A stretch of DNA of 64,000 nt from Isoetes taiwanensis (lineage: Eukaryota > Streptophyta > Lycopodiopsida > Isoetales > Isoetaceae), in assembly GCA_021234155.1 (NCBI GenBank), contig JAJEKV010000084.1:3725702-3789701 (forward strand), read 5' to 3'. The notes under the pieces were generated by a model that was not told the origin of the DNA, ran no database searches, and saw only the letters and a program-made list of their open reading frames with translations. Position numbers and translations under genes: made by a program. Of the stretch, positions 1 to 64,000 are shown piece after piece (positions within the stretch are counted from its first letter, which is position 1; each line of letters starts with the position of its first letter).

Positions 1-2380
1 TCCAACTAGTGGAAGCGCGCGGTATAAACAAATGCAATGTTCTCGACAAAACGACCGCGTGATCTTGCATGATGTGTTAATCTAAATATCCGGGGGCTTA
101 GTAGCTTATTTTAAATTCGATTCGGATCTCAACGCACTAGTTAGGGACACGGCCTTAAGCACAACAATTGTTGCACTACAAATCTACCTTCGACATTTTA
201 AGGGGTCCCTTACGTTATGATCACTTTAAAACCTACTAGTCCATTACAAACTTCATCATAATATTCTTATGTCAAGCAAGTTCACTATCGGATAAATGCC
301 TTTGTTTTGATGGCCTTCTGGCCGCAGGCTTTACAATCAAGTTCATTACCATGTACGTAAGACGAAAGATAGCAACTCACAATTGGACTTGGGAGGCCCG
401 TGTCTTCTTCAGCTTCCCTCTCCATATAGCAATGCTTGGCATCCGTGCAATACGGTTCTGAGAAAACACAACTGGATCAGAACAAGGAAAAGTATCTCAA
501 AACTTTAAGAATGTGCAAGTACACATTCTCCATGGCTATGATGACTTCTGTAAAGCAAGTTCTGGTTCACACAAGTGAAAATGGAAATACCTACTGCGTG
601 CTAGAAGGAGAGGATGGGAATCAATCCGAGGATCGCTTGCTTGCTGTATCATTGAGCTATCAACACCTATCTGCCAAAGGGTCCTTCATGTATAGCATGC
701 CCATTATCAAACCGGGTGCACTTGCACCCTCGAGTAGGTAATCAAACATTATAAATTGAGGAGGTTGGTATCTACTCAAAGATCTATTGTTTGCAATCCA
801 AACTCTCAACCGTCACCAACCAGCTTGTACCATAGTCATAGTGTATTCATTATCACCTACTCCAACATGGATAAATTGTCAAGTTTATGTCGTTTACTTT
901 CTTAAGCAAGTGAAGTCTAAGCTATTTGTTTCTTCCTAAAACCTTGCATAATCTCAAATGTGCATTATACTGGGAAAAACTCAATCATCGCCTCCTATGT
1001 TGATTAATCATATGCATCATCCTCGACAGGAACGTTGAAAAATTACCAAACACGTACCATATCAAATGAAATGGAGGTGCGATCCAGTGCAGTGCTTGAG
1101 CTCTTCATCTGCTGAAGTTTATACGTTACGGCAAACAGCGAAAATTAAATTCCCAAAATTAAATAGGCCTAAATGGTCCCGCCATGGCCAGATCCAAGAA
1201 AATCCTCCCGCGCACTTAAAATCTGCCCGCCAAATTATCTCTAGGTCATTTGCCACACTGAATTTGAAATTACGGATGTCCATGTCATCGATTCGGCACC
1301 AATTTGCTAAGAGCAAAAATGGCTTTCCCGCTCAGAAAGCACCCCCCAGAAAGCAGATCCAGCACGAAAAGCAGAGCGTCCGGACGGGTGCTTTTGTACC
1401 CCAATATCTAACTTAGACCCTGTACCTGTATTTTGTTGTCTTGCGTTCTTCCATTTGAAACTCATGTGCGTCGAGTTGGTGAAGGCGTTGAGATCCTCTT
1501 TCTGATGTGAGCTCGTGGACGTGGTAGCCGGGAGGTTGACATCTAGAACATTCTTGGTGCCTTTGGTTACCAATATTCTTCCCATTTGATGAAGATTGAT
1601 GATAGGCCGGTGGTGTCTTGTTCTACTCGTTTGTCGGTTGAGGTGTTTGTCATGCTTCCCTCTCTTGGGTCTGCCTTTTCGGTCTCCTCTCCTTATCTGT
1701 TTGTACATCGGCTGGGACCTTGATGTCTTCAAGAAGTTGCGCCTTAGCTCGCCTGCGTGGCTCGGCCCGTCCCTTCCAAAGCAACGCTGTGTATCCTAGA
1801 GTCTAAGAGTCTACTTGAAGGGATCTCCTACAATATTCTGGGCTCTATAAGCAAGCAAGATGGCTCGGCGGCATTACTAGAGACATATCTATAATTTACA
1901 AGTCTATGGACATTAGGGCGTGTGGTATGGCATGACATGAGGGTTGTTTTGCAAAGCCCTCATGGTGTTTGAGGTATACTCTAAGGTCCTAGCAAAGTTG
2001 GTTTGGGGGTCCAATCTCTACACATGGAATGACTTGGGCAGCTCTAGGCTCTAGCTCCTTTCTAGGTATCCCGGCAATAGGGAGTGTCAATGTGGTGGCT
2101 ATATAAGTCAAACTCTATTAGAAGGACACGTAATTAGGTCAAGGTTTATGCCTTTGGCTCGGCAGCAGGTGGTGTACCAACAGTTGGACTTGGGTTGCTA
2201 TGCTAAGGTCTAGATGACTATAACAAAGGGGTGTTCCCCGAGCACTTCTACCTAGGAGTAAGGCATCAGCTTAGTAGAGCGAAGTGCTTTGGAGCTACTA
2301 ATGGGGTATGCTTCTATCTACAAACAAACTACAGTTTGGGAAAGCAATTCAAGGGTTTGAGCAATTTTGGTCATTTTGAG
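1..2380. other. No recognisable gene
   Basis: I see no gene I can support here. One reading of about 100 codons near 436-741 opens at TTG, not ATG, and matches no family I know. The rest has short frames in AT-rich sequence without exon-like structure. It may be decayed retroelement or intergenic DNA. Confidence 0.5.
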
Positions 2381-2900
2381 ATGGGGTTTGACATTTCTAT
2401 CCTAATTTGAGGTCATAAATGGATTCTAGGCTGTCTAACGGTCCTAACGCAACAAATTTCGGCGATTTGGAGCTCTGTAGCTCAAGTTATGGAGGTTCAA
2501 AATTTGGAGGTCTCACACGTTGCGCCCAGACCGATTTTGAGAATGTAGAAATCACATCTGGCGGCGGCGTGTGAGACATGGGTCCCAATTGGGCTAGGCT
2601 TACTCAATTTAAGTGATCTAAGGCTGTAATTCCACTAAACTCATCGAGTTAGGCAGAATTGACCCCTTACTTGGTCGATTTGGAGCTGTTTTGGGCATTT
2701 TTGGGCATGGTCTCACACGTTGCGCCCAGCCCGATTCCTAAAATCTAGAAATCTGTCCTGGCGCGACGTGTGAGACATCGTCTCAATTTTGCTCAAAAGC
2801 TCCAATTTGACTAAAACAAAAGCTAGAATTCTATAACTTAACTTAATTAAGTAACTTTATACAGTTATAATTTACTCTAAAACACGTTGTATTAAACAAA
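2380..2900 (-). repeat. Leader fragment of the chromovirus family, reversed
   Basis: Two foldback units lie at about 2510-2578 and 2710-2777. Each starts TCTCACACGTTGCGCCCAG and ends in a near-complementary ACGTGTGAGACA. Read on the minus strand, the second matches the unit at 12028-12095 in the leader between PBS and gag, and the spacing (about 200 bp against 211 bp) is alike. I infer a reversed, decayed piece of the same leader. No gag frame can be followed from it. Confidence 0.5.
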
Positions 2901-3455
2901 TTTTATCATTTACGAAATTAATAAGGTTCTCCTTTGATATGATTGGTAAGTGCATATCTTTCTTCATTAGAGTTACTCCCTTGGTGTGTACTGTGCGGCT
3001 GTTGAGTCTTCAAAATGTTGGACCAGCTTCTGCTCTGCTGCTTCTTGACCCCTGGCCTCCCGCTCTCGTTCTGCCCTCTCCTCTTCTTGTTTCCTTCAGC
3101 CTCCTTGGCCTCTGGCTGTTTCGCCTTGTCGAGGGAGTCGAGTGGTCTGTTTGGTGCGCGTCATGTCGATCGGAGACTTGGTGTCTATCAGGATGATGAC
3201 TCTATCTAGCTTAAGGGTCTTGGTTCTAAGTCTAAGGCTTGGCCATTAATATTATCTAACATTATTACAGCTTAAATCTAATTAAGGATTATAATTCAAA
3301 CACAAACGATGCCCGCCCTCAGTGGTTGGCACGGGGGGGTTTGGGGGGGTTCAATCCTGTGGGTGGGAGGTTCAATTCCCGCTACTGTGGGAATTCTTTT
3401 AAGATGAGGTTTAAATAGATTAGAAAGCTAATCTAGCTAATTCCTAGGCTGAAAT

Positions 3456-3632
3456 TCGAATTACTAAGTTACTTTTCTAAATCTTTTTGACTTTTTAAAC
3501 TGTTTTCAGATCAGCAGGTCGAATTACTAAGTTACTTTTCTAAATCTTTTTGACTTTTTAAACTGTTTGTCGAATTACTAAGTTACTTTTCTAAATCTTT
3601 TTGACTTTTTAAACTGTTTTCAGATCAGCAGG
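3456..3632. repeat. Three-unit tandem repeat
   Basis: Three copies of one sequence starting TCGAATTACTAAGTTAC lie at 3456-3518 (63 bp), 3519-3569 (51 bp, lacking the last 12-13 bases) and 3570-3632 (63 bp). The full units end TTTTCAGATCAGCAGG, which resembles an intron acceptor. The pol reading starts directly after the third unit, so the repeat marks the broken 5' end of the pol fragment. Confidence 0.9.
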
Positions 3633-5180
3633 GGCCATTATTGATCGTGGAAAGCGGAAGGTGACCTTCCCAACACAGGTAAAGATCATTGAGATCACAG
3701 GCAAAGAAGTTGTTTCCATCATGCAGTGTATGTCTTCTAAACGGCTATTCAAGTGCATCAAGAGCGAGCAAGTAGCATACATCTTCAAGTGCATCAAGAG
3801 CGAGCAAGTAGCATACATCTTTAAGCTTGAGATTGAAGAGCCGGAGTCCGAAGAAAGCAAGGAAGACAAGGTGCTCAGTAAGTTGCCGAAGCAAATAGCT
3901 CAGTTGATCACGGAGTTCCACGATCTCTTTCCTGATGAGATCGAGCACCTTCCTCCTTACAGGGGAGTCGAGTATGAGATAGCACTCGAACCAGGAACAA
4001 AGCCGACAAGTAAGGCTCCATATAGAATGACGACGCAGGAGTTGACGGAGCTAAAGAAGCAATTGCAGGAGCTACTCGACCTAGGCTTCATTAGGCCTAG
4101 CGTCTCGCCATTTGGAGCGTCCATTCTTTTTGTCAAGAAGAAGGATGGATCGTTGAGGATGTGCATAGACTATAGGCAGTTGAACAAGCACACCATCAAG
4201 AACAAGTACGTGCTTCCCAGATCAGATGACTTGATGGATCAGCTCCAAGGAGCAAAGGTCTTCTCCAAAATCGACTTAAGGTCAGGTTATCACCAGATCA
4301 GGATAAAGGAAGAAGATATCCATAAGACCGCCTTCAGAACGCGGTATGGGCATTAAGAGTTCACGGTAATGCCTTTCGGCTTATCGAATGCCCCCGCGAC
4401 GTTCATGAGGCTCATGAACGACATCTTCAGGGAGTTCTTAGACACCTTTGTGATTGTATTCTTTGATGACATTTTGGTGTATAGCAGATCCCTTGAGGAG
4501 CACGTACAACACTTAAGAAGAGTGCTAGAGAAGTTGAAGAGGCACCAGTTGTACGCTAAGTTGTCGAAGTGCCACTTCGCAACAGAGAAGGTGGAATATC
4601 TTGGTCATGTGATCTCTGCAGAAGGAATTTCGACGGACCCTTCCAAGATTGAAGCCGTCATTCAGTGGCCGGCACCGAAGAATGTGCATGAGGTCAGAAG
4701 CTTTCTCGGCCTAGCAGGGTACTACAGGAAGTTCGTGAAGAACTTTGCTAAGATAGCGGCCCCGCTAACAGACTTGACGAGAGCAGGAAAGTGAAAGACT
4801 GGGTAGAGCATTGGCACAAGAAAGCCCAAGCAGGGTTTGAATTGTTGAAGGAAGCTTTAACAACCGCCCCAGTCCTAACCCTGCCGGACCCAGAGAAAGA
4901 TAAGCTTGTAGCAACGGATGCGACTAAGATAGCTACAGGTGCAGTGCTTATGCAGGAAGAGCGTGTAGTAGCGTATGATTCCAGGAAGATGAACGACGCC
5001 GAAACGCGCTACCCCACCCATGACCAGGAATTGCTTGCAGTTGTCAGGGCATTAAGAATTTGGAGGCATTACCTTTTGGGAAGGAAGTTCCAATTGGATA
5101 CGGATCACCAGAGCCTCCAGTATGTATTCACGCAACCACACCTCAACCTGAGGCAGAGAAGGTGGATGGAGTTCCTCGAG
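3633..5180 (+). pseudogene. Ty3/Gypsy pol, 5' part: protease end, reverse transcriptase, RNase H
   Basis: This is the 5' part of a chromovirus polyprotein that copies element RNA into DNA. It opens in the last residues of the protease; the rest of the protease and gag are absent. The reverse transcriptase shows [20 protein letters not shown], a [13 protein letters not shown] block, [12 protein letters not shown] and the catalytic FFDDILVYS. RNase H follows with VATDATKIATGAVL, a DQELLAV glutamate and DTDHQSL. It is dead: TAA replaces an expected Tyr codon at 4354-4356, and the frame shifts near 4790. A 12-residue in-frame duplication lies at 3748-3819. The frame stops at 5180, where a solo LTR has inserted, and resumes at 6906. 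Confidence 0.93.
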
Positions 5181-6900
5181 TGTGACGTCCCCTACTCGCA
5201 TACGGTGCACTCACCGTATACAAACAGGAGTTCATCCCCCATACCAGCTCCATACTAATACAGGGCCCTCCACATGACACTGCAACCGTGACGGGTTCCA
5301 GTGGGAAGAGTGAAGGGGTCATTGTACCCCGTCTCCCTCAGGGCCTACCTAGCTGCGGAAGCGTAAACATACATGTCAGTAGCACATACATCAACATCAT
5401 ATGACCATCACGAAGGATGGTCCTCCACATATCTGCATAGACAAAGATCAGCACATCACATAGGGAATCCTACCCAAGGCTCAGACTCAAGGGGATGACT
5501 GACAAGCTTGGGTCTCTAGAGGTCATTGCAGACAGAATTCATGGCAATGGATTTGGCTGGCATAAGAACATGGCATTGGGTTGTCCACTCCATCCGCCCC
5601 TCCTGTGCACACTTTGCAGAGTACGTTGAAAAGTGTTGGGACCCGATCAGAGCTCACCGGGATGCATAGCCAAAAGGGCTATTCCCGGGTTGCATCTCCC
5701 CGCCCGATGGGGCGGTAGGGATCACTCCCTCCAGAGATCTACATGCTGACTCAAGGTGACTAGAGGGCCACTGCCCGTATTCAACTTGAACTCAATGGAA
5801 GGTCATATTCACCACCTCACGAGTGTCGAGCCCATGCCTTGCCCACACGCAGTGGCAAGCCATTAGACCTAGTCACAATGATCCCCGGTAGCACTAACAC
5901 ACCATAGGGATCGCTCAAGAGTCGAAACACGAACCTCCTTATAAGCCGTCTGCCCCTTCACCCACAACCCGGTGTGGCTCTTGTGCACAAAGCCGCATCT
6001 ACAAAGTGTGCTAGAGAGGCTACTCTAGGAGCATCTACTACCAAGCTTGAAGTCTCTACCCCCTTCCCAATACAAGGAGTTCACGTGAGATACATCATCC
6101 ATATACATCCGCGTAGAAGAACTAAAGAACAAGATCTAATCTATATCATAGAGTTAGGTTCTTTAGTTAGAATCTGCTATCTAGAGTTCTAGAGGGTCTG
6201 CTATGGCCAATTTAAGAGGCTAAACCTACTGATTCGATGGTTTGAAATGGGGTTTAGACTACTAAATTGCCTAAATACCTGATCCTTGAGTTCCTCCTCC
6301 CCGACCAACTCGACCATCCCGGCAAATGCTCGAATCAAGGAAAACTAATGATGCAGTTCTCTCGCAGAAAGTTCAGGAGGCGGTTTTGGCTCTTGAGGCG
6401 GCCAAAACAGAGCTCTAAAACCCTAGAAACGAAAATGGGCAAGTTAGGGTTCTCCTACTTAAATAGACAAGGGGTGGCTAGGGTTTCCAATTATCCCCTT
6501 TAGGCATGTGGGATAATTGGGAAAAGGGCCCACTTGCCTTTAAGGGCTAGGTGGCCAAATGTGCCCACATGGAAATGTGTGCACCCAAATGTGCTCACAT
6601 GGAAATGTGTGCACATTAATGAATGTGTACATTGGAAAATGTGCACATTAATTGCACCTATGGGTATGGCCCACTTGGCATCAAGTGGCCACATGGAAAT
6701 GTGTGCCCACATTAATGTGTACATTGGAAAATGTGCACATTAATACTAATGCACATTCTTAGCAAGTTGCCCCCTAGGGGCTACCCACTTGGCTACACGT
6801 TGGCGCATTACCGTCGGTCGAGGTGGCGGCGTCGCTGGCGTGGCGTGGGCGTGTACAATATACGCCCCGGGAGCCGTATCTTTGTCTTTGGAACGTCACA
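5181..6900 (-). mobile_element. Solo LTR in reverse orientation, with 5-bp target duplication
   Basis: It begins TGTGACGTCCCC and ends GGAACGTCACA, the reversed ends of the LTR at 9934-11613. The flanks are TCGAG (5176-5180) and TCGAG (6901-6905), a perfect 5-bp target duplication. It sits inside the RNase H coding sequence; LTR plus duplication (1,725 bp) is a multiple of three, so the host frame is the same on both sides. No internal element sequence remains, so LTR-LTR recombination after insertion is inferred. Confidence 0.95.
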
Positions 6901-6905
6901 TCGAG

Positions 6906-9104
6906 GAGTACGACTTTGATATAGTCTACAAGCCAGGGAAGCTGAATGTGGTAGCGGATGCGCTTTCAAGGCATCCCCTGACAACTGTGCATTGCAATGC
7001 AATTTCGACAGTCTCCAGTGAATTTGGTAAGAAGATTGAAGAGTCCTTGCCAATGGATGTGGATTTCAAGGAAGTATGGGCAAGCCTCCCTAGGGAGGCA
7101 AGAACGGATAAAGAACGGGAAGCCTTTAAACATTATAAGAAGGAAGGCAACCTGTTATATCATAAGAACAAGTTGTGCATACCCGAATCATCAGGGGTAA
7201 GGAAATTGATCCTCCATGACACGCACAACAGCCCAATAGCTGGCCATGCGGGATTCATGAAAACATATTTCAAAGTCTTGCAGCCTATTATTGGCCGTGA
7301 ATGAAGAAGCAAGTAGCTCGCTACATCAAGGAATGTCACTATGTCGCCAGACGGCGCGTAACGACCTTCAATCCTGTGGGCGTTAGAGCCATTAGCGGTG
7401 CCAAACGCTAAGTGGGAGGTCATCAGCATGGATTTCATCACAGGGCTTCCAAGGACAGTAAGAGGGAAAGATGCCTTGATGGTAGTAGTCGACAAGTTGT
7501 CGAAGATGGCACATTTCGTGCCTTGCAGGACAACAGATACAGCTATGGATACAGCGAAGCTCTTCACCAAAGAGATCTTCAGACTTCATGCATTAGAGGT
7601 AATTTGAGATCTCCTTTTGTCCCCATAAGAATCCTCCAATAGAATGAGTACTCTACATCAAACTGCAATTAATGCAGCATTAACAACTTCATTGCTGTCG
7701 TTTTTTCCCTATAACTTTTGATCTACTCATGAAAATGCTGCGGCGTTTGTTGCATTAGATGCAGAATGAAAAGATCTTTCAAGTGATATATGGTTATGAT
7801 GTATTTCAATACAAGCCATATGTGTTAACCTTAAAAAATATGGTTTTTTTCTCTTTTCTTATATATTTACATCCCAAAAGATATAACAATGGGTTGTCAT
7901 TAGAAAGATCTTGAGGAGACGAATCCATTGCCACAAATAGTGTTCGAATCGGAGTTTTTGATCAAAAGTTATAGTAGAAAAATGACACCGCAAAAGTTAG
8001 TTAGAACCGCATTAATTATCACCGCCACATAATAATCGAATAAAATACACTGGAGCTCTTCTCTTATTGGACAGTTTAAAAAGCTGATGTGGCTTTTTAA
8101 GCATCCCTTAATGGGACAAAATGAGATCTCAAATTACCTCTAATGGTATCTCCGATAGGGATCCGAAGTTTATGAGTGCCTTTTGGCAAGACCTCTTTAA
8201 TTCCATTCGCACGGGTTATCCATGAGCACGGGCGTATCATCCTCGACGGATGGCCAAAACGGAGCGGACCAACAGATTTTGGAAGACATGCTATGAAACT
8301 ATGTCTGGAATAAGCAAGGTATGTGGGAGGAATTTATTCACTTGGTGGAGTTTGCATACAATAGCACCAAGCGTGAATCATCCCAAATGTCGCCGCTTAT
8401 GATCAATTACAGCCTATCAATGCCTAACTCCGCACACTTGGCACAATCCCGCGTCAAAAGTAGAAGTTTCAGCCAGATGTTGGCCGATATGCAGCAGCTA
8501 GTGGAAGAAGTTCGAGGGTATCTTCTAGCGGCAAGGAATCGTCGGAGAAGAGCATCGCCGGCAAGCATCGAACAAATGAGAGTTCGGGTTGGCGACAACG
8601 GTGGCTCAAGATCAAAGTGAAGCGGCGAAGCCCGCGATCGAAATTGTAAGAAGCTTGCTCCAAGGTGGGCTGGACCTTTCAAAATAGTCCGTAGTAGGTA
8701 GCCAATCCTACAAGCTAGAATTGCCGCCACACCTAAAGATTCATAAGGTCTTCCACGTGAGTTTATTGAAGAAGCACACTCCAAATCCAGACGAGGTCTT
8801 GGACACTCCAACGTTGTTGGAAATGACGGAGGAACAGCTGGAAATAGTTCCAGAGTTAATTCTTGATAAAGCCTTCAAGAAAACAAGGAGGTCAGAGTTC
8901 CTCCAGTATTTGGTCAAGTGGAAACACTTGCCAGTGGAAGACGCAACGTGGGTACTTAAGAAAGATCTAGTAAAGAAGTACCCACAATTCATGGAGCAAT
9001 GGGACGGCAAGGTCATCTCCGAAGAAATCGGCTCAGGCATGTCGGTTTGTGTAGATCAATTCTATGTGTGGTTAAGGTTAATCTACGCATGCAACCTATG
9101 TTAG
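6906..9104 (+). pseudogene. Ty3/Gypsy pol, 3' part: RNase H end, integrase, chromodomain
   Basis: The RNase H tail YDFDIVYKPGKLNVVADALS opens this part. The integrase zinc-binding region follows (KLILHDTHNSPIAGHAGF) but is stopped near 7304. The catalytic core begins at about 7398 (MDFITGLP, first Asp) and is split by a MITE at 7596. It resumes with SDRDPKF (second Asp) and a degraded TERTNR region near 8260. From about 8690 comes the C-terminal FKIV/SYKLELPPHLKIHKVFHV region, then at about 8860-9000 a chromodomain (PELILDKAF, YLVKWKHLP, DATWV) that would direct integration to modified histone tails. At least three frameshifts make it non-functional. Confidence 0.92.
7596..8140. mobile_element. 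MITE, 545 bp, TA target site
   Basis: The terminal inverted repeats start GAGGTAATTTGAGATCTC and extend imperfectly through TTTTGTCCC. The flanks are TA (7594-7595) and TA (8141-8142). The element lies between the first and second catalytic Asp of the integrase, whose similarity resumes directly after it. It encodes nothing. TA duplication and TIRs fit a non-autonomous Tc1/mariner-type element. The element at 45117-45656 has the same size, target and TTTGAGAT core near its end. Confidence 0.88.
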
Positions 9105-9933
9105 GTATGGATTGCATGCATTGTAACCGATGATGAGACCGCTACGGTGATCTCTAGGGCGTGGTGTAATGTCGATGTAGGCATAACCGCGTTTCCGCTT
9201 GGACGAGTGGAAGGTAGATTAGAAAGTCTACTTCTGTCCCAAGGAAGTAGACGACCTCGAGAGAAAGGAGGTCATTGAGAGATGCATTGATAGGAAAGGC
9301 ACCTTTAGCCCCATATATGCTTTGATAGGAGGAATCTATCCTTCACGCCCCCCACGCGGGAAGGATATCCTCCACGCTGGGCAACTAGAGGTGTAGGCAT
9401 GAGAGGCATATAGGCATAATAGGACGCTGTCTCCATGGCCATTATGGAAGATTCATCCTCTTCCTACGCCGGGAGATTAGCCATGCATCCATGTAGATAG
9501 GTGGGGTGGTCACCATATAACCAAAATTTTACTAATAATTAAATGGTACTAACATAGTGTTGACCTGCAGGCCAATAGAGCGCTCCAGAGGGCAAGGAGG
9601 TCGAGCTACGAAGACTTGCAACACAAATTTTGTTGGAATGTGTTGCAAGGAATGAACAGTACCTCGGACGTTAATTTTAATTTTGATAAACTTAATTGTC
9701 GTGATAAGTGAATTATCGAGTAACCTGTTGTAATGATGTTATGAATTGATAAGTTATTCCATAATATAAGGGCGTAATAATGTTCTAAAAATATTACCTT
9801 AAGGTAATCTTAATAAATATGTAAGTATTATAGTAGTATATATCGTATGTATCAGGTTGATTGCAGGTTAGGAAGATCCCAAGGTGGGGAGACCCACGAT
9901 GCTGCGGACAGCATCATTTTAAGGTGGGGAGAA
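9105..9933 (+). other. Retroelement 3' untranslated region with polypurine tract
   Basis: No coding frame follows the chromodomain. Just before the LTR, AAGGTGGGGAGAA (9921-9933) is the polypurine tract that primes plus-strand synthesis. A second copy of AAGGTGGGGAGA lies at 9881-9892. The tract touches the LTR start at 9934, which shows that this LTR is the 3' LTR of the pol copy on its left. Confidence 0.75.
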
Positions 9934-11613
9934 TGTGACGTTCCAGTACAATATACGGTCCCAGGACGTATACTGTACTGCCTCGTCACGCGTACACGCC
10001 ACCCCGACTGACGTGTACGCCAAAGTATAGCCAGGCGGGTAGCCCCTAGGGGGCAACTTGCAGGGAATGTGCAATTCCTAATGTGCACATTTAACTATGT
10101 GCACATTAACCTAGGTGCACATTTTCCAATATAGACACCTTATGCCAAGTGGGCCACATTTTCCAATGTGCACATTAATGTGCACACATTTCCATGTGAG
10201 CACATTTGGGTGCACACATTTCCATGTGGGCACATTTGGCCACCTAGCCATTAAAGGCAAGTGGGCCCATTACCAATTATCCCACATGCCTAAAGGGGAT
10301 AATTGGAAACCCTAGCCAACCCCTTGTCTATTTAGGAAGGGAAACCCTAACTTGCCCATTTTCGTTTCTAGGGTTTTAGAGCTCTGTTTTGGCTGCCCCA
10401 AGGGTCAAAACCGCTTCCCAGACTCTGTCTGAGAGAATTGCACCCTTAGTTTCCCTTGATTCGAGCATTTCAGCAGGATGGTCGAACTCAGGTCAGGAGG
10501 AGGAACCCAAGGATCAGGTATTTAGCCAATTAAATAGTCTAAACCCTACTTTCGTCATGGAATCAGTAGGTTTAGCCTATTAAATTGCCCATAGTAGCCT
10601 TCTAGATCTCTAGATAGCAAACTCTAACTAAAGAACCTAACTCTATGATATAGATTAGATCTAGTTCTTTAGTTCTTCTATGATGTATATGGATGATGTA
10701 TCCCTATGAACTCCTTGTATTGGGAAGGGGGGTAGAGGCCTAAAGCTTGGTAGTAGATGCTCCTAGATTAGCCACTCTAGCACACTATAGATTCGTCCTG
10801 TGTACAAGAACCACACCTGGTTGTGGGTGAAGGGGGCCAGACTAGCTAAGAATGAGGTTCGTGTTCTGACTCTTGAACGATCCCTCTGGTGTGTAAAGTC
10901 TACCGGGGATCCTTGTGACTAGGTCTAATGGCTTGCCACTGAGTGTGGGCAAGGCATGGGCTCGACACCCGTGAAGTGGTGCTTATGACTTTCCATTGGG
11001 TTCAGTCGAACAAGGGCAGTAGCCCTCTAGTCACCTTGAGTCAGCATGTAGATCTCTGGAGGGAGTGATCCCTACCTGCCCCATCGGGGCTGGGGAGATG
11101 TAACCCAGTAGACTTAGCCCCTTTGGCTAGGCACCCGGCGGGCTACAGTCAGGTCCCCACACTTTTCAACCTACTCTGCAAAGTGTGCACAGGAGGGGCG
11201 GATGGAGTGGACTACCCATTGCCATGTTCTTATGCCAGCCAAATCCATTGCCATGAATTCTGTCTGCAATGAACTCTGGAGACCCAAGCTTGTCAGTCCA
11301 TCCCTGTGTCTGAGCCTTGGGTAGGATTCCCCTATGTGCATTGTGCTGATCATTGTCTATTGCAGATGTGATGTACCACCCTAAGCGGTGGATATACGTG
11401 TGTTGCTCTTATATACTGACATGTATGTTTACGCTTCCGCAGCTAGGTAGGCCCTGAGGGAGATGGGGTAAAATGACCCCTTCACTCTTCCCACTGGAAC
11501 TGCCACGCGCTTGCGTCATGTGGAGGGCCCCAGACGGGGCGTGGAGCTGGTATGGGGGAAGAACTCCTGTTTGTATACGGTGTGTGCACCGTATGCGAGT
11601 AGGGGACGTCACA
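9934..11613 (+). mobile_element. Full LTR of the chromovirus, 1,680 bp
   Basis: It begins TGTGACGTTCC and ends GGGGACGTCACA, so it has TG...CA ends inside an inverted terminal repeat. It has a polypurine tract on its left and a primer binding site on its right, so it serves as 3' LTR for the pol copy and as 5' LTR for the gag copy. At 10068-10245 it carries at least six copies of a GTGCACA-type palindromic motif. The solo LTR at 5181-6900 is the reversed relative, about 40 bp longer. Confidence 0.93.
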
Positions 11614-11614
11614 G

Positions 11615-11626
11615 TGGTATCAGAGC
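11615..11626 (+). promoter_or_regulatory. Primer binding site for initiator tRNA-Met
   Basis: TGGTATCAGAGC lies one base after the LTR end. It is the standard primer binding site, complementary to the 3' end of plant initiator tRNA-Met, used by many plant Ty3/Gypsy and Ty1/Copia elements. Confidence 0.92.
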
Positions 11627-11817
11627 AATGTTCTTGGAGACCAAGAGCAAAGCACTGGCCATGTTCCCAGTAGTACTAACTTGATAGGATCCTTAAACCT
11701 CGAAAAATGGGAAAATTTTTTCTCATTTTTTTTAGTTTTGCTAAGCTAGTAACAGCTAAAATGAATGAAAACATAAAAAGATTAAGAATTGGTGAGCCAA
11801 CCTTCAAAAGTAGGGAA

Positions 11818-12095
11818 TCTCACACGTCCTTCCAGACAGAAATGAGATTTTCATTTTCAGTCAAAGGCGAACGTGAGACATTCAAATTTTAGACACACCA
11901 AAAAGTTGTAAATTACAGTAAAATAGCTTGATAATTCTAAATTAGAGCTAAGAATCAGTAGAATTAGCAAATTACATGTTTAACAAGTGTTAAACTTAAT
12001 AGTGGACACCACCATGTCTCACCACCATGTCTCACACGTCGCGCCAGGACAGGAAATGAGTTTTTCATTTTTGGGCTGGGCGCAACGTGTGAGAC
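11818..12095 (+). repeat. Two leader hairpins
   Basis: Unit one (11818-11880) opens TCTCACACGTCC and closes GAACGTGAGACA. Unit two (12028-12095) opens TGTCTCACACGTCGCGCC and closes GGCGCAACGTGTGAGAC. Each can fold into a stem of roughly 12-17 bp. Similar units recur reversed at 2510-2777, so they belong to the element family. Their place between primer site and gag suggests an RNA role such as dimerisation or packaging, but that is inference. Confidence 0.65.
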
Positions 12096-12170
12096 CATGC
12101 TCAATTAAGTGTTTTAGATGTTTTAAGCACCCCAAAAAGGTAGTTTAAAAGTTGACCTAAAATTGACCCC

Positions 12171-12178
12171 TATAAATA
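12171..12178 (+). promoter_or_regulatory. TATA box upstream of the H3-tail gag ORF
   Basis: TATAAATA lies 101 bp upstream of the ATG at 12279. Transcription starting about 30 bp downstream would give a short leader in which that ATG is the first start codon. Whether it is used is unknown; the LTR would normally supply the promoter. Confidence 0.4.
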
Positions 12179-12278
12179 GGCCTAGATCCCTCCCATTTCA
12201 AGCTCTTCCCCTTAGAAATTGCTCGGTATCCGCAAGGCGATCTTCTGGCGCTTAGCTCGGATCGACGAACCATCAAAT

Positions 12279-13073
12279 ATGGCCCGCACAAAACAGACTG
12301 CTAGGAAGCCTCGCCGAAGCGAATCCTCCAGCGCCAGCGGTCCTGGCCTCTTTCAGAGAGTCCTTCAAGAATGCCTTTTCCAAGAAGGCGAATCTTCTTC
12401 GAGCGAAGATGCAGGATCGGATCGGAGCGACCATACAGAGATCATAGAGGACGACCGGCCAGACATCATGCATCAAATTCTCGAGGAGATCGCAGAGGAG
12501 GAGGGAAGGGAGCAGGAGCACCCGAAACAGTGGGCAGTCAACAGCCGAGGAGCAACTCGCATCGAGACCCACCCAAGGGAGGAGCAAGGGAGAGAAGAGC
12601 AGCGGCAGCCGACGCTTAGCCCCGCAGAAGAAGCAGATCTTGCACGCTTCATTAGCAGGTACGAAGACAGGGAGCGCCGCCGAGAGGGGAGGACAAAGAG
12701 ACGGGAGGACAACCCAACCACAGCCGGTGAGCCGAAGAAGAAGAAGGCAAAAGGCATCAAGGCGGGCAACAGAAAGGTTGTGAAGGTTGGTAAGCGAGGA
12801 ACGGGGATCAACATCAACGAACCATCAGGCGAAGAGACCCCGCCCTCTACCGACGACTCAGACGAAGACTACGTGCCCGACACTGGGGGGGCAAGTTCTT
12901 CAAAACCCCCGGTCGTGGAGGAGGAAGTCCCCCAGCAGGTGGCACCTGAGCAGGATCAGCCCGGACAGCAGCCGAAGCCCCCACCGTTCCCGACGTGGGA
13001 TAGGGTCAAAGCCCTACGGCCCGAGGGGTTCACTTATAGTAAGGGGGGTATGCCATGTGCGTGCATAGGGTGA
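12279..13073 (+). CDS. Gag-like protein with a histone H3 N-terminus
   Basis: The first ATG of this frame is at 12279, with A at -3 and G at +4; an upstream extension of the frame opens only at a TTG. The product begins MARTKQTARKPRR. After Met removal, residues 1-9 are identical to histone H3 1-9, including R2, K4, R8 and K9; residue 10 is Pro instead of Ser. A Ser- and acid-rich stretch, a basic stretch with a KKKKAK nuclear-localisation-like run (around residue 155) and a Pro/Gln-rich tail follow. It matches no host gene I know. Its place after LTR, PBS and leader makes it the N-terminal part of gag. The frame seems to run out around 13040 into foreign sequence, so the C-terminus is not native. 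Confidence 0.75.
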   Translation: MARTKQTARKPRRSESSSASGPGLFQRVLQECLFQEGESSSSEDAGSDRSDHTEIIEDDRPDIMHQILEEIAEEEGREQEHPKQWAVNSRGATRIETHPREEQGREEQRQPTLSPAEEADLARFISRYEDRERRREGRTKRREDNPTTAGEPKKKKAKGIKAGNRKVVKVGKRGTGININEPSGEETPPSTDDSDEDYVPDTGGASSSKPPVVEEEVPQQVAPEQDQPGQQPKPPPFPTWDRVKALRPEGFTYSKGGMPCACIG

Positions 13074-13281
13074 TCAAAAACACCCCCGTATACGATTTCT
13101 TGAAAGGCAAATTCGACCCCTTCCGTACAAAGTTTACCCCAAGTAGTGGCAAAAAACCCCCCTACCTCTTACGTATACGTATGGAAATGGGTCGAAAAAA
13201 CCCCCCTACAAGTCACTCAGGCACATTGTATGGCACTTACAGTGAATCCCCCTTGCCCTACGGCCACAACGGGAGGCATAT

Positions 13282-13500
13282 GTGATAGACCCCGTCAAGG
13301 TCTATCAGAAGAGGATCAGGGAGCACAACGCTTACATGGAGAAGTGGGAGGCATACAATGCCTATTACCAGGAGAACAGGGTGAGAACGATTGAAGGCGG
13401 ACACCCGACAAGAAGCCAGACCCTGAAGCCGCCGCCACCGAAGCCCAAGCCTCCCAGAGCACCAGGAAAGAAGCGGGCTGGCAGGAAGAAGTTGGAGAAC
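13282..13500 (+). pseudogene. Gag fragment, 3' part
   Basis: A second coding-like stretch in another frame begins VYQKRIREHNAYMEKW and ends in a Pro/Lys-rich run (KPPPPKPKPPRAPGKK). Composition and position suggest a continuation of gag. It is parted from the H3-tail ORF by about 200 bp holding three near-repeats of AAAAAACCCCCCTAC. It runs directly into an LTR tail at 13501, so the rest of gag and all of pol were deleted from this copy. Confidence 0.5.
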
Positions 13501-13554
13501 AGAACTCTTGTTTGTATACGGTGTGTGCACCGTATGCGAGTAGGGGACGTCACA
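13501..13554 (+). mobile_element. LTR tail (last 54 bp)
   Basis: This is nearly identical to 11560-11613, ending GAGTAGGGGACGTCACA. It marks the right end of the element complex. The sequence resumes in a host-like FCP1 domain read on the minus strand, so the complex is inserted in that gene. No matching 5-bp duplication of the right flank (GCATC) is seen beside 9934, so the original left boundary must lie elsewhere. Confidence 0.88.
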
Positions 13555-13935
13555 GCATCATCATCTACTATTATGATGTCCTCTTTCTTTTGAATGCCAA
13601 GCTGATCCATCATAGTACCAAGATGTTTCACAAAGACCGGTTTGCCATCCGGATCTCTTGGATGTGGAAACTTTATACACTTACTTTGGTCCCAAATCGT
13701 CACAAAGTCTCGATTCATGCCTGGTAACACCCTAAGTACTTCATCAACATTTCTGCATTCCATTGAGGACCAGATGGCAACTCGAAACAATCTGAACCCC
13801 TCATTCATCATATCTTCTAAGTGTGGACGAGGATAGATCCACTTAGTATTCGATTCTAGAGGGACTTGCTCGAAGTCATCATCAAGTAATAAGCTTCTTA
13901 GGAAACGCTTTTACACAGACACTATTCGGATCGAA
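13555..13935 (-). pseudogene. FCP1-like (NIF family) HAD phosphatase domain, broken
   Basis: Read on the minus strand, KIIVFDPNSV (near 13930) fits HAD motif I, with Asn at the D+2 position. RVAIWSSMECRNVDEVLRVL, TIWDQSKC and KPVFVKHLG follow, then IIIVDDDA, the FCP1/NIF DDSxxK region. The reading is cut at VDDDA by the LTR tail at 13554. FCP1-like proteins dephosphorylate Ser/Thr, classically on the RNA polymerase II tail; the substrate here is unknown. Motif I and the rest are in different frames, so exon joining or decay is needed. A second such domain lies at 55613-56065. Confidence 0.7.
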
Positions 13936-14727
13936 GACAATGATTTTATCACAAGCGGGTGGAGCCCCCGAACCATGGAAAACAAAGAGTTAGCCATGCA
14001 AAAGTGTTCTGCAATACACGCCAAGCGGCGCTTTTATCCTTCATAACAAAGCTACATATCGCGCTTAGCGTGATTTACCTTTCATCGCCGCCATCATCCG
14101 CAGCTAGCCTTAGCATCTACTTCACTCCCCGGATGCTTATCGGCCGGAAGCATGAACGCCACCGCTAAGTTCGGACACGTTCTCTTCTATGAAAGCTACC
14201 ACGTGGGTTTGATTCCCAACCTCGTTGCATCCGAGCTTGCATGATCATCCCGGCTGGTATCGAACCGCCGCACGCGCATTCCCCTGCCGGACATTACCAC
14301 TTGGAATGTTATGAAGCATGGACGCCAAATTTTTCTCCATGGTCTCAATGCTCCCGCTCTAGCATTTCGCCTTCTCCTCGGGGTTGCATTGCTTTTTGAA
14401 CATTCGAGTTGCACTTTCGAGGCTTTTATGAACTAGTATTCTGCTACGCCCTTCGTGAAGGTACCAAAGCCAACGGGTTTTTATCTTTGACAGACCCCAA
14501 TCAGCCGTGGGCTAGTACCTTTTCAAAAAACACTTCAAGGAAATCCTTGGACCGGTCATCGCTGATCTAAACTTAAACATCTTCTTGATGTCTTCGTGGC
14601 CTCTACCAATATACCCTCCAACATGCAATTCACAAAGAAGTGGTATCAAGTGGTGCAAATGCCTCAACAAGATAGCTTGCCGATTGATTGCAAACCCATG
14701 TTTATTCAAGGGTCCCTTTTTCTTTTG
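13936..14727. other. No recognised gene
   Basis: There are only short frames. GCAATACACGCCAAGCGGCGC and similar words near 14010-14070 are outlying members of palindrome family A. This may be an intron or degraded sequence of the minus-strand gene on its right. Confidence 0.4.
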
Positions 14728-15434
14728 TCACAATTCCAGAGTGATGTCTTTGCGGTAGAGGTTAGGAACATCAAATTCCTCGCATTCATTTGTTTCATCC
14801 TCGCTATCTGCTTTGTAGAAGACATTTTTCAAGTTGGGTTCATCCAAAAGAAAACACTGCCATGCACCTTTATCCGATGCCCCTTTGCTCTTAGCTACCT
14901 CATAGTCGTCATCTGGCACAAGGGATATCATTATGAAGATTATACAAGCGCTTTTATACTGCATCCTCAAATCAATATCCTTTGTCTCAAAGAGAAGAGA
15001 GCCTTCCCTAACGACCTTTAGGCATTCCAAGTCGTATGAAGCCACCAAAGCATGCATATGAGGCTCTCCTGGGGGGCATATGATGACAATAGTAAAGAGT
15101 TTCTGAGTTGTTAAGCCTATGCAGCTACTAAAAAAACTGTTGTACTCCTGTTGAGTCATCCCATTCTCCTTTTGCATCCTTTATCCAATACAAACAGAGA
15201 AATATTACGAGGGCCTATTGTTGTATCGGGTAGGAGACCTTTATAGCTAGTAGAGACCAGGTATTGGAGTGCAGGTAAGTCACCACCAACATCTTTCAGG
15301 ACGGCAACCTTTCTTCTCAGCTCAGCCATCACCTTATCAGATAGCTTTGAGGTGTGCTGTTGGTTCTTTGATTTCCTGTTTTGCAGAAATTCCTTCGACC
15401 AAAAGACGTATTTCTTGATGTCATCGCCAGACAC
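14728..15434 (-). pseudogene. Unrecognised minus-strand exons
   Basis: Two overlapping minus frames look coding. The first (15434-15156) is lysine-rich and begins near DDIKKYVFWSKEFL. The second (15177-14728) contains QQEYNSFFSSCIGL, IVIICPPGEPHMHALVASYD and an acidic end (ADSEDETNECEEFDVP). They join at about 15160 only with a frame change, so there is an indel or small intron. I know no family for them. They lie upstream, in the minus sense, of the FCP1-like domain and may be its N-terminal region. Confidence 0.35.
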
Positions 15435-15740
15435 GCCATACTTGTCTAGCAGGCCGACTTTCGCACAATGTTACATCACCGGATAGCTTCTCGCTTCTTC
15501 ACCAACTGCTACCTTCATAACTCGCGCATGTTCTTTATATGAGTGCAACAATCAATGAAGGACATTTTGTCCTTAACTGAAGAAGCCTTCTTGTACAGAA
15601 CTTCTTTGTTTATGCATTGATTTAACAACCAAATGATTTCATCATCTTGAGGCCCTAGACTTTCCTCTCATCTCTAGAGTCTTGAGATCAAATATTGAAG
15701 TATCTTGAGGAGGCACTCTCGTCCCCATTGGGTCCGGTAG

Positions 15741-16092
15741 TCAAGCTTCGAAAGCATAAGCATCCCGTAACTGCTCCACTTCGCCTGCACTTCTTCGCCC
15801 CAGCGAAGAGGATCTTGTAGGCATCTCAGGACCTCTCGAAGCTTTGCTTCGACGCCTCGCCTGCTTCCTCCCCAGGTTTTTTTCCTGTTTTTTTGGCTCT
15901 TGGTTTCTTATCTTGGATGATAGTCTGAGCCAAGGTCTTTTCCAATGCCTTAAACTCCTCAGACTTCGTTCCTCCCTGTTTTGTTTGCAGGGGTCTTCCA
16001 TATTCTATCCATTGCTGGCGGGCATGACGGAGTTGTTCCACGTAAGGGCTGCACGTGTAAGGAAAGCATGTCAGCCAATATGAGCAGGGCAT
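15741..16092 (-). pseudogene. Lys/Glu-rich minus-strand exon
   Basis: The minus frame reads VEQLRHARQQWIEYGRPLQT and then a basic stretch (KKPRAKKTGKKPGEEAGEAS). A similar arrangement, a QW-containing helix followed by a basic segment, lies at 57560-57760. It probably belongs to the minus-strand gene ending in the FCP1-like domain. The family is unknown. Confidence 0.3.
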
Positions 16093-16149
16093 ACAAAAGT
16101 TAACCGCTTTTTAGATCAAGCAAACAGGATAATCAGGAAACGTCAAAGG

Positions 16150-16590
16150 CAGCCGTGCCAATTCGCGCGTGTGGCATGTATTCATGCTGCCAATTCGCGC
16201 CTGGCGTGTATTCGTCCGCGAATTGTCAGCATGAATACACGCCACGCGCGAATTGCCAATGTAATCGATTTTGATCAGCAGATGTTGCCAATTCGCGTGG
16301 GTATGTATTCATGCCGACAATCCAGACGACGGTACACAGGCATGCTAATTGGCAAAGATGAATACACGCCACGCCAGCGCTACCGGGCGTATTCGGTCGC
16401 ATGAATAGGCAAAGATGAATACACGCCAGCGCCAAATTGGCAAGGCACCGCATTCGCTACTGGCGTGTATTCGTCACCGATGAAAATGCAAAGACATTGG
16501 CATTCATCCGCTGGCGCTATTCATGCCGACACCATGGACGAATACACGCCAGCGAATTGGTAGCATGAATTCACGCCAGCGGAATTGGCA
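16150..16590. repeat. Palindromic repeat array, family A
   Basis: About ten copies of CCAATTCGCGCCTGGCGTGT-ATTC, alternating with its reverse complement, are packed into 440 bp. Clear ones lie at about 16158-16183, 16190-16213, 16232-16255 (inverted), 16287-16311, 16359-16373 (inverted), 16418-16440 (inverted), 16459-16472, 16540-16560 (inverted) and 16566-16585 (inverted). Spacing is irregular. Outliers occur at 14012, 17858, 19727-19790 and 19995-20060. There is no coding sense in it. Confidence 0.85.
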
Positions 16591-16696
16591 CGCATTGACA
16601 CATGCTGGACCTATTCTCATCTCAAGTATTGCTACTTGATATATCCGACTCTATTCCACCAAATATACTAACCTTTTATAAAGAAAGACTTACCAT

Positions 16697-17790
16697 TTAG
16701 CTCAATGTTGCACTAATCTCCCCCAGGTCCTCCAGGGGTATATGGGGCTTAGAAACCGACACCTCCTCGTGGTTGTAATGTAGCGTATACATTGCTTGTC
16801 CGCTTTGCTTTAGCCCGGTTGGATAGGGACCGTTGTGCCTCAATAGAATGTCAGTCCGCACAATTATAAGGAAGCATACATTAGGGTTCTCCACTGTTAG
16901 CTCTTCTAGTGTTGTCCACCGGAGTGGAGCATCCTTTTCTTATCCCAAGGAAGCACGTCGCCACCGGCATAGGAACTTGGCCTGGATTCCTCACCATCGC
17001 CAATATTTCTCTTGCATGCTCGTGGTCATACCTCCCGCTAACAAGACTTGACTTATGTGATCGCACTCGGATCGGTCAACATGGATGGGATGTGTAAAAG
17101 ATCGGCCAAGTGGGTAGTTGTTCCATACTTGACTAGCCTACTCATTGCCTCCAAACGCAATTTCTTTTTAAGAGTCATTTTACGCCAAAATGCCGCCAAT
17201 CAAGTTAAAATGGGGGATGTCCTTTCCTAAGTCCAGCAATCTTCGTACATCCCTGATATCATTTTGATGCTTCATCTCCTCCAGGTAGTAACTTGGAGAA
17301 GGTCCTCGCAAAGCTCTCCTCACTGCAGACACCCCTTCACTAATAGAAACTGGAGTGAGGACAGTATTTTGAGGCCATCCGTACTTGAAACATGACTCAG
17401 CACTCACGTCCTTCTTCATCAGACCATCTTTGAAAGCAGTTGCCCTGGCATGTGTAAATCTGACGAGATCTTTCTTGTGGTTCTTCACAACCTCCACTAG
17501 GAGTTGACAACAGATGTCATCCTGCTCCTCACAAGTGATAAGAATACCTTGTTTCTTCATAAGCTCGGTCTCTTTCTTTCTGGAGTGTAACACAAGATCC
17601 ACCTTACCATTTGTTTTGCCTACATCAACATACCACTCCGCACTGTCATCCATCTTCTCCTCGGGGCATGGAGGATCTGTGTCTGCTTTGATAATGGATC
17701 CGCTATCATCCATCGACAATGCATAGGATACTGCGTCCTCATTGGGCTTTCCCTTCTTCTGTGAGCTGGAGCTCGCTGGAGTATCTTCCC
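16697..17790 (-). pseudogene. Unrecognised minus-strand coding region
   Basis: The longest piece (17719-17180, about 180 codons, probably extending to about 17790) is soluble and rich in Lys and Glu, with CEEQDDICCQLLVEVVKNHK and YYLEEMKHQNDIRDVRRLL. Further pieces continue below: HEHAREILAMVRNPGQVPMP (about 17030-16960) and IVRTDILLRHNGPYPTGLKQ (about 16860-16800). Frame changes and stops lie between them, so several exons or a decayed gene. I know no homologue. Confidence 0.4.
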
Positions 17791-18499
17791 AGCCTCTTGC
17801 TTTCTTAGGAGGAGGTAGGAGCAGTCATTCGGTTTTGTCTCTTCTTCCCTGCAAACGACGGTGCAATACACGCTTAGCGCGATTTCGGGTGGTCATCAAT
17901 TCCGGCCAGGCTAAAGCACAGAATGGCATACAATCCCCAGTTACAGACATGCACTCAAAAGGCGTGCCGACCACACAGTCGAAGGCAGGCCAACTACACA
18001 CGGTCATACTACTTTACAAATTATAGACATAACAGTTAATCACGAGCAGGACAATTTAACACAGGAAGGACATTTATTGCAGATGCAAATACAAGTCACA
18101 GCAGAAATGAGCAGCTAAAGAAATGATAGATGCGGGAGTGTCGCCAGCTATAGAAATTTAAGTCACCAAGAACGTAAATAATAGACGGGAGCATAGGCGT
18201 AAGATACGAGCAAATACAAGAAATACTGAGCAATGAACAATGAATGAATAACACACGTAATGATGACAATACCGACCTTGAGCATCTTTTCACAAGGCCC
18301 TACTCGAAGTTTGGAGCAAGACGACCTTTGACAACAAGATCTTCGCGATGATCTTGAGCCTCGGAGTTATTGAGTTCCCGAAATTTCTGAAGTTCTTGAG
18401 CGCTGCCTCGAGCAAGTCGACAATCAAAAAGCAAGAAATGGAATTCAAAACTTATATAGATTTCCATAAGGCGATTAGGTCGGCTTTCGACGACGGGTT

Positions 18500-18645
18500 T
18501 CATTCGGATCGACTTTTCATCGACGGGTCCGATAGAAGCGGCGGCTATTAAAATATCGCGGATCGACTTTTAATCGACGGTCCGATAGAAGGGGCGGATA
18601 TTTAAATTTCGATTGACTTTTAATCGACGGTTAGCAATCTTACGC
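18500..18645. repeat. Three-copy GATCGACTTTTAATCGACGG repeat
   Basis: Three units of about 50 bp start near 18506, 18557 and 18606. Each has a near-palindrome (TCGACTTTTAATCGA), and two have GGTCCGATAGAAG(G/C)GGCGG. No gene overlaps them. Confidence 0.75.
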
Positions 18646-18999
18646 TTGGGCCTAATGGACGACGCGATCGCATGAAAGCAAAAATGGCTCTACGACGCCG
18701 CATTGTCAAATCCCATAATTAGATTTCACTCGGTAGAAAAGCAAAGATAATTAATCGGATAATTTGAAACTACCACCTAATCTTTGCCGCCAAATTTCTT
18801 GTCATTCGAACTCGAAAAGAACTGGGAAGAACAGGGAAGAACTCGAAGAACTCGGAAGAACTGGGAAGAAGCCGGCTGCCGATGTCGGCGTCGAGCGCCT
18901 TCATGTAAGTTCATCTACTCTTCCAACCCAAGCTCCAAATTAATCCCACGATCTTGCGATATTGAACAGCGTTGGAGAAGAATGCTACATGTCGGCGCA

Positions 19000-19246
19000 A
19001 TTTGAAGAGGAGGGTGGAAATTGCAAGATAGAATCACCGATTCGAAGCAATCGCCATGGAGTTCCTCTTGGAAATGATCATGTGAAGATTCTAGTAACCA
19101 GTTGCCATTTCAACGACGAAGCATTACCCAGAAGGCATCCTGATGGAGACACAGTGGGTGAAAGCATCGGAACCTTTGTTGCATGGCCAGTAATTCGCTT
19201 AAAGAAGGTGAGTTTCATTTACTTGGAAGACATAGAGGAAGATTGA
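19000..19246 (+). pseudogene. Exon resembling a plant-transposon domain (DUF8039-like)
   Basis: The plus frame contains GVPLGNDHVKILVT, EALPRRHPDGDTVGESIGTF and VAWPVIRLKK. The order LGxDxVxV, LPxP, a short gap, then VGxxxGTFVAWP is that of the DUF8039-type domain found beside CACTA and Ulp1-carrying transposon proteins in plants. That comparison is from memory. A related piece lies at 23489-23737. There is no complete gene. Confidence 0.4.
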
Positions 19247-19726
19247 GTGCTCATACTAAAATGCACAAGCTGATTCTGGCCATATGTATGAAATTAAAAG
19301 GCTTCCATGCCGGACGATTCATTCAATATTGCAAAACTATAAGGCCCTGCAGGACGAGCATTCGTGAATTCAAAAAAACTCAAGCTTTTACATGGATGGG
19401 ATATTCTTTACATGGATGGCATTCTTTACATTGTTTTAATTACATCTGTGTGTTATTTATCTATGTGTTATTCATCTGTTTGTTGTTCCTCAGTAGTCTC
19501 AAATGCTGGCACAATAGTCTCAAATGCTTGAAAAAAAGGATAAACCGGCATACAAGATTCGGCAAATAAGATGGTGCGCCTATTGGGATATTACCCAAAA
19601 TGGCTTCGAGGTCCAACTCTAATTATCAGCTTAGCATTCTCCATTTCAAGCCCCTCCAGAGCACCCATTACACTACTCATTGAATAAGCTTATGCTTGTA
19701 GCCTATGCTGGCACAGGAGGAACTTC

Positions 19727-20062
19727 AGTTGAATACGCGCTAGGCATATGTTCAGTTGAATACGCGCCAGGCGAGAATTCATTGAAAAAACAAATTAGTG
19801 ATTTCGCGGCCATGAGCTAATACCATTCACTTGTAATTTAAATGCCATGCGGTGTCCTCGTATTGTACTTTTTAAAGCAAAGATGTTATTTCTTCAGAAG
19901 GTTTGTACTTGTAATTTTTAATTCGAGAGAGCTGAAATGAAATCGCCAGGTGCAGAAATATAAAGCAGGTGCAAAATGTTTACATTGGTAATTCAATACA
20001 CGCCTGGCGTGAACTGCATAAAGCTAATTATCGATGCAATTCACGCCAGCGTGTATTGGACT
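19727..20062. repeat. Palindrome family A, second cluster
   Basis: Two direct copies of CAGTTGAATACGCGC(C/T)AGGC lie at 19727-19780. An inverted pair, AATACACGCCTGGCGTGAA and TTCACGCCAGCGTGTATT, lies at about 19995-20060 and can form a large cruciform. These are the words used in the array at 16150-16590. Confidence 0.75.
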
Positions 20063-20532
20063 TCTTGACAATTTAAACATTTTGCACACAAACATATTTT
20101 CGGCCCGACGTCATCTCACCGACTCTCAAAAATTAATAATGAAAGAGCGAAATTCAAAATCACTACTCAAGAAATTACAGTTATGCTTTCAAGTTAGAGT
20201 TGACACTAAAGAAACATATTGCAGTCATTAATCCTTGTATTGCCATTTAAAATTTTTACATAAGGCCTTTAATTAGAGTTGCCAGAATTCAAATGACCTG
20301 CGGAAATTCACGATTACGCTTTCAAGTTAGAGTAGAAACTAAAGAAACATATTGCGATCCAATGAAATCCTTGTATTGCCATTGAAAAATTTTACATAAG
20401 GCCTTTTATTAGAGTTGCCCAGCTCTGTGTTACAAAATTACAGAATTTTTAGGCAGTTTAAGGAGATGCCTAGCTCCATTCATAATCCTCTTCTGAACCA
20501 AAAACTAAATAACAAAAACAAAAAAAAAAAAT

Positions 20533-20742
20533 TCAACCCTCTACCTCCTCCTCTTCTTCCTCCTCCTCTTCTTCCTCTGAGCTTTCATCTGCCATCCTCG
20601 TCAGGATGTCTTCGGCAACATCTTCATCTTCGGAGGAGGAGAGGGCATCCATAATCAGCTGCTTTTTTTCTTCTTCTAATTCTTCCCGCCATTCTTCATC
20701 TGCTTCCTCCATTTCTTCTTCTTTCTCAATCTCGTTCTCCAT
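20533..20742 (-). CDS. Acidic coiled-coil-like ORF, uncertain
   Basis: This is a 69-codon minus frame starting at ATG. It is extremely rich in Glu and Asp (MENEIEKEEEMEEADEEW, then a Glu run). It could be the acidic first exon of a transposon protein or a low-complexity artefact of the TTC/TCC-rich plus strand. The single non-repetitive stretch (KKQLIMDALSSSEDEDVAED) favours a real exon slightly. Confidence 0.25.
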   Translation of the reverse strand: MENEIEKEEEMEEADEEWREELEEEKKQLIMDALSSSEDEDVAEDILTRMADESSEEEEEEEEEEEVEG

Positions 20743-21235
20743 CTCCTCATCTGAATCAAGGGGAGTATGGGGGGACTCGGGGCTGCTGGTGCTGGTCCTC
20801 AGATAATCTTTTCCCGGGCGAAGCTTGCCTTGAACAAATAACTCCTGAATTATCCGGGGGCGTGGTGCGGAGAGCAGCCCACGCTGACATCTCGCGGGAG
20901 GGGAATGGATTTTTTATCAATTTTTTTTCGCCTCTTCGCCTCTCGGGAGGCCGAGTCCCGTGGGATGGAGCCGGGGCAGGTAGGCAGCATGGCTCACCAT
21001 GGTAGAAGGAAGAAAGGAAGAAAGGATTGGCGCTAGAAGGAAGAAAGGATTGGCGGTTGAAAGAATGGAGGGTTTCTTATAGGCGCGGTTGTAATTATGA
21101 TTCCATCACATCATAGAAGACTAGTAATGGTGCCCAGTTCTTTGAGCAAATATTAAAGGAACATTTGTGGATGGAAACCTATTCAGCTCAGACTCATTAA
21201 CCAAGTTCATCATATCTAGGCTATAAGAGGTTTTT

Positions 21236-22805
21236 GTGCATTTGATAACCTTCCCTATCCTTTTTTCCTCATTTTCTTACACACTTTCTTTTTTCCCTTT
21301 TCTTATTTTTCCTGCACATTTACTTTTCTCCTTCTCTCTCTCTTTTTTTCTTTTCTTTTTTACCCTCTTCTCCCTCCTCTTTTCCTTCCTTTTCTCCTTC
21401 TCATTTTTCCCTTTCCCTTTCCCTTTTTTGACTTTTTTCCTTCCCTTTTCACCTTTCTCCACCCTTCCCATTTTTCTCATGCTCTTTTTTTTCCTTTCCT
21501 TTTCCCATTCCTTTTTGCTTTTCTCTTTTCCCTTCCATTTTCTTATGCCCTTTTTGCATTCCCTTTTCCCCACCTTTTTTTTTTTTATGTTTTTTCTTCC
21601 TCTCCTCACCCTCTTCTTCTTTATCTCATGTCTCTTTTTTCCCATTTTCTTCTTCCTTTTTTCTCATGCCTTTTTTCCTTTCCTTCCCCCCTTTCCGCCT
21701 CCCTTTTTCTTTTTCCCTTTCCTTCTTTTTTCATCATTTCCCCACCCTTTCCCTTTTTCCCGTGCCCTTTTCCTCTTTCCTTCCCCCCTTCCTTTTCTCT
21801 TTCCCTTTCCTTTTTCCTTTTTCCTTTTTCCTTTTTCCTTTTTCCTTTTTCCTTTTTCCCATGTATTTTTCCATTCCTTTTTCTCCACTTCTTTTTACTT
21901 GCCTTTTCTTCCGCCTTACCCTCTTCCCCTTTTTTTTTTCTTTTCCCTTTCCCTATGCTCTTTTTCCTTTATTTTTTACCCTTTGCTCACCCTTTCCCTC
22001 TTCCAGTTTTTATGTGCCCTTTTCCCTTCCTCTTTTCCATTTTCCCTCCTTATTCCTCGTGTTCTTTTTCTTTCCCCTTCGCCTCCCATTTCCTTTTTCT
22101 GTTCCTTCTTTTTTTTTCATCCTTTTCTCTTTTCCATGCCCTTTTCCTCTTTCCTTTCCACCCTTTTTTTCCTTCTTTCTTTTCCTTTCCATTTTCCCAC
22201 ACCTTTTTCCATTCCATTTTTTCCACCTTTTTCACATGCCCTTTTTCCTCCTTTTCCCACCCTCTTCCCCTTTTCCCTTTTCCTCTTTTCCTATTCCATG
22301 TTTTCTGTTCTCTTTTTTTTTTTTTTTCCCTTTTCTCTTTTCCATCTCTTTTTTTGCCTTTTTTTTTTTTTTTCCTTTCCTCACCCTTTTCCTCTTCTCG
22401 TTGCCACTTTCTCCTTCCTCTCTCATTTCCCTCTCCCTTTTCCTCATGCCCTTTTCCCTTTTTGCCTCCTTTTTCCTTCCCTTTCTATTTTTTCCATGCC
22501 CTTTTTCCTTCTCTACATCATTCTTATCTTCCCCTTTTCCCTTCCTTCACCCTTTCCGTCTTCACCTTTTCCCGTTGCCCTATTTTTCTTCCTTTTCCTC
22601 CCTTCCCTTTTTCTTTTCCCTTATTCTGCCCTTACCCTTTCCCCTTTTCCTTTTCATAGTGTCCTTTTTTCCTTCCTTTTCTCCCTTTCTTTTTTCTTTC
22701 CCTTTTTCGTGCTCTTTTCCCTTTCCTTTTCCCTTCTCCGTCTTTCCCTTTTACCCGTGCCTTTTTGCCTCTCACTTTGCCCTTTTCTCTGCCATTTTCC
22801 CTTTC
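21236..22805 (+). repeat. 1.6-kb homopyrimidine block
   Basis: The plus strand is almost only C and T, built from CCCTTTTCC/CCTTTTTCC words and a recurring ATGCCCTTTTTCC motif, with a pure five-unit TTTTTCC run at about 21800-21860. Long frames over it are low-complexity Phe/Ser/Pro and are not genes. An inverted copy fills 63070-64000, with the same unique flank. Such homopurine-homopyrimidine DNA can form triplex (H-DNA). Confidence 0.95.
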
Positions 22806-22950
22806 CTCTTAAGAGATCAGAGCATGGCCAATCACGGTGGTGAGAAGTTGTGCGATAAATCTCGGCCTTCGAATGCTATCAGACGATCTCAACTATCTAA
22901 ATTAGGGTTTGATTGAAGACATACGCTAAAACTTTATAATATAAGATTTA
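22806..22950 (+). repeat. Unique flank shared with the block at 62.95 kb
   Basis: From TTAAGAGATCAGAGCATGGC to TTTATAATATAAG this stretch is nearly identical, reversed, to 62940-63085. The two homopyrimidine blocks therefore share a boundary sequence and are copies of one longer repeat element. Confidence 0.92.
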
Positions 22951-23460
22951 TATCATATATGAATTACCTATCATTACTTCTATTGAATTAATTACGCCCT
23001 CGGTTATCATAATTCTCTATAGAATTACCCACATGTCAGCTATACTTAAAACCTATGTTTTCATTAATTTTGTATAATTACCTAGACCCCAGCTATACTT
23101 ACAACCAACTTTGGCCCATCTAGATTCACGACCTATACTTACCTCATTAGTACTACTAGCATACACCCTATGTTACCATTAATTTTGCAATAATTACCTA
23201 CACCTGAGCTATACTTACAACCTATTTTTGGCTGCACTTACAACATATATTTGTCCATTTAATGGTTTTCTTGGTATTTCTTAAAGTTCCCTTTAATCGG
23301 TTCTCAAAATTACTTTGTCTTTTTTTCGAACTAATATTAAGACATTTCACTTTATATAGGTGAAGCGTGTGGATCCTAAAAAGGGTAAAAATGTAATGCC
23401 TATCCCCCCAACATGTTTCAACATTGTTACCACATGTTCTTATCACATTGTTACCCCATT
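22951..23460 (+). other. AT-rich spacer with two-copy repeat
   Basis: No gene is seen. AATTACCTA-CACC-AGCTATACTTACAACC recurs at about 23078-23108 and 23190-23222, giving a two-copy repeat of about 110-130 bp. An intron-like stretch with a TTCTTGTAG acceptor leads into the next exon. Confidence 0.5.
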
Positions 23461-23479
23461 GTAAACATTGTTCTTGTAG

Positions 23480-23737
23480 GTCAATGCTGTGGACCTCCCA
23501 AAGGGTGTTGAGGCTGAGACTACTAAGCAAATTGTCCTCTACAGTAGGTTGGATTGGAAGAATAAGAAGGTGAAAGTGAAGCACCAATGCAATAAGGAGC
23601 TAGTAGGTGAAGGAACTATCATACTAGCTGATCCTATCCAGGCTGTCAATGATGAAAGGTTAGGAGAGGATAAAGTGGGTGTGGCTATAACAAGTTTAGA
23701 GGAAAAATGGAAGGAAAAAGCATTAGAGTTTTTTTGA
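23480..23737 (+). pseudogene. Exon resembling DUF8039-type transposon domain
   Basis: After a TTCTTGTAG acceptor the plus frame reads VNAVDLPKGVEAETTKQIVL and then EGTIILADP-IQAVNDERLGEDKVGVAIT. The GxIxxxDPxxxVxxxxLGxDxVxV pattern resembles the region found in plant CACTA-type accessory proteins, as in the exon at 19000-19246. The frame stops at 23737. No catalytic part was found. Confidence 0.4.
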
Positions 23738-24131
23738 GATCAAATAGGTTCGATGCCACGTCAAAAAGCTCGCGGCCAATGGGGAGCCGAGCTTGTACAG
23801 AACTTTTTTACCGAGCCTTGGTTTCGCCTTTCCAGGTGTCAACTGCACGTAGCTTCGGTAATATCCGTGCCTCTAGCTTCGGGTGTCAGATTACACACGT
23901 GGCAATTATAACCGTTAGCTCCCGCCCTCAATTCCCGCTCAGGTGTTTTCCACAAATGAGTTTTATGCGAAGATCGATTGCCATGCCAAGGGAGCTTCTT
24001 GTTCACTCGAACCGCTGCCGACTGCGCTAAAGGGAGTTTCACCACGTAAAAACTTCGATCAAGGTAAAATCGAGTAGCCTTTCCTAGTATTTCGATTCCG
24101 CTCCACATTATGATTTGAATTCTATGACTAG

Positions 24132-25177
24132 ATGGCTATAAGCTCTATCACAGTCGAAAATGAGTTTGAAAGCTTCGTGGTGTCGACCGGGAGCTTTGTT
24201 ACACTCCAACCTGCAATGCGAGGTGAATGGCGAGTCAAAAGATGCAGGAGAAATGATGTTTCTGCACATTGGAAGGCTTTGGTGGTCGGATTTCGATCAG
24301 GCAAAGAGATATTTGTACAACTAAGGCATGTATACACTCCAACAGATATGGCAAAAGAAAAAATAAGCAAGCGATGAACTTTCCCACGGTTAGAAGCAAA
24401 TTGTGAGTACGTAATTCTATGCAATCCATATTCAAATTAGTTCAGTTACTTATCCAGTTCATTCCTACTCTCTCAGGTTTGTGTATATCTGATGTGGAGA
24501 ACACTGTCTCTTCACACTCGATAAGCAGTGTTTTCCATCGCTTTCACCAAGATATGGGCTGCTTGTTGTTCGAAGGTAGCACACCAGTACAGCTCATAGA
24601 AAGGGGTATATGGTTCTGGAGGTATGAATACTCTCCACGAAGATCCAAGCTAACTGAGCTTCCATTGCCCAGCCTGTCCGATTTAGCACGGAGTAAGTTG
24701 TCGCAGGAAATGTTCACGGCATTGAAGGAGAAGGGAGGAGTCTGCGGGCATGTGAAGATAAATTTAGGAATTGATCTGTTCATTGCCATATTCAAGAGCG
24801 CCGGCAATGTAAAGAAGACCTTGAAGATGTTTACAGTTCAACAGTCGGCGGATAGTTTTTTAGATAGTGTATTTCTTGAAGGTTGGAGTGCTCGACTTCA
24901 CGATGGAGCTGAATGTACTGAATGCAGAATAAGTCGAGACACGGTTCGGGTTCGAATATTGCATTCGAAGCAAACTCGTATGTCACTTTTAAGTATAGGA
25001 GATGGTGAAATGTCCGTGAAGGAAGAAAGTACGCCCGATTCTGTCGAACAAGATGACAATGATGGCACTCATTCCGTTGTCATAGACTTGAACATTCATA
25101 AGGATAATCACCGCTCAAAACTCTACGAGAGCGAGAGCCGAGTGGTCTCTATTCGATGTTCTACAATTGGAGTTTGA
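24132..25177 (+). pseudogene. BAH-domain-like gene, two exons
   Basis: The first piece (24132-24377) has GSFVTLQPAMRGEW, KALVVGF and FVQLRHVYTPTDM, the pattern of the first half of a BAH domain (readers in chromatin proteins). The second opens after a CTCTCAG acceptor near 24477 with SDVENTVSSHSISSV and WFWRYEYSPRR, the second half, and runs to 25177 with an unrecognised tail ending in an acidic stretch. A GTGAGT donor lies at 24400, but the first frame stops 23 bp before it, so an indel or wrong splice assignment remains. The gene could be a chromatin-reader fragment or transposon-borne. The domain call is by pattern only. Confidence 0.4.
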
Positions 25178-25429
25178 GACAGGACTTAAACTTCTTCCAT
25201 TTCATGATAGATGGCCGAAGGTGGGAAAGCCAGAGAAGAATGCTATAAATTGGGGTCATGCATGCCACCCAAAGTCATATCTCCGTGATATGAATCTATC
25301 TAATATAAATATAAGTGATTGTTAACCGGAGATCTATTGTATATTAATTGCAAACATTTGCTTTCATTGGGATATAAGACTTAAAGTAGCCATGTTATGT
25401 ACAACTCGATTGTGGATGTGTTTTCACAC

Positions 25430-25795
25430 CATTACTTACGGTCTTGAAATTGTGGCTCTCATAAAATATGGAAGGGCCATTTTAACCGTAGCCACGGTCT
25501 TGAAAATGTGCATAGCATAAAAAAACGAAAGGGTATATTCGCACCGTAGCCACGGTCTTGGTTATACATACAATAAGATATTGAAGTGTTGTTTTTTGAC
25601 CGTAGCCACGATGCGAAAATGTGCAATGTAATAAAAATGGAATGGGTATTTTCGCACCGTAGCCATGGTGCGAAATTGTGAATAGAATAACTTATCGAAG
25701 TCTTGTTTTCGCACCGTAGCCACGGTCTTAATTTGTCTATAGCATAAATTAAGGAAGTGTTATTTTCGCATCGTTGCCACGTTCTTAATCTCTAT
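25430..25795. repeat. Palindrome array B1
   Basis: Six units spaced by about 55-60 bp are centred on CACCGTAGCCACGGTC/GCGAAA near 25483, 25545, 25600, 25655, 25710 and 25765. The spacers resemble each other (ATAGCATAAAA-type), so this is a tandem repeat carrying a hairpin. It lies just 3' of the BAH-like gene. Confidence 0.9.
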
Positions 25796-25799
25796 TGCA

Positions 25800-27380
25800 A
25801 ATCAAGCCGCTACAAAGGCTCACATTCTAAGTGTCATAAATCGAGGCTTGCTCCACCTGAATGGCAAATAAGCGGGTCGGATAAGGCATGGGAGCTGTTT
25901 AGCGCATGGTATGACAAAATAGTGGAGAAAGAATGGGATTTTCGTCCGAAAGCATCCCGAAGAGTTCGAGGAGGAGCTAGAGGAGCCAGTGGATGCAACC
26001 ACTTTGTATAATAATTTTTTGCCCGAAAGCGTAGACATTATGGCGGCGAGTGTAACAGGTTTACCGATGCATATGGCGGCATTCTTCATAGCTTCATGGC
26101 TGAAGCTGGTCCCGACGTGAAACCATGTCCCGTGGATCGGTTTGCCTTCACTAAGCATGCAAGCTTTTCTTAAGATGTTTAAAAACCCGATCATGACCGA
26201 ATTAGAAGGTTCTTGAAGAAACCGCCTGCGTAACTGCGGTGTGCAAGAGGGGAAGGAAAGTTTTTCTACCTAGATATCATGTTCAAAGACATACATGATT
26301 TACACTAAGCCAAGCAAAGATGCCGCCTCTTCTTCAAGTGCACAATGTGAAGCGAAACAAACCCCCCTCACCGATGAGAGGAGCCGATAGATCCCGAGGA
26401 AGAGAAGCTCGTCTTTGGAAAATGAGGAGATCGAGGTTGTGGAAGAGGAGGTCTTGAGAAAAAGTTATCTACTTGGGGGCTATCGAAGCATATCCCATCC
26501 ATGTAGGTGGGAAACCATACTTGTTGCTGCCGACATATCCGGCGACAGGGGTTGAGAGAAGACGAGATATTGGGCCGATATATGCCCATGTTGTAGGCCC
26601 GGGAGGACTTATAGACTTTGAGACCCGATGTCCCCGGACAAATGATGGAGGTCGTGACTTATGATGGTTCCTCAATACCTCCGGAGGATGCATTTGAAAT
26701 TGTCATGCAGCAAAGCTGCGGTGGTATGAAGCGAAGAAAGATGTCAAATTTGAAGTCGCTAGCTCTTCAAACACCGCTCAATTCATAGAACGTGAGTCGT
26801 CGGGTCCTCTTTCAAAATAACAAACCCAATTTGTTGTCGAATCGGGACAAAGAGAGGTATTTATCCGGTTTCATTTTCTATTTCTTCTTGAATCGATGTT
26901 TCTTTTTATGCGAGAGTTATTTATTGATGACTTCGCAAAGGCATCGAGAGTCACCCTAGGTAGGGACGCCAAGATGTGCACATTATATGGGCTACCTTCA
27001 CAAGGGGAAATTATTGTGTTTCACAATAAATATAGTCCATCCGAGTACAGGAGGTCCTCAAGCTTAAGGCTCTGTCATTAGTCGGCAACCACGCCCCCTA
27101 GCCTCAAACTATGATCGAGTGGTAGCGATGAGACAGGGGCTATCGCAATGTATGTCTTGGGGCTTCAAAATGTACTGTCCTTGCAAATAAAGCAGCTCTA
27201 GGCTTGGGTGGAGCGGACAAGGAAACATCAAGCGCTTTGTCCCGTGCAATGTAAGGACCCTCGACATATTGTATCCGTTAGATGCAATTGGGGCTGGAGT
27301 AAAAGAAGAGGACTTAGAAGATTTTGATTCGTACCACACAGCCCCGATGCCAAGAAAAGGAAATGTACTTAAAAAACTTA
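25800..27380 (+). pseudogene. Degenerate plus-strand coding remnants
   Basis: Exon-like pieces in changing frames include AWELFSAWYDKIVEKEWDFR (about 25888), IEAYPIHVGGKPYLLLPTYP (about 26478), a stretch around FIDDFAKASRVTLGRDAKMC (about 26925) and RVVAMRQGLSQCMSWGFKMY (about 27118), the last with one stop. I recognise no family. The frequent frame changes argue for a decayed gene, possibly a transposon protein. Confidence 0.35.
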
Positions 27381-27539
27381 TGTATTAATATAATGTCTTT
27401 TCCATAAATTGTCTTTTCTATAATGTATCAATTGTTGTCATATGACGAAATTGCTTTTGTATGAATGTCCATTTATGATATTCATTAATTGTTAGAATTC
27501 AATGTGAGCAATAAATCCTTGTTAGATGTATATGTTAGG

Positions 27540-27690
27540 TATTCTTTAATGGTGGCTACAGTGCGAAAACAGGATGTCAGCAGTTTTAGGACTGGGCGAT
27601 TTTGCACCGTGGCTACGGTGCGAAAATAGTGGTTCCAAAGTTTTTGGAGGGCGCAATTTCGCACCGTGACTACGGTGCGAAACAGACTAT
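27540..27690. repeat. Palindrome array B2
   Basis: Three units lie at about 27548, 27596 and 27656. The last two are near-complete foldbacks of TTTCGCACCGTG and CACGGTGCGAAA type. The array stands between the 25.8-27.4 kb remnants and the converging minus exons. Confidence 0.88.
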
Positions 27691-27892
27691 TCCACACATT
27701 GCGAAGAGAATGCTGAACTGAATTTAGAATCTACACGTAAGGAAAATGGCCAAGAGCTTTCCAAATTGAAAATGTGCGGTAAATAGACGGATCACATGTA
27801 TCACTTATGGTTACATACTTATAACTCATATAAGAGGCATAGCATGTACATAGAACTCATATAAGAGGCATAGCATACATGAATGAAGAAGC

Positions 27893-28140
27893 TTATTCGC
27901 GATCGGGATCATCATGAAAAGGTAGTTGAGTGATGCGATTAATCTCATAGACGCCACGCTCTGGAACCCTCCAAAGGTGGATAACAACACGATAAAACCC
28001 TCCGGAAGAACGATTTCGGCCCTCTGCTACTCCTTCCAGCCAGGGGATCAAGGGGATACCCCTCGAGAACATCTATAAAGATCATTATATGTCATAGTGC
28101 AAGTAATGGAGTCCATATCTTGGGACGAGGAGGCCGGTGA
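27893..28140 (-). pseudogene. Minus-strand exon, copy 1 of a duplicated pair
   Basis: On the minus strand it reads DSITCTMTYNDLYRC, GGFYRVVIHLWRVPERGVYE and NRITQLPFHDD. The exon at 28311-28619 has the matching run DSITCKMNHENFKQC, FDVIIHLIWNREHQMYMIKK and ITGVPGDNDSE. They are clearly tandem paralogues. The family is unknown. Confidence 0.5.
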
Positions 28141-28310
28141 CATAGCAAATGGGCGCCTTCGCATTGAGTGGAACCGTACTTATATCGAACAAAATTATTG
28201 ACATGCAATTTGTAGCAAAGATTATTGGTTATACATACCAGCATAATGTACAAAATACACATGTATATAATGTGCATTATATAAGCGTATATACATTCTC
28301 GAGTATTGAT

Positions 28311-28619
28311 TTAGGGGGACTCTTCTGAGTCATTGTCACCAGGCACCCCAGTGATCTTTTTTATCATGTACATTTGATGCTCTCTATTCCATATTAGATG
28401 GATGATAACATCGAAGGGATCAGGATAATAGCGAGGATTGAGAACGGCAGTGGTCATCCAGTCTTCCATGGGTATTTCTCGCTCGCGACACTGCTTGAAA
28501 TTTTCGTGATTCATCTTGCAGGTAATGGAATCACGTTCAGGACCAGAATGAGACCACATGGCTAGACGGAGGCCAATATTGCTGCACTCGGCAATTTGAT
28601 GTATATTTATACCCACCAA
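28311..28619 (-). pseudogene. Minus-strand exon, copy 2 of the pair
   Basis: This paralogue of 27893-28140 has the same core (DSITC, a Cys after about 10 residues, VIHL, a final ITxxP and an acidic end). The two lie 170 bp apart. They may be 3' exons of tandem genes, or one gene with duplicated last exons. Its start is not defined. Confidence 0.5.
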
Positions 28620-28935
28620 AATTATTGATGGTATATACCCACCAAAATTATTGATGGTATATACATAGAAATTATTGATGGTATATACATACCAAAATTA
28701 TTATCATATACATACTTGTATGGTACTCGTATGCTACATGAGCTACAATATATAAATATAATGTACGTATATAGCATATATACCTGATTTCTCTTTAAAT
28801 AGGCATCTATGCCTTCATTGTCTTTGTCTGCTTCTTGTTTGCATGCTCCTTGCCTCCCTGTCCGCTTCTTGTTGCTCTTTGCCTGCCTGTCTGCTCCACT
28901 AGTTGTTCCTTGTCTGCTCCACTAGTTTCTTGCAA

Positions 28936-29490
28936 ATGGTAACTTTGCAAGAACATCCTCGCTGGGCTGATCCGGAATACCTGCAAGCGTGCGGCAGAGT
29001 TAATACGTGCACTTTTGATGATTTTTTTAACAACTTTTGGGAGCATCGATGGCGTCACGGTCCAACCACAGAGCTTGCAAGGCAGCTGATCAACTTCATT
29101 ATCGATCGCTATACTCGTCATCTCCCTCCACTGGAGGAGATCAATTCGAGTCAAGCAAGGTTCACTCTAAGTGCTTTGGGACTTCTTGAACCCCCCTCAG
29201 ATTTAGAAGATAGGCTAGAACAGTTGAAGGACATGCTTTTCCATGGTTTCATGGCCTACTCTCTGGATCAGTATGCATTCCTACTAATGAGAAGAATAGG
29301 ATTTATATCCTCATTGAACTTTACGACTTCCATTACAAATCTTTTGTGGATATTGGTAAGCTCCTATTCCGTTCCCTTGACTTCAACATCCTGTGGTTAC
29401 TGTCTAGATTCCCCACCTGGGATACAATTCCTTGGGATACACGTGACCTATGGCTACATAGCACACAGCACATAATACGTACATATCACA
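28936..29490 (+). pseudogene. Unknown gene, tandem copy 1
   Basis: It starts at ATG 28936 after a CTTGTTCC-rich leader. The product reads ADPEYLQACGRVNTCTFDDF, WRHGPTTELARQLINFIIDR, ALGLLEPPSDLEDRLEQLKD and GFMAYSLDQY. After about residue 120 the similarity to the second copy continues in another frame (FVDIGKLLFRSLDFNILWLL, then TWDTIPWDT), so there is a one-base indel near 29285. It is mostly helical and soluble. The family is unknown. Copy 2 is at 30287-31207. Confidence 0.5.
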
Positions 29491-29639
29491 GGTGAAGATA
29501 CTCCACTGGACTGGTATAAAGATTTTCATAGAAATTAAGTATATAAGCAAGTGATTTCCGTGTAATTAAGTAACATCCTCATATTATCATGTATTATCTT
29601 GGCAATCTTACACTTTTAGTGTAATTGAATGGTTTCTTC

Positions 29640-29820
29640 TACCATTTTCCTTGTATTTTCTCATGTGAATGTTTTATTTGTGGTCATATTCGGGACCGTG
29701 GCCACGGTGCGAAATCGCCTCACTAAAAAATTATTGAAGTGCCTATTTCGCACCGTGGCTACAGTGCGAAATACGTGGATCCAGTTTAGTTACGGGCCCA
29801 TCTTTCGCCACCACCAAAGG
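29640..29820. repeat. Palindrome array B3
   Basis: Two foldback units lie at about 29690-29715 and 29747-29772, with a degenerate third near 29810. The units are about 57 bp apart and share the spacer words seen in B4 (TTATTGAAG-GCCTATTTCG). They lie just 3' of tandem gene copy 1. Confidence 0.85.
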
Positions 29821-29879
29821 GTATAATACGTCAGCATTATTGGTATTATTCTTCAACTTTCTTGGTATTATACTTCAAC

Positions 29880-30285
29880 AGTATTCCTCACCTTGCTTTC
29901 ACTTCTCACCTTGTGTTCCGTGTTCTTTGCTAGTTGATCTTGATCCTTGCTTCTTGCTCCTTCATCTTCGTGCTACTTCATGCTACTTGGTCTTGTTCCT
30001 TGCTCTTGATCTTGCTACTTGATCTTGTTCCTTGCTTCCTTGTTCCATGATCTTCTTGTTCCTTGCTTCTTGCTACTTGATCTTGATCCTTGTTCCTTGC
30101 TACTTCATCTACCTGGTTCTTGCTACTTGGTCTTCCTTGTTCCTTGATCTTCTTGCTCCTTGATCTTCCTTGTTCCTTGCTTCTTCCTACTTGATCTTGA
30201 TCCTTGTTCCTTGCTACTTGGTCTTCTTCCTTGCTTCTTGCTCCTTGTTCCTTGCTCTGCTCCTTGTTCCTTGCTTGCTTGTGCA
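29880..30285. repeat. CTTG(A/T)TC(C/T)-rich minisatellite
   Basis: Dense CTTGATCTTGATCCTTGTTC and CTTGCTACTTGG words run up to the ATG of tandem gene copy 2. A shorter CTTGTTCC-rich leader stands before copy 1, so the repeat expanded after the duplication. The Arg/Ser/Lys/Glu-rich minus frame is a shadow of it. Confidence 0.85.
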
Positions 30286-30286
30286 A

Positions 30287-31207
30287 ATGATTGGACCCAA
30301 TCCTCCCTGGGCTACTCCAGAAGGACTGCAAGCATGCCCCAGGCATTCTGTGCGGCCTGGAATGGATGAGCTATGGGACCATTTCTTGGAGTGGAGGTTG
30401 CGCCACAGTCCAACCAAGGAGCTTACAATGGAGTTGATCAACTTCATTCTGGAGCGATTTGATTGTGGTCATGAGCCACTGATGGAAATTAATCCATCTG
30501 AATGTTATAGGAGGCTTGCAATGAGGGGAATGCTTGAACCCCCTCCTTATCTGGACGAGATGCTACAGCAATTGAGGCCTCTTCTTCGTGCTGGATATTT
30601 AGCACACTCTCTGGATGCATACATATCAGAGTTCATTCATGAAATTTGTAAGGGGGGTAAAAGCATGTTAGGGTGTCCCTTAAAAAGTATTATTTAGTGA
30701 CCAAAAAAGTACCTAAAAAGGTAGCCAGGACTGGGTACTGGGTACCTATGTAATATCACAGTAAAAGGTACGTTTTAGAACTTTTATATAAATTTCGTTC
30801 TCCGATAGCATTATCTTTATCTTAACTTTGTATATTAACACATCCTTGACTTTTATTTTGGATTTTTGTATTAGTTTTAATAAAAAGAAAAATGAGAAAG
30901 TACCCAGTTCTGAAGTACCTAGTGTATGTACTTTTGCAGGTTCCAAAAGTGGTACACCCTAACATGCTTTTACCCAGGGACAGATGTATGGCCTTATTAG
31001 GGTGTACTACAACGTGTACAACGGTTTTGTGGAGTTGGGTCCGCTCTTCTTCCGTGAGTATCATCCTGTGGAATTACTTTTTCTAATGACAAGGTACCCC
31101 ATATGGTGGGAAGAATCAGGCTGGGAGGAGCGTGAGCTCTTGACTCCTAACCCAGATGCATGGGTTACACCTCGCAGGGGAGGGGAAAGGGGAAGGGGAA
31201 GGGGTTA
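30287..31207 (+). pseudogene. Unknown gene, tandem copy 2, interrupted by a MITE
   Basis: It starts at ATG 30287, preceded by TGCAA as in copy 1. It reads ATPEGLQACPRHSVRPGMDE, HSPTKELTMELINFILERFD, RGMLEPPPYLDEMLQQLRPL and GYLAHSLDAY. A 321-bp MITE splits it at 30655-30975. The frame then continues with MYGLIRVYYNVYNGFVELGP, REYHPVELLFLMTRYP and a Gly/Arg-rich end (RRGGERGRGRG). The half after the MITE aligns with copy 1 past its frameshift. If the MITE were spliced or absent, the frame would be open. Confidence 0.5.
30655..30975. mobile_element. MITE, 321 bp
   Basis: The terminal inverted repeats GGGTAAAAGCATGTTAGGGT(GT) match in all 22 positions at both ends. AGGG lies on each side (30651-30654, 30976-30979), a possible 4-bp target duplication, though the G-run makes its length ambiguous. 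Nothing is encoded. Paralogue copy 1 lacks it, so it inserted after that duplication. Confidence 0.88.
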
Positions 31208-31369
31208 GGAACCTAGGGGAAGGTTATTAGGGACATACTGCCGTGGTCTCTAGTAACCTTTGCTATCTATCATAAATATTTCATATGATACCGTGATAAT
31301 ATGTTCTATAAATATTCTCTAATATATTAATATGTTCTCTAATATGTTAATATTCTCTAGTTACTGGCC

Positions 31370-31850
31370 CATATTTTTTCGACCGTAGCCCGCGGTCTTG
31401 AAATTGACTCAGTACAAATTATTGAAGGGCTTATTTCCCCATACCGTATACGGTGCGAAATCGACTGAGTTACAAATTATTGCAGGGCCTATTTCGCACC
31501 GTGGCTACGGTGCGAAATACGTGGGTCCAGTTTAGTTACAAGGCCATATTTCGCACCGTCGCCACGGTGCGAAATCGACTCAGTTACAAATTATTGAAGG
31601 GCCTATTTCGCACCGTAGCGACGGTGCGAAATCATTCAGATTACAAATTATTGAAGGGCCTATTTGCAAGACCGTAGCCCGCGCTTAAATCGACTCAGTT
31701 ACAAATTATTGAAGGGCCTATTTCGCACCGTGGCTACGGTGCGAAATACGTGGATCCAGTTTAGTTACAGGCCCATATTTCGCACCGTGGCCACGATGCG
31801 CAATACATGCATCCAATTTACTTACAACACAGCATTTCGCACACTGAGCA
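31370..31850. repeat. Palindrome array B4
   Basis: Eight units lie at about 31378, 31435, 31490, 31549, 31606, 31664, 31720 and 31778, every 57-59 bp. Good ones are perfect or near-perfect foldbacks of TTTCGCACCGTGG with its complement. The spacers are nearly constant (CAGTTACAAATTATTGAAGG), so the whole 57-bp unit is repeated. The array lies between tandem gene copy 2 (plus) and the gene at 31.9-34.5 kb (minus). Confidence 0.93.
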
Positions 31851-31896
31851 CTATCGAACTGATAAATAAACCAACTCTTTTACAGTAGAGACGTTA

Positions 31897-34470
31897 TCAG
31901 GAGCTCTCAATACGGACATAACCTTTGCCTTGCCTACATCTCATTGATCTCCACTCCCTTGATCGCTCAACAGCTGCGGACTTATACCAAGCTGCCCTCT
32001 TTTTTTCCCGCTGGGTTTTTTGTCTAAACAACTTAGCAAGTGTTGATTCACTCTGGTTCCGTGATTTCTTCACCCACTTGCACACGATCCTTCTGTAAAA
32101 CCATTGACACATCTGCTGTAAGGAATTCCCAACTGAACCTCTGTGTTGAGTGAAACGGAAGAATGCATTCTTTGCTTGCTTATAGGACTTCTCCATTCCC
32201 TGTGTATTCCAAATTCCCAGGCTTCCATACTCCCTGACAAACCACACGCCATGTGCGAACAGAATATGGACATAGTGAGTCAAATTGGCCTCACCCCATG
32301 CCGTCAGGAAAGACTTAGTGAAGTTTGTGACTGCCTCCTGGAATTTGGCAACATCATTTTCCTGCACTACCTTTTTCTGCATTTCCTTTACCAGTACAGA
32401 GAAATCCTGCCATGCCTTGATTTTCTTCAGGCGTGATCTGCCACGATCATTTCGATCATCCTCAGCTGCAATAAGATCCTTGTAAGCTTCCCAAACACCA
32501 GATAAGTTCTCTTTCGCGGGAGGCAAAAACCTCTTAGCCTTTGGACCACCCATACTGGGTTTCAGGGGAACCTTGCCGGATACCTTTGGATCTTGAAGTA
32601 TTTTGTAGTGCCCACCATGAAGTCCCACATTAGATAGCACCTTTTCAACTTCATGCATGGCAGCTTCCCTAGAGCTTTGGGGTGATTTATTCCAAGCAAA
32701 CAGGATACTCATGTAAACCATCTTGTCTATGATTCTCAAGAAAGCATGAAGGGTGCATATGTGTACTCTTCTTAACGGAATTGGCAGAATTGGCATCAAG
32801 GTTGTGTCCTTCTCTTCTCTATTTGGTGGCTCATCCGGACCTGCAGTCTAATGTACTCTTGTCCAATCCAGCTGAATCTCTTCTTGCATAGAGACAGTAG
32901 GGACAAGCATGAGTAGTCTTACCAGCACCATGCTTCATTCTGTACATGCATTTTATTGTCTTCAAATCTGCAGCAAGATGCCATTCAACCTCGTACTCAC
33001 CATATCCAGGAACTGCAAGTTTTTCTCCGATTCCGTGAGAGGCAATCATTGTGGGAATGGGTGTTTGATCAAAAACCCATTTCAGTATACTGTGATTTTC
33101 CTCTGGTACCTGAAATAAACCAACCCACCAAATGTGATCTTCAGACTAGACGGAAAACTTATCATCTAGATTTGACTCTTCATTCCCTGTATTCAAAGCT
33201 TTGTTCATTAGACTCACCGAAACCCTCTCGTACTTCTCGCCTTTCACCAATTCCATTTCATCCAAACTTCAAAACAATTCTTAGTTTGCGGTAGCACTCT
33301 TCTACCTTCATATCATAAAATCGAACCAAAAGTCAAGCATTCTAGTTAAGTCTATCCAAAGAATTGTTATTTTCATTAAAAGTAAAGTATCACCAAACTT
33401 CGACTTCTTACCTTTGGTATAGGATGCCAATGTATCCAAGTTGACACTGCTGGTCAGCTGATACATATCACCAAGAAGCTCTTGCACTTGTCTGTTTCTC
33501 GATGACCTACAAGTCATCACGCTAGTCATCCTTGGTAGTAGAATAGTTTTGGTAATGCCTTGTTGTTTAAAGCCATCCTGCAAGCATCTGAACAAAGCAA
33601 TATAAGCTTGCCTACTTATTCCGACATTGTCACACAGTTCTTGCACTGATTCCGAGGTTTGATTGTTCCCCAACTCCTCGCAATTGATTGATGTACTATA
33701 GCTTTCCTAAGTTGAATGCTACCAGGAAGCTTTAACATTCTCAATACATCATCTTTAGTAACTAATTTCTTTAATAAACCGGCAATATTAGCAGGTTTTC
33801 TCTTATTCTCTTCTGCAAGATTTGGATCAACAAGCTTTTTAATAGCCATGACCCTTTTTTTTGAGCCTCCACCCCCAGGGGCTAATATATTTATGGGCTT
33901 CAGGTTTTTTGCCCTCTCCCTGATCCCCAGTGGAGTTCTTTTTAAGCGTTTGACCCGCTTGTGAAGGGAATCATTTTCTTGCGCAACCCTCTTCATTCCT
34001 TGCTGTAGTGCATTCATCTCAGTCACCAATTTCTGATTTTCTATCTCCAATTCATTGAGCTTTCGGCATTGTTGAGACAGAAAGTAGTTCGCCTGTTGGA
34101 GCTGATTAACATCTGATAAAACTTTGCAATTGAATCCATACAAGTGGTTATACATGGCACGCAAATGTGGATCAGTATTACCATTAACCAAATTATTACA
34201 GTAACCTAGTAACCCTTGCTGTCCCTTACAAGCAAATTCAATAAGACCGGATGCAGAGTGGAAGTTTGGACGGGCTCGAGTGAAAGGATCACATGGATAC
34301 AGTTGGCCTTTAGCTCAGAGGTCTATATTCATGGCTCCAGAAGCTCGCAATGCATCTTCATCTATTGGTTGCTTCCAAGTGAACTTATTCCTGTAAGGCA
34401 GGCATTCTTTTGGCACTTGCACTCTAAATTGACCCTCGGAATTAGTTTGATCCTGAAACAGAAGTATTAG
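31897..34470 (-). pseudogene. Large minus-strand transposase-like gene, family unnamed
   Basis: Reading from the right there is a piece with KECLPYRNKFTWKQPIDEDA, then LIEFACKGQQGLLGYCNNLV and a leucine-zipper-like coiled coil (QQCRKLNELEIENQKLVTEM, about 34080-33930). Further pieces at 33673-33308 and 33049-32831 include AADLKTIKCMYRMKHG and the Cys pair ACPYC. The longest frame (32799-31897) has HYVHILFAHG, EYGSLGIWNTQGMEKSYKQA and a basic C-terminus. The order DLK, CxxC, HxxxxH and QGxEK is seen in uncharacterised DDE-transposase-like families of algae and invertebrates; this is from memory. Introns or frameshifts separate the pieces. Confidence 0.5.
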
Positions 34471-34799
34471 AAGGAAGAACACTCAAAGGAATGCAATGAC
34501 GACTCGGAAACCAAATACCTTTGCCATTGACGTTGCAAAAGACCGAGAACCGGAGCGGAGATTAGAATTAGGAAGATTCTTGCCAACAAACAGAGCGAAA
34601 TTGAAAAATTTAAGCTCTATTTGCTTAACAAGAATCACTCCATAATCCAATTCAAAAACTGCTGGGCGATGGCAAGATCGTTGGCGCTTCGATGGCGCGA
34701 TGGCAAGGTCGATGGCGCGAGGGCAAGCTCGATCGATGGTGCTGAAGCTCGATGGCATAAGCTCGAAGGTGGGAAAACGAAAATCCTAGATATAATCAT

Positions 34800-34990
34800 C
34801 AAATATTCAGGTCGTTAGGAAATAATGATTGCGGGGTTAGGTTCGGGGGTTAGGTTCGGAGGTTAGGTAGTTAGGTTAGGGGAGAGTGAAATTTAGGTAT
34901 GGAGGGGGGAAGCTAGGTTCGGGATCCTACGTGGCGGCCCCCCTAATATATTCTTAGGAGGCCCTTATTTGACCTCAAAAAAACTCTAAT
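34800..34990. repeat. GGTTAGGTTCGG repeats and a one-sided MITE-like end
   Basis: GGGGTTAGGTTCGG-type words recur four times at 34834-34885. At 34945-34988 the sequence AGGCCCTTATTTGACCTC and AAAAAAACTCTAATGGATCA resembles the right end of the MITE at 45117-45656. No left partner is seen. Confidence 0.45.
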
Positions 34991-35029
34991 GGATCAAATC
35001 ACCAGGATTGCACTGCTTGTATTAAACAA

Positions 35030-38000
35030 TTGGAGGTTCCATGCATCATGCCATGGCCTATAGCCTGCATTGAGTTTATAGGAGAATTCCTTTTACCAGA
35101 GCCAGAGGTTGTGGATGACACTGATTTTCTTAATGCACCTCCAATAGCTGCCAGGACCACATTTTCAAAGAAGAGGGCACACTCAGTGGTGAAACATTAT
35201 CCTAGCAAGAGGTCCAAGTCAAGTAGTGATTGTTCACGTGAAGCTCTGACTAAGGTAAGGGGAATGGAATGTTGTTGGGCTAATTGTGTTCAGAAGTTTG
35301 AAATTGATGAATTGATAGAAGCAAGAGCCACCTTCCAAGAGTATACTTGTGATGAGAGGAGGACTTACATGTACTCCATTCATGAGCTTGCACTTCAAGA
35401 TGAAAATTTTCCAAAGAAAAAAAGATACCCACTGCTAGGGACATGGATATGTAAAGTTGCATGGATACATATTCATGGCATTCCAATTTCATCTTGGCAA
35501 AATTGGCAAGCAAGTCATGCAAAGGGGAGTAAAATTGCATTACATGGAAATAATGGCATGTTGAGGCCAACTTCTAGGATCCTGGCTGCTAGGGAGGTTT
35601 TGAAAAATATGTTGAATTCAATCTTTGAGAATATGCCACATAAAAGTAGGAAAAGATCAACGGGGAAAAATAGTTGTCGAGAAGAGATTGCCATCCCATT
35701 GTACCCTTAAGAGCATATTGGAGGAAGTGAATGCTTTGCTTCGAGAACTACAGTACACGCAATATCTCAACCCGACTTCTATGGAGCAAGCACTTCAAGC
35801 ATGTCACTATAGACACTTCGAACAACTTTGCAAAGTGCAACTTGTGTGCTAAGTTGAAAGAGATTCTTGATAAGACCAAGCAATCAAGCCAAAGGGCTAA
35901 GATAAGGGAGCAAATGAAAGATCACATGACAGACCAACTATCATGTAGATCCACTTATTGGATGTGGAGAACATTATCATGTTTGGAACCCAATAACTAT
36001 GTTTGTATTATACACAGGGATAGGTTCTATACGTACAAAATTAAAATTCCTGACGTATAAAGTCAAAAAATACGTATTTTTTAATAAAATACGTATTTAA
36101 CGTATAAAAACCTCGCCGGCCGGAAAAAAAAAATTTGGCGCGTCTGAAAAGCTTAAAGCCGTCTGAAAATTTTTTAGCGTCTGTGAAAGCGAAAAAACGC
36201 TGCACGTGAATTTTTTTTTTTTTTTTTTCTTTAGCGTGCAGAAACCTTAAAAAAGCGTCTTTGAAAAAAACGCGTCTGTGAAAGGTTTCAGCGTCGCCAA
36301 ATTTGAATTTAAAAAATATATATATATATATTATATATATATATATATATAATGTGGGAGGAGTCCAATGGCGTGGGTCCCACCTTCATCCGATCCCTCT
36401 ACTGCAAGCTACGTACCTTTGAAGGCGATTAAACAGAAGGAAGCTTCATAGAAAGTCCGCTCATAAATGTTTTGCCACCTCATTACCTTTTTTATTAATG
36501 AGGGTGACACCTCACCTCCTTAAAAAAAAAATCAATTTAATATTAAAAAATCAATGGCTAAGATTTATGCTCACCTTTTGATCTAACGGTTAAGATCTGC
36601 TACACCAAAGTCACTTTAAGGGACCTTCCTTGCACCTTCCTCATAAAAAACCAAGGGCTAGGATTTATCCTCCCCTTTTGATCCAACGGTCCGGGGATGT
36701 GGTGCATGCCCCCATGCATGACCCATGCATGCCTGCATGCATGCCCATAAGGAATGGATGGCTCGATCTTTTGCCACCTCACTTTGGACCCACCTTAAAA
36801 CGACTGAAGATCCCGGGCATGTAAGAATCAAACACATTATATAGAAAAGTTTTATGATATACCTTTATATATATAACTGATATATATATATATATATTAT
36901 ATATTATATATATATATATATATATTTTTTTGGCGGTTACAGACGCTTGAAACCTTCGCTTTTATGCGACGCTGAAAAACGTTAAGACGCAAAATAAAGG
37001 TTTCGCGACGCAAAATTTGAATTTCAAAAAATATATATATATATTTTTTAGCGTCGCCATTTTCAACTTTGTTTGCGACTGCTGGAAAAAACTTTCGCGT
37101 ACGCGAATTAGAAGGTTTCGCGTACGCGAAAATCTTCCGACGCCGGAATTTTTTTTTGCCGTATTTTTTACGTTTTATACGGCAAATATGTGCCGTATCA
37201 TACAATTCATACGTATTCCGTATAAAACGTACAGCGTATTGAACCTATCCCTGATTATACATGACAAGATGGATCAGTCGAAGACTTGTTTGCCACAGTA
37301 TAGTTACATACCCAAGCAAATCAATAGAGCTTATCCTTTGCAAGTCTCTCTGACAGGTGCAATAGTGCATGGCTCGGTGCCAATTTATTATGGCCATTTT
37401 AGTTTGCAATTGTGGAGTGATGGTCCTGATTTTCATATTGGAAGTGTGATGAGGTGCTTGAGGAACTATGAGAGTGGTTATTCTGGTGACCTCCACAACC
37501 CTGGAGGTGGTAGCCAACCACTCTTCAGTGCATTGTTGGATAGAAAGCCTAATAATTTAGAGAAGTTTACTAAGGCAAGGTTTAGGAAGTCAGGTGCTTC
37601 TGAACATGTTGGAGCCTCAAGTTCACGTCCCCAACCTCGAGATCTACCACCAAGGTTCCTCCTCCAACTTGACAATTGTGCTGGACAGAATAAAAACAGG
37701 TATATGTTCTCATTCCTATCTTATTTAACAGCTGTGGGTGTCTTTGAAAGAGTGAATTTAGGGTTCTTAATGCCTTTCCTAGACTAATGGAAGTTCTTAG
37801 TGAATGCATTTCACCTTCTCCTATAGGGTTGATCATACAAGAGGTGCCCGATTGGAAGAATTTTTATCGAAGGTTATGCTCTTGATATGGAAGGTCAATC
37901 TAGACCTCTTCAATTACACTTTACGGGTCATGGGAAATAAGCCAATCATGCAATGGAAGATGAGACCTTCGATGATAAATGGAGGCCGATGAGGGAGTAC

Positions 38001-38780
38001 CTATATGGCACGAAGATGAAAATGGTAAACCCTAAGATTCCAAGGGTCAACCAAAAGCTCTTAAGCCTTTTCGTGAGGTGGATTCATTGCAAAGCACATT
38101 GGGCTGCATTTCTGGAATACATCAAGTATTGGAAAAATAACCCCCGATGATACCAACCTTGCATTGATAGATTATTGGACACGGTACATGGATTATTGGG
38201 ACAAGTAGACACATCCTCTGATGAACTCAAAGATGGATGGATACCTAAGACTAGGTGGAGAGACTTGATATTACCTGAGGAAGCTGATGATGTGGTTAGT
38301 AGTATTCGCAAGTCCATGGTTCCTCCAGCTGCTGAAAAACACTATGTTGGTCCTAGGAAAGGAAGGCCTAAATATCTCGGGCTGGAGGATTATGATCCCA
38401 AAGATGACTTGCTTTGCCATCAATTTGCACTTATAGTACCCGAGCGCCAAAGAGATATACCCCCGTGTGGTGGATGGGTTACACCATCTCGTGAGGTTTG
38501 CAAAGAAGTAGGTGACCGCAATGTGAACAAAGTTAGGTGTGGAGTGGTGGTGTCCAAAGCACCGGTTAAATGCAATGGGCGAGAGGGAAGAAAGGTATAG
38601 AGACTGTTGGACAAAGAAATGGAAGAGAAACCCTATTGAAGGGGATGATTGGGTTGAGTTAGATACTATTTTGTTTTCATGGACCCCAAAGGTCATCCCA
38701 GGCAAGACTGCTAGGGTTACAATACCTGTGGAAGTGAGGAAGAAAGCTATGATATCTCTAGGGGTCAATTCTGAGAAGTA
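35030..38780 (+). pseudogene. DUF7869-like transposon gene, interrupted by a hAT element
   Basis: The first part (35030-36006) carries KKKRYPLLGTWICKVAWIHI, HGNNGMLRP, RLPSHCTLKSILEEVN and the zinc-binding-like FAKCNLCAKLKEILDKTK. After the hAT insertion the reading continues at 37262 with MDQSKTCLPQY, GAIVHGSVPIYYGHFSL and the acidic LQLDNCAGQNKNRYMFSFL. Asp in MDQSK and in LDNCAGQNKN fits the DDE-like DUF7869 proteins spread in plants, algae and invertebrates (family named from memory). The C-terminal pieces are shifted at 35710, 37790, 38150 and 38590. Probably a mobile element's own gene. Confidence 0.6.
36015..37253. mobile_element. Non-autonomous hAT element, 1,239 bp
   Basis: The ends CAGGGATAGGTTC and GAACCTATCCCTG are perfect inverted repeats, flanked by the 8-bp duplication ATTATACA (36007-36014 and 37254-37261). 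That is the hAT signature. Removing element and one duplication rejoins the DUF7869-like frame. The interior is AT-rich, with TA microsatellites, subterminal ACGTAT-type words and GCGTC-(T)GTGAAA words, and no transposase. A hAT transposase remnant lies at 48175-50370, but a shared origin is not shown. Confidence 0.93.
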
Positions 38781-38884
38781 ATTGGCAATATGTAACTCGA
38801 CATGTATATGTGAAATATTTTTAATTTTTAATGCAATCATGTTGTGCTGTTATAAAAAAAAGTCACATTCTCGATGCAAATTTA

Positions 38885-40060
38885 CTAACCCGGGAAAAGG
38901 TTGCAGTGCCAAAATGGTCCAAAATCCTGACATAAATCCAATTTAAATGAATGATGGTTTAAACCAGGAGAGTCACCTTCACCATTCGGAAGTCTCCAAA
39001 TAAATTTTGAAATAAGGACTTTGCTCTGCAGTGATAAGTCCATCTGCCCAGGCCACCTGCCCATTTTGAAAGAATACATTTCACCCAACCCAACTTGATT
39101 ACAACACCTTCCTTAATACCTGCCCATATAAAGTTTCAGAATATTGTAATGAGCTCATATACTTTGACCTCTTGGGCTAGCAGTAAGGATGCCATATAAA
39201 CATGGGTACTATGGACTGACAGGGCCAATGTAATGCGACCAGGAAGAGAATCTTGCAGTGGATGACCAAAGTAAGTGCTTTTCCAAACCCTTAATGATCT
39301 TCCCATTCCAGTACTAACATGGATGCCAACCTGAATCCCTAGCAACTTGGTGGCCTATCCATAAGCAAGACACTTCCATGTATAATTATGAACGTATGCC
39401 GGATTTAGAGTGTCCAACATCCATAAGCTGTACACTTTTGCCACTCCAAAAGGACACTAGGAAGCCAGTGAAAATATATCTAGGAGCAATTTGATAGCTT
39501 CTAGGTCTTGTGCGCCATATTGCGAGACCATGTAGAAGCCCATTTGTGGTTGCAACAATGAATAACTACGACAAAGCCTCTGCGACAATTGTGAAGAGCA
39601 ATGGTGCTAAAGTGCATCCTTGGCGAATACCACGACCAAGTGAGAAGACCTCTGACGATTCACCATGGAGCATAACAGTCGCTCGAGCAGGGACATGTAG
39701 CTTCATGATGTATGACGTGAATTGCTGCTCAAATCCTAATTTTAGCATACATCGATGCATGAACTTCCAGCTAACACTATCATAAACCTTCACAAAATCA
39801 AGATTAGCATACACAACTGGAAGGTTTTGCTTATATTGCCTAATAGATTCCATCATAAACAGCATCATGATTGTTCAGAATGCATTATTTTAGAAGAAAG
39901 CCTGATTGAGTTGTCGAGATGGACTCGGCCAAGATGTCCTTCACCTGTTCTGCAAAAGAATTGGCAAAGATCATATACATAAATGACAATAAGGTGATTA
40001 GTCACCAGTATGAAATAGTCTGAGGATCCTTGACCTTAGGGATGATATCTCAATCTAGTT
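38885..40060 (-). pseudogene. LINE reverse transcriptase fragment
   Basis: On the minus strand, NLPVVYANLDFVKVYDSVSW is motif A of a non-LTR reverse transcriptase and GRGIRQGCTLAPLLFTIVAE is motif B. Upstream, SISTTQSGFLL fits the preceding conserved region, and QDSLPGRITLALSVHSTHVY (near 39270) fits a downstream part. The catalytic YADD box is not readable, and stops and shifts are frequent. Both ends of the element are missing. The type is most like plant L1. Confidence 0.8.
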
Positions 40061-40441
40061 TTTCTCCGCATTTAAGGAATATTTCTAGTGCTTATTTCTA
40101 GAGTGCCAATCGATGGCCTAATGTGGTCATGATGCACCGCTGGTTCAATATTTTGGTCAAAAGGGGTGCAGTTATAATAAATTATTGGGAGAACTAGCGG
40201 ATCATAAAGTTTATGTTGATATCCTTCTGTTGATTGACTGGTGAAATGAGACATATGAAGCATTTCTTAAGTGGCAGATTTATATTAGAATTTTGTTATC
40301 TCCTTGGTTGAATGATTGATTGGTGGAATGTGATATATGAGGCACCTATTAAGTGGTATGTTTGCATTTTTATATCTCTTTGTTTGAAGGACGTATGGAA
40401 ATAAAATAAATGAGGCATTTTTTTTGGTCTCAAACCTGATA

Positions 40442-42399
40442 ATGGCTTTCTACTCGATCCCAGTTACCGTCTGGAGGGAAATGCAGGGATTCTCCGACAC
40501 GGAACTACTAGAGCGGCTGCTCCAAAAAGTTGTTGACAAGGAGTTCAGCCTCGAAGAAATGTCAAAGGAATTTTATAAGTAAGTTCTGTGATACAAGCTT
40601 TGCTCTTTGGCTGTTGTTGTCCTAGTAGCATCGGTGTAGACTGTGTATTCTGGAATACTCATGCCTTCTTGTAGACGAGCAATGTGTATTTCGGAATATA
40701 CTTTGGTTTGTTCGAGCAGAAAAAGCTTTCAAATCTTAGAATTTGTGTCTTAGAACAGATACTCATTTACTCTATAAATAAAAATAGTATTTCAGAATAC
40801 AAAGTGATTTCACAGTAGCAGCATATTTCTTTTCAAGATAGCAACTCCATGGATCGGTTTTGTATTCCAGAATACAAATTGCTATACTTCGAACTGTTTT
40901 CTTTGTGTCTTGTTTTGTTTCATTTACTTCCTAACACAGTGTTTCCTTAATGTCTTGCAGCCAGAAAAACGTCATAACATGTCAAACATGTTTGATGGAG
41001 CAGCTAAACGTTGAAACTTGGGAAAGGTGCAAGGAGCTCTACCCAGTAGCCACCTCCGACGAGCGCATTGTACAATATGCACCAAATTTTGAGGGCTGGG
41101 TAAGTACTCTCGATTCCTTTCCTCTTCACTTGCGATGTCTTAACAGTTGTAGTTTTGTTTTTCCTTACAGAGCAAGAAAAATAACAAAGACTTTCCCGAG
41201 GGCTTCATGCACTTGGTTAGAACTGCACGGGAAGAGAGGTCGTTGACTGAAAGAAGGACTATTGATGCAGAACCATCCGACTATGAAAGATTTTGCATGT
41301 TTGATCAAAACAACCTATTTTCGATCATTCATGGCGATTGCACGAACCTAATCGGAACGGTCAAGCCGCAGGACTTTACTTTGGTTCTTGCAAACCTTCC
41401 CTACGGGTTTAAGCTTAAAGATAGCCGATACGACAATCAGCCCTTCAAATTTTCCGAGTTCAATGCGTTCATTGAGGGCATCAAGCAGATCACAACGGCC
41501 AAGCATTGGCGTCTAGTTGTGTTCTATTCCAGCATGCAGGCAGGCTTGGTAGAATCAGCTTTTAAAAACCACTTCGGTTCTCAAGTTCAGGCAGGATATG
41601 AAAACCTGGTCTGGTAAGTCTTATTCCAGAATACGGTTACTAACCTCTTTAATTACGTCTCGTATTCCAGAATAGGATTACTTTGTTTCTAGTTTTCAAA
41701 TTGTTTTCTTGTTTTTGCTAACATCACTTCTAATATTTCACTAGGTACAAAACGAACATCAATTATCATGGTGGAGGACCAAGGTTACTCAGCAAGATGG
41801 AGTACCTTCATGTTGCTTACTGGAGTTTTGACGGGAAGAGAACCATGGAGCATTTTAACACTGCCGCCTGCCAAAATTTTTCAAACGTCCTAGAGTTTCC
41901 AGCGGCCTTACAGAAATTGCAGGACCCAAGTGCACAAGGCAGGATTGTAAATCACTATCAGAAACCACAAAAGCTCATCAACCATCTCCTGGACATGTTC
42001 TCGCGTCCAGGAGATTGGGTGCTTGATGCTTTTTCTGGTTCTAGTACTACCATTGCATGTGCACTTAAGAAGGGCCACAACTGTGTAGCCGTGGATATTG
42101 ATAAGGAGGCTGTGAATTTTGTGAGGATGAGACTGGTTGCCTTACCTACTTTACCAGATGAACAAGAGTTAGGAGCGAAGTCTTCATTTGATTATGCTAA
42201 GCTAGCGTCCTCAGAGATACAGCCTCCTTCCTCGAGCTCACTAGACGACGAGGCCACCTTTGCAGAGCTTAAAGAAGTAGCTTTAGCTACCATTCCAGAG
42301 GACAAGGCAGAGGCAAAAGGTAAGTCTCCAGCAAAGAGCAGACGACAGAGAAAGAAAGTGCTGAGACCAGCAAAAAAAAAGATGAGGACTATGATGTAG
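40442..42399 (+). CDS. Beta-class DNA N6-adenine/N4-cytosine methyltransferase, intact split gene
   Basis: The exons 40442-40578, 40961-41099, 41171-41613 and 41745-42399 join with GT-AG introns into one frame of 457 residues. N-terminal CQTC (about residues 54-57) is followed by motif IV ANLPYGF (about 166-172; the family norm is D/N-PP-Y). The C-terminal half has HYQKPQKLINHLLDMF, then motif I LDAFSGSSTT (about 333-342) and VAVDIDKEAV, binding S-adenosylmethionine. Motif IV before motif I is the beta-class order of PF01555, the family of CcrM and many bacterial restriction methylases. A basic tail (KSRRQRKK, KKK) may be a nuclear signal. Introns 1 and 3 hold six palindromes of the GTATTCCAGAATAC type. 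A decayed copy lies at 50673-52571. NLPYG instead of NPPY leaves activity open. Confidence 0.85.
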
Positions 42400-42708
42400 A
42401 TCTTTGACTACTTTATGCTAAAATCATTATTATTTACTACAATGGATTGCCAATATTGATGTATAGAATTTTATTATAAAAATAATTTTTCCTTCCTATT
42501 CTGGTGCTTTTTTTTGTCTTAATTTCAGTCTTTTCAAGTTGATGCCTAAATTTTGCCTTTTTTATAATTTTCTTTTCATAAGTACAAAGTTGTCGCCTAA
42601 TGATGGCCCTAAATGATGGGAAAAAAACACCGAACCTCTACAAATTCTCAACAACTTTCAAAAAAGACTAATTTTAGAAAAGTGGTACTTTTTAAAAGGG
42701 AATCTACG

Positions 42709-42736
42709 AAACGGGAGTGCTGCAACACTCCCGTTT
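42709..42736. terminator. Perfect 11-bp hairpin 3' of the methyltransferase gene
   Basis: AAACGGGAGTG and CACTCCCGTTT flank the 6-base loop CTGCAA. It is preserved exactly in the second copy (52916-52943). Its position between methyltransferase and kinase-like frames suggests an RNA 3' structure or a target-site remnant. Calling it a terminator is inference. Confidence 0.5.
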
Positions 42737-42953
42737 AATTTGCAACAGTGTTGTTAGACATGCTCTATCATACGCTGTATTGGTCGTACAACTGGATTGG
42801 AAAGAACAGGGTTGATATTCCCTTATTGGAATGGGGGTTCTTGTGCATCTCTTTTTGTGCATCATGGAGATAATGAGTTTGCAAGGCTAGGGTATAAGCC
42901 TAGTGGTCGTTTTTAAGCGGCTTACTTAAGCTTAATAAGAGCACCATTTACAC

Positions 42954-43538
42954 ATGGACTTGCACCCGGGCAATGTCTTGCTTCATTTTGACTTTGGGAA
43001 AGACAAAGCATGCACGGACCCTCAGGCTATTTATATTGGTATCTGTGATTGGGGAGAAGAAAGGCTAATAGGTGAGCCAGAGCGGTGGGCATACAAAGGC
43101 ATGGATGATGCTGGCAAAAAGGCCATTGAGAATGAAAGACTTGCCTATCCATACATGCATGATGATTTGTATTGGGGTTCCAAAAGAGATAGAACTAAGA
43201 TGATGGCTGCAAGGGTCGACTTCGACCTCTTAGGGGCAACCTACTTTATCTATTACCTTGCTGATTTTGCACGCAAGCATTCTTTCTTCGAGGCTATGGG
43301 TACTACTGAACAAAGCCAGAGGTTTCGAAACATGTGCAATTATTTGAAGCACTGTGTCGAATCCCCAATACGAGACAAGGCACGCAAGTTTGATCTGAAC
43401 CAGCTACTGAACACCATGCGGAGCACTTGGAATTGCTCTCCAACACATTGCACAAGACCCCAAATGGAATCAGATTGGATTGCCCAAGTTAGGTTAGGTG
43501 CAGACGATGCTGACCAAGCTGGACCAAGTCACGCTTAG
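42954..43538 (+). CDS. Protein-kinase C-lobe-like protein, copy 1
   Basis: The 194-residue frame opens MDLHPGNVLLHFDFG, the catalytic loop of a kinase (HxD....N, with the His encoded just upstream of the ATG). GICDWGEE follows at the DFG position, as DWG. The later helices (ARVDFDLLGATYFIYYLADF, FRNMCNYLKHCVESPIRDKA) fit a C-lobe. There is no N-lobe, so either upstream exons are missing or this is a truncated pseudokinase. It lies 555 bp after the methyltransferase gene. The copy at 53162-53746 differs in one residue (D/N), far less than the methyltransferase copies do, which suggests constraint or recent conversion. Confidence 0.6.
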   Translation: MDLHPGNVLLHFDFGKDKACTDPQAIYIGICDWGEERLIGEPERWAYKGMDDAGKKAIENERLAYPYMHDDLYWGSKRDRTKMMAARVDFDLLGATYFIYYLADFARKHSFFEAMGTTEQSQRFRNMCNYLKHCVESPIRDKARKFDLNQLLNTMRSTWNCSPTHCTRPQMESDWIAQVRLGADDADQAGPSHA

Positions 43539-43769
43539 CGTGCCATTTATGAGCTCTCTTGTATGCTATAAAAAAAATTTATTGATTGAATAATTGCTTT
43601 AGATACATTTAATAAAATATCTTTGGCATGTTATGTATTTATTTTTGTTGCACTTGATTTCTTTTATAATTTATAAGTCATATTGAGTTGTTTTTTATTT
43701 TGCGCAGTTAACATAAAGCTTATCCGCAAGAAATTGAACAAACAACTTACTTAGTGCCAAACAAAAAGT

Positions 43770-45117
43770 ATGTCTCAACAACCGAGTTTGTCTCATCAGC
43801 AAGATACTATTTCTCGTCAACCGAGAGAAGGGGCTGATGAAACTGGGCAAGGGGGCAACTTCTCCTTCCCGTTCTCTTTGAGAAACTCCAGATGGCTTTG
43901 TATTCCCTTCTCTACCTACATTATCGGAGGTTAAGGCACAACAGCTACAGAGAGCAGAGGAACATGCTAGAACAAATGAAGCGCGTGCATCTGTTGAGGC
44001 TGAGGGCAATGGCAGAAGTGGCCAAGAAAGAAGGTGTCACAATTACAGAGGTGCATGGAGTTGCATGTACATGGGCCCAGGTTGTTGCCCGCATGGAGCG
44101 GATTATGAGGATGTGGAGGCTAATTTAGACACCAAATGGTTTGACGCCGACTGGCCAAGCAGGAGAGCAGGCAAATATAAAGCATATGACTGCAAGATCC
44201 CTGAAGTCCGAGCTAAAGCTTTGGAGAGGTGGGTCCAAGTGAAAGGAACGATGATAAAAAACCATGAATTCAACAAGACGTTTGCCAAGCAAGTTTATTA
44301 TAAGATTGTGAAAGGGGAGCCTGTAAATTATGCTAGCAAAAAATGGTAACAAGGAAGCGGTAGTGGTAGCAGCAAGAGAGTGAAGCAGATGAACGATTCT
44401 GAAAGTGCAACTTTTAGAAGTGGCGGGGGTTGCGGCAGCAGGTGCAATGGCAGAAGAGGTAGATCTGAAGGCTCAGCGAGAAAATGAAAGAAGTCGAAAT
44501 CTTACTTTGTCAGAGGAGAACTTGCGCTTAAAAGACCGTGCAAATGCTCACGACAAGATGGCTGCAGAATTAGCAGACACGAAGAATCAACTTGCAGCTT
44601 TGGGTAGGGAAAATACGGTGTTGAGAGTAGACAATGAGCATATGCGTGGTTTGACCAGAGCCTTAGATTCTGATCCCCTTAGAGTCTTGAAGGAGCAAGG
44701 TATTGCATACCTCCCTTCCGAGTACCTATATGAGAGCCATTGGGAGGATGTAAAGAATGAGAACTACAGATATGTCAAAGTTGTGGGGACAATTTGACCC
44801 AAGTTGGTTGGTATGACTTGGGATGTGGACATCATCTGCATTTGAGGTGTTTGTTGGATTGGATGATGGGCAGTAGGTTCTGTCCAGCGAAGGATGGATA
44901 TATTATACCAGAGTGGCAGTATGCCGTGCTTAACATGCAATCATGCTTGCCCTCCTTGCCACCTCTAATTGCTCGTAGGAGGGATGGAATAACTCATGTG
45001 TTCCAAAGTCAACGTGAGATGGACCTTTGGAGGGGGGTAGAAGAACCGCGTGAAGGTGAGGATGTACCAGATATTAACCTGTACCTGCCTCCCGCTCCTG
45101 GGCCACAGGGTCATTAG
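43770..45117 (+). pseudogene. Coiled-coil RING-finger-like gene
   Basis: It starts at ATG 43770 with MSQQPSLSHQQDTISRQP, then shifts frame into SEVKAQQLQRAEEHARTNEA and YKAYDCKIPEVRAKALERWV. From 44405 comes a long coiled coil (QRENERSRNLTLSEENLRLK, LAALGRENTVLRVDNEHMRG). At 44794-45117 the segment YDLGCGHHLHLRCLLDWM followed by FCP is the second half of a RING-H2 finger; the first Cys pair is not visible. RING fingers recruit E2 enzymes for ubiquitination. A MITE begins at the stop codon. Its first 200 bp are also in the second segmental copy (53978-54185), where the gene is cut off. Exons or frameshifts are not resolved. Confidence 0.5.
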
Positions 45118-45656
45118 GGTTTTTTTGAGATTAAAAAAGGGCCTTCAAAACATGTCAACTAAGCCAAATGAAGATAAATGAACTACCAATAAGAAATCAG
45201 AGCCTGACGGATCCAGTCAGCAAAACTGTTATAACTAACTCACTGGATCACATTTTCTAGCATAATTGTTGATAGAAAAGTCCAAATGAGCTCTCGTTTA
45301 GTGCAATCGATAGATCTCGTTGAGATCTTTCCAACCTTAGGTGCTTTGCACATATTTTAACCACTTATGATTGTCAAAACTCCAAAAAATGTGGTTTTTA
45401 TCATTTTTTACTATCATACGGGGCTAAAAGATATGCAAACCACCCAAGGTTGGAAAGCTCTCAATGAGATCTATCTATTGCATCAAAAAAGAGCTCATTT
45501 GGACTTTTCTATCAACACTTATGCTAGAAAATGTGATCCAGTGAGTTAGTTATAACTGTTTTGCTGACTGGATTACCAGTTCTGTTTTTTGATTGGTAGT
45601 TCATATAGCTTAGTCAGCAGTTCTTAGAAGGCCCTTTTATGATCTCAAAAAATCCC
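45117..45656. mobile_element. MITE with long inverted repeats, 540 bp, TA target site
   Basis: The left end GGGTTTTTTTGAGATTA and right end TGATCTCAAAAAATCCC start inverted repeats that continue with indels for about 200 bp per arm (the word GTTATAACTAACTCACTGGA is in both). TA flanks both sides (45115-45116, 45657-45658). It could fold almost completely into a hairpin, a good small-RNA precursor. The size and end core match the MITE at 7596-8140. Confidence 0.9.
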
Positions 45657-45659
45657 TAA

Positions 45660-46950
45660 TGGATTGGGTGAACCCTGGACCAGATGTGGTGGTGAAGGAT
45701 CAGGACGATTACCTTGTCCCATGAGCTTCGAATACACTTCTATCTACATTATTTTTTTGATAATTTTTCCCTAAGATCTCAGATGCACATGAACCAACAT
45801 TCGTTGTTAATAGAATTTTGGGGGTTGCGTTGCCTCATTGAGTTGTTTGTGTAATAGTTAAGTAGGCGAGTGAGTCAAAACATCTGCGCATGCAATATAT
45901 TTGACAACTGGACCTCTAGTCAGGCCTTCTTTTCTTTGAACATCATATTAGATAAAACCATAGTGATCACTGAAAAGAAGGGACTGATATAGAGGGACAG
46001 ATGCCAATTGGGATTAGTGGACTAACTGTCATCTCTTTTACCCTGGCTTAGTCTTTTTTTGTTTGTCAAGTTTGATGTATCTAAAGTGCCCCCTAGGATG
46101 AGTTCGCTCACTCATTTTAGGTGGCACTTTAGATTATTCAAATAGGAAAATAAAAAAGGGAGTAAGCCTGGAGCACGACCCTCTCGAATGGTTGTCAACT
46201 CACCAGACTTGTATTGTTCGTGGCAAACAATATAGATTTCTCGGAATTCTTGTTACCTCCTTTAGAAAGAGAGAGCTTTGCTCTCGCTCTCTTTTGGCGA
46301 CTCTCTGTGTCAATGTAGCTTAGTTATTTTGCTAGGTTATATTACACAAAGAGGCTCTAAATGGGAGGTGGAGCAGAAATCGTTCATTCTAGAGGTAAAA
46401 GTTCTCGTATGCAAGTTGCTATGATGTCCGAGGTGAGAGCGTACCCTAATTTCAAGCCAAAGTGGTGCCTGGGCTTTGTCCATCCATATAGCGGCTATTA
46501 GGCACCAAATCATGGAATATCCCAACTCCTGCTATTGATGGAGAACCGCCTGCAGCATTGTGACTTAAAATTAGAGGACGTATCCCCTTCGGCGTCGTGG
46601 TGGATTGTACAAGGACGGAGGTAACAAGGTTTTTGAGTACTCTATTTTTATTGTGGCCATGGATGATACAACCTAGTGGTTGCTTGCGATTCTGTGGCTT
46701 GAAATTTATGAGACGATGGTGGGACTAATATAGAGGGGATAGATGCCAGCGGGGTTAGTGGCCCAAGCATGAAAGGTTTCATCAAAGATTAGTGGTTGAT
46801 GAGTAAAAGCGTCGAGCCTTCCCAATCTTTCTTTTCCTGCCTCTTTGGGCAATGAAGCTTAGTTTACATTCTAAGTTCCATCGTTCAAAGAGGCATGAAA
46901 GCAAGATTTGGGAATGCGCGATGCTTTCACTCTGATACTCCTTCATACAG
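45660..46950. other. No recognised gene
   Basis: Non-coding, with diverged internal repeats: GGGACTGATATAGAGGGACA-GATGCCA at about 45981 recurs as GGGACTAATATAGAGGGGAT-AGATGCCA at about 46729. Both are followed by GGTTAGTGG-like words and a later TAGCTTAGTT(A/T) word. This suggests an old duplication of roughly 750 bp. Confidence 0.45.
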
Positions 46951-47800
46951 TTGATCATGGGCCTTGTGAACCTCCCCTAACCACTGCATCCTCTAGACTG
47001 ATCCGTGATTGTTTCAGCCCTTCACATACAAAGATTACTTCGATGCAAGATTCTGTCATGCAGAGGGAGAAACTGTAACGGAAGTCAATGGGATGCAATG
47101 GTTGCAAAGGGAGGTTCTCAAGGCACTCAGGTCGAATGTTGAACCCGAATATCACTTGTGGATCATGTATCCTGTGAACCTTTCTTAACCAGAGAGTACA
47201 TCATAATCATCAACAGTGGATCTTGCCTCTTGTGAGACTTCGTCTCCATCAAAATCAGCTCGACTGGTCCGTGGATGTTTGGCCCCTTGGCATGCGTAGG
47301 TTACTTCTCATCAGCAAGATTCTGTGGCATGCGATGGGGCAAGCAGCAACGGAGGAAGTCGAGACAGTTTTGATGAAGGGCGAAGTCTCTCAAGGCACTC
47401 AGGTCGTCGACTGAGGGTGATGGTGATGATGGGGATGAGATTCATTCTCAAGGCAGTTAGATCAAATGTTGAACCCGAATATCACTTGTGAGGTGATTGT
47501 GAATGATCAGAAGAAGATTCATTCAAGGCACTTAGGTCAATAGAAGACAGTCATCGAACTTAGGGTGAATCTTAGAGTGCATCATAATCATTAACAGTCG
47601 ATCATGTATCTTATGAACCCTCTTCAGGATCAGATTCGTCTCAACTGGTCCATGGCTGCTTGGCCCCATTGGCATGCATAGATTACTTCTCATCAGCAAG
47701 ATTCTATGATATGCGAAGAGGCAAGCAGCAATGGAAGTCAAGACGAATCTGATCCGGGGAGGGTTCTCAAGACACTACGCTCGATGGAGGTAATGGAACA
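46950..47800. repeat. Diverged tandem repeat, about 200-400 bp units
   Basis: CATCATAATCAT(C/T)AACAGT, CTGGTCC(A/G)TGG, TTACTTCTCATCAGCAAGAT and GGCAAGCAGCAA recur in the same order at about 47200-47410 and 47580-47790. A less similar unit lies at 46950-47180. No coding sequence is supported. Confidence 0.65.
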
Positions 47801-48174
47801 CAGTGACAAATTGTTAAAATGACAAGAACCATTATACATGAATGAAACGTAGAACACGGTAACAAATTATATAGAAGACAAAAACTTATAACAAAAAACT
47901 TTACTTTTTATTAATAGTGCCAGAACGGTTACAATAGTTTGAAAATCCTCATGCACAGTTACAATAGACTAAAGATACTCATCACATCATTTTTCTAGGC
48001 AGCACCATCTTCATCAGTTTCATCATCCGGGGTTCTGTCCTCTTCTGCCTGCTGGCCTAGGTTCAACCTCCTCTGGCCCTTTCCCTTACTGCAACGTCCT
48101 CGAGATGTGTTTCTTCTAACACATTGCCTATTTGTCAGGGTAATTGGAATTGGAGAGTCCGCTATCACGTACAA

Positions 48175-50370
48175 CTAAGTCCTCAGACGAATCTCCTGTA
48201 TTACTTGCACCTGGCCTTTCTGTATCAGACTCCTCTTCTCTGTATCTTCGCTGTTGTCTGACTCGTCCGAGAACATGTTCTCATCTAAATCATCTCCGGT
48301 GTCGACAAAATGGGTATGTTGAATGTCCTCATCAACATGGTTGGCGGCATTTACTGCAAGCAGCTCGTCCTCACTGTCTTCGAAGCTGTCCTCTTCCACT
48401 TCGGAACCTGCATCCATGAAAGGAAACTGTAACTTATCGACTACGGCTGCACCACTGTTGCGATTTAAAAGCCGCCAGTTTGAGAAGTTATATATAAGTT
48501 TGTCAGCCTTCTTATGCAGCAGGTGATTTCGTGTGATACTGTGTATGTACTTATAGGCACTCCAATTCCTCTCACTTGCACTATTGGAGGATACCAAGGA
48601 GAGGATAGTCATCGCAAGGGCCTGTAATATATCAGTAACTTGTCCGTGGGCTTGCCACCATGTATAAGATTCCATATTTGGCTTCTTATGATTCTCAAGT
48701 GCGTCGTAAAGCTCTTCATCTGCCCACCTTCCACTCTGGTATTCGGTTAACTCGGTAATGAAAAGCTTGTAGTCCGAGCTGTTAGGATAGTACAGTTTGG
48801 CAACCGTCTTTAACGAACCCATAACTTCTTTATATGTATGCTGGTCCATATCGTGGTTGTGTAGGTTTAAGGCATATGCGGCACCATGAAGGTCATTGTA
48901 CGACTTCTTTCATCATACAATGAAGTCCCTGAGCAATGCTGCGCGCTTGGCATTGTCAAAGGATGCGTTGGACCCGTCACGTTCTAGGAACGATTGAATC
49001 GAGTGCCAACACCTCCAGACCTTGCTAGTACTTGCCGTCGAAGAATCAAGGGTTTTGATGGAATGACAAACATGTTGCATGCACCTCACAACATTCTTTA
49101 TGCCTTTATTCCAAAATGTCTCCCGCCCAAGCATTTCTCGAAGGGCAACGGCTTGCTGCCGGTGTTTTGATGCAATTTTGCCCTTCTGCCTCCTCTCCTA
49201 TTCAAAGAAGTCTGTATAGTTGGTCAAGATAATCAGGTGACGATACCTAAGCACTCTTTCAAGACAAATGTAATTGGAACCAAACCGAGTCTGGCCAGGA
49301 TTCATGAGTGCTAGGGCCTTTTGACGCAATGACTTGTATATGGCGTAAATTGCCGGCTTCTTTATGATGAATTTCACAAGACAACGGGCTTTTTGACTGG
49401 GATCTTTGAACCAAGTGTGTTGTGAAAACCAGTCCTTGAGCAACAAGTTTAGGCAATGGCATTGGCAGCTGGTGGCGTGCAATCCTAGAAATTCAGACTC
49501 CCAATTCACCGCTAACTTACAATTAGACGCGTTATCCATTACAACCTGAAATATTCTCTTCGGTCCAAAACTCTCTATCACAGCCTTTGTTTTCTGAAAA
49601 ATCCAATCTTCTGTCACCTGGTCAGTTTTAGTTTCCACGATCTTCAAAAATACTTCGCCCCCTGGATAGACGATCATGAAGTTTTTAAGGTGGTCCTTGT
49701 TTACATTGCTCCAACCATCAGTCACTAGTGAAGCCAGCCTGGCTTCAATAATACGACACAACTTCATCTTCACCCTTCCGACCATTTTTCCGTGTATTTC
49801 ATCGACCATTTTGTTATTGGCATGCTTGTATGAAGGCAACCTGAAAGCCGACCCCGCTTTGGCAACTTCTTGGAAGGCTTCTTTCATTGCTTTTTGTTCT
49901 AAGACATGTGGAGACAATCCAGCATATAAAAATGCCTCTACAACCTTCAATTGCGTCTTCTTCAGTTGCTCTGATGTTAAACACTGATCAACCCTCTGTT
50001 GCTGAGTCTGTCTTTTCACTATTTCAATTGTCTCTGCCATTCTTTTTTCGCCCGTACTTAACCCTCCTATTGACCCTAGTCCACCCTCTGATTGGTACAT
50101 TGGCACTGCAGGAGGGTTGGTGTAATTGATCTCTTCTACTTGGCACGGTGTCGATCCTTGACTATCCCTTTGCTGTGTTTTTCTGCTGATGTTCTTTTTT
50201 CGACCCAACACTTCAATTGCATCTTGTCGTTTGTCAGCAGATGCCATACAAGTTTGCACCCCAATTTTAGAGTCCCATAAAATATGAGCTCGAATTCTTG
50301 TCGCAGATCCATTTATTGACGTGTACCCACAAAACACACATTGCCACTCATTCTGACCAAACTCCTTCAT
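48175..50370 (-). pseudogene. hAT transposase, nearly full length with nonsense codons
   Basis: From the right: a BED-type zinc finger (CVFCGY, later IRAHIL and QTC), a Gln-rich linker, then DUF659-type sequence with LVTDGWSN and VMDNASNCKLA holding the DDE acids. The left end has SNSASERNWSAYKYIHSITR and FSNWRLLNRN, the hAT dimerisation domain. All parts lie in one frame, interrupted by TAG at 49198-49200 and two TGA codons at about 48910-48915, so few changes killed it. An acidic tail of about 80 residues follows the dimerisation domain. Flanking terminal repeats were not found; a 26-bp near-direct repeat lies at 50362-50415. Confidence 0.9.
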
Positions 50371-50672
50371 AAATCCCCACTCAGGACCTCTCCTTCACAA
50401 ATCCCCACTCAGGACGCAGTTATAATAAATTATTGGGAGAACTAGCGGATCATAAAGTTTATGTTGATATCCTTCTGTTGATTGACTGGTGAAATGAGAC
50501 ATATGAAGCATTTCTTAAGTGGCAGATTTATATTGGAATTTTGTTATCTCCATTGATTGGTGGAATGTGATATATGAGGCACCTATTAAGTGGTATGTTT
50601 GCATTTTTATATCCCTTTGTTTGAAGGACGTATGGAAATAATGAGGCATTTTTTTTGGTCCCAAACCGGATA

Positions 50673-52571
50673 ATGGCTTTCTACTCGATCCCAGTTACCG
50701 TCTGGAGGGAAATGCAGGGATTCTCCGACACGGAACTACTAGAGCGGCTGCTTCAAAAAGTTGTTGACAAGGAGTTCAGCCTCGAAGAAATGTCAAAGGA
50801 ATTTTATAAGTAAGTTCTGTGATACAAGCTTTGCTCTTTGGCTGTTGTTGTCCTAGTTACTCATGCCTTCTTGTAGACGAGCAATGTGTATTTCGGAATA
50901 TACTTTGGTTTGTTCGAGCAGAAAAAGCTTTCAAATCTTAGAATTTGTGTCTTAGAACAGATACTCATTTACTCTATAAATAAAAATAGTATTCCAGAAT
51001 ACAAAGTGATTTCACAGTAGCAGCCATATTTCTTTTCAAGATAGCAACTCCATGGATCGGTTTTGTATTCCAGAATACAAATTGCTATACTTCGAACTGT
51101 TTTCTTTGTGTCTTGTTTTGTTTCATTTACTTCCTAACACAGTGTTTCCTTAATGTCTTGCATCCAGAAAAACGTCATAACATGTGAAACATGTTTGATG
51201 GAGCAGCTAAACATTGAAACTTGGGAAAGGTGCAAGGAGCTCTACCCAGTAGCCACCTCCGACGAGCGCATTGTACAATATGCACCAAATTTTGAGGGCT
51301 GGGTAAGTACTCTCGATTCCTTTCCTCTTCACTTGCGATGCCTTAACAGTTGCAGTTTTGTTTTTCCTTACAGAGCAAGAAAAAGAACAAAGACTTTCCC
51401 GAGGGCTTCATGCACTTGGTTAGAACTGCACGGGAAGAGAGGTCGTTGACTGAAAGAAGGACTATTGATGCAGAACCATCCGACTATGAAAGATTTTGTA
51501 TGTTTGATCAAAACAACCTATTTTCGATCATTCATGGCGATTGCATGAACCTAATCGGAACGGTTAAGCCGCAGGACTTTACTTTGGTTCTTGCAAACCT
51601 TCCCTACGGGTTTAAGCTTAAAGATAGCCGATACGACAATCAGCCCTTCAAATTTTCCGAGTTCAATGCGTTCATTGAGGGCATCAAGCAGATCACAACG
51701 GCCAAGCATTGGCGTCTAGTTGTGTTCTATTCCAAAGATGCAAAAGTGCTTGGTAGAATCAGCTTTTAAAACCACTTCGGTTCTCAAGTTCAGGCAGGAT
51801 ATGAAAACCTGGTCTGGTAAGTCTTATTCCAGAATACGGTTACTAACCTCTTTAATTACGTCTCGTATTCCAGAATAGAATTACTTTGTTTCTAGTTTTC
51901 AAATTGTTTTCTTGTTTTTGCTAACATCACTTCTAATATTTCACTAGGTACAAAACGAACATCAATTATCATGGTGGAGGACCAAGGTTACTCAGCAAGA
52001 TGGAGTACCTTCATGTTGCTTACCGGAGTTTTGACGGAAGAGAACCATGGAGCATTTCAACACCGCTTTGCGCCAAAATTTTTCAAACGTCCTAGAGTTT
52101 CCAGCCTTACGTAAATTGCGGGACCCAAGTGCACAAGGCAGGATTGTAAATCACTATCAGAAACCACAAAAGCTCATCAACCATCTCCTAGACATGTTCT
52201 CGTGTCCAGGAGATTGGGTGCTTGATGCTTTTTCTGGTTCTAGTACTACCATTGCATGTGCACTTAAGAAGGGCCACAACTGTGTAGCCGTGGATATTGA
52301 TAAGGAGGCTGTGAATTTTGTGAGGATGAGACTGGTTGCCTTACCTACTTTACCAGATGAAAATCAAGAGTTAGGGGCGAAGTCTTCATTTGATTATGCT
52401 AAGTCAAGGCCCCCTCGTGAGATACAGCCTCCTTTCTCGAGCTCACTAGACGACGAGGCCACCTTTGCAGAGCTTAAAGAAGTAGCTTTAGCTACCATTC
52501 CAGAGGACAAGGCAGAGGCAAAAGGTAAGTCTCCAGCAAAGAGCGCATTTACGAGAAAAGAAAGTCTTTGA
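50673..52571 (+). pseudogene. Methyltransferase, decayed copy 2
   Basis: Exon 1 (50673-50809) is intact. The acceptor of intron 1 reads TTGCAT where copy 1 has TTGCAG, so normal splicing should fail; the next AG would shift the frame. Exon 3 is altered near 51735 and ends early (FYSKDAKVLGRISF, then stop). Exon 4 lost a base near 52037 and several near 52070-52110. The motif I region (LDAFSGSSTT) and motif IV (ANLPYGF) remain readable. The C-terminal basic tail is shifted. It cannot make the full enzyme. Confidence 0.9.
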
Positions 52572-52915
52572 GACCAACAAAAAAAAAGATGAGGACTATG
52601 ATGTAGATCTTTGACTACTTTATGCTAAAATCATTATTATTTACTACAATGGATTGCCAATATTGATGTATAGAATTTTATTTTAAAAATAATTTTTCCT
52701 TCCTATTCTGGTGCTTTTTTTTGTCTTAATTTCAGTCTTTTCAAGTTGATGCCTAAATTTTGCCTTTTTTATAATTTTCTTTTCATAAGTACAAAGTTGT
52801 CGCCTAATGATGGCCCTAAATGATGGGAAAAAAACACCGAACCTCTACAAATTCTCAACAACTTTCAAAAAAGACTAATTTTAGAAAAGTGGTACTTTTT
52901 AAAAGGGAATCTACG

Positions 52916-52943
52916 AAACGGGAGTGCTGCAACACTCCCGTTT
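52916..52943. terminator. 11-bp hairpin, second copy
   Basis: It has the same arms and loop as 42709-42736 and no change, although nearby sequence has point differences. Function is inferred only. Confidence 0.45.
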
Positions 52944-53161
52944 AATTTGCAACAGTATTGTTAGACATGCTCTATCATACGCTGTATTGGTCGTACAACT
53001 GGATTGGAAAGAACAGGGTTGATATTCCCTTATTGGAATGGGGGTTCTTGTGCATCTCTTTTTGTGCATCATGGAGATAATGAGTTTGCGAGGCTAGGGT
53101 ATAAGCCTAGTGGTCGTTTTTAAGCGGCTTACTTAAACTTAATAAAGAGCACCATTTACAC

Positions 53162-53746
53162 ATGGACTTGCACCCGGGCAATGTCTTGCTTCATTTTGAC
53201 TTTGGGAAAGACAAAGCATGCACGGACCCTCAGGCTATTTATATTGGTATCTGTGATTGGGGAGAAGAAAGGCTAATAGGTGAGCCAGAGCGGTGGGCAT
53301 ACAAAGGCATGGATGATGCTGGCAAAAAGGCCATTGAGAATGAAAGACTTGCCTATCCATACATGCATGATGATTTGTATTGGGGTTCCAAAAGAGATAG
53401 AACTAAGATGATGGCTGCAAGGGTCGACTTCGACCTCTTAGGGGCAACCTACTTTATCTATTACCTTGCTGATTTTGCACGCAAGCATTCTTTCTTCGAG
53501 GCTATGGGTACTACTGAACAAAGCCAGAGGTTTCGAAACATGTGCAATTATTTGAAGCACTGTGTCGAATCCCCAATACGAGACAAGGCACGCAAGTTTG
53601 ATCTGAACCAGCTACTGAACACCATGCGGAGCACTTGGAATTGCTCTCCAACACATTGCACAAGACCCCAAATGGAATCAAATTGGATTGCCCAAGTTAG
53701 GTTAGGTGCAGACGATGCTGACCAAGCTGGACCAAGTCACGCTTAG
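53162..53746 (+). CDS. Protein-kinase C-lobe-like protein, copy 2
   Basis: The frame is open for 194 residues and identical to 42954-43538 but for one D/N change near the C-terminus. The catalytic-loop HMDLHPGN and the CDWG motif are kept. The neighbouring methyltransferase copy is broken, while this frame is not. Either the two sequences diverged too recently to tell, or the frame is under selection. As in copy 1, the N-lobe is missing. Confidence 0.55.
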   Translation: MDLHPGNVLLHFDFGKDKACTDPQAIYIGICDWGEERLIGEPERWAYKGMDDAGKKAIENERLAYPYMHDDLYWGSKRDRTKMMAARVDFDLLGATYFIYYLADFARKHSFFEAMGTTEQSQRFRNMCNYLKHCVESPIRDKARKFDLNQLLNTMRSTWNCSPTHCTRPQMESNWIAQVRLGADDADQAGPSHA

Positions 53747-54185
53747 CGTGCCATTTATGAGCTCTCTTGTATGCTATAAAAAAAATTTATTGATTGAATA
53801 ATTGCTTTAGATACATTTAATAAAATATCTTTGGCATGTTATGTATTTATTTTTGTTGCACTTGATTTCTTTTATAATTTATAAGTCATATTGAGTTGTT
53901 TTTTATTTTGCGCAGTTAACATAAAGCTTATCCGCAAGAAATTGAACAAACAACTTACTTAGTGCCAAACAAAAAGTATGTCTCAACAACCGAGTTTGTC
54001 TCATCAGCAAGATACTATTTCTCGTCAACCGAGAGAAGGGGCTGATGAAACTGGGCAAGGGGGCAACGTCTCCTTCCCATCCTCTTTGAGAAACTCCAGA
54101 TGGCTTTGTATTCCCTTCTCTACCTACATTATCGGAGGTTAAGGCACAACAGCTACAGAGAGCAGAGGAACATGCTAGAACAAAT

Positions 54186-55600
54186 AAGTCGTATTTAATT
54201 AAAGTGGGACTCATTCCATTCCCATTTTTTTTCCAAACCCGGTTAATTTACATAAAAAGGAGCACCCCGACCCGAAAACTATCCTTAATTCGAATTTTTG
54301 AATAAAACTCTGCATCCAAGCTTTGCTGCAGTTTTCCCTGGTTAGCGAGTCGAGAACAAGAACAATGCAACTGAAACAAAGGAAATTCATTAAAGTTTGA
54401 AACCAAAGATCTAGTTGAAAAAGAATTTTTATTAATAAATTGAACAGGTACAATGTATTTTACATCGGACGCAGAGACCATGGTGGTCTTGCTGTCACTA
54501 CAGTTACATCATCTTGGTAGGTGGTCCACCTTAGGGGATTAACTAGCGGCGCTTCTTCACGCCGACTGTAAGCCTTGGGGGCAACCTGAAGAGTGTGGAA
54601 TGCCTCACGTGGAGGTGCCTCTGGAGCTACCGGCCGACCTGTCCACCCGACTTCTCCACTCGCCTCCCGCAGCCTTCCATCGAATATGCTCCTTCCCCAA
54701 CCTCCGTGGATGTTATGCAATGCTTGCAAGATGCTTTGAGCTTCCTGGACTTTCTCTTTGTTCTTCGCCGTTCTTTATCCCCGTGGTTGTAGCGAGCAAC
54801 CTCTCTGATTCGCGAGCAACCTTATCCCAAAGGCCGGGCAAGAGTGTAGCGTGGCCCGGGATGCATGCCGAAACGGTATTTCTTCCGCCTTGAGCGGGAT
54901 CAATTGCCCTTTGGAGCGGTCTGCATGGATGTCCGGCGGGATGCCGGCTGGTGTCCGGATCGCGTGCCCGAACCACCGGAGCAAGGAGAGTATGATTAAC
55001 AATTCACGGTGCCATTAGTCAAAACGAAGAAAAGAATGTTGAAATCAAATTACAATGGAGAACATTCATTATACAACCGCATCCAATGACGTGGGAAGTA
55101 GTGTCTTTTTTTCGACTCGCGAAATCGAGAAAGGCCCATAAAAGTGAAAGTAACAAGTGCCTTTCGCCTTCGACTGAGTCGAAAAGGCCCAACAACGTAA
55201 CGTAGAAGCATTATCATAATAGATTGTGGCTGCATCCGGTCACACAATCAAACATACAAATGGTCTCATCAACGGGACAAGCATGCCTTTCTCGACTTCG
55301 TGAGTCGAGAAAGGCATCAAAACTCAATATACAAGTATATTCATTACAAAATGTTCAATACATGTGTTCACGCTTTGTTTACAATATTCACACAATTTGA
55401 CTATCCAAAGCAGAGGTCACTCTTCTTGTTCACCAAAATATTTGTCGTCCATAGCTTTCATGATCGCCTTGCTCTCGGATCGGGTTCCGTGGAGGGCTCG
55501 GATAGTTCCTAATCACATCGGGCGACAAGAATGGCAAAGAGGGATTCCGCCAAGACAGACGGTCCCGAAGGACAACCACCTATCCGCCTCATATTCTTCA
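54186..55600 (-). pseudogene. Minus-strand remnant with family D palindromes
   Basis: Sequence changes abruptly at 54186, where the duplication ends. Minus frames at 54481-54211 and 54976-54460 are short and match nothing I know. Palindromes of family D stand at about 55107-55132, 55163-55187 and 55288-55313. It may be the 3' end of the minus-strand gene at 55.6-59.6 kb. Confidence 0.3.
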
Positions 55601-55612
55601 GGTCGATATGGC

Positions 55613-56065
55613 TTAGCAATGATTGTATTTTGCGGCGTTATGATAGCACTTGTAGGCGGAGTCGCCTATGATCAGCGTGTTGTGTTTGCCATAGTCCCCG
55701 AATTGCTCATAAACCCCGTCCAGCCTTTTCACCATTATAGGCTTCCCCTTTGTGATGGCTGGATCGAGGTCCGACACATGCTCGACCCTTTCGCTTCCCC
55801 AAACGAACTTGAACTTCAAAACTGAAATGCCGAGAACACCAAGAACATTGACAATATTTTCTTTTGCCATACAAGACCATATTCCCACTTCAATCCCCTT
55901 CCGGGCACCATTCAACAATTTCCTTAGCTCTAGGCCTCCGGATACACTATTTTATGCTCCGCTCTGGTGGGATCTGCGAGGTGTTAATCTCGAGGGGCGT
56001 CTTTATCGTGGTATACTTTTGCAGCTAATACTCCATTGACGTCAAATATTACAAGCTTGGCGGGA
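55613..56065 (-). pseudogene. FCP1-like (NIF family) HAD phosphatase domain, second copy
   Basis: Reading leftward, LVIFDVNGVL (about 56050) is HAD motif I with Asn at D+2. LNGARKGIEVGIWSCMAKEN, then LKFKFVWGSE, KGKPIMVKRLDGVYEQF, NTLIIGDSAYKCYHNAAKYN follow, giving the IWS, WxxxxC-like, KP and DSxYK blocks of the family. GDSAYK replaces the usual DDSxxK, so a conserved acid is lost. A frame change lies between motif I and the rest, and a stop near 55970. Asn at D+2 occurs in plant FCP1-like relatives and may mean weak or no phosphatase activity. A relative is at 13555-13935. Confidence 0.7.
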
Positions 56066-56406
56066 CCAAATTTGGATCCCCCAGGTTGGAGTTTGGCTCG
56101 ACCATATTTCCGGTTCATCTGGATCCAAATCTGGGATCATTATCTTTTCGGGTCCTTTCTGGTTGTGAGCAGTGTCTTGCTCTGGATTGTCTTTGGGGAG
56201 TGCATTCTCCTCCTCGCGACATGAACCGCCGGTATCCATTGACAATGATCCGGAGTCGTTGACATGGAACTCCCTGAAATGATGACATCCGCCGAAAAGG
56301 AAATAGTTTTCTCGACTTCGAGTCGAGAATGAAAAGAAAAAGGTATTGAAAGGAAACGAGTTTTCTCGACTCGCGAGTCGAGAAACACCGATAGAGCAAA
56401 GTAAAC

Positions 56407-59400
56407 TCACCTCAATCTCAGATTCTCAAGAATGTGTTCGCAAAGATCCCGTCTAAACCTTCGACATTCACGCCTACGCCGCCTTGGTCTCCCTCGTCCC
56501 TCGCCGCCTTTATCGCTTCCATTTGTCTTCCTCCCCTTGAAATGCTCATGAAGCGTATCCGTATGACCGAATGGTTTCAACCATGTCCTTATTTCCAACC
56601 ACGGATATAGGTTTCATTCCAAAACGGATAGCCCCCGAGAGAACAGGCCATTCATGTACCACTTTCGATACAATTTGATCTTCCTCGACCAAGCCGGTTA
56701 TGAAGTACTTGATAACTCTTGGCGGATAGGAATTCTATATATAGGACCTGTCGCACCATCTTTTTGCTGACCTTGTCCATCGATGGAACATCCTCCATAA
56801 ATCTGCCCCCCTTCGTGGTTCCATCTGCTCTTGAGAGATCATGAACCCGTCGAGATAATGATGCTCGCTAGACCACCACTTATCCGTGTCTATGTACCGA
56901 TCTTGAAATCAAAACCAAAACTATGTTGGCAAAGCTTGGTGCCTCCAGGCAAGCCAAGTCTACACTCATGATCAAGTTCCTATATGGAGTACATGATCTT
57001 GTTGGTGAAGTTAATATCACCTGCCTATTGGGAGACGGTCCGGTTGTCCGGTGCGGCATGCAAAAGACAAGGAAACCGAAAGTATCCAGTCGGTCATGTC
57101 CGAACCGCCTTGTACCCTTTGCTCTATGTCAGCTTTGTCATAAAAAAGGGTGGGGTCTTCGATCATATTGATGACAAATAGTGCCACGGGTCCAGTGCGG
57201 TTCAGACCACCAAATCCCTTGTGTCCCAAAGTTACCCGAGAAATGGGGAGCTATCGTCGACCTTAAATGGGACCACCCCCTAATCCAAGCTTCCTCTTCA
57301 GAATTGCCATAGCACGTTCCTGGGAAAGGAAGGGTTTTGACGTTACGCTTCCGGCTTGGTGTTGATGTAGGGTTGACATAGGCGGTTCAATTCCTTCATG
57401 TCTTCCTCATCAAGGCCAGCCTTTTCCTTGTAATAATCAAAGTCATGGTATTCATTAGATGCAACGTTCTTGCGAACTCCTCGTGATGCCTTCTTCTAAC
57501 GCGACTTAAACTTTTAGGACTTGTGGCATAATCCTTTAAATCCCCGCATTTTAGAACTCCTAGTCTTCCTTAGCGGGATTGTTCCATCCAAGATTACGCC
57601 TTGCAGTCAAGCGTTTCTTTGTCCGCGAGGCCCTCAGATCCTCTTCATGAACTTGCTTGTCAAACAACTTGGGGTCCGGCACGGATGGAAATTCTCCATT
57701 CTTTGTCCTTGACTTGCCTCTTGTCCATTGAGCCCATATCTCAATCCATTTCTCCCGCATTTGCCTCGATTAGCAGAATGAGGTCATATTGGTGCGAGAG
57801 AGAGACTCCCACGCCTTTCCTTGGTGTTCTCTTCTTCTTCTCCTCTTCATCCTCTCCCTCATCATCTTCCTCGCCCTCCAGTGAGAACATATCCGCATAG
57901 TTTCTCAAAGGTCTTCCACTTATCCGGGGAGCCACTGTTTCCTTTAGGACGCCGAGGACAACCTAATGCTTTCCATTTATTTTGCCTAAGCGTGTATGAT
58001 CTGAGGTCAGGATAAGGGCTGCATTCAGTCAATGTACCAATGTCAGAGCATGATAGTATCTACAAACACCCGAAATAAACAGTAAATAGTAGCCCCGGGG
58101 TTTCTCGACTCGCGAGTTGAGAAAGTCCCTTGAATGTCTAATTTTCTTTTACTTCTCTAGGTTTTCTCGACTCGCGAGTCGAGAAAGCTCTGCATCCTTT
58201 GATTTTCTGTGTTCCCCTGGCTTTCTCGACTTCAGCGAGTGAAACCCGATGATAATCGGGAAATGTTAGGATGGTAGGGCTTTCTTGACTCGCGAGTCGA
58301 GAATGGAAAGAATATGAGAGTTATTTACCTTACGTAGCTGGCACTGCCGCTATTGTGTTACGGCGGTGGCTAATGCTGGCGGCCTTGGGTTCTTGGCGTC
58401 TCCGTGAAAGAACTCTGCCTCTCGCTTGGCATATCTATCCCTTGATCCTTCTGCGGCACCTCCTTCTCGTCGCAATACTTTAGCGCCCTCATTCGAATCT
58501 TGACCGTCCACTACCCAGAACGGACGTCTTTTCCTTGAGTCTTCCTCGGACTTCCAAATTGAACAAGCCGGCCGGTCGATCTGCTAAAAGGTATGACATC
58601 CGCGGGCGTGGACCTGCAACGGGATGTCGCACCATCAGTTCCGAATCTCCGGCATGTGTGCTGGATTAAATTCCAAATGGTTGAACAAGGCGGCATCTCC
58701 GGGTGCAAACCTTCAGCCGTCTAATGTCCAAAGGCGGCTTGTGTGATATTCCCAGCGGATATCTTGAGCCGGCGCTCCATTTTCGTGCCCCTCTCGTGAA
58801 ATCCCCGGTCTGATCATGCGGATCCATTATTGGGGAGTTGACCATATCTTCGTCTCCTTAAGTCATCTGATTCCTCCCCGTGTGGTGTCATCTTCTCCAT
58901 CTTTGGTCTTTGGCGGACTTTTTTCTATGAACCACAACTTCATTCCCCCCGCAGAGTGTTGTAGAGTCTTCAAGATGAGAAGTGAAGCTCCCCGTTGAGC
59001 AGTTTTTTCGACTCACGGAAATCTCCATTCCAAGCTCCCTGGATGTTAGGGTTCCGGCCTCCTTCATCCCTTCCAGATCCTTCCACCCAAGGTTCTGACA
59101 ATTTAAAGGCGCCTTCCTTTTTTCGGTGCCCTTCGCCTTGCTCATGGAAGAGTGAGAATAATTTGAAACTGATAATTTTTTGGTGTGATAGAACTTACTC
59201 TTCTGGCAGTCCTCGACATGTAGTGTTAAATGCTTCGAATCTGGCGCTGAGACGGAGAGCACAACACCGATTTTCTTGTACTTGTCTCCGGAGCTCTTCT
59301 TGTCCCTTTGGTGGAGAAACAGATCTTTCTCCTTCCCACTTGTTGATACCTCGACATACCACCAAGAATCTCTGCTGGTGTGTCAAGAAGCTCTGTCTCC

Positions 59401-59608
59401 GGTCCCCTCGATGACCCGAAGAACCCGAGTTCGCCCGCTGATCACTAGTGAGTCCGCAGTGAATCCGCAAGAAGAAAGGATGGATCAGTTAAGGTATTCC
59501 GACAAAAGATAAACCTCAGAGCTCACCTGGGGTGTTTGTCTTCTTCTTCTTGGTGCCGCTAGAACTAGCATCCCCTCCGGCGCCTCGCTTCTTGGACGGA
59601 GTCGCCAT
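56407..59608 (-). pseudogene. Multi-exon minus-strand gene remnant upstream of the FCP1-like domain
   Basis: Exon 1 is likely 59608-59527: ATG, then ATPSKKRGAGGDASSSGTKK and a Lys run, ending at a CAG|GTGAGC donor. This looks like a nuclear protein start. Further pieces: GINKWEGERSVSPPKGQEEL (about 59340-59280), an acidic/basic stretch SLEGEEDDEGEDEEEKKKRT with EKWIEIWAQWTRGKSRTKNG (57935-57560), KADIEQRVQGGSDMTDWI (about 57130) and a basic RRRRRECRRFRRDLCEH (about 56470). The pieces shift frame and are separated by stretches with family D palindromes. The family is unknown apart from the FCP1-like end. Confidence 0.4.
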
Positions 59609-59649
59609 GTCTGTATGCCCCCTCATCCTCTTCCCCGACGGACCCCTCA

Positions 59650-60480
59650 GAAATTAAGTTTCCTCCGTTGTGAGTTTTAGGACTGCATGTAAAAAGATCG
59701 GGCGTGTTCTTTAGTTTGAATTTAAGGACATGCAATCATTTATGAAAAAAGCGGGCTAAGGGTACAACCACGGTCGCCTTTAGCCCGCCCAAACACTATT
59801 TCGAAATTTAATCACATCAAGGGACTTAGTGGCGGAGCGTAGTTTATCTTATCTTAATTGCGGCATTTAAAGACCTTGAGTTGGTGAGCATCGGTATAGT
59901 TTACTTCGAATGGCGCCGACGTAAAATTGCCTAAAGCGCCTTGCATATGTGTTTTTCGACCAGCGGTCCTATTGCAAGCGCTTGATTTGATCGATGAGCC
60001 GCAGACTAAGGTAGGAAGCGTAGAGGAGTGCCGGACCACGGGAACTCTACAACTTCAAGGCCATGGAACGGGGATCTGCGCGAGAATCGCAGTGACACAA
60101 GTATTAGATCTAATACACTCTTGATGAGACCGGCCGTAAGAAGCAAAGACTCTAGGTGAGGTCGCGGGATCCAAGGTGATACGATGGCCCAAGGAATTAC
60201 TACGTGAAGAGGTGAGTTTCGAGATGCCTATGTTATTTAAACTTGTAGAACATGCCGTCGTGTTTAAATAATGGGCCGCCGATAAGCTCGGCCATTCATC
60301 GTTTCCTTGTCCAACATTTTTCAGCTTGACGAGATGATTTACTCTGGGTTGAGAGATGCTCTCGGCGAGGAAACAATGGATCGAGGGTAAAAACAGTTCC
60401 ATTTTAGGTGTATTTTTCATGGACTGTTTTCTTGGAATGTTGTACATAGATCGGGCTAGGTCTAAGGCCCGGGAGATGCA
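59650..60480. other. No recognised gene
   Basis: This is upstream of the exon 1 start at 59608, so the promoter of the minus-strand gene could lie here, but no clear TATA box was identified. GCGGGCTAAGGGTACAACCA and its near-complement at 59751-59790 form a loose inverted repeat around CGGTCGCCTTTAGCCCGCC. Confidence 0.35.
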
Positions 60481-60507
60481 CGGTTCAGATGCATCCTCTT
60501 GTAGTTA

Positions 60508-61602
60508 GTGGGAGGGGCCTCCACCCGGTCGGAACCACTCCTCTCAATATTCGAGGAAGATGGTTCAAGGAGAGTGGCTTAGAGGAGCTAGAGGCACTTG
60601 GGACTAAAAAACGGGAGAACGTAGTGCAGTAGTTGTAGAGAATGCAAGCCTTGGCTTCCTCTACGTGGTTTCCCCGTGGTTAGTTGTAGAGGCCTCCACC
60701 CGGTCAGAGCCCCTCCCTTCGCAATATTCGGCCGAAGATGGTTCGGGAGGAGAGTGACTCTGACCGGGTCGAGGCCACCGCCACGCACACGTGAGAATTG
60801 GTCAGAAGGGATTCTCGACTTGCGAAGGGAATGCTTAATTCCTGTCTACATTCTCACGACTTCATGAGTCGCAGAATGCACAGTTTCCGGCTGTGGTTTC
60901 CCCAGGGTTGGTTGTAGGAGGCCTCCACCCACCAGGCCCTCCCCTTGCGATATTCGCCGAAGATGATGGTTGAGAGTGGCTCGATCGGTAGAGTATATGC
61001 TGACTAATAATGGAGAATTGGTGGCTAGAGGATTCCTGCGACTGGCGAGGTGAGAATGCGAATTGTTGGCCAGAAATCTACATTCACCATTCGCAAGTCG
61101 AGAATGCCTTTAGCCATCGGGAACTCCTGGGATGGTACACATAGAGTTTGGGTTGGGTAAGGCATTCCCGAGCTTCAAGCAGGCCGAGAATGCATACAAA
61201 GAAGCTTCTGGGTTTCCCCTGGTTGTTGTTGTAGAGGCCTCCACCCAATCGAGCCCATCCCCTTCGCAATATTCGGCGAAGATGGTTCAAGGAGATGGTC
61301 TTTGATTGGTAGAGTCAACGGGCGACTACCAATACGAGAATTGGGTTCTTTAAGAGTTGGCTAGAGACTGATCAAAACCACTTCCCTTCCATGATAATAG
61401 GGAAGATAGAAGGAGGAGTGGTTAAGACTATCCTACTGCCCCAGCCTAGAGTGCACTAGAGCACAACGTTTTCTGTAACTCACCAGTTAAAAGCAGTTTA
61501 ATCCCGCCTGGCCTCTCCACCCGGTCAGACCCTCCCTCGCCATGATATTGATGAGCATGGTTCGAAGGGGAGAGTGACTTCAGACCGGTGGAGGCACCTA
61601 CG
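60508..61602. repeat. Five copies of a roughly 90-bp foldback unit
   Basis: Each unit starts GGCCTCCACCCGGTC(A/G)GA, passes CGCAATATTCGGC-GAAGATGG and ends with a complement such as TCTGACCGGGTCGAGGCC. Copies lie at about 60511-60600, 60680-60780, 60905-60990, 61231-61315 and 61510-61602, spaced by 170-330 bp with family D palindromes between. The second has the best stem. No coding sense. Confidence 0.8.
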
Positions 61603-61859
61603 ATTTGCACAAAGGGGCCATTGATTGAGAGTATGACATTCGACTCACGAAGCCGAGAAGGTGCAGCGAGCTTAAAAAGAATGTGAAGACATTGGGCGGT
61701 ATTAATGCGATCGAATCAGCGAGTGAGAATCCCTCAAAGCAGGCCAGCAGTCCGAGTGTACCTCCCCTCTTCGCCTCCAAGGAAGTCGAAGAGTCTCGAC
61801 TCAGCGAGTCGAGAAGAAGGCCCGCACTTCTGGGACCTTGGCAAGCTGGAGTATTCTCA

Positions 61860-62935
61860 ACTCGCCACTCCCCGCATGTCTCCGCAGGGGAGGATATCTT
61901 GTGAGTTAGAAATGCAGATTACGTGAAGCAATTCCTATTCTTAGTTCTTCTTGGGAGAAAAACATTCCTAGTTATGTTACTCTTATGAAACATTCTTAGG
62001 CAGCTTTAGCTATATCTTTGTGAATCTCTTACATTAATGCTCTGCAATATCTTACTTCCTAACACCTGCCTCGATGAGTGACATCTCGGTTTGCTTGCTA
62101 CTACTCTAACCACTATTCTCACTTGTGCCTGTACAATGTATTCAATTCAACCACAAGCAAGAAAAAGATAACAAAAAATGTAAAACAATACAAAAGGAAA
62201 AACAGATAACAGAGAGATTAGTGAGATTAATGAGAAAACAAAAAAGAAATGGCAGTGAGACAAATGAGATTAATGAGAAAACAGAGAACAAAGACAGAGA
62301 AATGAGATTAAAAAGGGTATGATATTACTAAAACATACGGAAGATTTCTCGGATGAGGAGGAGGCTTCCGTGTTCGATTCCATGTGGGTATAGTCGATTA
62401 ATAAAAAGCGTGAATAAGGATTTGTCGGATCAGAAATTGTATCGAGGATTAATAAGAGCCTCTAACAACAGAATATAAGTAAAAATGCAAAGAAAGGACT
62501 TACATGAAAACTAAAAGCAGCACTAAAAGGGCCTCACTTTCTTCTCGAAGAATACTTCGCTCGAACACTCAACCTCTGCTGAGAACTTGGTACTGAAGCG
62601 CCCCGACCACGACCAGTTGTTGTCATAAGATGGCCTTGAATGGCTCGGTTCGACGATCGATCGCCTGATCCCGCGGGCGCTTAAGGAAAATACTGAGCTC
62701 GAAGAGTGATCGAGAAAACAGGGAGGAAGAATGGTCGGGAGAGGAAGAGGGTGCGATTAATTACGGCTGCACCCCTCGAACCTCGTAAAAGTGCAATAAT
62801 AAACTTCCACGAGTTATGGGCCATGCCCTCCATGACGTGGCAGTGCGGGTTGCTGACATGGCCACGCTTTCAGCCTCTGAGGAGGCGCCACGTGGCCATG
62901 ACAAGATATGAAAGGTTAGGTTATATGTTTATATA
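61860..62935. other. AT-rich spacer without a gene
   Basis: A run of AGAGAGATTAGTGAGATTAA, AATGAGAAAACA and similar words at 62200-62310 is low-complexity. The only long frames come from it. At 62815-62900 GACGTGGCAG and CCACGTGGCCATG form loose inverted words before the homopurine block boundary. Nothing coding is supported. Confidence 0.5.
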
Positions 62936-62939
62936 TGTT

Positions 62940-64000
62940 ACCTTATCTTATATTATAAAGTTTTAGCGTATGTCTTGCATCAAACCCTAATTTAGATAGT
63001 TGAGATCGTCTGATTGCATTTGAAGGCCGAGATTTATCGCACAACTTCCCACCACCATGATTGGCCATGCTCTGATCTCTTAAGAGGAAAGGGAAAATAA
63101 CAGAGAAAAGGGCAAAGTGAGAGGCAAAAAGGCACGGGTAAAAGGGAAAGACGGAGAAGGAAAAAGGAAAGGGAAAAGAGCACGAAAAAAAGGAAAGAAA
63201 AAGAAAGGGAGAAAAAGGAAGGAAAAAAAGACACTATGAAAAGGAAAAGGGGGAAAGGGTGAGGACGGAATAAGGGAAAAGAAAAGGGGAAGGGAGGAAA
63301 AGGAAGAAAAAAGGGGCAACGGAAAAAATATGAAGACGAAAAGGGTGACGGAAGGGAAAAAGGGGAAGATAAGAATGGTGGAGAGGGAAAAAAGGGCATG
63401 GAAAAATAGAAAGGGAAGGAAAAAGGAAAAATGAGGCGAAAAAGGGAAAAGGGCATGAGGAAAAGGGAGAGGGAAATGAGAGAGGAAGGAGAAAGTGGCA
63501 CGAGAAGAGGAAAAGGGTGAGGAAAGGAAAAAAAAAGGGAAAAGAGATGGAAAAAGGGAAAAGGGAAAAGCGAAAAGCAAAAAGAGAACAGAAAACATGG
63601 AATAGGAAAAGAGGAAAAGGGAAAAGGGGAAGAGGGTGGGAAAATGAGGAAAAAGGGCATGTGAAAAAGGTGGAAAAAATGGAATGGAAAAAGGTGTGGG
63701 AAAATGGAAAGGAAAAGAGAGAAGGAAAAAAAAAGGGTGGAAAGGAAAGCGGAAAAGGGCATGGAAAAAGAGAGAAGGATGAAAAAAAGAAGGAAAAGGA
63801 AAAAGGAAATGGGAGGCGAAAACATGGAATAGGAAAAAGGTGTGGGAAAGGAAAAGAGAGGGTGGAAAGGAAAGCGGAAAAGGGCATGGAAAAAGAGAGA
63901 AGGATGAAAAAAAGAAGGAAAAGGAAAAAGGAAATGGGAGGCGAAAACATGGAATAGGAAAAAATGGAATGGAAAAAGGTGTGGGAAAATGGAAAGGAAA
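62940..64000 (-). repeat. Inverted copy of the homopyrimidine repeat
   Basis: 62940-63085 is the reverse complement of 22806-22950. From there to the window end the plus strand is nearly all A and G (GGAAAAGGG, GGCATGGAAAAA). A duplicated segment of about 125 bp is seen at 63685-63830 and 63840-63960. The element runs off the window. Long frames on either strand are low-complexity artefacts. Confidence 0.94.

Follow-up and report, generated by a model that had tools for sequence, protein, structure and literature searches.

Short histone mimics are a known device by which selfish elements copy the N-terminal motif of H3, influenza NS1 being an example; in contrast to such short tail motifs, the element described here carries the H3 tail together with a whole histone fold. 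The closest precedent that we found, in the available text of the reports concerned, is the capture of H3 by fungal hAT DNA transposons. Those of Pyrenophora tritici-repentis carry H3L, with insertions in the tail and a divergent fold (PMC3538342), and a hAT-captured H3 occurs in Pseudocercospora and relatives (PMC6710886); one of these fungal cases comprises 26 near-identical H3L copies and the other RIP-inactivated copies (PMC3538342, PMC6710886). Isoetes taiwanensis resembles these fungi in that an H3-like coding sequence has been multiplied by a transposable element. However, going by what these sources describe, the carrier differs: it is an LTR retrotransposon with long terminal repeats and a reverse transcriptase (RT) instead of a hAT element with H3 between inverted repeats and a hAT transposase, it occurs in several deep lineages, and its exact tail and its fold are under purifying selection. 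With plant Ty3/gypsy chromoviruses (REXdb clades, PMC6317226; chromodomain types, PMC3350952) this element has in common LTRs, a primer site, gag, protease, RT, RNase H and integrase, followed by a putative chromodomain, but it possesses two extra ORFs before gag, and the available text of both sources reports no histone ORF. An extra ORF beside gag-pol also characterizes LTR retrotransposons with additional ORFs, although no histone ORF is named among them in the accessible part of the source (PMC12786077). A search of the literature, mostly outside subscription journals, returned no paper recognised as describing an LTR retrotransposon that encodes a histone. While element capture of H3 is already known from the fungal hAT transposons, what appears unusual here, as far as these partial sources allow a comparison, is the long-term preservation of the chromatin signalling tail.

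The locus lies in a stretch of 64,000 nucleotides of I. taiwanensis DNA (hereafter the window), in which a first-pass annotation had described a retrotransposon gag starting with the H3 tail (Table 1). The ATG at 12279 starts MARTKQTARKPRRSESS, also read as MARTKQTARKPRR, and the protein begins with M-ARTKQTARK-PRR; no in-frame Met is present in the 20 codons read upstream, and the start context is strong (A at -3, G at +4). That annotation had rightly recognised the exact tail in a strong start context, with nine matching residues; S10 is replaced. The LTR, primer site and leader that it had placed ahead of the tail can all be read upstream of the ATG. The primer site presumably corresponds to the initiator tRNA-Met. 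The polypurine tract also precedes the 3' LTR in three other copies, with one base different in one of them. Since this LTR is preceded by integrase, a chromodomain region and a polypurine tract belonging to an older element that a reversed LTR splits (3623-9933), and is followed by the primer site, it is both the end of the older element and the start of the ORF1 element. The window copy itself is a wreck, with an insertion in it and the histone fold lost. This damage accidentally created its 264-aa open frame, the stop codon of which sits inside the unrelated insertion, and homologue searches with this broken frame gave no matches because the histone fold is missing from it. Elsewhere in the window, a 3.8 kb direct repeat (40168-43977 and 50416-54185, 96.8% identical) flanks ORFs with DUF659 and hAT dimerisation domains (48175-50394, minus strand); these repeats are perhaps the terminal repeats of another large element.

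Table 1. Features read around the H3 tail in the window (positions are those of the window)
Feature	Position	Strand	Remark
Second, degraded ORF1, middle deleted	2947-3164	-	MTRTKQTTRLPRQ at 3164-3102; fold-end remnant 3047-2947
Older element, protease/RT part	3623-5179	+	RT 4219-4575
Reversed LTR inserted into pol of the older element	5181-6901	-	84% identical to 9933-11613
Older element, RNase H/integrase/chromodomain part	6903-9053	+	chromodomain region 8790-9053
Polypurine tract AAGGTGGGGAGAA preceding the LTR	9921-9933	+	read in the window sequence
LTR, TGTGACG...GACGTCACA	9934-11613	+	
Primer-binding site TGGTATCAGAGC	11615-11626	+	same place in four other copies
Leader	11627-12278	+	palindromic repeat at 12029-12095
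ORF1 start: Met followed by the exact H3 tail ARTKQTARK	12279-12308	+	
ORF1 linker region	12309-13037	+	homologous to L002 ORF1 up to residue ~253-259
Unrelated insertion, ~0.2 kb	13038-13254		limits approximate; holds stop codon 13071-13073
ORF1 homology, resumed	13255-13500	+	start approximate; through residue 343, histone fold beyond missing
Fragment (54 bp) of the LTR 3' end	13501-13554	+	

Relatives of this copy display the order LTR, primer site, leader, ORF1 (H3), ORF2, gag, protease, RT, integrase and weak chromodomain. Pfam domains RVP_2, RVT_1, H2C2 and rve follow one another in L032, which is the Ty3/gypsy order. The copies L007 and L009 have an LTR at each end, TGGTATCAGAGC after the LTR and target-site duplications of 5 bp (AAACC and CTCTT); the two LTRs are 95.8% identical over 1673 columns in L009, and 99.3% over 611 and 94.7% over 831 columns in L007. 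The ORF1 element is a Ty3/gypsy LTR retrotransposon. As regards its location in such an element and its sharing across the family, the first reading of the tail stands; the gag identity does not, as gag is a separate ORF with a CX2CX4HX4C motif, two ORFs downstream of ORF1, whose zinc knuckle reaches only 16.4 bits with zf-CCHC_2 in Pfam (cut-off 27). ORF2, of about 500 aa, lies between ORF1 and gag (L034:2-1399, L029:1-1326) and is ~28-43% conserved across lineages; no Pfam family reaches its cut-off with ORF2, and the AlphaFold model is poor (mean pLDDT 34). The putative chromodomain after integrase gives Pfam Chromo E-values of 9.7e-5 and 0.0019 (22.7 and 18.5 bits, both below the cut-off of 25.1), and of the three residues of the aromatic cage, tryptophan alone is present. 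This incomplete cage weakens the earlier proposal that the element's own chromodomain binds the tail.

Several repeats accompany ORF1. The leader and the stretch separating ORF1 from ORF2 contain recurring palindromic repeats of ~67 bp (at 2705-2781 in the window besides the leader site of Table 1, at 2879-2955 and 3078-3149 in L007, and upstream of ORF1 in L071), and in the C63 lineage the corresponding place is occupied by several hairpin repeats that differ in sequence; they are possibly an RNA signal. Furthermore, three exact-tail sites stand ~5.8 kb apart on one strand of G000 C217:120970-132589, a spacing that suggests a tandem array of ORF1-bearing units, and two ORF1 copies are found in direct order ~1.9 kb apart in L047 (C935:1351000-1355000).

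In relatives where it is open, ORF1 encodes ~390-430 aa, with the exact H3 tail followed by a linker of ~300 aa and then an H3 fold. Pfam Histone (PF00125) matches the 422-aa ORF1 of L002 over residues 303-418 (E 2.2e-27) and that of L007 (E 2.6e-25), above the cut-off in both. H3 chains of the PDB match ORF1 residues 293-421 (E 1.5e-28), H3 topping the matches (best 60 of 174); AlphaFold models ORF1 poorly (mean pLDDT 51). The tail is thus the N-terminus of a whole H3-like histone according to Pfam and PDB matches, and not a case of mimicry limited to the tail, as had been proposed. The alternative then mentioned, capture of the 5' end of a host H3 gene, is nearer to the truth, except that the captured part comprises both tail and fold. 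Two other identities were discarded: ORF1 has no gag domain or CCHC knuckle and its full-length relatives end in the H3 fold, and an ordinary H3 gene would have ~136 aa, STGGKAPRK and no insert, in place of the 388-428 aa of the fold-open copies. Canonical host H3 is found separately, at L061, L062 and L065.

Examination of 27 fold sequences indicates that R69, R72, R83, C110, H113, K115, R116, T118, D123 and L126 are retained in 25-27 of them, and that other positions have changed in most: R63 to P (26), K79 to N (24), K122 to Q (23), Y99 to K (23) and R129 to H (21). Given the roles of these residues in nucleosomes, the kept ones favour a protein able to pair with H4 and DNA while presenting an altered surface. 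With the other five positions altered in most folds, entry into nucleosomes is not assured.

A degenerate nucleotide pattern for MARTKQTARK identifies 1051 exact starts (516+535) in the 1.66 Gb genome and the reversed pattern, used as control, none, so that occurrence of the tail by chance was rejected. The same genome has a complete plastid-type rbcL beside accD, whose best PDB match is a Rubisco large subunit along its entire length, as befits a land plant. Lysine occupies position 4 in 1051 of the 1060 sites at which all other tail positions match, a figure that measures single departures only. A six-frame genome search yielded at least 165 ORF1 matches (145 of 6184 candidates scored), and ~45 of ~155 rows inspected by eye begin elsewhere than residue 1. 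Sharing among family copies is confirmed: of the loci L001-L028, selected for good matches (8 from the search output and 20 picked among good matches), 25 have the exact tail. L003, L010 and L023 are the exceptions in this set; further copies that lack an intact tail include L046 and L048.

The first-pass annotation had also suggested a dN/dS test of the tail, and this gave strong purifying selection. The 22 ORF1s of the 28 loci that are open over >390 codons, and were chosen for being open, were compared by Nei-Gojobori averages, 21 of them without L023, whose tail reads through shifted frames. In these 21, dN/dS is 0.010 for tail codons 2-10, 0.40 for codons 11-20, 0.25 for codons 73-150, 0.058 for the fold (331-422) and 0.158 for the whole ORF; with the frameshifted L023 added (n=22), the tail and whole-ORF values become 0.076 and 0.165. 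Furthermore, when 412 nine-codon windows are ranked by pN, the five lowest are that of the tail and four in the fold. At the level of codon comparison, it is shown that tail and fold are under strong purifying selection and the linker is not. Position 10 departs from H3: among 51 exact-tail rows from fetched loci (one site entered twice), S occurs only in three ordinary H3, the remaining rows having P (35), Y (5), V (3), F (2), T, R or A (1 each). Counted as 50 distinct exact tails, S10 is present in the three canonical H3 and absent from all 47 others. Genome-wide, a TCN serine codon follows K9 in 19 of the 1051 sites, and S10 sites may be more numerous as AGY codons fall outside this count.

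Depth was assessed on 20 exact-tail sites with differing codons, taken from the first 100 listed. Besides the three ordinary H3 (L061, L062, L065), this sample contains 17 sites belonging to several lineages with very different linkers. All 17 have some downstream match to H3-fold queries (E <= 1e-3); several are badly broken and the match of L063 is partial. Lineage B (L058, C63) has an open ORF1 of 388 aa that is 36% identical to that of family A, with pS 0.82, and the tail residues are identical between the two. Its RT protein is 95% identical to that of family A over 88 aa (pS 0.85), the corresponding values being 90% for integrase, 34-52% for gag-protease and 28% for ORF2. An LTR end, ORF2, gag-protease, RT and integrase surround its ORF1, and its primer site ACAATGGTATCGAGC resembles that of family A. 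The region fetched for the L067 lineage contains an ORF2 relative beside ORF1, together with a primer site and an LTR end. The ORF1 arrangement is thereby shown, from these alignments, to recur in lineages with saturated silent sites. In a fold tree that omits L028, P0016, L051 and L056, lineages A, B58, L054, L066 and L068 are joined with a support of 99; L067 is set apart with weak support, so that more than one capture is possible.

Using full ORF1 as query, 17 public proteins match the fold (E <= 0.001, 263 candidates); three of the 12 hits read start with an H3-like tail and nine start otherwise. P0005 (212 members), P0007 (60) and P0013 (21) combine an H3-like tail start, an insert and an H3 fold. 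Proteins of the P0005/P0007 type resemble ORF1 by a near-exact H3 start (MARTKQTARKNTGG, MACTKQTARKDTGG), an insert of ~250 aa, the H3 fold and the replacement of S10. The P0005 fold is, in contrast, much closer to ordinary H3 (84%). The viral contigs searched contain no relative of P0005 or ORF1.

It is very nearly certain that ORF1 is a selected, element-borne H3. Our main reading, to which as a whole we give a probability of roughly 0.8 on sequence grounds, is as follows. A Ty3/gypsy lineage captured an H3-type gene and carries it in first position, ahead of ORF2, gag and pol. Once made and freed of its Met, the protein would use the conserved fold to pair with H4 of the host and would enter nucleosomes on host or element DNA, where its tail could engage the writers and readers of H3K4 and H3K9; loss of S10 would remove the phosphorylation site by which K9me readers are ejected. 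The likely benefit would be that silencing is blunted or redirected, or that integration or packaging is steered. The element probably uses its own histone to deal with host chromatin, because selection kept the signalling tail while much of the protein changed.

How ORF1 would act is less clear-cut than its identity. A nucleosomal H3 variant is the most likely form and has, in our estimate, an even chance of being correct. A soluble decoy comes next, though we consider it unlikely: ORF1 would stay outside nucleosomes and titrate silencing enzymes or readers as a histone mimic, with a free ARTKQTARK on a flexible linker. The exact tail despite linkers that differ between lineages, the ~300 aa between tail and fold and the loss of R63, K79 and K122 would all suit such a decoy, but it needs no fold, whereas that of ORF1 is under constraint almost equal to the tail's (dN/dS 0.058) and keeps most H3-H3 and DNA-contact positions. 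More doubtful, and third in our ranking, is that the captured histone was the centromeric variant CENH3 and that ORF1 steers the element to centromeric chromatin or seeds it. The fold indeed has ALKEIRHFQ, LLIP and RVTLMR.D in common with a manually entered Arabidopsis CENH3 sequence; loop 1, however, has the length of H3 and not that of the longer CENH3 loop, the fold is 57% identical to host H3 and 52% to that CENH3 sequence, and the tree gives ORF1 no firm place with CENH3.

The many broken copies, that of the window included, might point to a host H3 that was transduced and copied with the element as a functionless passenger, but the low dN/dS of tail (0.010) and fold (0.058), and a tail unchanged across lineages with saturated silent sites, make this highly improbable. 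Finally, ORF1 follows LTR, primer site and leader, as gag would, and might be a gag polyprotein in which a short mimic of the H3 tail has evolved; with full-length relatives ending in an H3 fold and gag encoded downstream in an ORF of its own, this reading can practically be dismissed.

Returning to the nucleosomal H3 variant, we tentatively suggest, as a possibility somewhat short of even, that a deep clade of plant LTR elements encodes a nucleosome component with an invariant K4/K9 tail, S10 removed and a fast-changing linker, serving to outlast H3K9 silencing or to redirect it, and that the P0005-type proteins are a second independent instance. The ~1000 tail-bearing copies contaminate any count of H3 genes in the I. 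taiwanensis genome. The removal of S10 in the sampled copies constitutes a natural experiment on the methyl/phospho switch. Plants silence retrotransposons largely through H3K9 methylation, and an element keeping a full H3 with a modifiable tail would give direct molecular access to this silencing conflict. It becomes testable whether a selfish element inserts its own histone into chromatin, absorbs silencing enzymes or marks its own DNA.
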